Shown: one piece after another, positions 1 through 37,956 of the stretch
How positions within the stretch are numbered: position 1 is the first letter of the stretch
Layout of the letters: each line of letters starts with the position of its first letter
Source of the DNA: a virus
Virus record (IMG/VR): IMGVR_UViG_3300031673_007059
Span: 1-37,956 of that record
DNA: 37,956 bases
Strand: one strand, 5' to 3'
Program-made: the position numbers and the translations under genes
Notes under the pieces: generated by a model
What the model was told of the DNA's origin: nothing
What the model saw: the letters and a program-made list of their open reading frames with translations, nothing else
Database searches by the model: none

Positions 1-159
1 AGAACTATCTCCTAAATGCCAATTAAGAAGTCCTGAAGTAACCGTGAAATCTGGATCAAATGTATTAGCATATGCATTACTGGTAAATACAAGTATTTTT
101 TCTCCAATAATACTACTATCAATCGTAAGTAAAGAATTAAATGTTAAATTTTGTATCAT
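1..159 (-). CDS. Partial tail/structural protein (N-terminus only)
   Basis: An open frame starts at the ATG at 159 (complement) and runs off the left edge, giving about 53 residues that begin MIQNLTFNSLLTIDSS. Its stop is outside the window. It lies eight bases downstream of the stop of the 1080-residue fibre-like protein on the same strand and shows similar Ser/Thr/Asn-rich composition, so it is probably the next gene of a tail-fibre cluster. No domain can be named from this fragment. Confidence 0.55.
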   Translation of the reverse strand, partial: MIQNLTFNSLLTIDSSIIGEKILVFTSNAYANTFDPDFTVTSGLLNWHLGDSS

Positions 160-167
160 TTTAATAA

Positions 168-3100
168 TTATGCGTATGGTCCGCCTTTATTCCAATAATA
201 ATTAACTCCATCATATAAAAATGATATAATATCTTTAGAACTAGACGCGTCTGATAATATCCAAGCATTATTTTTATAGCTTCCAGTTGGTAAACCTAAT
301 TTTCTACTACCTATATTATCTTGTGTAATTATTAATGTTCCGGAATCTCCATTAACTACATTGGTTATAACGAGACTTGTATCTTGTGTTAAAGTTAGTT
401 TTGCGTTATAACTAGTATTCATATTCCAAGTTGTGCTTGCACTAATAGTAAGAGTTTGAAAAGTTTTTGTTCTTATATTGACTAATAAAGCAAAACTTGC
501 ATCAACTTGTGTTTTTGTGTAAAATAGATCAGATGCATCTAAATAATTATCTAAATAGGTCCAAATAGAATTAATTGAAGTATCTCGAGATACTAAAGAT
601 CCATCAACATAAACTTTCCAAAACCATGTCGAATTATCAATATAACCTAATGATGATTCTGTTACGTTATGTCTATCTGTTAACGTATTTACATTTGAAT
701 TGAGTGTATTTACTTGAGAATTAAGAGTAGAAATATTACCATCTCTAATAGATAAAGAACCATCAACATAAACTTTCCAATATCGTGTTGAAACATCAAC
801 ATAACCTAAAGATGCATTAGTTTTAAATACTAAAGGATATATTGTTCTTAAAGATACATCTATTCTTCCTATTGAAGCATTTGAAGCAAAAGCTCTATTT
901 ACTGATGCATTAGTTGCAAAACTGGCATTAACACTGGCATTAGTTGCATAAATTCCCAATGAAGAATTAATTTTAAATACTAATGGATAAATTGCTTTTA
1001 TAGAAGCGTCTCTAGTTAATAATGATCCATCAACATACTCAAATGTTGCATTTCCTGTAGATGCTTCTAATGTAGTAACTCTGTTATTAAGAGAGTTAAT
1101 TTGAGCTTGTTTGTTATTTAATGATCCATCAACATATTCATAAGTTGTATAAGACGTTCCTGTACTAACATTTAAAATACCGTTTTGCCAATATAGTGTA
1201 TCTCCGGTTGAAGTGCTTTTAATATAATCGGCAATTGGTTGCTTATACGTATAAAGCCAAGAAATTGAAGAGTCCCTTGATACAAAGGCGCTATTTACTG
1301 ATGCGTTGGTTGCATAATTCCCGGTAGAAGTATTAAGCGTATACGTTAATTGACGTATACTATATAATGAAGTATCTGTTATATTTAATTGAGATACCGG
1401 TACATAATAACTTAATGATGAATTTATTGCATAAGTCAATTTGGATACAGGGCCTAAACAAGCATCAATGTAGCTTGTTTTTAATGTTAAATTTCCCAGT
1501 GAAGCATTTGAAACAAAGGCTAAGCCAACTGATGCATTTGTTGCTAAAGTAGATATTATAGCGTCTCTTATATTTAAAGAACCATCAACATATACTAATG
1601 TTACACCACCGGCGATTGTACTAATATCTACATATAATAATCCACCACTCCAAGATAAACCTCCACCTAAACAAGCATCTGATATAGGAACAGCTCTTAA
1701 CTTATTTAATGAACCATCAGTATAAGTTTTTGAAACATAATTTTTAACATCAATATAAAGATAACTTGAGTCAGAAGATATATCCAATGTATTTTCAGAA
1801 GATGAAATTATTAAGTCATCAGTTACAATGGCCAAATATCCCGAAGAATCCCACATAAAATCAGAACCTATAGAAGTTTCTTTAATTTTTAAATTAAGAG
1901 AACCATCTGTATAACTTCGTAAATTAGATAAATTTGTGCTTACATTAGAACTGTAATTTATTAAATTGGTTATTGATGCATCTACGTCTGCTATAGCTAA
2001 ATTAACCGAAGAATTGGTTGCATAATCTCCTAAGCCAGTTCCAATAGATGAGTTTATTGCATAAGTTAATGCAGATGTTGGTCCTAAGCATGCATCAAGA
2101 TAATTTGTTTTAAGTGTTAGAATTCCTAATGATGCATTTGAAGCAATTGCTAAATTAACCGAAGAATTGGTTGCATAATCTCCTAAGCCAGTTCCAATAG
2201 ATGAGTTTATTGCATAAGTTAATGCAGATGTTGGTCCTAAGCATGCATCAAGATAATTTGTTTTAAGTGTTAGAATTCCTAATGATGCATTTGAAGCAAA
2301 AGCGCTATTTACTGATGCATTGGTTGCATACTGTCCAGTAGAAGTATTAAGTGCGTATGTTAGTAGACTAATATTTCCCAATGATGCATTTGAAGCAATT
2401 GCTAAATTAACTGAAGAATTAGTTGCGTATATACCCAAACCCGTAAGTGAACCTAAACTTACTTCTAATAATCCACTATTCCAAGTAAAATCAGTGCCCA
2501 ATGAACTATTTCTAATATATTGAGCTTTAATATAAGAAATAGATGTATCTATTACATTAACTCTAGAGGTTAATTTATATAACGAAGTATCAGTTAAATT
2601 TAATTGAGTTTTTAGTGTATAATTACCTATTGATGAATTAAGCGCATAGGTTAATTGACTAACATTTCCTAATGATACATTTGTATTAAAAGCTGCTAAT
2701 ATTTCTGCTGATACATAACTTGTAGTAACTCCTCCGCCTGTGCCTCCTGCTGTAGGTGCACCAGCTCCGTATTCATATATTTCCCATATAGCGCCATAAG
2801 ACGCATCATAATCTACGCAAAATAATGTAACAAATTTTGTTTGTTCTGTAGGAAGAGTACTTGGATCAACATAAATATCTAAGTATGTTACTGGAGTTAC
2901 TGTAGGATCTATTAAAATACGATAATACCCATCTTCAACTCCAGATGGATCTAAGATAATTTGAATTAATTGAGATTTATTATCAGTTTGAAATGCATAA
3001 TTATTTCCTATTATAAGAGTAGAGTTATCAAAAGACGGTATTATTTTATAATATGGTTTTTTGGCATCAATATATTTATAGTTAGTATTTTCAAATAGAA

Positions 3101-3410
3101 AAGTACAAGCATCTCTTAGATCACTTGTTAATATACCTGTATATGTTACCCAATAGTCATAATTTGCAGTAGTAATATTTTCGTATAAATTTGTATACTG
3201 ACTTTTAACTATTAAATTATCAACGGTGACTGTAACAAACTCTCCTGAACTAGCTTTAACTCTTCCGGGAGTATTTATTGGAGCAATGATTACACCAGTA
3301 TTTTCATCATAAAAAACATCCAGATAACGTTTTAATTCCTTATTATTATAGTTATAAATTACTGGAAATTGAGGAATTAACGTATTTAAATAAATATTCT
3401 TTAAATTCAT
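168..3410 (-). CDS. Long repetitive tail-fibre / adhesin-like protein (1080 aa)
   Basis: This 1080-residue protein has a distinct N-terminal region of about 215 residues ending in a Gly-rich linker (GAGAPTAGGTGGG). A long repetitive region follows, made of units such as ATNASVN, FASNASLG, LTYAINSS and YVDGSLN. The periodic small-polar/aliphatic pattern is typical of trimeric phage fibres and adhesin stalks. The last 100 residues are non-repetitive (ending NYYWNKGGPYA) and could be a tip or trimerisation domain. An almost exact 51-residue tandem repeat lies inside. The gene is transcribed away from the plus-strand baseplate module, and the two share the 3411-3551 intergenic region. Fibre function is inferred from architecture; no receptor-binding domain is recognised. 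Confidence 0.7.
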   Translation of the reverse strand: MNLKNIYLNTLIPQFPVIYNYNNKELKRYLDVFYDENTGVIIAPINTPGRVKASSGEFVTVTVDNLIVKSQYTNLYENITTANYDYWVTYTGILTSDLRDACTFLFENTNYKYIDAKKPYYKIIPSFDNSTLIIGNNYAFQTDNKSQLIQIILDPSGVEDGYYRILIDPTVTPVTYLDIYVDPSTLPTEQTKFVTLFCVDYDASYGAIWEIYEYGAGAPTAGGTGGGVTTSYVSAEILAAFNTNVSLGNVSQLTYALNSSIGNYTLKTQLNLTDTSLYKLTSRVNVIDTSISYIKAQYIRNSSLGTDFTWNSGLLEVSLGSLTGLGIYATNSSVNLAIASNASLGNISLLTYALNTSTGQYATNASVNSAFASNASLGILTLKTNYLDACLGPTSALTYAINSSIGTGLGDYATNSSVNLAIASNASLGILTLKTNYLDACLGPTSALTYAINSSIGTGLGDYATNSSVNLAIADVDASITNLINYSSNVSTNLSNLRSYTDGSLNLKIKETSIGSDFMWDSSGYLAIVTDDLIISSSENTLDISSDSSYLYIDVKNYVSKTYTDGSLNKLRAVPISDACLGGGLSWSGGLLYVDISTIAGGVTLVYVDGSLNIRDAIISTLATNASVGLAFVSNASLGNLTLKTSYIDACLGPVSKLTYAINSSLSYYVPVSQLNITDTSLYSIRQLTYTLNTSTGNYATNASVNSAFVSRDSSISWLYTYKQPIADYIKSTSTGDTLYWQNGILNVSTGTSYTTYEYVDGSLNNKQAQINSLNNRVTTLEASTGNATFEYVDGSLLTRDASIKAIYPLVFKINSSLGIYATNASVNASFATNASVNRAFASNASIGRIDVSLRTIYPLVFKTNASLGYVDVSTRYWKVYVDGSLSIRDGNISTLNSQVNTLNSNVNTLTDRHNVTESSLGYIDNSTWFWKVYVDGSLVSRDTSINSIWTYLDNYLDASDLFYTKTQVDASFALLVNIRTKTFQTLTISASTTWNMNTSYNAKLTLTQDTSLVITNVVNGDSGTLIITQDNIGSRKLGLPTGSYKNNAWILSDASSSKDIISFLYDGVNYYWNKGGPYA
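1996..2298. repeat. 153-bp tandem repeat inside the fibre gene
   Basis: Two adjacent copies of a 153-bp unit (about 1996-2148 and 2149-2298) are nearly identical at the DNA level and encode two copies of a 51-residue block containing ATNSSVNLAI, ASNASLGILT and LTYAINSSIG. The near-identity, compared with the more diverged repeats elsewhere in the gene, points to a recent duplication that changes fibre length. Confidence 0.85.
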
Positions 3411-3551
3411 ATTAAATGTTTGATTTACATTTATTTTATATATCTTTTTTTTTCAACAAAAGTCGCTATAGTTAAAAAATTAAAAAATAACATTTTTATT
3501 TAAAATATATAAGATATAAAATTGTCATTAAACCCTTAAACTAAAATAAAA
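3411..3551. promoter_or_regulatory. Divergent intergenic region with probable promoters
   Basis: This 141-bp A/T-rich gap separates the divergent fibre gene and S1-like gene. It contains an AATATATAAGATATAAA stretch at about 3504-3520, resembling the TATATAAA box that recurs before other genes here. Promoters for both directions are inferred from position. Confidence 0.4.
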
Positions 3552-4775
3552 ATGAGTGAACAGACATTCGGCATCTTTAACTGGGAAATGTATAAAGATG
3601 GATACAACGGGAGTACAAAATTAACTCCAAACAAATCAATTAACGGTAATAATCAAAAAAATAAATGTTTCTCTAGAGAACCTTATGCTCAAAAACTTTT
3701 TGATGTTTTTACTAATCAAGATACTAATTTAATTAAAAAAGATTTAAAAAAGGGCGACATAGTTCGCGCCACAGATATATTCAATATTAAAGAACAACAT
3801 ATTGATATTGAATTAACTGGCGGATTAGTAGTAACAGTTGATTTAACTAGAGAAAAAAAATTTATTCAAGTATATGGTTATAGTTCTTATAAAGATTTTT
3901 TAATAAATTTAAAAAATAAAGAAGTTATAAAGTCAATAATTGAAAAGGGACTTAACGTATATATTCTTGAGTCATCGCCTTCTGTTAAAATTTCATTATG
4001 GCAAGGTCATCTTAAATCTGTAAGAGATGAATTTATGCAACAAATTCAAAATCCTATAAACGCGTATACCGCAAAAGTAATCGAAGCAAATAGGGGAGGA
4101 TTTTTTGTTGAAGTTCAAGGTATTGAGGCATTTATGCCAGGCTCACTTGCAGCTCCTAATAAAATTGTAGACTTTCAATCATATATAGGAAAAGAAATCA
4201 TAGTAATGATTGAAGATTATTTAAAAGAAATGAATTCATTTATAGTATCTCATAAAAAATATTTGACGCATATATTACCCGCAAAAATACAAGAATTAGA
4301 TTTAATGAAAAAATATTCAGGTTTAGTTACAGGAACTTCTAAATATGGAATTTTTATTGAATTTCATGAATTATTTACAGGATTACTGCATACATCAAAA
4401 ATGGACGAAGAAACAAAACTTTTATTTAACTCAAGAAATATTAAAGCCGGAGAATTTATTGAATTTTATATTTCAGAAATTACAAAAGATAATAGAATAA
4501 TATTAACTAAAGAAAATCCTGAAGAAAAACTTAAAAAAATACAAATGTTTATCCTAGAGTCAAAAGATAAAATTCTAGAATCAACAGTTGCCGCTGTAAT
4601 GAATTTTGGAATAATTGTTACAGTTGATAATGATGTAACGGGACTTATTCCCATCTTTGATTTTAAAAAGAATAAAATTATGGCAAATAATTTTATTGTA
4701 GGCGATAAAATAAATGTAGTATTTGATAATTATGAAAACGAAAAAATTGTCTTTAAGCTTCTCAAAAAATGTTAA
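3552..4775 (+). CDS. S1-domain protein, ribosomal protein S1-like (407 aa)
   Basis: At least three S1-type OB folds are visible. Residues about 168-235 hold AKVIEANRGGFFVEVQGIEAFMPGS with IGKEIIVMI. Residues about 255-322 hold SGLVTGTSKYGIFIEF with TGLLHTSKM. Residues about 335-405 hold ESTVAAVMNFGIIVTV with VTGLIPIFDF. The region at 65-130 may be a fourth, degenerate copy. S1 domains bind single-stranded RNA, and ribosomal S1 recruits mRNAs with weak Shine-Dalgarno sequences. The protein is shorter than cellular S1 (about 550-600 residues, six domains). It could steer host ribosomes to phage mRNAs or act as an RNA chaperone; both are inference. Confidence 0.75.
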   Translation: MSEQTFGIFNWEMYKDGYNGSTKLTPNKSINGNNQKNKCFSREPYAQKLFDVFTNQDTNLIKKDLKKGDIVRATDIFNIKEQHIDIELTGGLVVTVDLTREKKFIQVYGYSSYKDFLINLKNKEVIKSIIEKGLNVYILESSPSVKISLWQGHLKSVRDEFMQQIQNPINAYTAKVIEANRGGFFVEVQGIEAFMPGSLAAPNKIVDFQSYIGKEIIVMIEDYLKEMNSFIVSHKKYLTHILPAKIQELDLMKKYSGLVTGTSKYGIFIEFHELFTGLLHTSKMDEETKLLFNSRNIKAGEFIEFYISEITKDNRIILTKENPEEKLKKIQMFILESKDKILESTVAAVMNFGIIVTVDNDVTGLIPIFDFKKNKIMANNFIVGDKINVVFDNYENEKIVFKLLKKC

Positions 4776-4776
4776 A

Positions 4777-4785
4777 TATATAAAA
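4777..4785 (+). promoter_or_regulatory. TATATAAAA box, probable phage promoter
   Basis: TATATAAAA lies directly before the ATG at 4787. The same string recurs 10-30 bases upstream of many starts on both strands and resembles the T4 late promoter box TATAAATA. With only two bases to the start codon here, any transcript from it would be nearly leaderless. Confidence 0.45.
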
Positions 4786-4786
4786 C

Positions 4787-5500
4787 ATGGAATATAATTT
4801 AACATATAATTTATCATTTAACGGGAAAATAATAAGACACAACAGTAAACGTATGTCATATTTTACGGGTATTAAGTATGGATATTTATACAATTGGTAT
4901 GCTGCAACAGATGTACGAAATATTACTGCAAACGGATGGAGTGTGCCGTCATCAACAAATTGGATGACAATGATTAATTATTTAGGTGGAACAAATATTG
5001 CAGGCGGTAAATTAAAGGAAACTGAATTAATATATTGGAATTTTCCCAATGACGGAGCAACAAATGAAGCTAAGTTTAATGGTAGAGGAGCCGGCTATCG
5101 TAGATATGATACTGGAGTATTTACATCACTTAAAATGTCTTCTTTTCTTTTGTCATCTACTGAATATGATGTTGATAAGTCTGTAATTTATAATTTAAGA
5201 CATGAAGAAGATGATGTATTAGTGCTAAATTATAATAAAAAATACGGATCTGCTATAAGGCCTATAAAGGATTCTACTACTCTTTCACATGGACAATCAG
5301 CATTTTACACAGGTAATGATGGCAAAATTTATAGAACAATTTGTATTGGTACACAAGAATGGTTAGCTGATAACCTTGCAGAAACAAAATATCGCAACGG
5401 AAATAGTATACCTTATATAACAGATAACACTGCATGGGCAAATCTTATTACAGGAGCTTTATGCTCATATAAAAATGATTGGACCTATATAATATATTAA
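4787..5500 (+). CDS. FISUMP-domain protein with permuted domain order (237 aa)
   Basis: The protein carries the hallmark strings of the Fibrobacter succinogenes major paralogous (FISUMP) family: YGYLYNWYAA, GWSVPSSTNW, GGKLKE, FNGRGAGYR, LSSTEY and GSAIRPIKD, then near the C-terminus DGKIYRTICIGTQEWLADNL and TDNTAWANLITGALCSY. In the usual family order the DGxxYxTVxIGxQxW block comes first and YGxLYNWYA follows. Here the second half comes first, so the domain is circularly permuted or cut from a tandem array. FISUMP domains are common in Bacteroidetes surface proteins and phage fibres, so a distal tail or receptor-binding role is likely. It has no visible signal peptide. Confidence 0.75.
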   Translation: MEYNLTYNLSFNGKIIRHNSKRMSYFTGIKYGYLYNWYAATDVRNITANGWSVPSSTNWMTMINYLGGTNIAGGKLKETELIYWNFPNDGATNEAKFNGRGAGYRRYDTGVFTSLKMSSFLLSSTEYDVDKSVIYNLRHEEDDVLVLNYNKKYGSAIRPIKDSTTLSHGQSAFYTGNDGKIYRTICIGTQEWLADNLAETKYRNGNSIPYITDNTAWANLITGALCSYKNDWTYIIY

Positions 5501-5557
5501 TTAATTAAAAATCTTAACATAATTATATTAAAGGCTTATTGTCTCTTTTTTATAGAA

Positions 5558-5566
5558 TATATAAAA
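5558..5566 (+). promoter_or_regulatory. TATATAAAA box upstream of the 5581 gene
   Basis: TATATAAAA at 5558-5566 lies 14 bases before the ATG at 5581. Its position, between an alternative upstream start (5539) and 5581, supports 5581 as the true start. Confidence 0.45.
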
Positions 5567-5580
5567 TAAATCTTAATACT

Positions 5581-5934
5581 ATGAGAGCAAGATTGATTAA
5601 CGAAAATTTATCTGCGTCTAAATGGAATAAAACTTTAGATATTTTGGTTGATAAATATGGATACGATGCTGAAGTTGCCTATCACGTACTTCAAGATTTT
5701 ACAATCGGAGAAGAGTTAGATGATTTAAGCTGTGAAGAAATTGCAAAGTATGCTATGGAATTTGATCAAGAAAATTATGAAGATCCTGATGACGATTTCG
5801 ATGAAGATAAAATGAGAGTAGATTTATTTGATCCTCAAGATGATTCAGAAAGATTTCGTTCACGACAACCCGGAGAAACTTTTGATTTAGATCAGGATAT
5901 TTACGACAGAAATGAAGATTCTAATGTAGATTAA
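5581..5934 (+). CDS. Small acidic protein with (L/I)xE leader (117 aa)
   Basis: The start at 5581 gives MRARLINENL, matching the leader of the tagged family (MRAKFINEKF and relatives). The frame is open from 5539, but a promoter box sits in that stretch. I-N-E at residues 6-8 fits the (L/I)-x-E prohead-protease consensus; the DSDPIxDMGIG part of the tag is missing. The body has a helical half (WNKTLDILVDKYGYDAEVAYHVLQ) and a very acidic C-terminal half rich in Asp and Glu. No known domain is recognised. It may be an internal virion or scaffold-associated protein; this is inference. Confidence 0.6.
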   Translation: MRARLINENLSASKWNKTLDILVDKYGYDAEVAYHVLQDFTIGEELDDLSCEEIAKYAMEFDQENYEDPDDDFDEDKMRVDLFDPQDDSERFRSRQPGETFDLDQDIYDRNEDSNVD

Positions 5935-5951
5935 TATGAGAAAACCAAAAC

Positions 5952-6557
5952 ATGAATTATAAAAAAACATATAATAATATTATTGAAAATGCCAAAATAC
6001 AAAATAGATGTAAATTGGATAAAATTAATCCATCATATGTTTATTATGAAAAACACCACATTATTCCAAGATGTATAGGCGGGACAAATGATGAAAGTAA
6101 TTTAGTTATATTAACTCCCAAAGAACATTATATGACCCATAAATTATTAACAAAGATATGGCCCAATAATAAAAAAATTGGCTATGCATTTTTTTACATG
6201 TCAATAAATAAAAAAGGAAAATATAATGTTTCATTAAGAGATTATGCTTATGCAAGAGAACAATTTATGACCACTCCTTTTTCTAAAGAAATGTTAGAAA
6301 ATTTAAGTAAATCATTAACAGGTAAAAAATTTACACCAGAACATTGTAATAATTTAAGCAAAAGTATAATTGAAAAAGAATTACATAAAGGAGAAAAAAA
6401 TGGAATGTATGGAAAAACACATTCGGAAAAATCTAAAGAAAAAAATAGACTTGCTCACATAGGTAAATCGGTTAATGGCGCAAAAAGTGCTGCAACTCGT
6501 TTAGGAAAAAAACGAGGAAAATATAAAACTAAAAAAATGTATCATAATGAATTGTAA
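5952..6557 (+). CDS. HNH homing endonuclease with NUMOD3-type motifs (201 aa)
   Basis: The N-terminal half contains the HNH core YEKHHIIPRCIGGTND...NLVILTPKEHYMTHKLL (His-His pair, Asn, then His), about residues 35-72. The C-terminal part has NUMOD3-like DNA-binding motifs (NGMYGKTHSEKSKEKNRLAH and TGKKFTPEH). This layout is typical of free-standing phage homing endonucleases. The protein at 29433 is a clear relative. The 3' end overlaps the start of the next structural gene by 11 bases, so it appears inserted into the tail operon without breaking it. Confidence 0.88.
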   Translation: MNYKKTYNNIIENAKIQNRCKLDKINPSYVYYEKHHIIPRCIGGTNDESNLVILTPKEHYMTHKLLTKIWPNNKKIGYAFFYMSINKKGKYNVSLRDYAYAREQFMTTPFSKEMLENLSKSLTGKKFTPEHCNNLSKSIIEKELHKGEKNGMYGKTHSEKSKEKNRLAHIGKSVNGAKSAATRLGKKRGKYKTKKMYHNEL

Positions 6558-7974
6558 ACGCCCAAAAAGTTATTCAATTTTAGAAGTTTTAAATTTTTCT
6601 GACGTTGGACTTTGTTTTGAATTTTTTACAACTAAAGAATCAAATTTTATTGTTGAAGATTTAGCACGTTTAACAGGAAAGAATATAATTTTAACAAATG
6701 AAAATAATTATAATCCTTCATATACTAGTGCAATATTATTAAAAGAATATGAAGCAGCTAAATCTCGATATCAACTTCATCTTGCTGCTCAAAATTATCA
6801 TTCAATACTTCCTATTATCGAAGAAGTTACTACATGGATCTCTGAAAACTGCCAGACTACTTATGATACAAGATTAAGGATATCTTTATCCTTCAATCAT
6901 CGTCATCTCGAAACACTACAGAGCATTTCTCAAATGAATCCTGCTCGATTAATATTAAAATTTGATGAGAACTTTGTATATTCAAGATTTCCTAATCAAA
7001 GAAATTCGCCTTATGCAATTTCAATAAAATCTTTAACACCAACAACATCATATATTAATGAATCAGAATTAGAAAATCATATTAAAGAAGTACTTAATAC
7101 GCCATATGCTGAATTTTATGGAATCGATTTTAAAGAATACACAAGAGGAATACTTAAGTGTAATTATGTTGGAGGTGATGATTATGCAAGTAAGCCGAAA
7201 GAAATAAAAGATATTTTAGAATATTTTATTATTAAAGCATATCAGAGTATTAATGAAGAAGAACTAAATGAATTTGAAAGATATGAGTTAAAAAGATTAA
7301 CTGAAAATTTTGATAGAATTCAAATGTCATTTTGGGATCCGGATATTTTTTTAAAAGAGTTTCAAAATCTTAAAGTTTACATAGATCTTCAAACATCACA
7401 ACAAATTCTTAAAACGTACTGGAATCAAATTCGCACCCCATTATTTGAAATGATTATTAACGGCGGATTAAGAGAAGGGCAATTTAATTATGATACTGAA
7501 ATAGGAAGATTTCAATTACGAAAAGGACAAGTAGGAGGAACCATGATTAGTAATATGGATTTTGTTTCTTGTAATGTAACCGGAGTTATGGAAAATTGCG
7601 CATATGTTTCATGCAATATTAATAAAGCAAGAATCTATAATTCTAAATTTATACGAAATAATAAAATAAGTGAATCATATTTAGAGGGGGCGAGTATTAA
7701 TAAAGAAAACGCAGTTGCAAAATCATATATTGTGAATGATGAAGAAATTGTAAATTGTGAAGTTACTGAAAGCGTTATTAAGTTTGCGACACCGGGCAAA
7801 AGTTTAAAGGTTGATGAACAAAGTGTAGTAATTGTAAAAGAAATGCCATTACCACAAAGGACTGATCATGTAGAAGTTGACGAGATTAAAGACTATTCAT
7901 ATATTAAAGGTATGCGAAAATCTGATGATCTTGGCTTTCAAAATATATACAATAGAAAAACATATTTAAAATAA
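6547..7974 (+). CDS. Unrecognised protein with repeat-rich C-terminus, virion module (475 aa)
   Basis: No family is recognised. The N-terminal 330 residues look globular and alpha/beta. Residues about 345-405 show a short periodicity (MDFVSCNVTGVMENCAYVSC, NINKARIYNSKF) resembling pentapeptide or right-handed beta-helix repeats. The C-terminus is polar. It lies between two homing endonucleases and just before baseplate genes, so a virion role is plausible from context only. Its start lies within the end of the HNH gene and its stop overlaps the ATG of the GIY-YIG gene (TAATG). Confidence 0.7.
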   Translation: MNCKRPKSYSILEVLNFSDVGLCFEFFTTKESNFIVEDLARLTGKNIILTNENNYNPSYTSAILLKEYEAAKSRYQLHLAAQNYHSILPIIEEVTTWISENCQTTYDTRLRISLSFNHRHLETLQSISQMNPARLILKFDENFVYSRFPNQRNSPYAISIKSLTPTTSYINESELENHIKEVLNTPYAEFYGIDFKEYTRGILKCNYVGGDDYASKPKEIKDILEYFIIKAYQSINEEELNEFERYELKRLTENFDRIQMSFWDPDIFLKEFQNLKVYIDLQTSQQILKTYWNQIRTPLFEMIINGGLREGQFNYDTEIGRFQLRKGQVGGTMISNMDFVSCNVTGVMENCAYVSCNINKARIYNSKFIRNNKISESYLEGASINKENAVAKSYIVNDEEIVNCEVTESVIKFATPGKSLKVDEQSVVIVKEMPLPQRTDHVEVDEIKDYSYIKGMRKSDDLGFQNIYNRKTYLK

Positions 7975-8636
7975 TGGAAAAGAAATTTAATTTTGTTTAT
8001 GTTATTACTAATAAAGTCAATGGAAAACAGTATGTTGGTGATCATTCTACTGATGAATTGAATGATAATTATTTAGGAAGTGGAACATATATAAAACATG
8101 CAATTAAAAAATATGGAAAAGATTTTTTTTATAAAGAAATAGTAGAACACTTTGAAAATAAGGAAATTGCATTTAACGCGCAAGAAAAATATATTCAAAA
8201 ATATAATACATTAACGCCCAATGGATATAATATAAGTCCATCTGGTGGTTTTTTGAATGGAGGAAATCATTCTAAAGAATCAAGAAAAAAAATAAGTGAA
8301 TCTATGAAAGGAAAAAAACATACTGAAGAACGTTGTGAAAAACAACGAAAATCAATGATAGGCAAAAACAAAGGAAAGATAATGACAGAAGAACAAAAAG
8401 AAAAACTTAGATTATCCAATTTAGGAAAAATTCACAGGGAAGAAACTAAAGAAAAGATGAGTAATTCTCATAAAGGATTATTTAAAGGGTATAAACATAA
8501 TGAAATTTCCAAGAAAAATATGTCTGAGGCTCATAAGGGAATTAAACAAACAGAAGAATCAAAACAGAAAAGATCAGCCGCTTTAAAATTACATTGGGCC
8601 AAAAAGGAATATAATAAGAATAAATATTTAAAATAA
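7974..8636 (+). CDS. GIY-YIG homing endonuclease with NUMOD3 repeats (220 aa)
   Basis: The N-terminus shows a GIY-YIG fold: FVYVITNKVNGKQYVGDHS for the two motif strands, LGSGTYIKHAIKKYG, and Glu in NAQEKYIQKYNT, then NGYNISPSGG. From residue about 100 there are repeated NUMOD3-type motifs (HSKESRKKISESMKGKKH, LGKIHREETKEKMSNSHKG, SKKNMSEAHKGIKQ) that bind DNA. This is the Seg-like architecture of T-even phage homing endonucleases. It starts on the stop codon of the previous gene and ends three bases before the next. Confidence 0.9.
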   Translation: MEKKFNFVYVITNKVNGKQYVGDHSTDELNDNYLGSGTYIKHAIKKYGKDFFYKEIVEHFENKEIAFNAQEKYIQKYNTLTPNGYNISPSGGFLNGGNHSKESRKKISESMKGKKHTEERCEKQRKSMIGKNKGKIMTEEQKEKLRLSNLGKIHREETKEKMSNSHKGLFKGYKHNEISKKNMSEAHKGIKQTEESKQKRSAALKLHWAKKEYNKNKYLK

Positions 8637-8639
8637 AAA

Positions 8640-9374
8640 ATGACTAAACAAGAATTTATATCATTAGTAAACGGAGAAATTACAGCATCGTGTGCAATAC
8701 CTTTTTCTTTACCATCAGTTGAGATTGAAAGAATAATTAATCTCGAACAAAAATGGATGTTTCGCGAATATCGAGACGCAGTTCAAGATGCCTGGTATGT
8801 ATTAGATAAAACTTATTATAACACTACTGAATGGAATAATACAAGAACGTTCCAATTGCCCGAGTGTGTTATGGCAGTTAAATATGTTTATGAAATGACA
8901 TCTGGTCAAAGAGTTTTTGGTATTCATGATCCAGATTTAACCTTTGATAGATTAATGGCTGCTGATCTTTATTTGACACCGCTTTCATCAGATCAGATAA
9001 CCTATAGAACAATTCAATGGAGTTTTTGGGATCTTGCAAAGCAATTTAATCTAAGAGACATTAATCATCATTTTAGTATTAATACAAAAAGATTAATTAT
9101 CACAGGTAGAGACCCCACTGAATCATTATGGGTAACCACTCTAAATGAAATACCTTTAGAAGATTTATATGAGGATCCTCTTTTCTTAAAGTGGGTTATT
9201 GCAAAAAGCAAAATGCAATTAGCAAGAATTCTTGGAACTTTTAATTATACACTTCTTGGCGGAATTCAAATAAATTATGCAGATATAAGAAGTGAAGGTA
9301 AAGAAGAATTAGACGAACTTAAAGAAAAAATCAAAAGTGATAGCCCACCTGATTGGTTTCATATGATGGCGTAA
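8640..9374 (+). CDS. Unassigned virion protein upstream of gp25-like gene (244 aa)
   Basis: This soluble, aromatic-rich protein (YRDAVQDAWYVLDKTYY, WSFWDLAKQFN) has no signal peptide or membrane segment and ends PPDWFHMMA. It sits just before the gp25-like baseplate gene and is followed by a terminator, which suggests a neck, tail-completion or wedge component. I do not recognise the family from sequence alone. Confidence 0.65.
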   Translation: MTKQEFISLVNGEITASCAIPFSLPSVEIERIINLEQKWMFREYRDAVQDAWYVLDKTYYNTTEWNNTRTFQLPECVMAVKYVYEMTSGQRVFGIHDPDLTFDRLMAADLYLTPLSSDQITYRTIQWSFWDLAKQFNLRDINHHFSINTKRLIITGRDPTESLWVTTLNEIPLEDLYEDPLFLKWVIAKSKMQLARILGTFNYTLLGGIQINYADIRSEGKEELDELKEKIKSDSPPDWFHMMA

Positions 9375-9408
9375 AATATAAATAATTTATAATGATTAAG
9401 AAATAAAT

Positions 9409-9436
9409 AAGGGAGCAATAACTCCCTTTTGTTTTT
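9409..9436 (+). terminator. Rho-independent terminator
   Basis: AAGGGAG-CAATAA-CTCCCTT forms a perfect 7-bp stem with a 6-nt loop, followed by a T-rich tail (TTGTTTTTT). It lies 34 bases after the stop of the 244-residue gene and just before the promoter box of the gp25-like gene. Confidence 0.85.
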
Positions 9437-9442
9437 TAAAGA

Positions 9443-9451
9443 TATATAAAA
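9443..9451 (+). promoter_or_regulatory. TATATAAAA box before the baseplate genes
   Basis: TATATAAAA lies 10 bases before the ATG at 9462 and directly after the terminator, as expected for a separate baseplate transcription unit. Confidence 0.5.
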
Positions 9452-9461
9452 TAAAAAATAG

Positions 9462-9824
9462 ATGCTGAAAGATATTTATATTCGTGATGTAGAAGATCCT
9501 AATTTCAAATACGGAATTTTAGAACATTCAGATATCATTGAGTCTATTATTACAAAAATTAAAGTAATATTAGGTACACGTCCTGGGCAAGTATTTGCAA
9601 ATTTAGGATTTGGTTTAGGCATTGAAGATTTAATTTTTGAAACAAGAATTAATAAAAATGCTTTAGAAGAAAAAATTAAAACACAATTTGATCAATATAT
9701 TTCTGAATCAGCAAATTATAGAATAACTCCTCAAGTTTCATTTGGACGAGCAGATGGATATGATTATGCTATAATCGATATATACATTGAAGATCAGAAA
9801 ATTTTAGGGCTTTTAGTGAAATAA
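9462..9824 (+). CDS. Baseplate wedge protein, T4 gp25 / GPW family (120 aa)
   Basis: The length and the central motif KVILGTRPGQVFANLGFGLGI (Arg-Pro-Gly with nearby Asn/Gly, residues about 35-55) match the GPW/gp25 family, as does the C-terminal beta segment (YAIIDIYIED). gp25 is part of the baseplate wedge core beside the gp6/gp7/gp53 assembly and helps trigger sheath assembly. The gp6-like gene lies about 0.8 kb downstream, separated by two small tagged genes. The T4 name is not copied because only family membership is shown. Confidence 0.9.
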   Translation: MLKDIYIRDVEDPNFKYGILEHSDIIESIITKIKVILGTRPGQVFANLGFGLGIEDLIFETRINKNALEEKIKTQFDQYISESANYRITPQVSFGRADGYDYAIIDIYIEDQKILGLLVK

Positions 9825-9839
9825 TTAGAAACATCGATA

Positions 9840-10232
9840 ATGAGAGCAAAATTTATATGTGAAAAATTTACGCAAGATGGAGACCCGATAAAACAAATGG
9901 GTATTGGAGATAAAGGCCACATTATTAAACAAACACTTGAAAAATTAGCAAGTAAAAACGGATTTAAATTCAATCTTCGTTCAGACTTCGTAGATGAAGA
10001 AGAAATTGAAGAATATGGATATAAAGATGTTAAAATTATAAATAGTTGGTATAAAGAAGGAGAAAAAGATTTTATAGAAATAACATTATATTCATTTAAA
10101 GAAAAAGAAACCGGGGAAATAAAATATGGCATATTCAAATGTTATGAAGATGCTGTAGATATGGGAAATGAAATAGTATGGCCAGATAGTGTTGAATTTA
10201 CTACTGATTATTGGGAAAAAGAAATTTATTAA
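9840..10232 (+). CDS. Small tagged protein (EKF-DGDPI-MGIG leader, 130 aa)
   Basis: The N-terminus MRAKFICEKFTQDGDPIKQM followed by GIG is the shared tag: I-C-E before K-F, then DGDPIxxMGIG. The body (residues 25-130) is charged, with predicted strands and no known domain. The stop overlaps the start of the next tagged gene (TAATG), so the two are translationally coupled and probably came from a duplication of the leader. If a T4-type prohead protease cuts after Glu8, only the first eight residues would be lost. A packaged internal protein is one possibility. Confidence 0.65.
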   Translation: MRAKFICEKFTQDGDPIKQMGIGDKGHIIKQTLEKLASKNGFKFNLRSDFVDEEEIEEYGYKDVKIINSWYKEGEKDFIEITLYSFKEKETGEIKYGIFKCYEDAVDMGNEIVWPDSVEFTTDYWEKEIY

Positions 10233-10528
10233 TGAGAGCAAAATTTATAAATGAAAAATTCATCGAAAAATCTGATCCTATAAAAGATATGGGAATAGGA
10301 CAACCTAAATGGGAAGTTGTTTTTTATGAATATGGTGACGATGAAGTTGTTGTTAATAAAAAATTTTATACAAGAAAAGAAGCGCAAAATTATGTAGATG
10401 ACTATGAATATCAATATGACGATGAAGTTTATGATGAGAATGGAAATGAAACATATAAGACTTGTTATAAATGGTATAATTCTGAAGATAATGAAAGCTA
10501 TTTTGGATATGATATTAAAATGATATAA
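10232..10528 (+). CDS. Small tagged protein (MRAKFINEKF leader, 98 aa)
   Basis: The ATG at 10232 is chosen because it gives the family leader MRAKFINEKFIEKSDPIKDM and then GIG; the frame is open further upstream (10211), but that would bury the leader. The remaining 75 residues are Tyr-, Glu- and Asp-rich (WEVVFYEYGDDEVVVNKKFY, YEYQYDDEVYDENGNE) and unrecognised. It overlaps the previous tagged gene by one base. Confidence 0.65.
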   Translation: MRAKFINEKFIEKSDPIKDMGIGQPKWEVVFYEYGDDEVVVNKKFYTRKEAQNYVDDYEYQYDDEVYDENGNETYKTCYKWYNSEDNESYFGYDIKMI

Positions 10529-10552
10529 ATAATATGAAATTACTGTGGCAAA

Positions 10553-10630
10553 ATGGTGGATAAAGCTAATCATAGAAGATGGCACGGTAATAATTGTAAA
10601 ATAATAAAGAAAAACAATGGAAATATTTAA
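10553..10630 (+). pseudogene. Remnant C-terminus of an HNH-type homing endonuclease
   Basis: A 25-codon frame reads MVDKANHRRWHGNNCKIIKK and a few more residues. The HRRWHGNNCK core closely resembles the C-terminal finger of the intact HNH gene at 29433 (YYHWHGDKCK). It lies in an otherwise empty gap before the gp6-like gene and overlaps its start by 14 bases. This looks like the scar of a lost homing endonuclease. Confidence 0.45.
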
Positions 10631-12512
10631 CGTTTCACGCATCAGATTTTCAGAACTTTATCAAGATGCCTTAAATTTTGTCAAAAATACTTATGGTGAT
10701 TTAGGACAACACTTTACATTAGCATCTCCAATGGGGCAGTTACTTCAAATATTATTGCACTATGGACGTATGATTTTATTTTATAATGAAGACTCAGTTA
10801 CAGAATTAAATATTAATACTGCAACGCGTTCTCAAAATATAAAGGGATTAGCAAGTTTAACAGGGCACAATCCTTCGAGACCAATGTCTGCAAGAGGAAC
10901 ATTAACATTTCAATATAATGGAACTAAGTTACCACCAGGAACAAAAATAATAACAATTCCTAATTATACATTAATATCAAATAGTCAAAACGGATTAACA
11001 TATACTATAATTCTTCCAGGTGAAGAAGCATTATTTGATTTAACAGATATAACAGATAGCATTGATGTTAATATAGTTCAAGGAAAAATGGAGTATCAAC
11101 AAGCAACCGGAACCGGCGATCCATTACAATCATTTAATTTTCAAAATAAAAAAGGCTCGGCTATAGATCAATATTATATTAATGTTTTTGTAAATGGAGT
11201 TAAATGGGAAGTTGTTAATTCTATTTTAGATATGACTCTTAATCAACAGGCAGTTATGGTTAAAACTGGTCAAACCGGCGGAATTGATGTATTTTTTGGA
11301 AATGGCTATAATGGTGAAGCGCCACCTATGGGCTCAACAATTTTAGTAGAATATTTAATTACTGATGGTGCGGCGGGAAATTTAAATGCAATGAATACTA
11401 GCATAAAAAATACATGGGAATTTTCAACATCAGGATATTTGCTTAATGGAGAAGAAATAGATCTTAATAAATATCTTAATGTAACAATTAAAAATGAAAT
11501 AATGTTCGGCGCTCAAGAAGAACCTCTTTATCTAACTAGACTTTTAGCACCACGTGTATCAAGAAGTTTTGTTCTTGCAAATGAAAATAATTACATTTAT
11601 TTTCTTAAAAAATTAAACATATTTACTCTTATTGATGCAATTCCCGGATTTGCGACATTTGAAGATCAATATGTTCTTGACAAATATAATCAGGCAAAAT
11701 CAATACATGAAGATGTTCTTATTGAGTATAGAAATTTAATTGCAACTTATGGAGTTGATTCTTTACATGCAATTAATAAAAAAGAAGAATTAGACAATGC
11801 TGAACAACAATTATATTATTATACAAAAAAACTTGAAGAACAAAAGAAAGATGATAATACAGTTTATTTATTTTTAGTTCCTGATGTTACAAAGCGTATT
11901 TCAACAAATGATAATTATTATACATGCCCTATTAATTCATTTATTTTATCTGATAGTGAAAAACTTTCAATTTTAGATTTAATCGAACAAAGCGGTCAAA
12001 GGATATTAACAGTTGATAACGCTATTTTAGATTTACAATTTCCAAAATTTTCATTGAACATGTCATTAATATTATGGGAAGGAACTGTTTATGACACAGT
12101 TAGACAGGATATAATATCACAAACTTCAGAATATTTTTTAACAAATACAAGAAGAGATAGAATACCTGCATCAGATTTAATTAAAGTTATTGAAGATATT
12201 AATGGAGTAGACTCTGTAAATGTTTGGTTTGACGCAGATAAAAATAATCTAGATATTTATAAAACACATTATGGTCTAGATGATTATGGTGATATTATTT
12301 TAGAGAGATACGTTAAAGATGCATTTGGAAATAATGTGCCCGTGAAAGATATTTATCCTTTAATACGCGGAGACTTTGAAAACGCACAAGGAACTTATTA
12401 TGAAGATAATTTAGTAAAAAATAAATTATCATCATTAAATATTCAAGTAAGAGGAATAACCAGAAAAGGCCTAAATTCTGAAAATAATTTAGCAATATTA
12501 AATAACTTATAG
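10617..12512 (+). CDS. Baseplate wedge protein, T4 gp6-like (631 aa)
   Basis: Length (631; T4 gp6 is about 660) and content fit gp6: an N-terminal helical part (FSELYQDALNFVKNTYGDLG, MGQLLQILLHYGRMILFYNE), a beta-rich middle starting near ARGTLTFQYNGTKLPPGTKI, and a C-terminal domain with baseplate J-like features (TNTRRDRIPASDLIKVIEDI, NGVDSVNVWF). gp6 forms the continuous inner ring of the baseplate wedges. The neighbouring gp25-like gene supports the call. The stop codon overlaps the GTG start of the tagged ankyrin gene. Confidence 0.85.
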   Translation: MEIFNVSRIRFSELYQDALNFVKNTYGDLGQHFTLASPMGQLLQILLHYGRMILFYNEDSVTELNINTATRSQNIKGLASLTGHNPSRPMSARGTLTFQYNGTKLPPGTKIITIPNYTLISNSQNGLTYTIILPGEEALFDLTDITDSIDVNIVQGKMEYQQATGTGDPLQSFNFQNKKGSAIDQYYINVFVNGVKWEVVNSILDMTLNQQAVMVKTGQTGGIDVFFGNGYNGEAPPMGSTILVEYLITDGAAGNLNAMNTSIKNTWEFSTSGYLLNGEEIDLNKYLNVTIKNEIMFGAQEEPLYLTRLLAPRVSRSFVLANENNYIYFLKKLNIFTLIDAIPGFATFEDQYVLDKYNQAKSIHEDVLIEYRNLIATYGVDSLHAINKKEELDNAEQQLYYYTKKLEEQKKDDNTVYLFLVPDVTKRISTNDNYYTCPINSFILSDSEKLSILDLIEQSGQRILTVDNAILDLQFPKFSLNMSLILWEGTVYDTVRQDIISQTSEYFLTNTRRDRIPASDLIKVIEDINGVDSVNVWFDADKNNLDIYKTHYGLDDYGDIILERYVKDAFGNNVPVKDIYPLIRGDFENAQGTYYEDNLVKNKLSSLNIQVRGITRKGLNSENNLAILNNL

Positions 12513-12919
12513 TGAAATTAGTTAGAGAACATATAATATTTGAAAAGTTTGTCACAGATTCAGATCCTATAACTGATATGGGTATAGGTATGATGCAACA
12601 GATAAAGGAATGGATGAAATCTATACATATAGAATTTACAGATAAAGATCGAGCTTTATTTATTTGTTCTGCCTACGGAAAAACTAAGTTTGTTAAGTAT
12701 TTATTAGATGCAGGAGCAGATGTTCATACATTAAATGATAATGCTTTACACTGGGCGTGTTATGAAGGATATATTGAAATAGTTAAGATCTTAATAGATG
12801 CTGGTGCAGATGTTCATGCAGTTAATGATGATGCTTTACGATGTGCAAGTGATAATGGACATACTGATGTAGTTAAGCTTCTTGAATATCATATTGCTAA
12901 CGAAAAAAATAAAAATTAA
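12512..12919 (+). CDS. Tagged ankyrin-repeat protein (135 aa)
   Basis: A GTG start at 12512 overlaps the gp6 stop and gives leader MKLVREHIIFEKFVTDSDPI then TDMGIG. Residues about 47-125 are ankyrin repeats (KTKFVKYLLDAGADVH, ALHWACYEGYIEIVKILIDA, ALRCASDNGHTDVVKLL). The protein closely resembles the first unit of the polyprotein-like gene at 17452, including the MxxIKEWxKSI linker after the tag, so the two are paralogues. Ankyrin repeats bind proteins and are frequent in effectors. The combination suggests a virion-packaged host-interacting protein; this is inference. Confidence 0.8.
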   Translation: MKLVREHIIFEKFVTDSDPITDMGIGMMQQIKEWMKSIHIEFTDKDRALFICSAYGKTKFVKYLLDAGADVHTLNDNALHWACYEGYIEIVKILIDAGADVHAVNDDALRCASDNGHTDVVKLLEYHIANEKNKN

Positions 12920-12929
12920 TATAGTTATT

Positions 12930-13208
12930 ATGGCAACACAATATCCAAATAGAAGAAAATTATATACCGTTAGATCTTCATATTTTTTTCAAGCAAAACA
13001 TTTAAATGATGTTTTTCTTAATATGGGGTTTAATTATAAAGGACAATTGTTAAAAAAAGGAACATCACCAGAACTATGGGCAAATCCTCTTCAAATTCCA
13101 TTTTATGGATTATTAGAAGGAATGTTAAATTTTTTAATAGAACATACTAAAATTATAAAAAAATGGTTCAGTGTAGCTCATTCAAAAGATAATATGAATA
13201 TATCATAA
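12930..13208 (+). CDS. Small basic protein of the tail module (92 aa)
   Basis: The ATG at 12930 (MATQYPNRRKLYTVRSSYFF) is preferred over an upstream in-frame ATG at 12882 that lies inside the ankyrin gene. The protein is basic and aromatic, with a predicted helix near FYGLLEGMLNFLIEHTKIIKKW. No family is recognised. It sits between baseplate genes on the same strand. Confidence 0.5.
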   Translation: MATQYPNRRKLYTVRSSYFFQAKHLNDVFLNMGFNYKGQLLKKGTSPELWANPLQIPFYGLLEGMLNFLIEHTKIIKKWFSVAHSKDNMNIS

Positions 13209-13230
13209 ACTAAAGTGCAGTTTTCTTAAA

Positions 13231-13239
13231 TATATAAAC
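13231..13239 (+). promoter_or_regulatory. TATATAAAC box before the large tail gene
   Basis: TATATAAAC lies 21 bases upstream of the ATG at 13261 in a 52-bp gap, matching the promoter-like boxes found elsewhere. Confidence 0.4.
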
Positions 13240-13260
13240 TAACTTACATTATATTAATGC

Positions 13261-16200
13261 ATGCAAATAAACAAATGGAAAATATTTGATAAAAGTGGGT
13301 CAAATCTTGGTTGGACTCCCGATTCTTTAATAAAACTTATTTTTGAGTCTCCAACTGGAAAGGGAGCAGAAGGATTTTTAATAACAGATTCAAGCGGATT
13401 AGTTGTAGATACTGAAATCACTAATGGAGGTTACTTATATGATAATGATGATATTACCTTGTCATATGTATATTCATTAGAAAATGAATCTGTGATTTTG
13501 ACTCCTGCTGACGCATCAATACTTTTCACAGATGTTTCAATATTCAATCCTGAACTCATAAATACTAAAAGTATTAGTGATCTTGCCCTTTCCTTGGATG
13601 CCAGTTTTGTATACCCCTCTGTAACTTATGCTAGCGCTATTTTTTTAAATCCCATTTCACAGGGATTAATTGAAACTGAACACATATATATATTTGAAGA
13701 AACATCTATTGGCTATATTCGTCCTTATGATGCAAGTAATTTTCTCTTAGTTTTTGAATTTATAGGAGATAATGACGAAATTAAGTTTTTTGAAGTTGAC
13801 GACGCAAAGTCAGAAATTATATGGTCAGATTCATTGGTTTTTGATACAAGCATATTAATTTCTGATACGCCTCTTCAAGTTAATATTGGATTTAAATCTG
13901 ATGTTGAAGGTGTATTTGAAAGAATTCTTCGTGTATATCATTTAATAGATAATACACTATATACAGTAGGAGATATTGTAGTTAATGCAGAAGCTATTGG
14001 AGAAGATGAGAGATTTAGAGCTCTTATAGCAAACTTCGGTTTACCAGATCCTAAAGATATACCTCAAATATTTAAAGAAACGGATATTAATGAAGATTTG
14101 CCTGATTGGGAATTTTTAAACTATAAGTCTAAACATATGATATTAGAATATGATAAAATCATGCCATATGTTGGAACTTATAAAGGTTTAATTAATGCAA
14201 TTAAATGGTTGGGATATGAAGATATTTATATTCGTGAATGGTTTTTAAACGTTAAAGAAAACAAAAAACTTTCTTTTATTGTTCCTTTTAATGCCGCAGA
14301 CAGAACACAAACTATTTTAATGTTTAATGCTGATCAACGAAAAGTTCTTAAGAAACTTAATCAATTAACATTAGTTTATTGTTTAACAAGAGAATCAGGA
14401 GAATTTGATGATTGGGGAACACCTATAACAGAAAATTGTTATCCATACAATATTAAAGAAATATTTATTAAATTATTAGGCTTAAAACATTGGCTAGAAA
14501 GAAATATAATAGGTGTTAACTGCAGAATAGTAGACATTACAGGAGAAGGCATTTATTTTGAAAGAGTTCAAAATCTTATATATGCAACAGATAATATCGG
14601 ATATGATTATACATTATCACAGTCACTAACCCCCTATGGTATAGATAAAAATTCAGAATTAGTTAGAGGAGACGCAAGTATAAGATTAACTTTTTTAGAA
14701 TTAACAAAAACTAAATTAGATGATTTAAATTATCGTTTTATTGATATGGCTGAATGTGCCTGGCATCCGGATGATCCTTCAGTTTATTATTCACTTGAAG
14801 ATCCTTCATATCTTGCAGATCCAAGTAGTTTTTTACTTATGGGCGCAACATTTAAATATCCATTTGTAAATATAACGGATATAATGTGGAGATTATCTGT
14901 TGAAAAAGATAATGCTGGTGTTGTTGGAGAAGAATTAGTGACAAATCCTTTATTTATTTATGAAAATGATATTCGTTTTTACGAAATTTTTGATTCATCT
15001 TCAATATTTCATGATGCATCAACAAATTTAACAATATATATTGAAAGGGCGTATCTAAGAGATGCATCCATTGATGGCTGGTCTAATTCATTAGCATACA
15101 GCATATATCCTAATTATTATATTGAGATTCCTGCATCTACTTCAAAGATATTAACAAAAAAAGATTCTTACACAATTATTAGTGGAACAGGAATAATTTA
15201 TAATTATAGTCAAGATACATCTATAGATTTTAATGAATTAATTAATCCTTATGATTTTATTGTAGATACATCTGTATGTGTAGATGTTACAACGGATACT
15301 GTAATAAAAACTTCTCAATATGGATTTATAATGGAGTCTTCTTTGGGAAATATTGTTGCTAGATTTGATGATTATGTTACGTTTAATCCAGAATCGAGTA
15401 GTTTGCTACAATATGCAATAGATGATAATTATAAAGTTCCATTATTAAGTTTCAAAAATTATAGCTATACAGATGCCAGTGGAATAACGTTTGATGTTTC
15501 AATTAATAAACTTTATCACTTAGATATTTTAGATGGAAAAATTGAAATGAATGCCGGAATACTTGATTCTGTAAATTCTTCAGATAATCTTATGATCTAT
15601 ATAAATTGGAATTATGATACGAGTTTAGAAGAACAAATGATTACTGTTAATGCGATTTATGACTCTCCTCGTATGTTATTATTTCAAATAGATCCAAGCA
15701 TTTATTATTGGGCAGATCCTTCGGCAATGTCTGGAACTAGTGATCCAAGTGTTTTTATATTTGATAATAGTATATATAAAATGCATGTTAATCATATAGG
15801 TGACTATAATATTGAATTATTTGCATGGAATTCATTTAATACAATGTTTTATAATCCAGCGAAAGAGCAATATCCAATTTGGATAAAACACCCATATCTT
15901 TATACTTTAATAGATAATTCATCTTTAATGGGATATGAAGCTAGTACACATATGTCTATATCAGAAGTAAGTACATTAGTTAATGAAAATTTATATCCGA
16001 TATATGATAGATATTTTCCATTACAAGAATTAACATTTGAAACAGATTCTGCGCAAAATCCTTATATATCAGTTCCTTCAATTACATATTTTCAAGATGT
16101 TCCCGAACCTGGATCTATTAATAGATTTATTAATATGACAGAAAGAGTTTTAACAATTTCAGGAACCGATATTACAGTTGATGATGATTTTCAGAAATTT

Positions 16201-17064
16201 TATACAGGAGATGATGTTAATTTAATTAAATTTGATAAAGGAAAATATGCTTTAATTGAAGAAGTTAGTTCTTATATTACTACTGCATCCGGATCTGAAC
16301 CTACATCTATAACACTTGATCAAATTCCAGTATCATTTCTTATAGATTCTTCAACAGAAATATACATTCTTAATAATACACACAGAACGACTCTTAACGC
16401 ATCAAATGGAAGTGGATATCTTACATTAGATATTAGTGGATATGTATTTGACGATAATCAATTGGTAGGAGTAATAGTAACAAATGCTAGTACTGGATAT
16501 ACTTGGGGCGCATCATATAGAGTAACTAATGTTGATGGAAGCACACATTCATTTGATAATGTACTTCCTGCATTTTTTGTTAATAATCCAAATAAGTATA
16601 TCATACAAGCAAAACATGCTTTTTCAACATATGCAGAATATTCAATAGAAACTAAAAGCGCAACTGAAGTAAATAATGTGTTTAAAGTATATTTAAACGA
16701 TTCATATTGTCATGAATACTATTTAGATAACACATTTATTTATACTAATGTTTTATTTGATTACGATAATATAAATAATTTATGGTATGACCCGTCATTA
16801 AATTTAATTAATTCACCATTTTATTATTATAGTAAATATATTGATATTGATGTAAGTACATTTGTAATATTAAGAGCAGAATATGATCCGTCTAATTATA
16901 TGTTAAACCAAAAAAATATTTGGACAGTTAGATATGCTGAAACAGATAGAGTTTTATTTAGAGTGTTCAATAAATCGGTTCCATTTATTTTTGATTCTAG
17001 TGGATATTATCGATTTATAGTTGAAAGTTACGATAAATATGGTAATTTAATAGAAACCGAATAA
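13261..17064 (+). CDS. Very large tail/baseplate protein (1267 aa), gp7/gpI-like position
   Basis: This is the largest ORF and directly follows the gp6-like cluster, where T4 carries gp7. Residues about 297-325 (IMPYVGTYKGLINAIKWLGY) resemble the motif of P2 gpI-like tail proteins, which attach to the baseplate. From about residue 470 the protein is rich in D-x-S tripeptides (DPSVYYSLEDPSYLADPSSF, DASI, DTSV, DSSG), a pattern shared with the minus-strand fibre protein. The C-terminal half is beta-rich. A baseplate wedge or tail-tip role is inferred from position and the motif; exact orthology is not established. Confidence 0.65.
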   Translation: MQINKWKIFDKSGSNLGWTPDSLIKLIFESPTGKGAEGFLITDSSGLVVDTEITNGGYLYDNDDITLSYVYSLENESVILTPADASILFTDVSIFNPELINTKSISDLALSLDASFVYPSVTYASAIFLNPISQGLIETEHIYIFEETSIGYIRPYDASNFLLVFEFIGDNDEIKFFEVDDAKSEIIWSDSLVFDTSILISDTPLQVNIGFKSDVEGVFERILRVYHLIDNTLYTVGDIVVNAEAIGEDERFRALIANFGLPDPKDIPQIFKETDINEDLPDWEFLNYKSKHMILEYDKIMPYVGTYKGLINAIKWLGYEDIYIREWFLNVKENKKLSFIVPFNAADRTQTILMFNADQRKVLKKLNQLTLVYCLTRESGEFDDWGTPITENCYPYNIKEIFIKLLGLKHWLERNIIGVNCRIVDITGEGIYFERVQNLIYATDNIGYDYTLSQSLTPYGIDKNSELVRGDASIRLTFLELTKTKLDDLNYRFIDMAECAWHPDDPSVYYSLEDPSYLADPSSFLLMGATFKYPFVNITDIMWRLSVEKDNAGVVGEELVTNPLFIYENDIRFYEIFDSSSIFHDASTNLTIYIERAYLRDASIDGWSNSLAYSIYPNYYIEIPASTSKILTKKDSYTIISGTGIIYNYSQDTSIDFNELINPYDFIVDTSVCVDVTTDTVIKTSQYGFIMESSLGNIVARFDDYVTFNPESSSLLQYAIDDNYKVPLLSFKNYSYTDASGITFDVSINKLYHLDILDGKIEMNAGILDSVNSSDNLMIYINWNYDTSLEEQMITVNAIYDSPRMLLFQIDPSIYYWADPSAMSGTSDPSVFIFDNSIYKMHVNHIGDYNIELFAWNSFNTMFYNPAKEQYPIWIKHPYLYTLIDNSSLMGYEASTHMSISEVSTLVNENLYPIYDRYFPLQELTFETDSAQNPYISVPSITYFQDVPEPGSINRFINMTERVLTISGTDITVDDDFQKFYTGDDVNLIKFDKGKYALIEEVSSYITTASGSEPTSITLDQIPVSFLIDSSTEIYILNNTHRTTLNASNGSGYLTLDISGYVFDDNQLVGVIVTNASTGYTWGASYRVTNVDGSTHSFDNVLPAFFVNNPNKYIIQAKHAFSTYAEYSIETKSATEVNNVFKVYLNDSYCHEYYLDNTFIYTNVLFDYDNINNLWYDPSLNLINSPFYYYSKYIDIDVSTFVILRAEYDPSNYMLNQKNIWTVRYAETDRVLFRVFNKSVPFIFDSSGYYRFIVESYDKYGNLIETE

Positions 17065-17087
17065 ATGATATAAAACCATAGATATAA

Positions 17088-17441
17088 ATGGAAAAGTTAA
17101 ATAAATTACAAATAATTAATGTTCAAGACGTAAATAAATCAGATGTATTTATTGCAATAGATTCTCCTTCTTGGAGATTTCCATATAAAATATCTCTTGA
17201 AAATTTATTAGATAATATATCTATAGATCCACATACATTAAAAATTGATGCTCCTGTAAAACATTTTATCACATCAAATGTTTTTGGTGAAAAATTTATT
17301 GATCAAAATATATTATATTATAAGCCTCCTAAAGATGCATCTATTTTAACTGGAGTGCACATGTGTATAGATGATAATTACTTATATATTTGGGTAAAAA
17401 ATCGATGGAAAAGAATACAATTATCTCAATGGCAAATATAA
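17088..17441 (+). CDS. Small tail-associated protein (117 aa)
   Basis: The 117-residue protein starts MEKLNKLQIINVQDVNKSDV and ends WKRIQLSQWQI. The C-terminal half contains the PKDASILTGVHMCIDDNYLY pattern and resembles short adapter regions of phage fibres, but no family is named. A TATAAATG sequence directly spans its start codon. It is the last gene of the plus-strand tail unit, ten bases before the converging tagged polyprotein gene. Confidence 0.6.
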   Translation: MEKLNKLQIINVQDVNKSDVFIAIDSPSWRFPYKISLENLLDNISIDPHTLKIDAPVKHFITSNVFGEKFIDQNILYYKPPKDASILTGVHMCIDDNYLYIWVKNRWKRIQLSQWQI

Positions 17442-17451
17442 ATTTTAGTTT

Positions 17452-19452
17452 TTAATAATATAAATTTTCTCTTCTCCATTGTTCATCTTCTTCTCTTTCT
17501 CTTTCTTCTCTTTCTCTTTTCTCCTGTGCATACATATATCTTTCATATTCTTCTTGCGCGATTTCAGAATCACATCGTGCGCACAAAACAAAACGAACTT
17601 TATCACTAGATGCACCATAATAGTTAAATCCTCTTTTTGCTAATTCAAGTTCGTTTTCTTCGGATAATTCATTATGATCTTCATCTAATAAAGAACCACA
17701 ATTACCACAAACATAAACTATTTTAGGAAGACCAATGTTCATGTCAGATATAGGATCTGAATCTTCTGTAAATTTTTCATTTATAGATTCTTTAATATAT
17801 TTTAAAAATAAACGCCTATGTTTGTTGCTTATCATATAATCAAAGTTACGTTCATAATCTTCTTTTTTGATATTATCTGCAATTCCGTTTTCTAATAGTG
17901 CTTTAAGACATTTATCGTGTTTATGAAGTGCTTTATGTAATATTGCGTATATGTTTTTTTGTATTTTTTCATTGAGGTTGGGTTTTATTTCATAAAGAAG
18001 TTTTATTAAATCATCTCTATCTTGATCTATACAAGTATATATAATATGTTCATATACGTTATAAAAAATATTTTTCTCTCTATTTTCTTTTTTAATGCCG
18101 AGTTCTTGCAAAATACCATTTACACCGCCAATTCCCATATCACGTATAGGATCTGAGTTTTGTATAAACTTTTCGGATATATTTTGTTCTTGAATTTCAT
18201 TGAAAATACCGTGTCTTTTTACTATAGCCTTATAAACATCAACATAATCAGGTTGAAATAATTTATAATTATTCAAAATTCTATCAATTTCAAACTCTCC
18301 GCGAATTGTTCTACGTTTAGCGTTATAATCTTGAAAATCATCTAATGTAGCTTTATCCATTCCGGATTCATCAGAGGCATATCTCATAATTGTATTATCT
18401 AAAATAGCTAAAATCTCCCATGGTTTATGATCTTCTTCAAGCATCCAATTGATAATTTTTTTCCATTCTTTTTCAGAATATAATTCTGCCTCAAATGAAT
18501 AAAATTTTTTTGACACTTGAAATATTTTATTAATAATACCTATTCCCATATCTTCAATAGGATCTGAATCTTCTGTAAATTTTTCAGATAAAATATTTTT
18601 TGCATTTCCTATTTCTTCTTTTGCAGATATTCGCACGCCTTTTTTTAAATTTTGAGCTAATTCAAGCGAACCTACTAAATTTCTGGGATTGAGTTTTTCT
18701 CCATTAATTGTTACATATTTATTTACATAATCTTTAAGAGCATCATAGTAATATGTTTTCATACTTCCTTGAGTATACGTATCATTAGCCATAACAAACA
18801 CTTTTGGAATTTCATCTTTCTTTAATATATAAGCTAAATTTCTATTTAAAAATTCATAGAATTCTTCTTTATTATTAAAATTATTTGGGCCAAATATACC
18901 TATTCCAAGATCTTTTATAGGATCAGAATCTTGAACAAACTTTTCATTAAGGCTTTCTTTAACAACTTTGTTCTTTTTTTCTTTAGCGATATGATCTTTA
19001 AGGATCTTGACTACATCAACGTGTCCATAGTAACTTGCTAATTGTAAAGCCCAATCACCATCTGCATGCACATCTGCTCCAGCATCTAATAAGAGCTTGA
19101 CTATTTCAGTGTGTCCATTTTCACTTGCAAGGTGTAAAGCATAATCACCATCTGCATGCACATCTGCTCCAGCATCTAATAAGAGCTTGACTATTTCAGT
19201 GTGTCCATTTTCACTTGCAAATCGTAAAGCCCTATCACCATCTTCATGCACATCTACTCCAGCATCTAATAGATACTTAACAAATTCAGTTTTTCCGTGT
19301 CTAGCACAAATACATAAAAGATCTTCTTCTATAAATTCTCGACCAATAGATTTTATCCATTCTTTTATTTTATTTATCATGCCAATGCCCATATCAGCTA
19401 TAGGATCTGAATCTTGAACAAACTTTTCATATAAAGATTCTCTAACTCTCAT
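17452..19452 (-). CDS. Polyprotein-like protein with five (L/I)xE-KF-DSDPI-MGIG tags
   Basis: The tag occurs five times. Glu of the E-K-F core is at residues 11, 172, 292, 429 and 561 (numbered from an ATG six bases upstream; the second ATG at 19452 gives the usual MRVRE start). Each Glu has Leu or Ile two residues before it (LYE, LNE, LSE, ISE, INE), and each is followed by xxDSDPIxD(M/L)GIG or a close variant. Between tags lie different units: ankyrin repeats (about 48-155), two unknown 95-115-residue domains, a helical possibly ankyrin-like unit (445-555), and a Cys4 zinc ribbon (CGNC at 584, CARC at 626) with a charged C-terminal coil. Cleavage after each Glu would give five small proteins of about 107-161 residues. 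Tandem fusion without cleavage is the alternative. Confidence 0.8.
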   Translation of the reverse strand: MRVRESLYEKFVQDSDPIADMGIGMINKIKEWIKSIGREFIEEDLLCICARHGKTEFVKYLLDAGVDVHEDGDRALRFASENGHTEIVKLLLDAGADVHADGDYALHLASENGHTEIVKLLLDAGADVHADGDWALQLASYYGHVDVVKILKDHIAKEKKNKVVKESLNEKFVQDSDPIKDLGIGIFGPNNFNNKEEFYEFLNRNLAYILKKDEIPKVFVMANDTYTQGSMKTYYYDALKDYVNKYVTINGEKLNPRNLVGSLELAQNLKKGVRISAKEEIGNAKNILSEKFTEDSDPIEDMGIGIINKIFQVSKKFYSFEAELYSEKEWKKIINWMLEEDHKPWEILAILDNTIMRYASDESGMDKATLDDFQDYNAKRRTIRGEFEIDRILNNYKLFQPDYVDVYKAIVKRHGIFNEIQEQNISEKFIQNSDPIRDMGIGGVNGILQELGIKKENREKNIFYNVYEHIIYTCIDQDRDDLIKLLYEIKPNLNEKIQKNIYAILHKALHKHDKCLKALLENGIADNIKKEDYERNFDYMISNKHRRLFLKYIKESINEKFTEDSDPISDMNIGLPKIVYVCGNCGSLLDEDHNELSEENELELAKRGFNYYGASSDKVRFVLCARCDSEIAQEEYERYMYAQEKREREEREREEDEQWRRENLYY
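19054..19233. repeat. 90-bp near-exact repeat coding for ankyrin units
   Basis: Two adjacent 90-bp copies, nearly identical in DNA, encode 30-residue ankyrin units (ASENGHTEIVKLLLDAGADV). A typical ankyrin unit has 33 residues, so these are short. A third copy is more diverged. Recent local duplication is the simplest explanation. Confidence 0.8.
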
Positions 19453-19466
19453 GAACATCTTATTTG

Positions 19467-19475
19467 TTTTATATA
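19467..19475 (-). promoter_or_regulatory. TATATAAAA box upstream of the polyprotein-like gene
   Basis: On the minus strand TATATAAAA lies 14 bases before the ATG at 19452, the same arrangement as at other tagged genes. Confidence 0.45.
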
Positions 19476-19481
19476 TTTAAG

Positions 19482-19823
19482 TTATTTCTTAAAAATATAT
19501 TTCATCCAAGAGAACCACTTTCTATGTAAAAGATAATCTAAATTATCATCATGTTTATATGCTTCTCTTTCAAACGAAAGATTAATATACGTTTTATACC
19601 AAGACCAATAATAAAGAAATTTTATTAAAAATTCTATCAGATACCATAGATAAAAGAAGATTATCAACATTTCCATTTGTTGGTGCCAATGAATAGATTC
19701 ATGATTAACTCTACGTTCATCATTAAAATATTCTTCTTTTCTAAAATATATTGCAATGGGAGCTAAAGAAATACCAGAAATGGGAAATAAAGATAGAAAC
19801 CAACCCATTTTACGTATCTTCAT
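19482..19823 (-). CDS. Membrane protein with HESIH (HExxH) motif (113 aa)
   Basis: The ATG at 19823 (MKIRKMGWFLSLFPISG) is preferred because a longer frame would run into the Gly tRNA at 19840-19915. The sequence VNHESIHWHQQMEMLIIFF contains an HExxH zinc-protease-type signature followed by a hydrophobic helix (FFYLWYLIEFLIKFLYYW), and another hydrophobic segment lies at the N-terminus. Small proteins with NHExIHxxQQ motifs occur in Bacteroidetes and their phages and are usually unassigned. A membrane-bound metallopeptidase is possible, but no third zinc ligand is certain. Confidence 0.6.
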   Translation of the reverse strand: MKIRKMGWFLSLFPISGISLAPIAIYFRKEEYFNDERRVNHESIHWHQQMEMLIIFFYLWYLIEFLIKFLYYWSWYKTYINLSFEREAYKHDDNLDYLLHRKWFSWMKYIFKK

Positions 19824-19839
19824 AATATAGAAGTAATTT

Positions 19840-19915
19840 TGGAGCGGTATCCCGAATTCGAATCGAGACCTCAACCTTGGAAGGGTCATATGCTACCGTT
19901 GAACACCAATACCGC
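19840..19915 (-). tRNA. tRNA-Gly(TCC)
   Basis: Acceptor GCGGTAT/ATACCGC pairs fully, the anticodon loop is CTTCCAA in stem TGACC/GGTTG, the T-loop is TTCGAAT, and TCCA is encoded at the 3' end. This is a regular cloverleaf. Confidence 0.9.
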
Positions 19916-19922
19916 AAAATTA

Positions 19923-19996
19923 GAGCGCCACAGGGTAATCGAAACCCCATCTGAGCCTTGGCAAGGCCCTATAATACCATTTATACCAATGGCGCT
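19923..19996 (-). tRNA. tRNA-Gly(GCC)
   Basis: Acceptor AGCGCCA/TGGCGCT is perfect, the anticodon loop is TTGCCAA (anticodon GCC) in stem GGGCC/GGCTC, and the T-loop is TTCGATT. One extra base lies between the T-stem and the acceptor. No CCA is encoded. Confidence 0.85.
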
Positions 19997-20014
19997 AATA
20001 TATTTTATATATCA

Positions 20015-20236
20015 TTATTTCCATCGAGTTTTTCTTTGAGACTTCCAATTTCTTTCTCTAACTCGATTTGGTTTACATTTAAGATGTTTATGTTTTCTAC
20101 AATGATTAAACATTGGACAAATTAAACACCTGTCATTATAAGGATCATCATCTACAATAGTAAGTATCTTATACTCTCTTCTATTCGTAGTTTTCTCGAT
20201 TATTTGAGATTTCTTAAGAAAATGAATTCTTTTCAT
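20015..20236 (-). CDS. Small basic Cys/His protein (73 aa)
   Basis: The ATG at 20236 overlaps the stop of the upstream gene (ATGA). The protein has CLICPMFNHCRKHKHLKC, a Cys/His cluster suited to binding one zinc ion, and a basic C-terminus (RERNWKSQRKTRWK). The upstream 57-residue gene has the same plan (Cys cluster, then RSWKDTAKNRKQW), so the two look like diverged paralogues. Nucleic-acid binding is a guess from charge and zinc ligands. Confidence 0.6.
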   Translation of the reverse strand: MKRIHFLKKSQIIEKTTNRREYKILTIVDDDPYNDRCLICPMFNHCRKHKHLKCKPNRVRERNWKSQRKTRWK

Positions 20237-20406
20237 GACCACTGCTTACGATTTTTTGCAGTGTCTTTCCAAGAACGTCTTTTCTTAAACCAACTGTTGC
20301 ATCCTCTATGTGGAGCGCAACGAGGGCAACTTATAAGTTTCAATAGCTCAAATCGAGTATGTTTATACACTCTTCGATTAAGGGTGTTACGATAATTTTC
20401 TTTCAT
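20233..20406 (-). CDS. Small Cys/His protein, likely paralogue of the next gene (57 aa)
   Basis: An ATG at 20406 opens a 57-codon frame with LISCPRCAPHRGCNSW (possible zinc ligands) and a basic C-terminus RSWKDTAKNRKQWS. It is coupled to the following gene through an ATGA overlap. A long palindromic hairpin lies directly before its start codon. Confidence 0.55.
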   Translation of the reverse strand: MKENYRNTLNRRVYKHTRFELLKLISCPRCAPHRGCNSWFKKRRSWKDTAKNRKQWS

Positions 20407-20407
20407 A

Positions 20408-20444
20408 ATGGTCTTTATTTTAGGTTACGTAACCTAAAGACCAT
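20408..20444 (-). promoter_or_regulatory. Long palindromic hairpin before the 20406 gene
   Basis: ATGGTCTTT/AAAGACCAT arms enclose the palindrome AGGTTACGTAACCT with a small asymmetric loop. It ends at the base before the start codon, so it may hide the start region, act as a protein operator, or terminate upstream transcription. There is no U-tract, which argues against a plain terminator. Confidence 0.5.
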
Positions 20445-20486
20445 CAAGTATTTTAGTATGTTTCATTTTTATATTATTAACCTAAA

Positions 20487-20723
20487 TTAATTTTGTAATT
20501 CATCTTCAGTAGGATCGTATTGTTCATCATCGGTACCCCATACTGTATTATTTATTTCTTTTGTTAGATTCTGTTTTTCACTTCGTTTTAAAGAACGATA
20601 AGAGCGCTTAATTCCTTCAACAAATCTTTTACGAGATTTCGTATCATCGAAATCTGATTTCATACCCTCTCGTTTTTCGCGTTTAAGATCTTTTCTTTTC
20701 TGTTTATAGTTCTTTGCTTTCAT
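20487..20723 (-). CDS. Small, highly basic protein (78 aa)
   Basis: MKAKNYKQKRKDLKREKREG at the N-terminus is extremely Lys/Arg-rich, while the C-terminus is acidic (DDEQYDPTEDELQ). The ATG at 20723 is preferred; an upstream ATG at 20732 lies in the same frame. No family is recognised. It overlaps the 3' end of the upstream 53-residue gene. Confidence 0.5.
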   Translation of the reverse strand: MKAKNYKQKRKDLKREKREGMKSDFDDTKSRKRFVEGIKRSYRSLKRSEKQNLTKEINNTVWGTDDEQYDPTEDELQN

Positions 20724-20865
20724 CCAAATCATCTTTGCTTATTTCTTCCGATAATTCCCATGCGTGTCTCAGATAATGTATATATGTTTTATGTATTTTA
20801 GATTTACGATATCCAGTAAGATATAAAAGCATCATAAAATTATTAATAATCTTTAGAAGTTTCAT
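20704..20865 (-). CDS. Small hypothetical protein (53 aa)
   Basis: The frame MKLLKIINNFMMLLYLTGYR...KDDLDESKEL begins two bases before the stop region of the RNA ligase gene and overlaps the next gene by about 20 bases, as is common in compact phage operons. It has an amphipathic or hydrophobic N-terminus. Function unknown. Confidence 0.45.
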   Translation of the reverse strand: MKLLKIINNFMMLLYLTGYRKSKIHKTYIHYLRHAWELSEEISKDDLDESKEL

Positions 20866-20866
20866 T

Positions 20867-21499
20867 TTATTCTATATTATTATTTTCACCATATAATTCT
20901 CTGACTTTATTAAGCCATTCTTGAGTTTTAACTTTAACCATAAAAACTTTATTTTCTTTTGTTCCCTTAAATACTACTCCTTCTTTTAATTTATATTCAT
21001 TAGATATCACGTTATTAATTATTTTTCTATCTAAAAATCCCTGATAAATAACTCTTGGAATATCTAAATGTTCAAAGGTATCAATAAAATCTCCCGGTTT
21101 AAGAAAATCTTTTTTGTACAAGAACATATCAAAAATAATCAAATCAAGTTCTTCATTCCAATTATGCTGTCCGGCAAAAGAATTTTTTCCAAAAAACTCT
21201 CCATATACAGTTATAATATCTATTCCTTTAAATATTTTATTTTCACGAAATATTTTATTTAAATGTTCTGAATATTTTTCTTCGAAAATATCAATTGCTT
21301 TACAAAAAGGATTTGAAGCATGTTTAATCATTTCTGTACGAGTTCCGAATTTTTTAAATCCATTTGTAAAATGACTTTTTTTCGAAAGTTTTTGATTCCA
21401 TTCAGCACGAAAATTAGATCCATCAATTTTATCGAATCCATATACATACTGACCTATATAATCATTTATATTTTTTTCTATAGAATGATAAGATTTCAC
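20867..21499 (-). CDS. RNA ligase, Rnl2-type nucleotidyltransferase (210 aa)
   Basis: Nucleotidyltransferase motifs occur in order: motif I FDKIDGSNFR (catalytic Lys24), motif III VYGEFFG, motif IIIa LIIFDMFL, motif IV KEGVVFKG and motif V VKVKTQEW. KxDGSN in place of KxDG-R is typical of Rnl2-like RNA ligases, which seal 3'-OH/5'-phosphate breaks in duplexed RNA. At 210 residues it has only the adenylation core and lacks the C-terminal domain of T4 Rnl2 (334 residues). The GTG start overlaps the upstream stop (GTGA). It lies on the same strand as the tRNA array about 1.2 kb away, so tRNA repair or maturation is a reasonable but unproven role. Confidence 0.85.
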   Translation of the reverse strand: MKSYHSIEKNINDYIGQYVYGFDKIDGSNFRAEWNQKLSKKSHFTNGFKKFGTRTEMIKHASNPFCKAIDIFEEKYSEHLNKIFRENKIFKGIDIITVYGEFFGKNSFAGQHNWNEELDLIIFDMFLYKKDFLKPGDFIDTFEHLDIPRVIYQGFLDRKIINNVISNEYKLKEGVVFKGTKENKVFMVKVKTQEWLNKVRELYGENNNIE

Positions 21500-21801
21500 G
21501 TTATTTTTCTTTCTGCTCTACTTAAAATTTTTTGATAACGTTCAATACGTTTAGTCTTAAAATCTACGTCTATTTGGATTTTTTGTATTTTTTCTTTTAA
21601 CCATTTAACCGGAGGAGATAAAACTTCTTTATATCCACAAGAATAATGAGTATTTAATCCTCCGCTACGCGTTTTTGCCCAGTGTGCGCAATATTCTTTT
21701 ATATGTTCATCTGTTTCGTATTCTTCATCACTGAATTCAAAAAAATCTTCAGAATAAATTTGAGCTGAACCGCTTTTCTTCCAAAATCTAAACCATGCCA
21801 T
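21496..21801 (-). CDS. Hypothetical protein coupled to RNA ligase (101 aa)
   Basis: The protein begins MAWFRFWKKSGSAQIYSEDF, has an acidic middle with Cys/His residues (IKEYCAHWAKTRSGGLNTHY then SCGY), and a C-terminal coiled-coil-like helix (WLKEKIQKIQIDVDFKTKRI). Its TGA overlaps the GTG of the RNA ligase gene, so the two are co-translated. Not recognised. Confidence 0.6.
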   Translation of the reverse strand: MAWFRFWKKSGSAQIYSEDFFEFSDEEYETDEHIKEYCAHWAKTRSGGLNTHYSCGYKEVLSPPVKWLKEKIQKIQIDVDFKTKRIERYQKILSRAERKIT

Positions 21802-21812
21802 AATAATAAATT

Positions 21813-22577
21813 TTATTTTAATAATTTCATTAAAAGAGTGTCTTTTTCTTGTTTTCCTACGAGTGTACTAACATTATCAACGTTTGTAAAAAATGTATCA
21901 CCTTGATTGAATCTCATGAGTTCATTCCAATTAATGCTTTCTAACCATTTTTCAAAATACTTATTATATTTATATTCTTCAACAATTTCAATAGTTATCC
22001 AATTTTTAAAAGCTTTAAATGTTTCAGGCATAATTCCTACAAAATCGGTTAATTCTCCAAATTTTGTATCAACTTCATATTCAGCTAATAAATTGTCTTT
22101 TTCATCAAAAAGAGATATTATATCAATAAATTTATTTAACAGAATTATTTCTTCATTCTCTCCTATTTTATAGTTTCTGCTTCCTGTAGTATAATCAGCA
22201 TATTTTAATTTTATTCCTTTCCATCTAAGATATTCATCAATTCTAGAATAATATCCATAACATCCTATTCCTGCAAATAAATTAGAATTACATTTTGAAT
22301 TTTTATCATATGTAGATGCATCTACGAATACGAATATAGAATTTTGTAATGAATGACGAATAGCAGTAATATTTAAACCAGCTATGTGAAGATTTCCGTT
22401 GTTTATTTGTGCTATTACAGGTTTAACAAATCCGGTTCCATCATTCCACATTTTAGTAGAATCAATATATGCCCAATTTTTATATATCGTTAAAGATGCA
22501 ATTTTATTTTTAATAACTCCATTACAAGATTTTCCTTTTTTGTCTATTGCTAATAAATCCCAATTTGAAAGTGCCAT
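21813..22577 (-). CDS. Hypothetical protein (254 aa)
   Basis: A well-formed 254-residue frame starts MALSNWDLLAIDKKGKSCNG. The N-terminal half has beta-rich, repetitive short strands (IASLTIYKNWAYI, PVIAQINNGNLHIAGLNI, SIFVFVDASTYD); the C-terminal half is more helical and acidic. No domain is recognised. It is the first gene of the RNA ligase operon and is preceded by two promoter-like boxes. Confidence 0.65.
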   Translation of the reverse strand: MALSNWDLLAIDKKGKSCNGVIKNKIASLTIYKNWAYIDSTKMWNDGTGFVKPVIAQINNGNLHIAGLNITAIRHSLQNSIFVFVDASTYDKNSKCNSNLFAGIGCYGYYSRIDEYLRWKGIKLKYADYTTGSRNYKIGENEEIILLNKFIDIISLFDEKDNLLAEYEVDTKFGELTDFVGIMPETFKAFKNWITIEIVEEYKYNKYFEKWLESINWNELMRFNQGDTFFTNVDNVSTLVGKQEKDTLLMKLLK

Positions 22578-22605
22578 ATTTTTATGTGGTTAATTAATAA
22601 TTATA

Positions 22606-22613
22606 CAAATATA
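22606..22613 (-). promoter_or_regulatory. Bacteroidetes-like -7 box (TATATTTG)
   Basis: TATATTTG on the minus strand fits the Bacteroidetes sigma -7 consensus TAnnTTTG and lies 28 bases before the ATG at 22577. Similar boxes occur at 23586, 31499, 31780 and (as TATATTTA) 33949. A second, TATATAAAT, box lies upstream at 22639-22647. Confidence 0.45.
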
Positions 22614-22670
22614 ACAAAAATATCTATCAAGAAAAAATATTTATATATTTATTTTATTATAAATATTTAG

Positions 22671-22744
22671 TGACCCGAGAGAGGCTCGAACTCTCAACTT
22701 ACAGCTTAGAAGGCTGTTACTCTATCCAATTGAGTTACCGGGCC
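22671..22744 (-). tRNA. tRNA-Arg(TCT)
   Basis: Acceptor GGCCCGG/TCGGGTC pairs with two wobbles, the anticodon loop is CTTCTAA in stem ACAGC/GCTGT, and the T-loop is TTCGAGC. Regular cloverleaf without encoded CCA. It is the 3'-most gene of the minus-strand array. Confidence 0.88.
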
Positions 22745-22751
22745 AAATTTG

Positions 22752-22831
22752 AACCTCGTATGGGATTCGAACCCATCTTTACAGCTCCTTCTACGAATTC
22801 CAGTTTAGAAGACTGGTACGGCTACCGAGGC
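22752..22831 (-). tRNA. Atypical tRNA-Arg(TCT), apparent D-arm loss and 23-nt variable region
   Basis: The anticodon stem-loop CCAGT-CTTCTAA-ACTGG and T-arm ATGGG-TTCGAAT-CCCAT are perfect. Only eight bases (TAGCCGTA) separate acceptor and anticodon stems, leaving no room for a normal D-arm, while the variable region is 23 nt. The acceptor pairs in 6 of 7 positions (one G-U). It may be a functional truncated tRNA or a pseudogene. Confidence 0.6.
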
Positions 22832-22844
22832 ATATGTTAGTATC

Positions 22845-22918
22845 ACGAATGATACTTTTTGTATCATAAAGAATTCATTAAGCTGCTCAAGCAGTTTAAT
22901 GTATCATATATGATACAA
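22845..22918 (-). ncRNA. Inter-tRNA hairpin cluster
   Basis: Between two tRNAs the sequence GTATCA/TGATAC recurs four times in alternating orientation and can form competing hairpins, one closed by a TTCG loop. A strong hairpin CATTAA-A-CTGC-TTGA-GCAG-C-TTAATG lies in the middle. No coding frame is present. It may be a processing or spacer structure. Confidence 0.4.
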
Positions 22919-22923
22919 TTTTG

Positions 22924-22995
22924 TACCCCCGAGAGGATTCGAACCCCCATCTCAAGATCCGTAGTCTTGTGTTCTATCCATTGAACTACAAGGGC
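22924..22995 (-). tRNA. tRNA-Arg(ACG)
   Basis: Anticodon loop CTACGGA in stem CAAGA/TCTTG gives anticodon ACG; the acceptor GCCCTTG/CGGGGGT pairs with wobbles, and the T-loop is TTCGAAT. Regular cloverleaf. Confidence 0.88.
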
Positions 22996-23001
22996 ATTTT
23001 G

Positions 23002-23085
23002 GGTGGAAGGCGAGAGTCGAACTCGTATGCTCATTAGAGCCTTGATTCACAGTCAAGTCGGGTGCCTTTACCGGTTACAACCACC
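23002..23085 (-). tRNA. tRNA-His(GTG) with extra variable-arm hairpin
   Basis: Anticodon loop CTGTGAA in stem CTTGA/TCAAG gives GTG. The extra 5' G opposite C73 is the histidine identity signature. The variable region holds an additional hairpin GCTC-TAAT-GAGC, which class I tRNAs such as tRNA-His do not normally have. The acceptor has two T-T mismatches. Confidence 0.75.
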
Positions 23086-23090
23086 ATATT

Positions 23091-23270
23091 CTATTGTGTT
23101 TTCAAAAAACGTATTTTAATCTCTTTTCCTTCTTCAGTTTTAGATTTAATGTATATAAAAGCTTCTTCTTTTTCAATACTTTCATATACTGCACTATTTT
23201 CCATGTTAATAACTATTTCACCGTTCAATTCTACAGCCGCTTTAACTTTTTCAGACAATTTTAGTTCCAT
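23091..23270 (-). CDS. Small hypothetical protein (59 aa)
   Basis: MELKLSEKVKAAVELNGEIV and following residues form a compact charged alpha/beta-like protein. It overlaps the stop of the upstream gene by one base (TAATG), one of three coupled small genes lying within the tRNA array. Confidence 0.5.
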   Translation of the reverse strand: MELKLSEKVKAAVELNGEIVINMENSAVYESIEKEEAFIYIKSKTEEGKEIKIRFLKTQ

Positions 23271-23449
23271 TATTTTTTTCTGTTTTCTTTTAAGAATTTT
23301 TTTAATTTTTTCTCATTTTTTAATAACTTATTTGCTTTTAACGTTATTTTATGAATAGCTTTCTTATTAGTTAATATTTCTAAAAGACCTTTCAAAAATA
23401 AAATTTCTCCATCTTTTGATAATTTTTTCATAACTTTATTTATCTTCAT
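23270..23449 (-). CDS. Small, Lys-rich protein (59 aa)
   Basis: MKINKVMKKLSKDGEILFLK begins a very basic, helical 59-residue protein ending KKFLKENRKK. It overlaps both neighbours, which supports translation. Function unknown. Confidence 0.5.
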   Translation of the reverse strand: MKINKVMKKLSKDGEILFLKGLLEILTNKKAIHKITLKANKLLKNEKKLKKFLKENRKK

Positions 23450-23567
23450 TTTTTACTTGTTCTTGAGCTTTCTTAATATTTTCTTGTTCAAGAAGATAAT
23501 CAGCAATAATTTTTTGATTTTTCTTAAATCTTCTAAGCGCTCTATCAAATTTTCTTTTCGAAATCAT
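23436..23567 (-). CDS. Small basic helical protein (43 aa)
   Basis: MISKRKFDRALRRFKKNQKI and the following residues form a short charged helix. It is the first of three overlapping small genes; a TATATTTG box lies 19 bases upstream of its start, supporting its expression. Confidence 0.45.
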   Translation of the reverse strand: MISKRKFDRALRRFKKNQKIIADYLLEQENIKKAQEQVKNEDK

Positions 23568-23585
23568 GGTATATTTATATTTATA

Positions 23586-23593
23586 CAAATATA
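23586..23593 (-). promoter_or_regulatory. Bacteroidetes-like -7 box (TATATTTG)
   Basis: TATATTTG lies upstream of the three-gene mini-operon, preceded by ATTTGTCAAGTATTTTGAT, which may contain a TTG-type -33 element. The spacing is shorter than usual. Confidence 0.4.
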
Positions 23594-23634
23594 ATCAAAA
23601 TACTTGACAAATAAAAATGTTTTGCTATAAATTG

Positions 23635-23716
23635 TACCGACGACAGGATTCGAACCTGTGAGGCTAAAAGCCAAGGGATATGAGCCCTCTCCGATTGACC
23701 ACTCTGACACATCGGT
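23635..23716 (-). tRNA. Class II tRNA with CAT anticodon
   Basis: Acceptor ACCGATG/CGTCGGT, T-arm ACAGG-TTCGAAT-CCTGT, and a long variable arm GGCT-TTT-AGCC are clear. The anticodon loop CTCATAT in stem GAGGG/CCCTT reads CAT. Class II tRNAs are normally Leu, Ser or Tyr, so a Met/Ile2-type anticodon on this body is anomalous. Confidence 0.75.
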
Positions 23717-23720
23717 ATAA

Positions 23721-23767
23721 AAGGCACATTCTAAGCGCCCTGTTCTTATGAGAAGGGGAATGTGCAT
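23721..23767 (-). ncRNA. Inter-tRNA hairpin element
   Basis: An 8-bp closing stem GCACATTC/GAATGTGC encloses CCC...GGG and TTCT-CATA-AGAA pairings. There is no tRNA T-loop. It sits between two tRNA genes with no coding frame. Confidence 0.5.
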
Positions 23768-23772
23768 GTTAG

Positions 23773-23851
<79 letters not shown>

Positions 23852-23855
23852 TATG

Positions 23856-23931
23856 TAGAAGGTGAGGAAGTCGAATCCCCGATCTCTTGTATGTAACACA
23901 AGTGCTTTAAAACCAACTAAGCGAACCTTCC
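23856..23931 (-). tRNA. tRNA-Val(TAC)
   Basis: Anticodon loop GTTACAT in stem CTTGT/ACAAG; acceptor GGAAGGT/ACCTTCT; T-arm GGGGA-TTCGACT-TCCTC. The D-loop is somewhat long. Confidence 0.85.
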
Positions 23932-23933
23932 AT

Positions 23934-24007
23934 TGGTAGCGACTGATGGACTTGAACCACCAACCCTCCCCTTCAACGGGGACACTCTTTCTCTGAGCTA
24001 AGTCGCA
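23934..24007 (-). tRNA. tRNA, isotype unclear (six-base anticodon loop)
   Basis: T-arm GGTGG-TTCAAGT-CCATC, D-stem GCTC/GAGT and encoded CCA support a tRNA. The anticodon arm TCCCC-GTTGAA-GGGGA has a six-base loop, and the D-loop lacks the usual GG. Position 1:72 is a T-T mismatch. TGA, TTG or GAA could be the anticodon depending on register. Confidence 0.65.
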
Positions 24008-24010
24008 GAA

Positions 24011-24043
24011 CATTAAGTCTTATTACGTAATTATTTCTTAATG
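24011..24043 (-). ncRNA. Inter-tRNA hairpin
   Basis: CATTAAG/CTTAATG forms a 7-bp stem with a 19-base loop that itself contains the palindrome ATTACGTAAT. It lies between tRNA genes. Confidence 0.35.
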
Positions 24044-24067
24044 TAAGTACACCTTCCGATGTAAATG

Positions 24068-24153
24068 TGGGTCTACTCGGACTCGAACCGAGATTACACT
24101 TCACGTCTCCACTTTGTAAGAGTGGGATGTTGATCCAATTACACTATAGACCC
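24068..24153 (-). tRNA. tRNA-Val(TAC) with extended variable region
   Basis: Acceptor GGGTCTA/TAGACCC and T-arm CTCGG-TTCGAGT-CCGAG are perfect, and the anticodon loop CTTACAA in stem CCACT/AGTGG gives TAC. The variable region is about 16 nt, far longer than in a normal tRNA-Val. The 5' end overlaps the stop region of the endonuclease gene by ten bases. Confidence 0.75.
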
Positions 24154-24824
24154 TGTTGTTTTAATTCTTTTAAATTATAAATTATTTTGTAGGTTAAATT
24201 ATTCTTCTCGTAAATTTTTAATTTATCTAACCAATATTGATAATCATTTCCTAACCATTCTTTTTTCTTCTCTCTATTTATCCCGTCTAATTCAATCCAT
24301 AAATCCTTTTCAATTATATAAATGTCACTTACTTTGGAACTATTAGGAATATGTTTGTGAGCAATAAACTTTATATTATTTTGTTCAAGCCATTCAAAAC
24401 ATTGTTTTTCTAAATTAGATTGAAACTTTATTCCATTTTTTGTTATGCCATGATTTCCAAATCCACCCTTACGTCCAATATCTCTTAGACGTTTTCTTTT
24501 TTCTACATCTTTATATGTGTTTTTTAACGCAGTACTTAAATTAAGAATATATTCGGGATCTTTCATTTTTAATTTTCTTGCACATGAAACAGAACAGCAT
24601 TTTTGATGTCTTTTATTCCAACGAATTGTAAACGTTTTTCCACATTCAACACAAGTTTTTTCAATATCTTTGTGGGCATTTCCTTGAATTTTTTTACTTA
24701 CCTTTTCGTTTATTTCTTTTCTTTTAGCTTTTGTACTAAAACCTCGAGAACATTTTTTAGAGCAAAATCTGCCTGACGCATAATTTCCGTCGTGATCTTT
24801 TCCGCAATTTTCACATTTTTTCAT
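24144..24824 (-). CDS. Zinc-finger homing-type endonuclease with PD-(D/E)xK/Vsr-like core (226 aa)
   Basis: Two Cys4-type fingers (CENCGK...FCSKKCSRG at 4-26 and CVECGKTF...CCSVSCARK at 58-85) precede a C-terminal domain with SNLEKQCFEWLEQNNIKF, VSDIYIIEKDLWIELDG and REKKKEW. This pattern (Glu, then Asp and ELDG) resembles Vsr/EDxHD-type nuclease cores of phage homing endonucleases. It lies within the tRNA array, overlapping the 5' end of tRNA-Val, with its own TATATAAAA box and a tRNA 5'-half just upstream, as if it had inserted into a tRNA gene. Confidence 0.75.
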   Translation of the reverse strand: MKKCENCGKDHDGNYASGRFCSKKCSRGFSTKAKRKEINEKVSKKIQGNAHKDIEKTCVECGKTFTIRWNKRHQKCCSVSCARKLKMKDPEYILNLSTALKNTYKDVEKRKRLRDIGRKGGFGNHGITKNGIKFQSNLEKQCFEWLEQNNIKFIAHKHIPNSSKVSDIYIIEKDLWIELDGINREKKKEWLGNDYQYWLDKLKIYEKNNLTYKIIYNLKELKQQGL

Positions 24825-24834
24825 GGTTGTTTTA

Positions 24835-24843
24835 TTTTATATA
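24835..24843 (-). promoter_or_regulatory. TATATAAAA box before the endonuclease gene
   Basis: TGAATATATAAAATAAAA lies just upstream of the ATG at 24824. Nearly the same TGAATATATAAAA block precedes the genes at 26703 and 28305. Confidence 0.45.
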
Positions 24844-24859
24844 TTCATGAAAAAATTTG

Positions 24860-24908
24860 AACTTATGACTTTTAGAGTGCTACTGAACCAGCTGAGCTAA
24901 AGGAGCAT
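24860..24908 (-). pseudogene. 5' half of a tRNA (acceptor and D-arm), decayed 3' part
   Basis: GCTCCTTTAGCTCAGCTGGT is a typical tRNA 5' end (acceptor strand, T8-A9, D-stem and GG in the D-loop). The anticodon arm is not recognisable (ACTCTAAAAGT) and no 3' strand AAGGAGC follows; a weak T-loop-like TTCAAAT is present. The endonuclease promoter begins right after it. Confidence 0.55.
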
Positions 24909-24997
24909 AAGAGTAAAGTAAGTGAGCAAACCCATGTGGATACTCAGAGATTACCACGGCCGTATAAGCTCTTTAGACACTAAAGGGACCTTACTCT
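24909..24997 (-). ncRNA. Inter-tRNA multi-hairpin RNA element
   Basis: AGAGTAA/TTACTCT closes an 89-nt region containing CTTTAG-TGT-CTAAAG, GAGC/GCTC and GTGG/CCAC helices and a possible CCC/GGG pseudoknot. There is no T-loop or open frame. Confidence 0.45.
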
Positions 24998-25002
24998 AAT
25001 AG

Positions 25003-25078
25003 TGGAAACGAAGGGAATCGAACCCTCCACGTGGACATTGCAAATGTCTACCGCCATAGCCTTGGTACATGCGTCCCC
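25003..25078 (-). tRNA. tRNA-Ala(TGC)
   Basis: Anticodon loop TTTGCAA gives TGC. The acceptor GGGGACG/CGTTTCC contains G3-U70, the alanine identity pair, and A73. The D-stem TACC/GGTA is preceded by four rather than two linker bases. Confidence 0.75.
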
Positions 25079-25141
25079 ATTTTAAATTTTCTACGCATTG
25101 ATTGCAGGGTTCATCTATGAAAATTCTAAACAGTAAGACCT

Positions 25142-25204
25142 AGTGATGGAGAAAGGATTCGAACCTCTCCGAACTGCGCGCATTGTTCACCAATTTCCAT
25201 CATA
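25142..25204 (-). tRNA. tRNA-like element, no normal D-arm or anticodon arm
   Basis: A 6-bp acceptor GATGGA/TCCATC and T-arm AGAGG-TTCGAAT-CCTTT are clear, but only about 25 bases lie between the acceptor 5' strand and the T-arm, forming at best a TGAAC/GTTCG stem with a ten-base loop (AATGCGCGCA). Probably degenerate or a non-decoding tRNA mimic. Confidence 0.4.
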
Positions 25205-25234
25205 AACTGAGAAAATTACCTTGAGTATTTTTAG

Positions 25235-25316
25235 CGTGCTGCCATTACACTAATCCCCTATGTAACTTGGAAGGGGACTGAGGATTCGAACCTCAACTAC
25301 TCGCATGGAAGGCGAA
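25235..25316 (-). tRNA. Circularly permuted tRNA-Gly(TCC)
   Basis: On the minus strand the 3' part comes first (25316-25268): anticodon arm TTCGC-CTTCCAT-GCGAG, T-arm TGAGG-TTCGAAT-CCTCA, acceptor GTCCCCT and encoded TCCA. An 8-nt linker AGTTACAT follows, then the 5' part (25259-25235): acceptor AGGGGAT, TA, D-arm GTGT-AATGGCA-GCAC and G26. The two acceptor strands pair at all seven positions (one wobble). Joined after base 26, they give a complete cloverleaf. No other matching 5' or 3' half lies on the outer sides. The layout equals that of permuted tRNA genes known from some red and green algae. Confidence 0.65.
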
Positions 25317-25336
25317 GTAACTCGCTGGTTTACTAC
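25313..25336 (-). repeat. 24-nt hairpin repeat, copy 1
   Basis: On the plus strand this reads CGAAGTAACT-N7-TTACTAC, with AGTAA/TTACT able to form a stem. Copies of identical length lie at 27298-27321 and 29083-29106. This copy abuts the permuted tRNA. Confidence 0.6.
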
Positions 25337-25342
25337 AGTTTG

Positions 25343-25420
25343 TCGGCAGAGTGGGAGTCGAACCCACATTTGCAACCAGTTACCTTGGTCGTGTGTATCA
25401 GACACGCTGGATATCTGCCG
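25343..25420 (-). tRNA. tRNA-Ile(GAT), apparent D-arm loss with hairpin in variable region
   Basis: Acceptor CGGCAGA/TCTGCCG, anticodon arm CGTGT-CTGATAC-ACACG and T-arm GTGGG-TTCGACT-CCCAC are all perfect. Only seven bases (TATCCAG) lie where the D-arm should be, and the variable region carries a hairpin ACCA-AGGTAAC-TGGT. An alternative register with TATC/GATA as D-stem leaves no U33. Confidence 0.65.
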
Positions 25421-25425
25421 GTATA

Positions 25426-25506
25426 TTGTTAGATTGAGATTCGAACTCTTATTTCTCCCCTTTTAAGCTGCAGCGCCGGAGTGTTCTACCGTTGAACTAT
25501 CTAACA
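25426..25506 (-). tRNA. tRNA with expanded anticodon arm, isotype unclear
   Basis: Acceptor TGTTAGA/TCTAACA and D-arm GTTC-AACGGTA-GAAC are perfect. The anticodon stem CTCC/GGAG encloses 19 bases, as if ten extra bases (GGCGCTGCAG) were inserted before a loop CTTAAAA. The T-stem is weak (3 bp). Its first 27 bases recur at 26749-26775. Confidence 0.6.
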
Positions 25507-26313
25507 ATTTTTATTTTTTAATGCTTCATGTAATGCTATTTTCTTTCTTGTTATGATTGATTTAGGCAAATATTTTAAAGCCAATTCTCTTTCCATTTTT
25601 TTATCAATTCTTTCTCTAAAGGACATTTTTCTCATAAAATCAATCAATTCTTCAGAAAATAAAGGACTATAAAATTTAACATTTAAAATCTTTCCAATAT
25701 ATAACAATGGATCAATTTGTTTTGAATTTATAGTTTCAATATAATATTCCCATACAGCATTATAATCTTTTTCTTGTGATTTTTCTTTATATAAAAAATC
25801 TCTAAACCCCATATCAGCCATTTCTTGTAAATGCTCTTTTGGTCTTGGATGTATTTCATTAAAAGATTTAATTATTCCATTTTCTTTATGTCCTAAAGGA
25901 TATTTATGAAGCCAATATCCACCAAAACATTCATCTCCACCATCACCAGTAATTATTATATCACTAAATTTTTTTGCATAACTACTTAAAATAAACCAGT
26001 TAATATTTCCTTCGTGATTATATTTTTTAATTTTATTATATTTATTAAGAAATTTATTAAATTCTGTATCAGAAATAATAATTTCATTATGCTTTGTTTT
26101 AAATAATTTTGCAATTTCCTGGGCAGAAATTGTATCTTGATTTTCTATTCTTGCTAAGCAAAATGTTGAAATTGGTATTTCAGGATAGATTTTTCTAAGA
26201 AGTGCTAATACAAGTGAACTATCTAGCCCACCAGAAAGAAAAAAAGAGAGTGGAACTTTTGGAATTTTTTTTATATTTTGAATAATTATGTCTTCTAATT
26301 TTTGAATTATCAT
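25501..26313 (-). CDS. Asparagine-synthetase-like ATP-PPi enzyme lacking the glutaminase domain (270 aa)
   Basis: The protein begins near the synthetase domain of AsnB: the PP-loop SGGLDSSLVLALL (residues 26-38), then FCLARIENQDT, ITGDGGDECFGGYW and the C-terminal FYSPLFSEELIDFM...LPKSIITRKK. These motifs activate aspartate by adenylation. The N-terminal glutamine amidotransferase domain, with its Cys2 nucleophile, is absent, so the enzyme would have to use ammonia or a partner. Related enzymes modify other carboxylates, so Asn synthesis is not certain. It lies between a tRNA and a partial copy of that tRNA, and its stop codon is inside the tRNA 5' end. Confidence 0.75.
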   Translation of the reverse strand: MIIQKLEDIIIQNIKKIPKVPLSFFLSGGLDSSLVLALLRKIYPEIPISTFCLARIENQDTISAQEIAKLFKTKHNEIIISDTEFNKFLNKYNKIKKYNHEGNINWFILSSYAKKFSDIIITGDGGDECFGGYWLHKYPLGHKENGIIKSFNEIHPRPKEHLQEMADMGFRDFLYKEKSQEKDYNAVWEYYIETINSKQIDPLLYIGKILNVKFYSPLFSEELIDFMRKMSFRERIDKKMERELALKYLPKSIITRKKIALHEALKNKNC

Positions 26314-26325
26314 TTTATAAAAATA

Positions 26326-26703
26326 TTAATCGTCATGTTTTATTTTTTTCTCTGGTTTCATAATTACTGCACATTCTTCTTTTCCAAGTTTTTGAATTTC
26401 AATAGGATATTTATTATTTAAATGATCTAAAACAAAATCCGGAGCTTTTTTAAGATCTTTAATATCAAGAACATGATATAATATCTTTTTATCTTCAACA
26501 TGTTTAGTTTTAAATGACTTTCCCTTTTCATCTTTTTCTAAAAACATAGGACAATGATGAAGAAATTCCATATCATCAATATCATCAGGTTTGTGCATAT
26601 GATGAATCATATAAATCCAATCTTCTTCTGCCTCAGGTATTTTATGCTTATGACCAGTTTCTAATAAATAGTTTTTTAGAGATTCACTTACCATTTTTTT
26701 CAT
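26326..26703 (-). CDS. Hypothetical protein in the asparagine-synthetase module (125 aa)
   Basis: MKKMVSESLKNYLLETGHKH begins the protein; residues 20-60 are His- and Asp-rich (YMIHHMHKPDDIDDMEFLHH). It lies 12 bases upstream of the AsnB-like gene and has its own TATATAAAA box at 26714. Not recognised; the co-transcribed enzyme suggests a related role, but nothing in the sequence shows it. Confidence 0.55.
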   Translation of the reverse strand: MKKMVSESLKNYLLETGHKHKIPEAEEDWIYMIHHMHKPDDIDDMEFLHHCPMFLEKDEKGKSFKTKHVEDKKILYHVLDIKDLKKAPDFVLDHLNNKYPIEIQKLGKEECAVIMKPEKKIKHDD

Positions 26704-26713
26704 AATTTCTTTG

Positions 26714-26722
26714 TTTTATATA
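26714..26722 (-). promoter_or_regulatory. TATATAAAA box before the asparagine-synthetase module
   Basis: TGAATATATAAAAC lies 10 bases before the ATG at 26703, immediately downstream of the partial tRNA copy. Confidence 0.45.
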
Positions 26723-26748
26723 TTCACATAAAAAGTGAATTAATTTTT

Positions 26749-26775
26749 AGTGTTCTACCGTTGAATTATCTAACA
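26749..26775 (-). repeat. Partial tRNA copy (5' half of the tRNA at 25426-25506)
   Basis: Twenty-seven bases match the 5' half (acceptor strand plus D-arm, positions 1-27) of the downstream tRNA with one difference. The two copies bracket the AsnB-like module, as in insertions that rebuild their tRNA target. Confidence 0.8.
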
Positions 26776-26784
26776 AATTTTTAT

Positions 26785-26982
26785 TTAAAGTGATTCTCTT
26801 AATTTTCTACATGTCTCAGAATTACATCTATCATTAAATTTATTACACCATCCAATTGTATTAAATGTTATTGGCTTTTTTGAAAAACAAGCTGGATAAA
26901 CTGTTTCACTTTTTTCTAATTTTTTTTCAGTCCGTGTATCATTGATACAACATTCTTTAAATTGTTCTCTAAATAATTTCAT
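26785..26982 (-). CDS. Small Cys-rich protein (65 aa)
   Basis: MKLFREQFKECCINDTRTEK and later CNKFNDRCNSETCRKL give six to seven Cys residues in 65, suggesting a zinc-binding or disulfide-bonded fold. Not recognised. It sits in the tRNA array between tRNA-Asn and the partial tRNA copy. Confidence 0.5.
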   Translation of the reverse strand: MKLFREQFKECCINDTRTEKKLEKSETVYPACFSKKPITFNTIGWCNKFNDRCNSETCRKLRESL

Positions 26983-27007
26983 TTTGGATAAATTTTTGTT
27001 AAATTTG

Positions 27008-27093
27008 CGTTCCCGGTAGGATTCGAACCTACGATGGTATTTCTACGTCTGCTTAACGGGCAGTGCCTTTCGACCAACTAAGGCAACGGAAAC
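27008..27093 (-). tRNA. tRNA-Asn(GTT)-like with extra variable-arm hairpin
   Basis: Acceptor GTTTCCG/CGGGAAC and T-arm GTAGG-TTCGAAT-CCTAC are good. The anticodon stem CTGC/GCAG holds loop CCGTTAA, reading GTT but with C at position 33. The variable region has GTA-GAAA-TAC, a tetraloop hairpin unexpected in class I tRNAs. Confidence 0.65.
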
Positions 27094-27099
27094 AATTTG

Positions 27100-27248
27100 C
27101 GGGGATTGAGGGATTCGAACCCACGACCAATAGATTAGTGAATGAAGAGAGTTCTGAACTCTTTAACTTCATAAGACTTCATTCAGATTTTTTTAATAGA
27201 ATCACCTATTATACAGTCTACTGCTCTGGCCAACTGAGCTAAATCCCC
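27100..27248 (-). tRNA. tRNA-Asn(GTT) interrupted by a 75-nt intron-like insertion
   Basis: The outer parts form a normal tRNA: acceptor GGGGATT/AATCCCC, D-arm GCTC...GAGC, anticodon stem GTAGA/TCTAT, and T-arm GTGGG-TTCGAAT-CCCTC (one mismatch). Removing 27138-27212 joins CTGT and TAA into loop CTGTTAA, anticodon GTT. The insertion is too short for a group I intron and contains its own stems GAATGAAG/CTTCATTC, AGAGTT-CAG-AACTCT and AATAG/CTATT. Tyr(GTA) is possible with a different junction, but bacterial tRNA-Tyr is class II. Confidence 0.8.
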
Positions 27249-27297
27249 AGAATCTAAGAAACTTGAGAAAAGATATTGTTATGCCCAAAAGTGTACA

Positions 27298-27321
27298 CGA
27301 AGTAACTTTTCTACTTACTAC
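27298..27321 (-). repeat. 24-nt hairpin repeat, copy 2
   Basis: CGAAGTAACT-N7-TTACTAC on the plus strand, lying between tRNA-Asp(GTC) and the intron-containing tRNA-Asn. Confidence 0.6.
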
Positions 27322-27326
27322 AGATT

Positions 27327-27400
27327 TGGCGGAATACGTGGGGTTCGAACCCCTACGTCTCATAGACAGTGAGATATGTTACCATTACACTACGTACTCC
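27327..27400 (-). tRNA. tRNA-Asp(GTC)
   Basis: Acceptor GGAGTAC/GTATTCC, anticodon arm TCTCA-CTGTCTA-TGAGA, T-arm GGGG-TTCGAAC-CCC, discriminator G73 (aspartate identity) and encoded CCA. Regular cloverleaf. Its 5' end overlaps the endonuclease stop. Confidence 0.9.
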
Positions 27401-28305
27401 ATTTCATTTTTTCTTATTTCTTCATCAAACCATACTTCTAATTTATAGCCTTTATTTCTTGTTGCTTGCCACTTTAACTCATCATCATTCTTTTTATATC
27501 CCTTTGTTTCAATATAATAGAATTCTCCCGCATTTTCAAAAACCTTAAAATCTAAAAGATAAGAATGTTCTTTTTTATCTAATCCAATATATTGTATTCT
27601 GTCATTTGTGTATTCCCAATCTTTAATTTTTTGTTCTTCTTTCCATTTATCAAGTATAAAACATGTTCTTAATTCATATGTTCCTTGAACTTTTATATTT
27701 TTATAATTAAACCACTTTGTAGTACCGCCTGCTACATAATTATGTCCATTTGCATATGATTTTTTATTAATAATTGAATATTTTTCAGGATTTTTTTTAA
27801 CATTTTCCAGATATTTTTTATTTGCCATTTTACTATTATTTCTTCTGGCGCATAATACTGAACAAAATTGTTGTTTTATATTTGTTGTATTGAATTCTTC
27901 ATTACACAGCAAACATTTTTTTATATAAATTCTATATTCTTTTGGTTGATAATTCATCTGATTTTTTATAAAACCAGGCGCTTTACCAATTTTTATTAAA
28001 TTTTTTATACTATCACTTGTTTTTTTCTTTGATTCTTCTGTTCTTATATGAGAATTTGCACAACTTCTTGAACAATAATATTTTTCCTTTTTAGGTTCAT
28101 CTGTATCATATTCAGAAATCTGTATTTCTTTATTACATTTGAAACATTTAACTGTAAAGATTTTCCATCTATTTTTAATAGTTTGTTTTTGTTTTTCTAA
28201 TTGTTCTTTAGTTCTTTTTTTACCTTTTTGTTGATGTTTGTTTTGACAACTAACATTACAATATTTATTTTTAACAGGTTTTCCGCAGGTTAAGCATTTA
28301 TTCAT
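27385..28305 (-). CDS. Zinc-finger endonuclease with PD-(D/E)xK core, homing type (306 aa)
   Basis: Three or four Cys-rich fingers occur: CLTCGKPV...YCNVSCQNK (4-24), CFKCNK...YYCSRSCANS (54-84) and CLLCNEEF...FCSVLCARR. The C-terminal domain reads GTYELRTCFILDKW, then YLLDFKVF and YYIETKGY, matching the E...D-x(n)-ExK layout of PD-(D/E)xK nucleases. It is a relative of the gene at 24144. Position within the tRNA array, overlap with tRNA-Asp and its own TGAATATATAAAA promoter block suggest a mobile homing gene. Confidence 0.78.
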   Translation of the reverse strand: MNKCLTCGKPVKNKYCNVSCQNKHQQKGKKRTKEQLEKQKQTIKNRWKIFTVKCFKCNKEIQISEYDTDEPKKEKYYCSRSCANSHIRTEESKKKTSDSIKNLIKIGKAPGFIKNQMNYQPKEYRIYIKKCLLCNEEFNTTNIKQQFCSVLCARRNNSKMANKKYLENVKKNPEKYSIINKKSYANGHNYVAGGTTKWFNYKNIKVQGTYELRTCFILDKWKEEQKIKDWEYTNDRIQYIGLDKKEHSYLLDFKVFENAGEFYYIETKGYKKNDDELKWQATRNKGYKLEVWFDEEIRKNEMEYVV

Positions 28306-28314
28306 AGTCTTTTA

Positions 28315-28323
28315 TTTTATATA
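28315..28323 (-). promoter_or_regulatory. TATATAAAA box before the endonuclease gene
   Basis: CGTGAATATATAAAATAAAA precedes the ATG at 28305, sharing the TGAATATATAAAA core with the boxes at 24835 and 26714. Confidence 0.45.
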
Positions 28324-28385
28324 TTCACGATATATAGATGAATTGATCCTATAAGTGTTAAATTTTTGTTAATGTTTTTATATCG

Positions 28386-28460
28386 TTCCTCTGATGGGAC
28401 TCGAACCCACATACAAACCTCATTAAGAGTGAGGACCGGCGCCTTTACGGATACAGAGGA
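28386..28460 (-). tRNA. tRNA-Lys(CTT)
   Basis: Acceptor TCCTCTG/CAGAGGA, anticodon arm CCTCA-CTCTTAA-TGAGG, T-arm GTGGG-TTCGAGT-CCCAT. Regular cloverleaf. Confidence 0.9.
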
Positions 28461-28466
28461 TTTTTG

Positions 28467-28520
28467 TCGGCCTTATACTAAGCGCTGTTAAGCTACCTAG
28501 CGATTCCCAGGTAAGGCCGA
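28467..28520 (-). ncRNA. Inter-tRNA RNA element, 9-bp closing stem with pseudoknot
   Basis: TCGGCCTTA/TAAGGCCGA closes 54 nt. Inside, ACCT/AGGT and CGCT/AGCG interleave, which would make an H-type pseudoknot. There is no T-loop and no open frame. Confidence 0.5.
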
Positions 28521-28532
28521 ACTAAAAAACCT

Positions 28533-28608
28533 TGGTGGATCGTGGGGGCTTCGAACCCCCGATCTGTGCGTGCAAGGCACAAGTGTTAGCCAGCTATACC
28601 AACGACCC
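28533..28608 (-). tRNA. tRNA-Ala(TGC)
   Basis: Acceptor GGGTCGT/ACGATCC carries the G3-U70 alanine identity pair, the anticodon arm is TGTGC-CTTGCAC-GCACA, and ACCA is encoded. Regular cloverleaf. Confidence 0.9.
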
Positions 28609-28616
28609 TAATTTTC

Positions 28617-28679
28617 TATAGGCATTTACTACCGTCTCTAAATGTAGTATCTTTCCATTTATAGAGTCTCCTATAGAAT
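28617..28679 (-). ncRNA. Inter-tRNA RNA element, 9-bp closing stem with pseudoknot
   Basis: TTCTATAGG/CCTATAGAA closes 63 nt. Inside, CTCTA(T)AAAT pairs with ATTTAGAG, and TACTAC in its loop can pair with GTAGTA downstream, forming an H-type pseudoknot. The architecture is like that of the element at 28467. Confidence 0.5.
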
Positions 28680-28685
28680 AATTTG

Positions 28686-28769
28686 CAGGCCGTGGAAGAT
28701 TCGAACTCCCATAGAATACTCTAACCTTGGTTTTGGAGACCAGTGCCTTACCATTGAGGCTAACGACCT
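28686..28769 (-). tRNA. tRNA-Trp(CCA) with extra variable-arm hairpin
   Basis: Acceptor AGGTCGT/ACGGCCT, D-arm GCCT/AGGC, anticodon loop CTCCAAA (CCA), T-arm GGGAG-TTCGAAT-CTTCC, G73. The variable region contains the hairpin TAGA-GTAT-TCTA, not expected in a class I tRNA. Confidence 0.8.
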
Positions 28770-28773
28770 AAAG

Positions 28774-28885
28774 AGGCGAGCTGTATTTAGAGTCCCGGAG
28801 CCCACTGTGGACTTATTGGAGCATTAGCCGGACTTTAACCGGTATCTTCTAAATCCTTATCTAGCTCGGGACTTAGCTGTTTTTG
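28774..28885 (-). ncRNA. Large inter-tRNA structured element
   Basis: Nested helices GAGCT/AGCTC and ATTTAGA/TCTAAAT enclose about 55 nt with CCGG-TTAAAGT-CCGG and AGTCC/GGACT pairings; AGTCCCGAGC/GCTC-CGGGACT is an alternative. It has no T-loop and no coding frame. Confidence 0.4.
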
Positions 28886-28909
28886 CTGTTAAACTATTAT
28901 CTGCATATG

Positions 28910-28996
28910 CGGTCCCAGTGGAATTCGAATCCACCTGTCAGATTTCTCTGTTCCGGGGTGACAACCCGGCGGCCACACCAAGCAGCCCCTGAGACC
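28910..28996 (-). tRNA. tRNA-Asp(GTC) with extra variable-arm hairpin
   Basis: Acceptor GGTCTCA/TGGGACC with G73, anticodon arm CCGGG-TTGTCAC-CCCGG, T-arm GTGGA-TTCGAAT-TCCAC. The variable region has CAGA-GAAA-TCTG, a GNRA-capped extra arm. It is the second Asp(GTC) gene; the other (27327) is regular. Confidence 0.8.
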
Positions 28997-29020
28997 ATTA
29001 AAGTAGAGAAAAAGCGGAAG

Positions 29021-29097
29021 AGATAACAGGCGGATTTGAACCGCATCTATTGTTTAGAAGACAATCTCTGAACCATTCAGAACGAAGTAACTCTATC
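29021..29097 (-). tRNA. Atypical tRNA-Arg(TCT), irregular acceptor region
   Basis: Anticodon arm ATTGT-CTTCTAA-ACAAT, D-arm CTGA-ATGGT-TCAG and T-arm TGCGG-TTCAAAT-CCGCC are clear. The 5' acceptor strand is ambiguous (GATAGAG against TGTTATC pairs poorly), and about ten bases separate it from the D-arm. The 24-nt hairpin repeat overlaps this 5' region. Confidence 0.6.
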
Positions 29098-29106
29098 CAT
29101 TACTAC
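29083..29106 (-). repeat. 24-nt hairpin repeat, copy 3
   Basis: CGAAGTAACT-N7-TTACTAC on the plus strand, overlapping the 5' region of the atypical tRNA-Arg. Confidence 0.6.
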
Positions 29107-29113
29107 TACTTAG

Positions 29114-29186
29114 TGATTCTGATCGGATTCGAACCGATAACCACCGCCTTAGGAGTGCGGTACTCATCCAATTGAGATACAGAATC
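29114..29186 (-). tRNA. tRNA-Arg(CCT)
   Basis: Acceptor GATTCTG/CAGAATC, anticodon loop CTCCTAA (CCT) in stem CCGCA/GGCGG with one mismatch, T-arm ATCGG-TTCGAAT-CCGAT. Regular cloverleaf. Confidence 0.87.
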
Positions 29187-29191
29187 GAGAG

Positions 29192-29263
29192 CGCAGGTAA
29201 TGAGAATCGAACTCACATTGCCAGTTTGGAAGACTGGAACACTAGCCATTGTGCTATACCTGC
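29192..29263 (-). tRNA. tRNA-Gly(TCC)
   Basis: Acceptor GCAGGTA/TACCTGC, anticodon arm CCAGT-CTTCCAA-ACTGG, T-loop TTCGATT. Regular cloverleaf; a normal counterpart to the permuted Gly(TCC). Confidence 0.88.
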
Positions 29264-29308
29264 AATTGCCCTTCCTATCAATTCCGCGTATAGGGCGAAC
29301 CGTGCATG

Positions 29309-29381
29309 TGACCCCACTCAGAGTCGAACTGAGACAACCATCTTAAAAGGATGGGATTCTAACCATTGAAATTATAGGGTC
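29309..29381 (-). tRNA. tRNA-Lys(TTT)
   Basis: Acceptor GACCCTA/TGGGGTC, anticodon arm CCATC-CTTTTAA-GATGG, T-arm CTCAG-TTCGACT-CTGAG. Regular cloverleaf and the 5'-most tRNA of the array. Confidence 0.9.
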
Positions 29382-29432
29382 TGTTATCAACATGTCAAAG
29401 ATCGTTTGTCTTAAAGTAGGATGCTGGCTATT

Positions 29433-30002
29433 CTATAAAATCTTTTTGTGCATTTTACATTTATCTCCATGCCAGTGATAATAATTTCCTAAATTAAAAA
29501 TTTTATGACAGTATTCACATTCTATATTAATACTGTTAATTTTTGGGGGTTTTCCTTTTTTTATTTTACTTAAAATTTTCGCTTGTTTTTTTATTCTATT
29601 ATCATTTTCTTTATTTAAACCTTTGTTCCAAGGAATTTTACCACTCATTTTTTCTCTCGTTTCTTTAGATACTGAAGTTGTTTTAATTAATTCTATGGCT
29701 AGCGCATAATCTCTTGAAGATTTAATATATTTTCCATTTTTACTATATGTCATTCTATGAAAAGAATATGCAATTTTTCTATTTCCTTTATATATGTACG
29801 TAAGTAATTTATGACAAACATAATGTTCCTTTGTAGTTAATAAAACTTTATTTTCTTTTTCGTTACTTCCTTTTAAACATTTTGGAATTATATGATGATT
29901 TTCGTAATAAACATAATTATTATCTTTTTTATTTCTTATTTTTTTTCTATTTTCAGATTTTGCTTTCTGAATTATTGATTCATAGTTTTTTTGATGATTC
30001 AT
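29433..30002 (-). CDS. HNH homing endonuclease with C-terminal zinc finger (189 aa)
   Basis: From the ATG at 30002 (MNHQKNYESIIQKAKSENRK) the protein carries the HNH core YENHHIIPKCLKGSNE...KVLLTTKEHYVCHKLL, a NUMOD-like motif (KIPWNKGLNKENDNRIKKQA) and a C-terminal finger ECEYCHKIF...YYHWHGDKCK. It is a relative of the HNH gene at 5952. A longer frame upstream (to 30032) adds a His-rich stretch that is less likely to be translated. It directly follows the tRNA array. Confidence 0.87.
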   Translation of the reverse strand: MNHQKNYESIIQKAKSENRKKIRNKKDNNYVYYENHHIIPKCLKGSNEKENKVLLTTKEHYVCHKLLTYIYKGNRKIAYSFHRMTYSKNGKYIKSSRDYALAIELIKTTSVSKETREKMSGKIPWNKGLNKENDNRIKKQAKILSKIKKGKPPKINSINIECEYCHKIFNLGNYYHWHGDKCKMHKKIL

Positions 30003-30077
30003 TTTTATTATTATATGCATTAAATGATGCATTGTTTTAAATTTTTACTACTTTAAAGAACTTAAAAAATATCATTA

Positions 30078-30116
30078 AAAAAGCAGGAACTTTTTGAGGA
30101 GTGCCCGCTTTTTTAG
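30078..30116 (-). terminator. Strong hairpin terminator
   Basis: AAAAAAGC-(G)-GG ... CC-(T)-GCTTTTTT makes a long stem with flanking A and T runs, located after the 34-residue ORF and before the HNH gene. The A/T symmetry would allow it to work in both directions. Confidence 0.75.
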
Positions 30117-30139
30117 ATATTGTGTGTGTTTTATCTAAT

Positions 30140-30244
30140 TTACCAATCAATTATATCATGGTACGCGGGCGTAAGTTTTCCTCTAATGCCTTTATCATTG
30201 GCATTCCAATTATCCACTTTCATATGTCGCGCTAAGCGTATCAT
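30140..30244 (-). CDS. Very small ORF (34 aa)
   Basis: MIRLARHMKVDNWNANDKGI and 14 further residues form a short frame followed by a terminator. Codon content is coding-like, but the size makes the call tentative. Not recognised. Confidence 0.35.
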   Translation of the reverse strand: MIRLARHMKVDNWNANDKGIRGKLTPAYHDIIDW

Positions 30245-30327
30245 TTTTTGTGTTGTTAAGTTGTTTATTTAATTCTTTTATTATATATCAAGTAAAAAGT
30301 TTTCGATTTGTTAACTTATTGTTATAA

Positions 30328-30501
30328 TTATTTTAATTTCTTAAAAACCCATTCTATTAATTTATCCGCAGGAATATTTTTTTCTTGTGCTTCTAAGGCA
30401 AGAGCTTCACCTTTATCCCAGGCTTCTATAACACATTCTTTAATAGTTTTATTGCATTTAATGCAGATATCATTTTTAAATTTATGCTTACAATTTTTCA
30501 T
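30328..30501 (-). CDS. Small zinc-finger-like protein (57 aa)
   Basis: The N-terminus CKHKFKNDICIKCNKTIKEC has Cys/His ligands for one zinc ion, followed by a helical part (IEAWDKGEALALEAQEKNIP). Its start overlaps the TGA of the upstream membrane protein (ATGA). Function unknown. Confidence 0.55.
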   Translation of the reverse strand: MKNCKHKFKNDICIKCNKTIKECVIEAWDKGEALALEAQEKNIPADKLIEWVFKKLK

Positions 30502-30695
30502 TTGTTAGTTATTGTAAAATTTACTTTGTTACGTTTATTATGTCTGATCATTAAAAATAAAAATAAAAATTGAATTACGTTAAACCCTGCAGGATAAAGT
30601 AGATTTATATTGAAAAAGAAACTTATAGTCCATAGTGTAAGTGCAATAAGTCCTGCTCCAGTAGAAGTAATAAACAAAAAGTTAAGTTTTTTCAT
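30498..30695 (-). CDS. Small membrane protein with two TM segments (65 aa)
   Basis: MKKLNFLFITSTGAGLIALT...SFFFNI and PAGFNVIQFLFLFLMI form two hydrophobic helices, followed by a basic tail (RHNKRNKVNF). It is translationally coupled to the downstream zinc-finger ORF. An inner-membrane location is inferred; a holin or accessory role cannot be told apart. Confidence 0.55.
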   Translation of the reverse strand: MKKLNFLFITSTGAGLIALTLWTISFFFNINLLYPAGFNVIQFLFLFLMIRHNKRNKVNFTITNK

Positions 30696-30700
30696 AATAT

Positions 30701-30880
30701 TTATTTTTGTTCTTTTCTTTTTAAATCTTCTAATTTTTGAGCTATTTCTTTACAATCATCGTTTACAACATTCCACCAAAGTTCTCCTCCCATTTGATTT
30801 CTTATTGAATAAGCTTCTTGTAATTTCTTTTCTCCTTCTTCTACAGTGTCAAATTCTAAAAATTTATTAAGAGCATTCAT
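30701..30880 (-). CDS. Small hypothetical protein (59 aa)
   Basis: MNALNKFLEFDTVEEGEKKL continues as a charged, mostly helical protein with MGGELWWNVVNDD in the middle. It lies five bases upstream of the two-TM protein and downstream of a structured RNA element at 30917-30977. Confidence 0.5.
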   Translation of the reverse strand: MNALNKFLEFDTVEEGEKKLQEAYSIRNQMGGELWWNVVNDDCKEIAQKLEDLKRKEQK

Positions 30881-30916
30881 ATTGTTGTGTTGTTAAATTG
30901 TTTATTTTTATTAAAA

Positions 30917-30977
30917 TTATTCCGTGAGTTGTCGCCAGCACTACCTGGTGTCATCAGCCCCTTTTTCGCCGGAATAA
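30917..30977 (-). ncRNA. Structured intergenic RNA element (61 nt)
   Basis: An 8-bp closing stem TTATTCCG/CGGAATAA surrounds CACCAGGTAGTGCTGG, where CAC/GTG and CCAG/CTGG interleave as a possible pseudoknot. It lies between two genes of the same strand, 37 bases before a start codon. It could be a cis-regulatory leader or a terminator; there is no clear U-tract. Confidence 0.45.
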
Positions 30978-30987
30978 TAAATTTTAT

Positions 30988-31176
30988 TTAAAGTTTTTTC
31001 TTTGTTAGTATCTCTATTTCTGTTGTTATTCGTTTTTTATCTACTTCAGATAATGGGATCATATTTTTAGTTGTTTTTCCGTTTATTTTTTCAGGTTTCG
31101 TGCCTCTTTTTAATTGTTCTTCTAATAAAGAATAAGCACTTCTTATTCTATTTCTTTTGCCTAATCTACGTTTCAT
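30988..31176 (-). CDS. Small basic protein (62 aa)
   Basis: MKRRLGKRNRIRSAYSLLEE begins a strongly basic protein ending TEIEILTKKKL. No family is recognised. Its position in a row of small minus-strand genes suggests an accessory gene. Confidence 0.5.
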   Translation of the reverse strand: MKRRLGKRNRIRSAYSLLEEQLKRGTKPEKINGKTTKNMIPLSEVDKKRITTEIEILTKKKL

Positions 31177-31195
31177 GTATAAAGATATTTTAAAT

Positions 31196-31480
31196 TTATA
31201 AAATTTCTATTGCTTCCCATTCTTTTTTCCAAGGTAACCAATAATGTTGGTAATTCCATCCATCATCAAATGTTGTATGTCTTGTAAAAATAAGAGTTTC
31301 TTTTATTTTAATTGTTTTAAGCCATCTGAATTTTTTTCCAACCCACCATGGTCTATAAGCAAATATTTTTCTTACTCTTGAATAATCGGTGATTTTTTCT
31401 TCCCAAAATCCTCTTTCAGTTTCACCGGATTTTTCTTTTATAACATTATATTCTATACCTTCAAATTTAACGGTTTTCAT
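31196..31480 (-). CDS. Hypothetical protein (94 aa)
   Basis: The 94-residue protein is rich in Trp and Lys (FAYRPWWVGKKFRWLKTIKI, DDGWNYQHYWLPWKKEWEAI), with no membrane segment. It is preceded by a TATATTTG box 19 bases before its ATG. Not recognised. Confidence 0.6.
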   Translation of the reverse strand: MKTVKFEGIEYNVIKEKSGETERGFWEEKITDYSRVRKIFAYRPWWVGKKFRWLKTIKIKETLIFTRHTTFDDGWNYQHYWLPWKKEWEAIEIL

Positions 31481-31498
31481 TTTGATTTTAAATTAAGA

Positions 31499-31506
31499 CA
31501 AATATA
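31499..31506 (-). promoter_or_regulatory. Bacteroidetes-like -7 box (TATATTTG)
   Basis: The block ATTTCAGAAATTATTGT-TATATTTG is repeated almost exactly before the next upstream gene (31780), so both small genes share one promoter type. Confidence 0.5.
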
Positions 31507-31568
31507 ACAATAATTTCTGAAATAAAAAAATTTTTGAAGGATTATTTTTATAAAAGTTGTTTAAATTT

Positions 31569-31763
31569 TTAATAATCCATACCATAACTAGGAAGTTCAC
31601 TTGGAGAAATTGTTTCTGATTCTAATATATCAATCAAACAATCAAACTGTCTTTCTCCGTTTTCTCCAGAAGCATATGCATCTGCTTTATATTCATTTTC
31701 ATGTTTATAGCAGTATTCCAATGCTTCTTCTTTAGTCATGAGTTCAAAATTAATGGTTTCCAT
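31569..31763 (-). CDS. Small acidic protein (64 aa)
   Basis: METINFELMTKEEALEYCYK and following residues are acidic and helical, ending SPSELPSYGMDY. Preceded by a TATATTTG box. Not recognised. Confidence 0.55.
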   Translation of the reverse strand: METINFELMTKEEALEYCYKHENEYKADAYASGENGERQFDCLIDILESETISPSELPSYGMDY

Positions 31764-31779
31764 ATTTTATAAGTTTAAA

Positions 31780-31787
31780 CAAATATA
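31780..31787 (-). promoter_or_regulatory. Bacteroidetes-like -7 box (TATATTTG)
   Basis: Second copy of the block seen at 31499, 17 bases before the ATG at 31763. Confidence 0.5.
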
Positions 31788-31839
31788 ACAATAATTTCTG
31801 AAATAAAAAAATATTTTTATACTTTTTTCAATTTATTTT

Positions 31840-32796
31840 TTATCTAATTTTAAATTGAGAGTTCAACATTTCAATCATCTCATAATATTCATCTTCAGTT
31901 AAATCATCGTTAAAAAAATATAATGGATTCTGATATTTTCCATATAAATTTATTTGATAATGAAGATGCGGGCCGGTTGAATATCCTGTCGATCCGGTTA
32001 ATCCTATTAAATCTCCTCTTTTAACTTTGCTTTCTTTTTTAATGTTTATACTACTAAGATGGCCATAGATTGTTTCATATCCGTATCCATGTTCAATTAT
32101 AATGAAATTTCCCAAACCTCTATCCCATCCTGTAATTTTAATCTTACCTGCTCCAGTTGCATATACTTCAGTTCCATATGGAGCGCTAAAATCTTGTCCA
32201 TGATGCCATGCGGGAGTTCCTAAAATTGGGTGTTTTTCTCTAAACTTTATTCCATCACCCCTTTTTATTATAATATTTACGGGGCTTATAAGAGGAAGAT
32301 ATTCTAGTTCTCGAATCCATTCTTTTGTTTGTTCTTGTATAGATCTAAAAGATTCTGATTGTATTAAAACTTTATTTTTTATTAAATGTAATTGTTCTAA
32401 TGAATTTATCATTAACTTAGAATTATCATAATATTCTAATTCTTCATATTTCTTGGTTCCACCATAACCCAAATTTAAAAATGAATTAGGAATAGTGTCC
32501 ATAGTTAAAACTGTTCTGTAAAATTTATCTGAGGATTGATAATATTCTAGAATATATAATGAATTATTAAATTTTTTATTTAGTACTAAATAATTGTATT
32601 TTAATTTATTAATATTATCTATTAAAGTTTTTTCTTTTATAGAACCCTTCGTTTTTATATAAATTAAATTATAGGAGTAACTTACAACAATAGATACAAG
32701 AAAAATTAAAAGATAACGAGAAAATCTTTGTTTTCTCGTTATCTTTATACGTTTATATAAAAGATCTGTATCTAAAAAATATTTATGACCAAACAT
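31840..32796 (-). CDS. Membrane-anchored M23-family peptidase (318 aa)
   Basis: A transmembrane helix (RYLLIFLVSIVVSYSYNLIY, about 28-47) is followed by a helical stalk and a C-terminal M23/LytM domain (about 195-295). Zinc ligands fit HHGQDFSAPYG (H-x3-D) and the HLH of GPHLHYQ, with GYGYETIYGHLSSI between. M23 enzymes cut peptidoglycan cross-bridges. The membrane-anchored form resembles cellular cell-wall hydrolases more than phage tail lysins. A lysis or cell-wall remodelling role is likely; entry function is less likely because of the anchor. Confidence 0.85.
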   Translation of the reverse strand: MFGHKYFLDTDLLYKRIKITRKQRFSRYLLIFLVSIVVSYSYNLIYIKTKGSIKEKTLIDNINKLKYNYLVLNKKFNNSLYILEYYQSSDKFYRTVLTMDTIPNSFLNLGYGGTKKYEELEYYDNSKLMINSLEQLHLIKNKVLIQSESFRSIQEQTKEWIRELEYLPLISPVNIIIKRGDGIKFREKHPILGTPAWHHGQDFSAPYGTEVYATGAGKIKITGWDRGLGNFIIIEHGYGYETIYGHLSSINIKKESKVKRGDLIGLTGSTGYSTGPHLHYQINLYGKYQNPLYFFNDDLTEDEYYEMIEMLNSQFKIR

Positions 32797-32811
32797 TCAT
32801 AACTAATAATT

Positions 32812-33024
32812 TTAATTTAACGAAACTATCAATTCTAGATCAGTTTTATTAGTTTCATATTTTTTAAATAGGCGATGTTGCTTTTTTATTTCATACATAA
32901 AAGCTTTTTGCTGTAGATGAATAAATTCTTCTATCGTTGTTATATTTTGATTATAACAATAATATACTAGACGTGATCCATCAAAAGATGCGGCAAAAGT
33001 ATTATAATAATCTTTAGTATTCAT
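32812..33024 (-). CDS. Small hypothetical protein (70 aa)
   Basis: MNTKDYYNTFAASFDGSRLV begins a Tyr-rich, helical protein with EFIHLQQKAFMYEIKKQHRL. It lies 15 bases upstream of the M23 gene and is preceded by TATATAAT-like repeats. Not recognised. Confidence 0.5.
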   Translation of the reverse strand: MNTKDYYNTFAASFDGSRLVYYCYNQNITTIEEFIHLQQKAFMYEIKKQHRLFKKYETNKTDLELIVSLN

Positions 33025-33042
33025 TTATTATATATTATATTT

Positions 33043-33558
33043 TTAAAATGAATAGTCGTAATATTCTCTTTTTACACCAAAGATAATATTTACTGTATGC
33101 CATTCAATAATTTCCTTTGTAATATCCGGAATAATTGAGCTAATAAAGGCTCCGTTATCATTATATTCTCCTCCTGCTTCTTTATATGCGTTATGAAGTT
33201 TTTTACCAAAATCTTCGTATCCGTATTTTTTATATGCTTCATCTGTAAAAATTACTCTTTTTACTGGATTTTTCCAGCTATTCCACTTGTAATAAAGTTC
33301 AATAACTTCATCAGTGAGTTCTTTATATTCATATTGCTGCGAATCTGTCATTCCTAACTTATCAAGTCTGGCAGGAGCATATCTCTGAATAATTACTTTT
33401 TTCTTTTTCTCATCAACTTCAATTACTTCATATGCATGACGATCTGACCACATTAAAATGGTAGCGCCTTCACCAACTTTAGGTACAGATTCATTATGAC
33501 TCATAAGATAATTGAAGAGTGAACCTGTTTGTGAAAGTTTAAAACTCCTATTTTTCAT
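33043..33558 (-). CDS. Hypothetical protein (171 aa)
   Basis: MKNRSFKLSQTGSLFNYLMS begins a soluble protein with a beta-rich first half (GATILMWSDRHAYEVIEVDE, KKVIIQRYAP) and a helical, Tyr-rich second half. No known motif. It is one of a row of closely spaced minus-strand genes (eight bases to the upstream gene). Confidence 0.6.
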   Translation of the reverse strand: MKNRSFKLSQTGSLFNYLMSHNESVPKVGEGATILMWSDRHAYEVIEVDEKKKKVIIQRYAPARLDKLGMTDSQQYEYKELTDEVIELYYKWNSWKNPVKRVIFTDEAYKKYGYEDFGKKLHNAYKEAGGEYNDNGAFISSIIPDITKEIIEWHTVNIIFGVKREYYDYSF

Positions 33559-33565
33559 GATATTA

Positions 33566-33925
33566 TTAATTTTCGAATTTAGCTTTTAATCTGAGATATT
33601 CAAGTTTTTCTCTTTCATTTATTTGATTTTCTGTAACTTCTTCTTCCTTCATGCGTTTGAAATATTCTTCATCAGTTTCTGGTCTTGGACGAATTACTAC
33701 AACACATGGAACGAAATAAGTTTTAGGATTATTTTCATCATAATCCATATTCATGAAGCCAGATTCTTCATCTTTTCTATAAATAAGATCATTTAATGTA
33801 TCATCTGGGAGAATTCCCTCTGTTTCAATAAGTTCTTTCCATGTACAAAAAATTGATGGTTTGTAATCTAATCCATTTTTTATAGGAAATGTAAGTTTTT
33901 CATCTATAATTTTTCGTGCTTTCAT
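33566..33925 (-). CDS. Hypothetical protein with (L/I)xE leader (119 aa)
   Basis: MKARKIIDEKLTFPIKNGLD resembles the tag leader (I-D-E-K-L after a short basic stretch), but the DSDPIxDMGIG block is missing. The C-terminal part (RPRPETDEEYFKRMKEEEVT) is charged and helical. A TATATTTA box lies 24 bases upstream. Not recognised otherwise. Confidence 0.55.
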   Translation of the reverse strand: MKARKIIDEKLTFPIKNGLDYKPSIFCTWKELIETEGILPDDTLNDLIYRKDEESGFMNMDYDENNPKTYFVPCVVVIRPRPETDEEYFKRMKEEEVTENQINEREKLEYLRLKAKFEN

Positions 33926-33984
33926 GATATTATTGTTTGATTATAGTATAAATATAACAATAAATTCTGAATTAAGAAAATATT

Positions 33985-34209
33985 TTATGGATTATTTTCA
34001 TCTTTAACATATGCATTTTTAACTCGTGGGTTCTTTTTTAATGAATTTATAAATTTCCATGGATTAGTTATGCCATAAATTTCTTTTCGATAATTATTAT
34101 CAAAGATTATTACGACACAATAAGTTAATTCTTTAAGAGGAACAAATCCATCGAAAAATGATTTTGATTTTAATGAAAATCCTTCTTTTATAAATTCTTT
34201 AGATTTCAT
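33985..34209 (-). CDS. Small protein with (L/I)xE leader (74 aa)
   Basis: MKSKEFIKEGFSLKSKSFFD has the I-K-E-G-F leader variant, resembling the T4 capsid-targeting form MKTYQEFIxE in length and pattern. The body (VVIIFDNNYRKEIYGITNPW) is beta-rich and unrecognised. Confidence 0.5.
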   Translation of the reverse strand: MKSKEFIKEGFSLKSKSFFDGFVPLKELTYCVVIIFDNNYRKEIYGITNPWKFINSLKKNPRVKNAYVKDENNP

Positions 34210-34215
34210 TTTTAT

Positions 34216-34626
34216 TTAGTTATTTTCTTTATAAATATCAAAATATTTATCCCAAAGTTTTATAGGTGCTGAAAGTAAAGTAAATATCCAGCCTTCTTCA
34301 AGAAAACTATTATCTCCTATTCTATTTTGTATTCTTAATGCATATCTAATATCCCCAATTATAATTAGTTTAAGAGATATAATATCTGCATCATAGTTAC
34401 TGCTGACTATTATTGAATTATTTAATCTTGAAGTTATAATATGAGTTTGATATGTTCCGCCAGAGTCAAAGAATCTTGAATCTTCTAAAGATATATCTCT
34501 TTTAGTTTTACTTATTAAAATATCTCCCTTTTTCACTCTTCTCCATTTTGAACCTATACCCATATCAACTATAGGATCTGAATCTTCAGAAAACTTTTCA
34601 CTTATATTTTCTCTTACAATTTTCAT
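34216..34626 (-). CDS. Tagged protein (NISEKF-DSDPI-MGIG leader, 136 aa)
   Basis: The ATG at 34626 gives MKIVRENISEKFSEDSDPIV then DMGIG, the full tag with I-S-E before K-F; an upstream ATG at 34650 would fall within the promoter-like TATATA sequence. The body has a beta-rich SH3-like stretch (WRRVKKGDILISKTKRDISL, TYQTHIITSRLNNSIIVSSN) and ends with a helical tail. No family is recognised. Confidence 0.65.
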   Translation of the reverse strand: MKIVRENISEKFSEDSDPIVDMGIGSKWRRVKKGDILISKTKRDISLEDSRFFDSGGTYQTHIITSRLNNSIIVSSNYDADIISLKLIIIGDIRYALRIQNRIGDNSFLEEGWIFTLLSAPIKLWDKYFDIYKENN

Positions 34627-34647
34627 ATATAGTATATATTTAAATGT

Positions 34648-34682
34648 CAAAGAGACCAGACGCTATGCGACCAGTCTCTTTG
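34648..34682 (-). terminator. Terminal hairpin of the candidate ncRNA
   Basis: CAAAGAGAC/GTCTCTTTG with an inner CGC-ATA-GCG forms a long stem; ACATTTAAATAT follows on the minus strand. It could end the RNA or protect its 3' end. There is no strong U-tract. Confidence 0.5.
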
Positions 34683-35150
34683 ATGTTATGCCGAGAAATA
34701 ACAGAAAGTGCGTTTTTATGAGTTTTCTCTCATTGTTTTCGCTCAGTCTTCGGGGACCTGAGTTTTAAGAAAACTTTAGTAAAAGAACTCTTTCGAATTC
34801 AATAACCATCTCATATAGTTATCAGTGTGTTATGTTTCCATAACAGTGTTTTTGCGAAGTATCACTTTCTTTACTACGGGATGTTAAAAATACAACTGAG
34901 AAAAATCATTTTTGCGTATGTTTAGGAGTTTCTATTCTCCGGAGATTTAAGGCTGTCTTCCACTATGCCTTGTAGGTATATGCTTATTTCTTTTGTTCGT
35001 CATATCAGGCGTCCTACACTCAGTTTTATTGGCCGAAGCCGCAAACCCTTGCCGTTTTTGCTTATCTATAGTTATCATTGTTTTTAGATCATCCGATCCT
35101 GGCCCTTACGGGATTCGAAGTACCGCAAAAAATCGCTACAGTTTTAAAAT
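34648..35150 (-). ncRNA. Candidate large structured non-coding RNA
   Basis: No credible gene lies in this 0.5-kb gap, which is richer in G+C than its flanks. Read on the minus strand it contains many hairpins, several capped by stable tetraloops: CCC-GTAA-GGG (35103), GGC-TTCG-GCC (35031), TGTTATG-GAAA-CATAACA (34828), GAATTC-GAAA-GAGTTC (34785). It also holds CTCAG-G-TC/GACTGAG (34742), AGTTTT-CTT-AAAACT (34761), GTTAT/ATAAC (34685) and a final 9-bp CAAAGAGAC/GTCTCTTTG stem (34648-34682). A TATATAAAT box lies at 35161. GNRA loops on the minus strand fix the transcribed strand. It may belong with large ornate phage RNAs such as GOLLD or ROOL; this is inference. Confidence 0.55.
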
Positions 35151-35160
35151 TCAAAGAACT

Positions 35161-35169
35161 ATTTATATA
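35161..35169 (-). promoter_or_regulatory. TATATAAAT box before the candidate ncRNA
   Basis: TATATAAAT contains the T4 late-type TATAAAT core and lies just upstream of the structured region and downstream of the macro-domain gene stop. Confidence 0.4.
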
Positions 35170-35229
35170 TTATATATTGTTTAAAAAACTATTAGTTTTT
35201 TAACTTAGTGCATTTAACTTATCTTTAAT

Positions 35230-35673
35230 TTATTTTTTGAAATGAACAATAGTTACGTCTTCGTCTTTAAGTTCTTCTTCGATGATTTTGCTTATTCTAT
35301 TCCAATCTCCACCGCCTAATCCTGCGCCAATGAGTGGTAATCCTATGCGCATTCCGGAATATTTTTTCTTTATTCTTTGCATACACCCACGAACTGCCGA
35401 ATAATCAATATCAGGTACATCAGAACCATATTTATATTGAGTATATAAATTTAAAACAATTAATTCTCCATAATCAACATAAGAAAAATCTCCAAGTTTA
35501 TTTTTATCTCCTTTTCGCGTGCAGTTATCTACCATGACAATTTCAGGATATGCATTTTTCATTGATAGAGCTATTCCTTTACCCATTGTACAAAAACAAT
35601 TACATCCATGTCCAATTACATCGAAAACGCCTTTGTTGGCTAATTTAATTAAATCACCTTCAATTTCTTTCAT
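35230..35673 (-). CDS. Macro-domain protein, ADP-ribose-1''-phosphate phosphatase-like (147 aa)
   Basis: The protein is a single macro domain: N-terminal EGDLIKLA, the adenosine/ribose loop IGHGCNCFCTMGKGIALSMK (21-40), and the phosphate loop IGLPLIGAGLGGGDW (108-122). Phage macro domains (for example T4 Tk.4) and yeast Poa1 convert ADP-ribose-1''-phosphate, the by-product of 2'-phosphate removal during tRNA splicing or repair, and related proteins remove ADP-ribose from targets. Its start overlaps the stop of the nicotinate phosphoribosyltransferase gene, linking it to NAD metabolism. Either ADP-ribose recycling or defence against NAD-based immunity would fit. Confidence 0.85.
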   Translation of the reverse strand: MKEIEGDLIKLANKGVFDVIGHGCNCFCTMGKGIALSMKNAYPEIVMVDNCTRKGDKNKLGDFSYVDYGELIVLNLYTQYKYGSDVPDIDYSAVRGCMQRIKKKYSGMRIGLPLIGAGLGGGDWNRISKIIEEELKDEDVTIVHFKK

Positions 35674-36827
35674 AGTTTAAGTATTTTTTTACAAAGTTCA
35701 ATTTCGTTTGGGTCACCTGTGTGCTTTCCCTTGCTGTCAGAGAGTTTAATAATAGGATTCCATACATCATTAATTAAAACATCTGAGAGTTTAATCACGA
35801 TATTCAAGGGTGTAACTCCTACATCATTGGTAAGGTGAGTTCCTATTCCGAATGATGACTTTATTTTGCCAGCACAATATTCTTTTATGTTCCATGCTTT
35901 AAATATATCAAGAGAATCTGAGAACACAATTGTTTTAGACATTGGGTCAATTCCAAGTTTTTTATAGTGAGCAACTATTTTATCTGTAAATTCATAAGGA
36001 TTTCCACTATCCTGACGAACTCCATCAAAAAGCTTTGCAAGTTTCATGTCAAATGTACGAAGAAAAACATCAGTTGTAAATGTATCTGAAAGTGCAATAC
36101 CAAGATCACCTCTATAAACATCTGCCCAGTTTTCAAGTGCAAGATAATTAGCCATTTTATATCCATAGAGAGCAGCATGAGCCATTATCCATTCATGAGC
36201 CATTGTTCCTATTGCTTTTAATCCGTATTTATGAGCTAAATGAACATTTGAAGTTCCTACAAAACAATGATTGCCGTTTTGTTTGAAGACATTAACTAAT
36301 GTATCTTGAACATTATATGAGAATCTTCGTCTTGTTCCAAAATCAGAAAAATAAGCATTATGATTCATCATTTCATTGAGCTTAAGCAAATCTCTTTCGA
36401 TATTTATTTTAGGGGTTTGACACGTTTCTTCGTAATAAAGTTCTGAAATTAATGCAAGAAGCGGCGCTTCCCAGAGAATTACATGATACCAATATCCTTC
36501 AATTTCGATTTTAAGATGATTTTCTTCATCCATAGAAACTTTTATTTCATTTGGGTTAAAATTATAACCTTTAAGAAAATCAATATAAGATTGTGGAAAA
36601 TATTTTATTGATTGTAAAAACTTTTCTTCTTGATCATATAAGGTTAACCATTTCATGTTATTTATTCCAGCTTGAATTTTATAATGAAAATTATCTGGAT
36701 ATGTCAAGTTATTTCTGTCAATAAAAGTATATTTAACTTTTACATTAGGAAATTTATTCAAAACGGCAAGCTGCATTGAAAACTTATACAAATCATCATC
36801 TAATAAACTTTTAATTATAGATCCCAT
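35670..36827 (-). CDS. pncB: Nicotinate phosphoribosyltransferase, PncB-like (385 aa)
   Basis: The enzyme forms nicotinate mononucleotide from nicotinate and PRPP with ATP, the first step of the Preiss-Handler NAD salvage route. Conserved PncB strings appear in order: LLDDDLYKFSMQLAVL, FNPNEIKVS, YWYHVILWEAPLLALISELY, FGTRRRFSYNVQ, FVGTSNVHLA, IGTMAHEWIMAHA, FDGVRQDSGNPYEF, LGIDPMSKTIVFSDSLD, SFGIGTHLT and KLSDSKGKHTGDP. Length is close to E. coli PncB (400). It is PncB and not NAMPT by these strings. The gene overlaps the macro-domain gene (ATGA) and lies two bases after the 160-residue gene. Raising NAD during infection or after NAD-depleting defence is a likely benefit. Confidence 0.93.
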   Translation of the reverse strand: MGSIIKSLLDDDLYKFSMQLAVLNKFPNVKVKYTFIDRNNLTYPDNFHYKIQAGINNMKWLTLYDQEEKFLQSIKYFPQSYIDFLKGYNFNPNEIKVSMDEENHLKIEIEGYWYHVILWEAPLLALISELYYEETCQTPKINIERDLLKLNEMMNHNAYFSDFGTRRRFSYNVQDTLVNVFKQNGNHCFVGTSNVHLAHKYGLKAIGTMAHEWIMAHAALYGYKMANYLALENWADVYRGDLGIALSDTFTTDVFLRTFDMKLAKLFDGVRQDSGNPYEFTDKIVAHYKKLGIDPMSKTIVFSDSLDIFKAWNIKEYCAGKIKSSFGIGTHLTNDVGVTPLNIVIKLSDVLINDVWNPIIKLSDSKGKHTGDPNEIELCKKILKL

Positions 36828-36829
36828 AT

Positions 36830-37312
36830 TTATATTTTTTGTGCTAAAAAATAAGTTATATCATGAATTTTTTTCATATTAATAATTTTAAATCCATGCG
36901 CATTAAAGGGTGATTCTATATCTATTTTAGATAAAGCATGTGGTGTTTTTGAGTTTAAAATAAACAAAAGTGTTTCTATAAATTTAAAAAATTTATGTCT
37001 ATTTATTAATTTCTTAGAATCTTTGTTATTAATAAAACATCCGAAGAAATAAGTTCCCGTTTTCGTTATATTTGTTAATGCATACACATAGTTATTTACA
37101 TTTTCTATATAATTAAATTTGCGAAAATCTACAATTACTTTAAATTTTTGAAGTTCATTTAATTCATAATAAAAGTGATCATACTCAGGAATAACTAACA
37201 TATTTTCATCACTTATTTCTTTAACTGATTTAATTTTATGGATGTAATTAAACATATTATTAGTTAGTGGTTGATGGCGTGATCTGCTGATAGATTTAAT
37301 AATAGATTTCAT
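36830..37312 (-). CDS. Hypothetical protein upstream of pncB (160 aa)
   Basis: The protein has an alpha/beta look (FKVIVDFRKFNYIENVNNYV, TGTYFFGCFINNKDSKKLIN) with no known motif. It ends two bases before the pncB start, so the two are co-transcribed. A role in NAD metabolism is possible from position only. Confidence 0.55.
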   Translation of the reverse strand: MKSIIKSISRSRHQPLTNNMFNYIHKIKSVKEISDENMLVIPEYDHFYYELNELQKFKVIVDFRKFNYIENVNNYVYALTNITKTGTYFFGCFINNKDSKKLINRHKFFKFIETLLFILNSKTPHALSKIDIESPFNAHGFKIINMKKIHDITYFLAQKI

Positions 37313-37353
37313 AATTTAATAATTTTTATTTCTTCTTTTGTAAATTCCATATT

Positions 37354-37506
37354 TTAAATTTTAATTACCAAAGAAAATAAGATAATAATTAATAAAACAG
37401 TTAAACACATTCCTTGCCAAACTGCGGCTAATATTTTTGTTATTGTAATATTAGTACCGCATTTTAATGATAATGAATATACTCCAATAATAGGTAACCA
37501 AATCAT
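37354..37506 (-). CDS. Small membrane protein (50 aa)
   Basis: MIWLPIIGVYSLSLKCGTNI...ILAAVWQGMCLTVLLIIILF forms two hydrophobic segments in 50 residues. It occupies the gap between the radical SAM-like gene and the 160-residue gene. No family is recognised. Confidence 0.45.
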   Translation of the reverse strand: MIWLPIIGVYSLSLKCGTNITITKILAAVWQGMCLTVLLIIILFSLVIKI

Positions 37507-37524
37507 AAAATCATATTTTTAATA

Positions 37525-37956
37525 TTAAAAAATTAAACTTCCTTCATCGTCCCAATGGCAATAAAGTTTTCCGTTTTCTCTAAGAATGATATATCTTTGA
37601 GTGTCTGTGTTTGTAACTGCCATGCAATCATCAACCACAACAGTTGATAGACCGTATAATGAATAGACCTTTGCGCCAAAAAGCAAAGTATACATATGAC
37701 GACCATTCTTAATGATAAAATCTTTTATGTCATTAAGAGTTTTTTGGGAGCACATGTTATCTCGAATCCAATCATTTTGAGTATACTCAAACTCGTTGTT
37801 ATAGTACATTTTTTTGAACGAAATCTGATCAGCGCCAAGAGTTTTAGCGTGTTCAAATATACGTTTAGGATCAATGCCATCAAAAGTATTTAACATATTT
37901 AAACTTAAGCGAACGTTGAAACCAAGATCTTTAAGATAATGAATTGCGTCAGATAG
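37525..37956 (-). CDS. Partial radical SAM-like protein, C-terminal 143 residues
   Basis: The frame is open to the right edge of the window, and the ATG at 37896 is internal. The visible part begins LSDAIHYLKDLGFNVRLSLN and continues MLNTFDGIDPKRIFEHAKTL, GADQISFKKMYYNNEF. The strand NVRLSLN, a helix, then ADQISFKKMY is the pattern of the later beta-strands of a radical SAM barrel (compare xxGxxVxxxxxL / xxxxxRxxxF). The CxxxCxxC motif would lie outside the window. The call is moderate because of this. Confidence 0.5.
   Translation of the reverse strand, partial: LSDAIHYLKDLGFNVRLSLNMLNTFDGIDPKRIFEHAKTLGADQISFKKMYYNNEFEYTQNDWIRDNMCSQKTLNDIKDFIIKNGRHMYTLLFGAKVYSLYGLSTVVVDDCMAVTNTDTQRYIILRENGKLYCHWDDEGSLIF

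Follow-up and report, generated by a model that had tools for sequence, protein, structure and literature searches.

An open reading frame (ORF) of a T4-like phage with a contractile tail carries five copies of a short tag, each preceding a different domain, and probably encodes a polyprotein of head cargo that is drawn into the prohead and cut after the glutamate of each tag by the prohead protease. The DNA analysed here (the window) is the complete IMG/VR record IMGVR_UViG_3300031673_007059, a 37,956-nt fragment of a large phage genome. A preliminary description of this DNA had read the ORF as a polyprotein cut into several effectors. The polyprotein part of that reading gains from a gp21-type protease in relatives, a cleavage triplet shared with head proteins, retention of the cut site in internal tags and the occurrence of the units as separate genes; the effector part fares less well, as only domain 1 belongs to a recognised family.

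The ORF had been placed at 17452-19452 with no strand given. An ORF does lie there, but on the minus strand and with its upper end at 19458; 19452 is a second in-frame ATG, and if that ATG is the start, the leading peptide has nine residues. Counted from the ATG at 19458, which we used for residue numbering, the tag glutamates reported earlier (11, 172, 292, 429 and 561) are the exact P1 positions. The five domains do differ from each other, with measured lengths of 135, 94, 111, 106 and 91 aa (rather than about 95-145 residues). Calculated masses are 78.0 kDa at full length and 1.5 + 17.8 + 13.7 + 16.4 + 15.8 + 12.8 kDa for the predicted pieces, slightly different from the earlier figures of about 77 kDa and about 18, 13, 15, 14 and 12 kDa. 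The single-tag proteins noticed elsewhere in the window, including an ankyrin paralogue at 12512, were confirmed by their tag profile scores. The features are as follows (tag scores in bits are from the tag HMM described below):

17452..19458, minus strand: five-unit tagged ORF, 668 aa plus stop (ORF call, five tag copies)
19426..19458, minus strand: N-terminal targeting-like peptide MFMRVRESLYE, predicted to be removed; fits the first-tag profile
19381..19428, minus strand: tag 1 core, E11-G26, 51.2 bits
18943..19425, minus strand: predicted fragment 1, 17.8 kDa, ankyrin repeats (Pfam Ank_2, 102 bits; cut sites predicted)
18898..18945, minus strand: tag 2 core, E172-G187, 52.1 bits
18583..18942, minus strand: predicted fragment 2, 13.7 kDa, in a 49-unit cargo family (unit clustering; AlphaFold pLDDT 79.7)
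18538..18585, minus strand: tag 3 core, E292-G307, 47.1 bits
18172..18582, minus strand: predicted fragment 3, 16.4 kDa, no relative found by unit clustering
18127..18174, minus strand: tag 4 core, E429-G444, 41.7 bits
17776..18171, minus strand: predicted fragment 4, 15.8 kDa, helical in a low-confidence model, no relative found by unit clustering
17731..17778, minus strand: tag 5 core, E561-G576, 53.2 bits
17455..17775, minus strand: predicted fragment 5, 12.8 kDa, CxxC/CxxC, zinc-ribbon-like (from sequence; single-tag homologues in loci L079 and L043)
9840..10232, plus strand: single-tag ORF, domain without a named family, 44.6 bits
10232..10528, plus strand: single-tag ORF, domain without a named family, 45.6 bits
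12512..12919, plus strand: single-tag ankyrin ORF, 61% identity to unit 1 over 97 aa, 47.3 bits
34216..34626, minus strand: single-tag ORF, domain without a named family, 56.9 bits
17088..17441, plus strand: 117-aa neighbour gene marking a conserved slot (tblastn across loci)

Several other features of the window are recorded here in their own right. Eighteen predicted tRNA genes are clustered at 19840-29381 (minus strand) with ORFs interspersed. Homing-endonuclease-like ORFs, recognised by eye, lie at 5952-6557 and 7974-8636 (plus strand) and at 24144-24824, 27385-28305 and 29433-30032 (minus strand), some of them within the tail-gene run or the tRNA cluster. At 35230-36827 (minus strand) a gene resembling, by eye, nicotinate/nicotinamide phosphoribosyltransferase adjoins a macro-domain-like gene, which suggests NAD metabolism. 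Three proteins have N-termini like the targeting half of the tag and lack the DSDPI part (MRARLINENL, 5581-5934, plus strand; MKARKIIDEKL, 33566-33925, minus strand; MKSKEFIKEGF, 33985-34209, minus strand), and these might be untagged head cargo.

The tag consensus is [ILV]-x-E↓K-F-x-x-[DE]-S-D-P-I-x-D-[ML]-G-I-G (the arrow marks the predicted cut). The five copies in the ORF scored 41.7-53.2 bits against a tag HMM built from 119 tag instances, these five among them. In the genomes searched, 153 stretches scored at least 14 bits, whereas the same 776,175 residues, once reversed or shuffled, gave at most 7.1 and 6.4 bits, respectively, with zero matches at 14. First tags in their ORFs read MK[LI]V[RK]EHINE-KF-T-E-[DE]-S-D-P-I-x-D-M-G-I-G, and there is a shorter variant, M[KR]A[KRQ][FY]I[NY]E. 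Their start has the form of a T4 capsid-targeting sequence (CTS), which is short, N-terminal and closed by [LI]-x-E near residue 10: the consensus MKLVREHINE↓ is equal in length to MKTYQEFIAE↓, with which T4 IPII and IPIII begin (T4 record), and identical to it at residues 1, 2, 6, 8 and 10. The ten-residue T4 CTS sends cargo to the prohead core, processing depends on its residues 8 and 10, and the cut by gp21 falls after L/I-X-E (PMC9026906, PMC9958956). Across the proteins of a 405-kb tagged relative (G001), [ILV]NE is found most often at residue 10.

Internal tags differ from first tags upstream of the cut. Information falls from 1.93 to 0.51 bits at position -7 and from 2.03 to 1.29 bits at position -4, partly as an effect of the anchoring of first tags at the start Met, while P3 [ILV] (2.56 bits), P2 Asn (2.65 bits), P1 Glu (4.25 bits, 99%) and the whole prime side are kept. 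Having lost the targeting residues and kept the cut site, internal tags have the appearance of cut sites derived from a CTS that can now do without its targeting half. We considered and rejected an origin of the tag as a DNA repeat: synonymous codons vary at its invariant residues, even among the five tags of this one ORF, so the tag is maintained as a protein motif and is not a copied DNA repeat. Internal translation starts were also weighed. None of the four internal tags of the ORF has a Met just upstream, and a Met 5-15 residues upstream is found for 84% of first tags vs 20% of internal tags, so that separate initiation is no general explanation.

Being a fragment without head genes, the window lacks genes for protease and capsid; both are known from relatives. 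G001 and a 323-kb relative (G002) encode a gp23-type capsid protein and a gp21 homologue (PF03420; E 2e-17 and 4e-16, respectively). Alignment of T4 gp21 with the protease domain of G001 spans 180 residues (E 8e-12, 25% identity), and the two have in common GEL-x-HP and SSR stretches, which we take to hold the catalytic residues. In T4, protease and scaffold are separate genes (21 and 22), whereas a single 781-aa protein of G001 comprises the protease and a long scaffold-like region. Such protease-scaffold fusions of about 780-800 aa lie at 306661-309021 in G001 and 209369-211762 in G002, both on the minus strand.

Among untagged G001 proteins, enrichment of [ILV]NE is strongest in this fusion (10 sites, p 2e-7). 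The fusion and the capsid protein together contain 13 such triplets vs 1.4 expected (nine-fold), and neither of two control triplets, the scrambled N[ILV]E and the near [ILV]ND, occurs in them at all. The gp23-type capsid proteins have HALNE↓AAMGG near the start, before the conserved shell domain. LNE↓AAMGG resembles the LTE↓AEIGG of T4 at the known site of gp23, which loses 65 residues at processing (PMC9958956); at that place further relatives, Lak among them, show [LM]-[NY]-E. In a MAFFT global alignment the capsid site was not stacked exactly on that of T4, so the correspondence rests on the local motif. Inside cargo, [ILV]NE is not depleted (observed/expected 0.93), which indicates that the triplet alone cannot define a cut site and that accessibility must also matter. 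The capsid and scaffold [ILV]NE sites have no KF...GIG prime-side motif, and neither do the MRAKFINE-type starts of tagless relatives. KF...GIG is thus unnecessary for cutting as such and needs a second function. An untagged 181-aa protein of G001 (157442-157987, minus strand) has five [ILV]NE triplets (p 6e-6) and a similar one is found in G002 at 120990-121619; it is perhaps a further prohead core protein.

Some of these observations could also be read without cleavage. If the tag were an uncut docking motif, its repeats would make the ORF product an intact multivalent binder of capsid, scaffold or other subunits. The stretch after the Glu, which is as conserved as the triplet, equally strong in internal and first tags and missing from the capsid and scaffold cut sites, would suit such a role. 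Docking nonetheless accounts neither for the exact [ILV]-[NY]-E triplet of head protease substrates, with its Glu at 99% in internal tags, nor for the loss of targeting residues from internal copies only, and in T4 such a site within a prohead core protein does get cut (PMC9026906); we regard docking as unlikely. A role apart from the head, in which the tag serves to position or regulate proteins within infected cells (e.g. at a replication site) and its likeness to the CTS is coincidental, seems rather improbable to us as well. Tagged genes are indeed scattered over the genome, mostly far from head genes, and the repeat domains in their products are of a kind typical of protein binding; yet the T4 internal protein genes likewise lie away from the head cluster, and a five-residue match to a T4 CTS of equal length, together with a shared cut triplet, would go unexplained.

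It is very improbable that multi-tag ORFs are functionless accidental fusions of adjacent tagged genes, produced by stop loss or assembly error. In favour of accident, neighbouring tagged genes are often contiguous or overlapping in head-to-tail order, where stop loss would easily fuse them, and internal tags show decay upstream of the cut. Against this, there are 66 multi-tag ORFs with up to eight units on about 31 contigs (counted from contig names), and the P1 Glu and undiminished prime side of internal tags, with synonymous codon differences between copies, point to selection and not to decay. That internal tags are conserved equally with first tags at these positions largely excludes accident.

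As a cleaved head-cargo polyprotein, the tagged ORF would be a multi-unit variant of the T4-type internal head proteins. With IPI-III and Alt the tagged proteins share a ten-residue N-terminal peptide (I8 and E10 in the first-tag consensus), the [LI]-x-E motif and small cargo; a gp21-type protease is encoded by the tagged relative G001. Each T4 internal protein has one CTS, whereas the tagged chains have up to eight sites. Conservation here, unlike in T4 CTS proteins, extends over 15 residues past the cut, a motif that would remain on each fragment.

The ORF also resembles the polyvalent proteins known from phages and conjugative elements, in which several domains share one polypeptide and for which co-delivery with DNA and proteolytic separation have been proposed (PMC5512222). 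In those proteins embedded peptidases are proposed to release the parts, whereas here repeated sites of head-protease type divide the units; Pfam and PHROGs revealed no polyvalent-type embedded peptidase and no ART, ParB-like, lysozyme, DarA-N or other characteristic enzyme domain in the ORF and 120 tagged proteins. Excerpted accounts of phiKZ and SPN3US, which are large phages too, describe a gp21-related protease that trims many packaged, ejected proteins after Glu (S/A-X-E). The propeptides in those excerpts are long, single and cut internally several times, and a repeated tag between cargo domains is not among the features they report.

The units themselves are mostly without recognisable family. 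Domain 1 consists of ankyrin repeats (Pfam Ank_2, 2.7e-29, 102 bits vs a cut-off of 27.3), domains 2-4 matched no Pfam family above cut-off and domain 5 has two CxxC pairs, with homologues that are single genes in relatives. The AlphaFold model of unit 2 is of fair confidence (pLDDT 79.7), and structure comparison with it was unconvincing (best Z 2.5; best viral E 1.6). The full-ORF model is good for units 1 and 5 only, beside which the tags sit in low-confidence linkers, a weak observation in a model that is mostly of low confidence. Ankyrin families were matched by 27 of the 120 tagged proteins, and for the rest Pfam and PHROGs gave almost nothing. With most cargo lacking a recognisable family, domain content does not support an effector role, which we infer from the T4 precedent. 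Another large unit cluster looks leucine-rich-repeat-like by eye. Long proteins at 167662-169563 in G001 and 5103-7295 in L037 (both minus strand) have a nucleotidyltransferase-like N-terminus with LNE/INE triplets of its own and a tag in mid-protein; the L037 protein also matches DUF6267 (1.1e-69).

When tagged proteins were split at their tags, 22 of the 42 clusters of two or more units contained both single-gene and polyprotein members. Single-tag relatives are known for units 1 (ankyrin), 2 and 5 (CxxC/CxxC); unit clustering found none for units 3 and 4. Comparison with related phages, proposed in the preliminary description, showed that units do occur as separate genes at the same slot. 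The five-unit ORF adjoins the 117-aa gene at the end of a tail-gene run. At this slot, L117 and L107 each have a two-unit ORF, that of L117 being colinear with units 1 and 2 (54% and 30% identity), L021 has a lone unit-2-type gene, and L115 and L005 have separate tagged genes in arrays; in some relatives the slot holds no tagged gene. Such a range, from one unit or two units to arrays of separate genes, supports fusion of independent units. To judge from these sequences, units are gained and lost as modules.

The tag is characteristic of a clade of large T4-like phages related to Lak. A degenerate DNA pattern of the tag core matched 97 stretches in viral contigs, and with duplicates removed there are 354 tags in 238 unique ORFs, 66 of which are multi-tag (maximum eight). 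In G001, 88 tags fall in 64 ORFs, and 57 tags were counted in 39.5 kb of a further contig, G004. A polyprotein of this kind, which the preliminary description called unusual for a tailed phage, is indeed so for tailed phages at large, but multi-tag ORFs are common within this clade. Scanning with the tag HMM found no tag in G002, where the only trace of a conserved N-terminal motif was isolated MRAKFINE-like starts. The tag peptide had zero matches among 50,697 GenBank phages. When 84,980 genomes of bacteria and archaea were scanned with the tag pattern, the four matches obtained covered just the short core and scored at most 21 bits; being so limited, they do not name a host. A whole-ORF protein scan of viral contigs returned no relative, probably because cargo diverges quickly, and tblastn of the ORF against GenBank phages yielded generic ankyrin matches only. 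We found no published description of the tag in the literature searched.

Tagged contigs cluster in a tree of the gp6-like baseplate protein, in which many loci are fragmentary, so that loss looks the same as incompleteness. The Lak megaphages are the closest named phages, with 41% identity between their gp6-like protein and that of the window phage (the best protein tested), gp21- and gp23-type genes and the capsid [LM]-[NY]-E. Lak-A2 differs in that the tag is absent from about 442 kb scanned (82%) of its 541-kb genome. No close genome-wide kinship was seen, and the window phage is only a distant relative of the named Lak phages.

Cleavage at the tags, packaging and ejection of fragments are what we infer from these sequences, and the most likely course of events is the following. 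The N-terminal residues of the first tag would direct the chain to the prohead core in the manner of the T4 CTS, and a gp21-type prohead protease would cut after the Glu of every [ILV]-x-E tag site. Cutting would release five proteins of 13-18 kDa inside the head, each starting with the retained KF-x-x-[DE]SDPI-x-D-M-G-I-G. As with IPI-III and Alt of T4, the fragments would remain in the head once it is mature and be delivered into the host together with the DNA. More speculatively, the retained motif may keep small fragments in the head or guide their ejection, which would explain the full copy on every unit.

More broadly, and only tentatively, the tag may belong to a clade-wide cargo-loading system built on T4-style maturation, with tens of proteins per genome, many of them polyproteins of up to eight units, and with one tag uniting a targeting peptide that can be removed, a site for the head protease and a novel motif that stays on the fragments for retention or ejection. 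If this is true, tailed phages would make polyproteins in the style of RNA viruses with their ordinary head protease, and dozens of small proteins could be delivered at once by one virion. The tag would then be a sequence handle for listing candidate head cargo in uncultured phages, and the list of tag-bearing proteins a ready set of uncharacterised early-infection proteins. The spread of targeting signals between genes and the retention of small products in the prohead would become testable.

Follow-up and report, generated by a model that had tools for sequence, protein, structure and literature searches.

A large structured RNA of Lak-like megaphages is probably a giant, duplicated Y RNA for a phage Ro60

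The minus strand of a phage DNA segment at 34648-35150 encodes a structured RNA of about 500 nt that is both real and conserved. It is probably a giant, duplicated Y RNA of a Lak-like megaphage that scaffolds the phage Ro60 protein in an expanded Ro60-Y RNA system, Y RNAs being small RNAs carried by Ro60, a ring-shaped protein. The segment lies in the window, by which we mean the whole stretch of 37,956 bases that was analyzed (IMG/VR virus record IMGVR_UViG_3300031673_007059, positions 1 to 37,956). What we observe is a conserved locus, a covarying structure, a stem shared with smaller elements, tRNA cargos on that stem, and co-occurrence with a Ro60 gene. The Y RNA reading follows because the small elements show the anatomy of a Y RNA and the 500-nt RNA uses the same stem twice. 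From these observations we infer transcription of the RNA, the binding of Ro60, the tethering function and the biological role that are discussed below.

The baseplate protein of the window (10617-12512) is 41% identical to its counterpart in Prevotella Lak megaphages and 61-100% identical to counterparts in 56 IMG/VR contigs, and the window is therefore a piece of a Lak-like megaphage. The RNA occupies a gap between two minus-strand genes (34651-35229) with no plausible ORF, the longest being 63 aa. Its G+C content of about 0.35, compared with 0.21-0.34 around it, makes it richer than most of its surroundings, so that 34648-35150 is the ORF-poor, G+C-rich segment described in an earlier note on this DNA. 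One flank is formed by a macro-domain gene (35230-35673, minus strand; Pfam PF01661), which comes after a nicotinate phosphoribosyltransferase (NAPRT) gene on the same strand. On the other flank is a minus-strand gene with a probable start near 34626, whose protein starts MKIVRENISEKFSEDSDPIVDMGIG. A large tRNA array lies 5-15 kb downstream of the RNA, also on the minus strand.

The earlier note had seen hairpins in the segment, four of them with GNRA or UUCG caps when read on the minus strand, and we located these caps as GUAA, UUCG, GAAA and GAAA. When stable GNRA- and UUCG-capped hairpins were counted, the minus strand of the region had three, compared with 0.09 in dinucleotide shuffles (0 of 1000 reached three). 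The same scan found none on the plus strand of the region, and only six on the minus strand of the whole window. Folding energy over the whole region gave z = −2.66 for the minus strand compared with −1.61 for the plus strand. For the two modules of the RNA taken separately (see below), z was −3.75 for module 2, and 0.05 for module 1, which is no more stable than its shuffles. Folding energy alone is weaker evidence than the count of capped hairpins. Rfam 15 identified only tRNAs in the window, and no credible match to the region even at E = 10. The covariance models of GOLLD and of ROOL did not match the region at the gathering threshold or at E up to 10, and searches at relaxed thresholds returned chance families only.

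Homologs of the RNA were found in other phages. Using the window sequence as query, nhmmer run without filters matched a 132.8-kb Lak-like phage (L183) with E = 8.6e-12 over 4.8 Mb, and nhmmer matched L196 with E = 5.8e-15. Conserved blocks of the window/L183 pair were used as DNA patterns on viral contigs, leading to L196, L203 and L207, and later to the short forms L210, L211, L212 and L213. Profiles in nhmmer match L203, L207, L160 and the four short forms, L160 having been found by profile. L203 is a 405-kb record; L206 is identical to it in sequence and is not counted apart. The RNA family thus comprises the window and nine distinct Lak-like megaphages. Only chance matches were obtained by blastn against phage records with the window RNA and the L183 homolog as queries, and a search by exact long motif gave none. 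Pattern matches in genome contigs look like chance, and the RNA was absent from the loci of the macro and NAPRT proteins that were searched. Two early blast matches (L069 and L070) were rejected as homologs, being chance matches inside coding genes.

The order of the locus is conserved, with Ro60 or NAD genes, the RNA, a gene for a tagged protein, a gene of 66-74 aa and the tRNA array. L203 has the same order as the window, i.e. NAPRT and its neighbors, the RNA, the tagged gene, a 66-aa gene and the tRNA array. L160 resembles the window in having the macro gene immediately ahead of the RNA, and a 66-aa gene and the tRNA array come after the RNA. In L196 the gene directly upstream is NadR-like, as named from its sequence. 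NAD metabolism genes cluster directly upstream of the RNA in several phages (L264 5738-6952, 8733-9383 and 9540-10475; L196 7632-8657; window 35230-36827), the members being NAPRT, a nicotinamidase-like isochorismatase, NAD synthase, NadR-like and macro-domain proteins. The tag is a short N-terminal motif, EKFxEDSDPIxDMGIG in the window lineage and NFERGxDPKxAMGIG in relatives, that is common to many otherwise unrelated phage proteins (window 34216-34626, 9840-10232, 12512-12919 and 17452-19458; L183 7666-10931; L196 2595-5910), some of which have multiple copies further inside. The motif has the look of a tag for sorting or cleaving proteins across the whole phage, an idea akin to the capsid targeting sequence of T4.

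Alignment of the family reveals that the long form of the RNA is a tandem of two related modules. The short forms, of about 250-300 nt, have the first module only, with their own terminator of a hairpin plus a U run. The frame of a module is P1 - UAGUAA - spacer - P2 - (A/U)UACUUCG - cargo - P2' - spacer - UUUCU - P1'. In 38 elements P1 forms 4.74 of 5 pairs compared with 3.55 ± 0.10 when partners are swapped, and the best P2 helix has 5.97 bp compared with 4.59 ± 0.19, part of these differences being due to selection since the UUUCU site was picked requiring at least three P1 pairs and the P2 partner was the best nearby match. The P2 test applied the same choice of partner to the swapped pairs, and at most positions of P1 there are three or more pair types. 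Helix H4 of the cargo was anchored by its conserved loop, so that pairing played no part in its selection, and it forms 5.0 of 5 pairs compared with 3.26 ± 0.42 on swapping (0 of 5000 swaps). H1 and H5 covary likewise; for H1, with its GNRA or UUCG cap, a minimum of 3 bp was required. Covariation between phages extends over P1, P2 and the hairpins of the cargo, including those with GNRA and UUCG caps. The earlier note had proposed an alignment of homologs for compensatory changes as one of the tests that might refute it, and such changes are present in all these helices. Its claim of a large structured phage RNA, on the minus strand and near a tRNA array, is thus borne out by covarying homologs, by hairpins specific to that strand and by the position of the array.

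All the parts of the locus are on the minus strand. A conserved upstream region (35161-35212), with the same order ahead of the homologs in L203, L210, L211 and L213, includes TGCACTAAGTT (35202-35212), an A/T hairpin (35183-35201) and an A/T box TATATAATATATAAAT (35161-35176) that is promoter-like, and which is the box the earlier note had placed just upstream. It is followed by the boxA-like antitermination sequence GTTCTTTGAATT (35148-35159), which we take to match the boxA consensus, and homologs have GTTCTTT at the same place. Given the promoter-like box, the boxA-like GTTCTTTGAA that stands ahead of the RNA, and the terminators of the homologs, the RNA is probably transcribed.

Module 1 (34894-35145, 252 nt; from the 10-phage alignment and nhmmer) is a Ro-type stem with an ornate cargo. 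The 5' strand of P1, AAAACTG (35139-35145), pairs with CAGTT (34894-34898), and it is one of the P1 helices in the covariation test above. Motif A (35116-35138) comprises TAGCGA, the P2 5' strand TTTTTGCG (35124-35131) and TACTTCG (35116-35122). The 3' strand of P2, CGCAAAAA (34909-34916), pairs with 35124-35131, and motif B (TTTCT) then leads into CAGTT (34894-34903 together). Within the cargo, H1 (35103-35112) is the GNRA hairpin CCC-GUAA-GGG, whose stems differ and covary in homologs while the tetraloop is kept. H2 (35087-35098) is GAUC-GGAU-GAUC, with GNRA-capped counterparts in L203, L210, L212 and L213, and H3 (35031-35040) is the UUCG hairpin GGC-UUCG-GCC. H4 (34978-35005), the helix of the partner-swap test, has the conserved loop GACGAA...UAA, and H5 (34925-34940) is GGAG-AAUAGAAA-CUCC. 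Module 2 (34688-34883, 196 nt) is a second Ro-type stem and cargo, where P1 is CCG/CGG and P2 is formed by AGAAAGTG (34863-34870) with CACTTTCT (34703-34710). Its hairpins are GUUAUG-GAAA-CAUAAC (34829-34844), with a GCAA-capped counterpart in L203, GAAUUC-GAAA-GAGUUC (34785-34800), and H5, AUGAG-AGAAAA-CUCAU (34718-34733), which is AUAAG/CUUAU in homologs. At the 3' end is a terminator-like hairpin (34648-34682) with no U run in the window; the earlier note had correctly noticed a terminal hairpin, but it has 13 bp rather than 9. The homologous RNAs of L183, L203, L207, L210, L211 and L213 end in a hairpin and a U run.

The same stem is found on other cargos. A free descriptor search for it was unselective, giving 20 real matches compared with 17 in shuffles, and was therefore replaced by a search for the conserved motif. 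Motif A, as TAGTAAN{2,14}TACTTCG, has 37 matches in 11 Lak-like records, on a single strand within each record. In the window, L160/G028, L183/G036, L196/G076, L203/G074 and L211/G079 the tRNA genes lie on that same strand. In 29 other large-phage records, chosen for carrying NAPRT or macro genes, there are four scattered matches, one per record, and the gut phages Lak-A2 and Lak-B5 and two other huge phages have no stem, with motif A at chance level. Most stem elements sit between tRNA genes. On the minus strand of the window the stem frames a complete circularly permuted tRNA-Gly(UCC) (25204-25341), a tRNA-Arg(UCU)-like body with D, anticodon and T arms and no normal acceptor stem (29001-29111), and a short loop as sole cargo (27251-27326). 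The 500-nt RNA itself has no tRNA-like domain; this is present in the sister elements at 29001-29111 and 25204-25341.

The permuted order is anticodon arm - T arm - acceptor 3' half with CCA - linker - acceptor 5' half - D arm. ARAGORN detected nothing in the permuted elements of the window, L196 and L162 in their encoded order. When the parts were rejoined by script, the window element became a perfect tRNA-Gly(UCC), and those of L196 and L162 became tRNA-Gly(UCC) and tRNA-Pro(UGG) respectively; two of the seven permuted-tRNA candidates were undetected even after rejoining. In having the 3' part first, with a linker at the acceptor end leading to the 5' part, they are like the permuted tRNA genes of algae and archaea and like two-piece tmRNA, but the phage elements differ in being framed by a Ro-type stem. 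Bacterial hosts are not known to have a tRNA-splicing endonuclease for permuted tRNA genes. The conserved bases of the stem fit none of a hammerhead, tmRNA, integron attC or group I or II intron, and these identities were rejected. A pseudoknot between AGUA and UACU was abandoned too, since UACUUCG never varies, whereas its partner varies with no compensating change.

Chen and colleagues reportedly described, in 2014, probable Y RNAs close to Ro60 genes in many bacteria and some phages. In the 405-kb phage (L203) the strand of the RNA also carries, about 7 kb upstream of it, the gene of a TROVE protein of 567 aa whose C-terminal part is VWA-like (DTSGSM). The Ro60 gene of L211 is likewise on the RNA strand, some 2 kb upstream. 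The L203 protein has a Pfam TROVE match, and phmmer against the PDB matches solved TROVE proteins with E = 5e-14. An AlphaFold model of the phage Ro60 is of low confidence (pLDDT 56); its twelve best Foldseek matches are to Ro60/Rsr only, among them the Ro60 of Thermus phage phiLo and the Rsr of D. radiodurans. A search of 35 records with PF05731 found the gene in 9 of 12 that bear the stem compared with 1 of 23 that do not (Fisher p = 2.8e-5; with two duplicate phages taken out, p = 2.0e-4; both values are indicative only because the records are related). Three stem-bearing records lack the gene, all of them fragments: the window (38 kb) and two records of 60 kb and 16 kb. The 16-kb record was counted as stem-bearing through its module 1 (L212), which the strict pattern misses. 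That the window lacks a Ro60 gene is presumably due to its being only a piece of a genome. Genes for PNPase and RtcB were sought in the stem-bearing phages and neither was found, so that a partner would be that of the host. In a 548-kb phage record (G065) there is a strong TROVE match (228711-229748) and no stem motif; this phage may use a different Y RNA.

In Y RNAs the 5' and 3' ends pair into a bulged stem that is bound by Ro60, with a variable loop, and bacterial YrlA has a tRNA-like domain, with D, T and acceptor arms, to which PNPase binds, and tethers Rsr to this enzyme (PMC4726728, PMC8394870). In the phage elements the ends are likewise paired into a long bulged stem, with P1 and P2 covarying in 38 elements and with a bulged U and U.U mismatch that were read by eye from the sequence. 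Ro60/Rsr is encoded in the same genome in all stem-bearing records except the three fragments. The stem turns up again around tRNA-like and permuted-tRNA cargos, and the phages concerned encode Ro60, so that the parsimonious reading of the large RNA is an outsized Y RNA. It shares with YrlA (RF02553) and its Rsr the paired ends in a bulged stem, a variable apical domain and a Ro60 gene in the same phages, along with a tRNA-like domain in sister elements of the same phage array. Yet bacterial Y RNAs are of 90-150 nt whereas the phage RNA has about 500 nt in two tandem modules, its domain is ornate with GNRA and UUCG loops rather than tRNA-like, and complete permuted tRNAs, possessing an anticodon arm and CCA, are among the sister cargos.

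The Y RNAs of bacteria are a divergent group (PMC4726728). None of the stem elements scored above the cut-off with the Rfam models YrlA RF02553 and Y_RNA RF00019, whose best matches fall on ordinary tRNAs, far below 69 bits. Because these models do not score the elements, assignment as Y RNA rests on architecture, tRNA-like cargos and co-occurrence. By eye the vertebrate Ro60 site (7-bp helix, bulged C and 3-nt bulge) seems only loosely matched, with a U bulge and U.U mismatch instead. The Rfam models, the size, the apparently loose fit to the vertebrate site, the window without Ro60 and G065 without the stem stand against the Y RNA reading, as do the lack of a phage PNPase or RtcB, the absence of excess stability in module 1 and the low pLDDT of 56.

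If the RNA is a giant Y RNA, transcription would start at the A/T promoter, and boxA would let RNA polymerase read through the structured RNA. Both modules would open and close with a Ro60-type stem, consisting of P1, the bulged U, an AGUAA/UUUCU internal helix with the U.U mismatch, P2, and UACUUCG at the top, and an ornate hairpin-rich domain would replace the small loop or tRNA-like domain. The stems would bind rings of phage Ro60, with two sites per molecule, and the ornate domains might act as a tether or gate for an effector or substrate, the part that Y RNA plays for PNPase in the RYPER complex (Rsr-Y RNA-PNPase) of Deinococcus radiodurans. The proposed mode is similar to that of RYPER in having the Y RNA between Ro60 and effector; it differs in that no phage PNPase was found. 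The NAD genes, macro domain, tRNA array and tRNA-like and permuted-tRNA Y RNAs suggest that the role might be in protecting, repairing or degrading RNA when host defenses cut tRNA. A survey of jumbo phages counted TROVE proteins, which a small subset of them has, as RNA-repair functions, and treated phage provision of NAD+ and tRNA as counter-defense (PMC7824862), and a Vibrio jumbo phage has a Ro60-like protein (PMC7765460). These reports would fit a role of a phage Ro60-Y RNA in RNA protection, repair or decay. We give an even chance to the broader proposal that in a clade of Lak-like megaphages one Ro-binding stem has come to carry many cargos (empty loops, tRNAs without acceptor, whole tRNAs in circularly permuted order and duplicated ornate domains of 200-280 nt), that single RNAs load two Ro60 rings, and that the tRNA array doubles as an array of Y RNAs.

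The RNA might instead be an ornate RNA in the style of GOLLD and ROOL, phage RNAs that are found near tRNA islands and form RNA-only nanocages, with tRNAs in some GOLLD linkers (PMC12286853). The stem would then be a closing helix only, and the ornate domains could assemble through RNA-RNA contacts into homo-oligomers or cages near the tRNA array, for which the size, the location and the many GNRA and UUCG loops suited to tertiary contacts would be appropriate. We consider this unlikely. The Rfam search of the region for GOLLD, ROOL and other large RNA models, which the earlier note had advised, found no credible match, and no ornate family explains why the same Ro-type stem is common to elements of about 80 nt and to tRNA cargos. 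The modular duplication and the co-occurring Ro60 gene are further differences from GOLLD and ROOL. The comparison that the earlier note drew with GOLLD and ROOL thus stands as an analogy of style and fails as family membership. Its suggestion of a new class is right in that the RNA belongs to no Rfam family, but this is not simply an isolated new class, being two copies of a recurring stem-framed module. Overall the observation is confirmed and its interpretation partly supported.

A slightly less probable alternative still is that the stem clamps or processes tRNAs of the array and is unrelated to Ro60. It would staple or mature permuted tRNAs and other RNAs, driven by protein or ribozyme, and the large RNA would be a protected by-product or the cargo of a mobile element. 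Most elements do lie between tRNA genes, the stem-framed permuted tRNAs rejoin to perfect tRNAs, and GIY-YIG genes are inserted into or beside motif A (L212, L207, L213 and L203). However, most ornate and short-loop elements have no tRNA exon to process, the co-occurrence with Ro60 would be coincidence, and permuted tRNA-like domains on a Ro60 stem have the appearance of YrlA. Least of all do we favor a 5' leader or attenuator that acts in cis on the tagged gene or the tRNA array further downstream, in place of a free RNA; this seems very improbable. The end hairpin is about 22 nt upstream of the probable ATG of the next gene and lacks a U run in the window, as a leader might, yet six homologs have the hairpin and U run, and the next gene varies among homologs between tagged gene, nuclease, 66-aa gene and GIY-YIG.

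These RNAs bear on the question of what Ro60-Y RNA particles do in bacteria and in animals. Phage Ro60 genes have been noticed before, without known RNA partners of about 500 nt in size, and it would be unexpected, if true, for a bacterial virus to have complete permuted tRNAs on a Ro60 stem. A clade of phages with up to seven or more stem elements per genome, whose cargos are duplicated and interchangeable, is a natural experiment on the role of the cargo. Reading the large RNA as a Y RNA would give the large ornate RNAs that phages have near tRNA arrays a link to a protein partner, and provide a way to ask what phages do with Ro60.

Several minor observations were made in these and other phages. 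Phage G028 has a second, unrelated large cargo of about 276 nt on the same Ro-type stem (L161 17530-17815, minus strand), with a boxA-like sequence ahead of it and no match in Rfam. In the same phage, which is of the same megaphage lineage, there is an Rfam match to permuted tmRNA (L070 2884-3037, minus strand). A tRNA of the window, probably Tyr (GUA) (27100-27248, minus strand), has an insert of about 75 nt in its anticodon loop, too small for a group I intron, and a nearby tRNA (25426-25506) has an enlarged anticodon loop. In an unrelated phage a HEARO RNA and a cluster of GNRA and UUCG hairpins (L108 1285-1548 and 328-640) lie near a NAPRT gene. GIY-YIG endonuclease genes or fragments are found inside or beside motif A at L212 700-1370, L207 980-1210, L213/L262 and L203 6353-6928. 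L212 has motif A in duplicate, one copy on either side of the GIY-YIG ORF, and the Y RNA stem therefore looks like a homing site.
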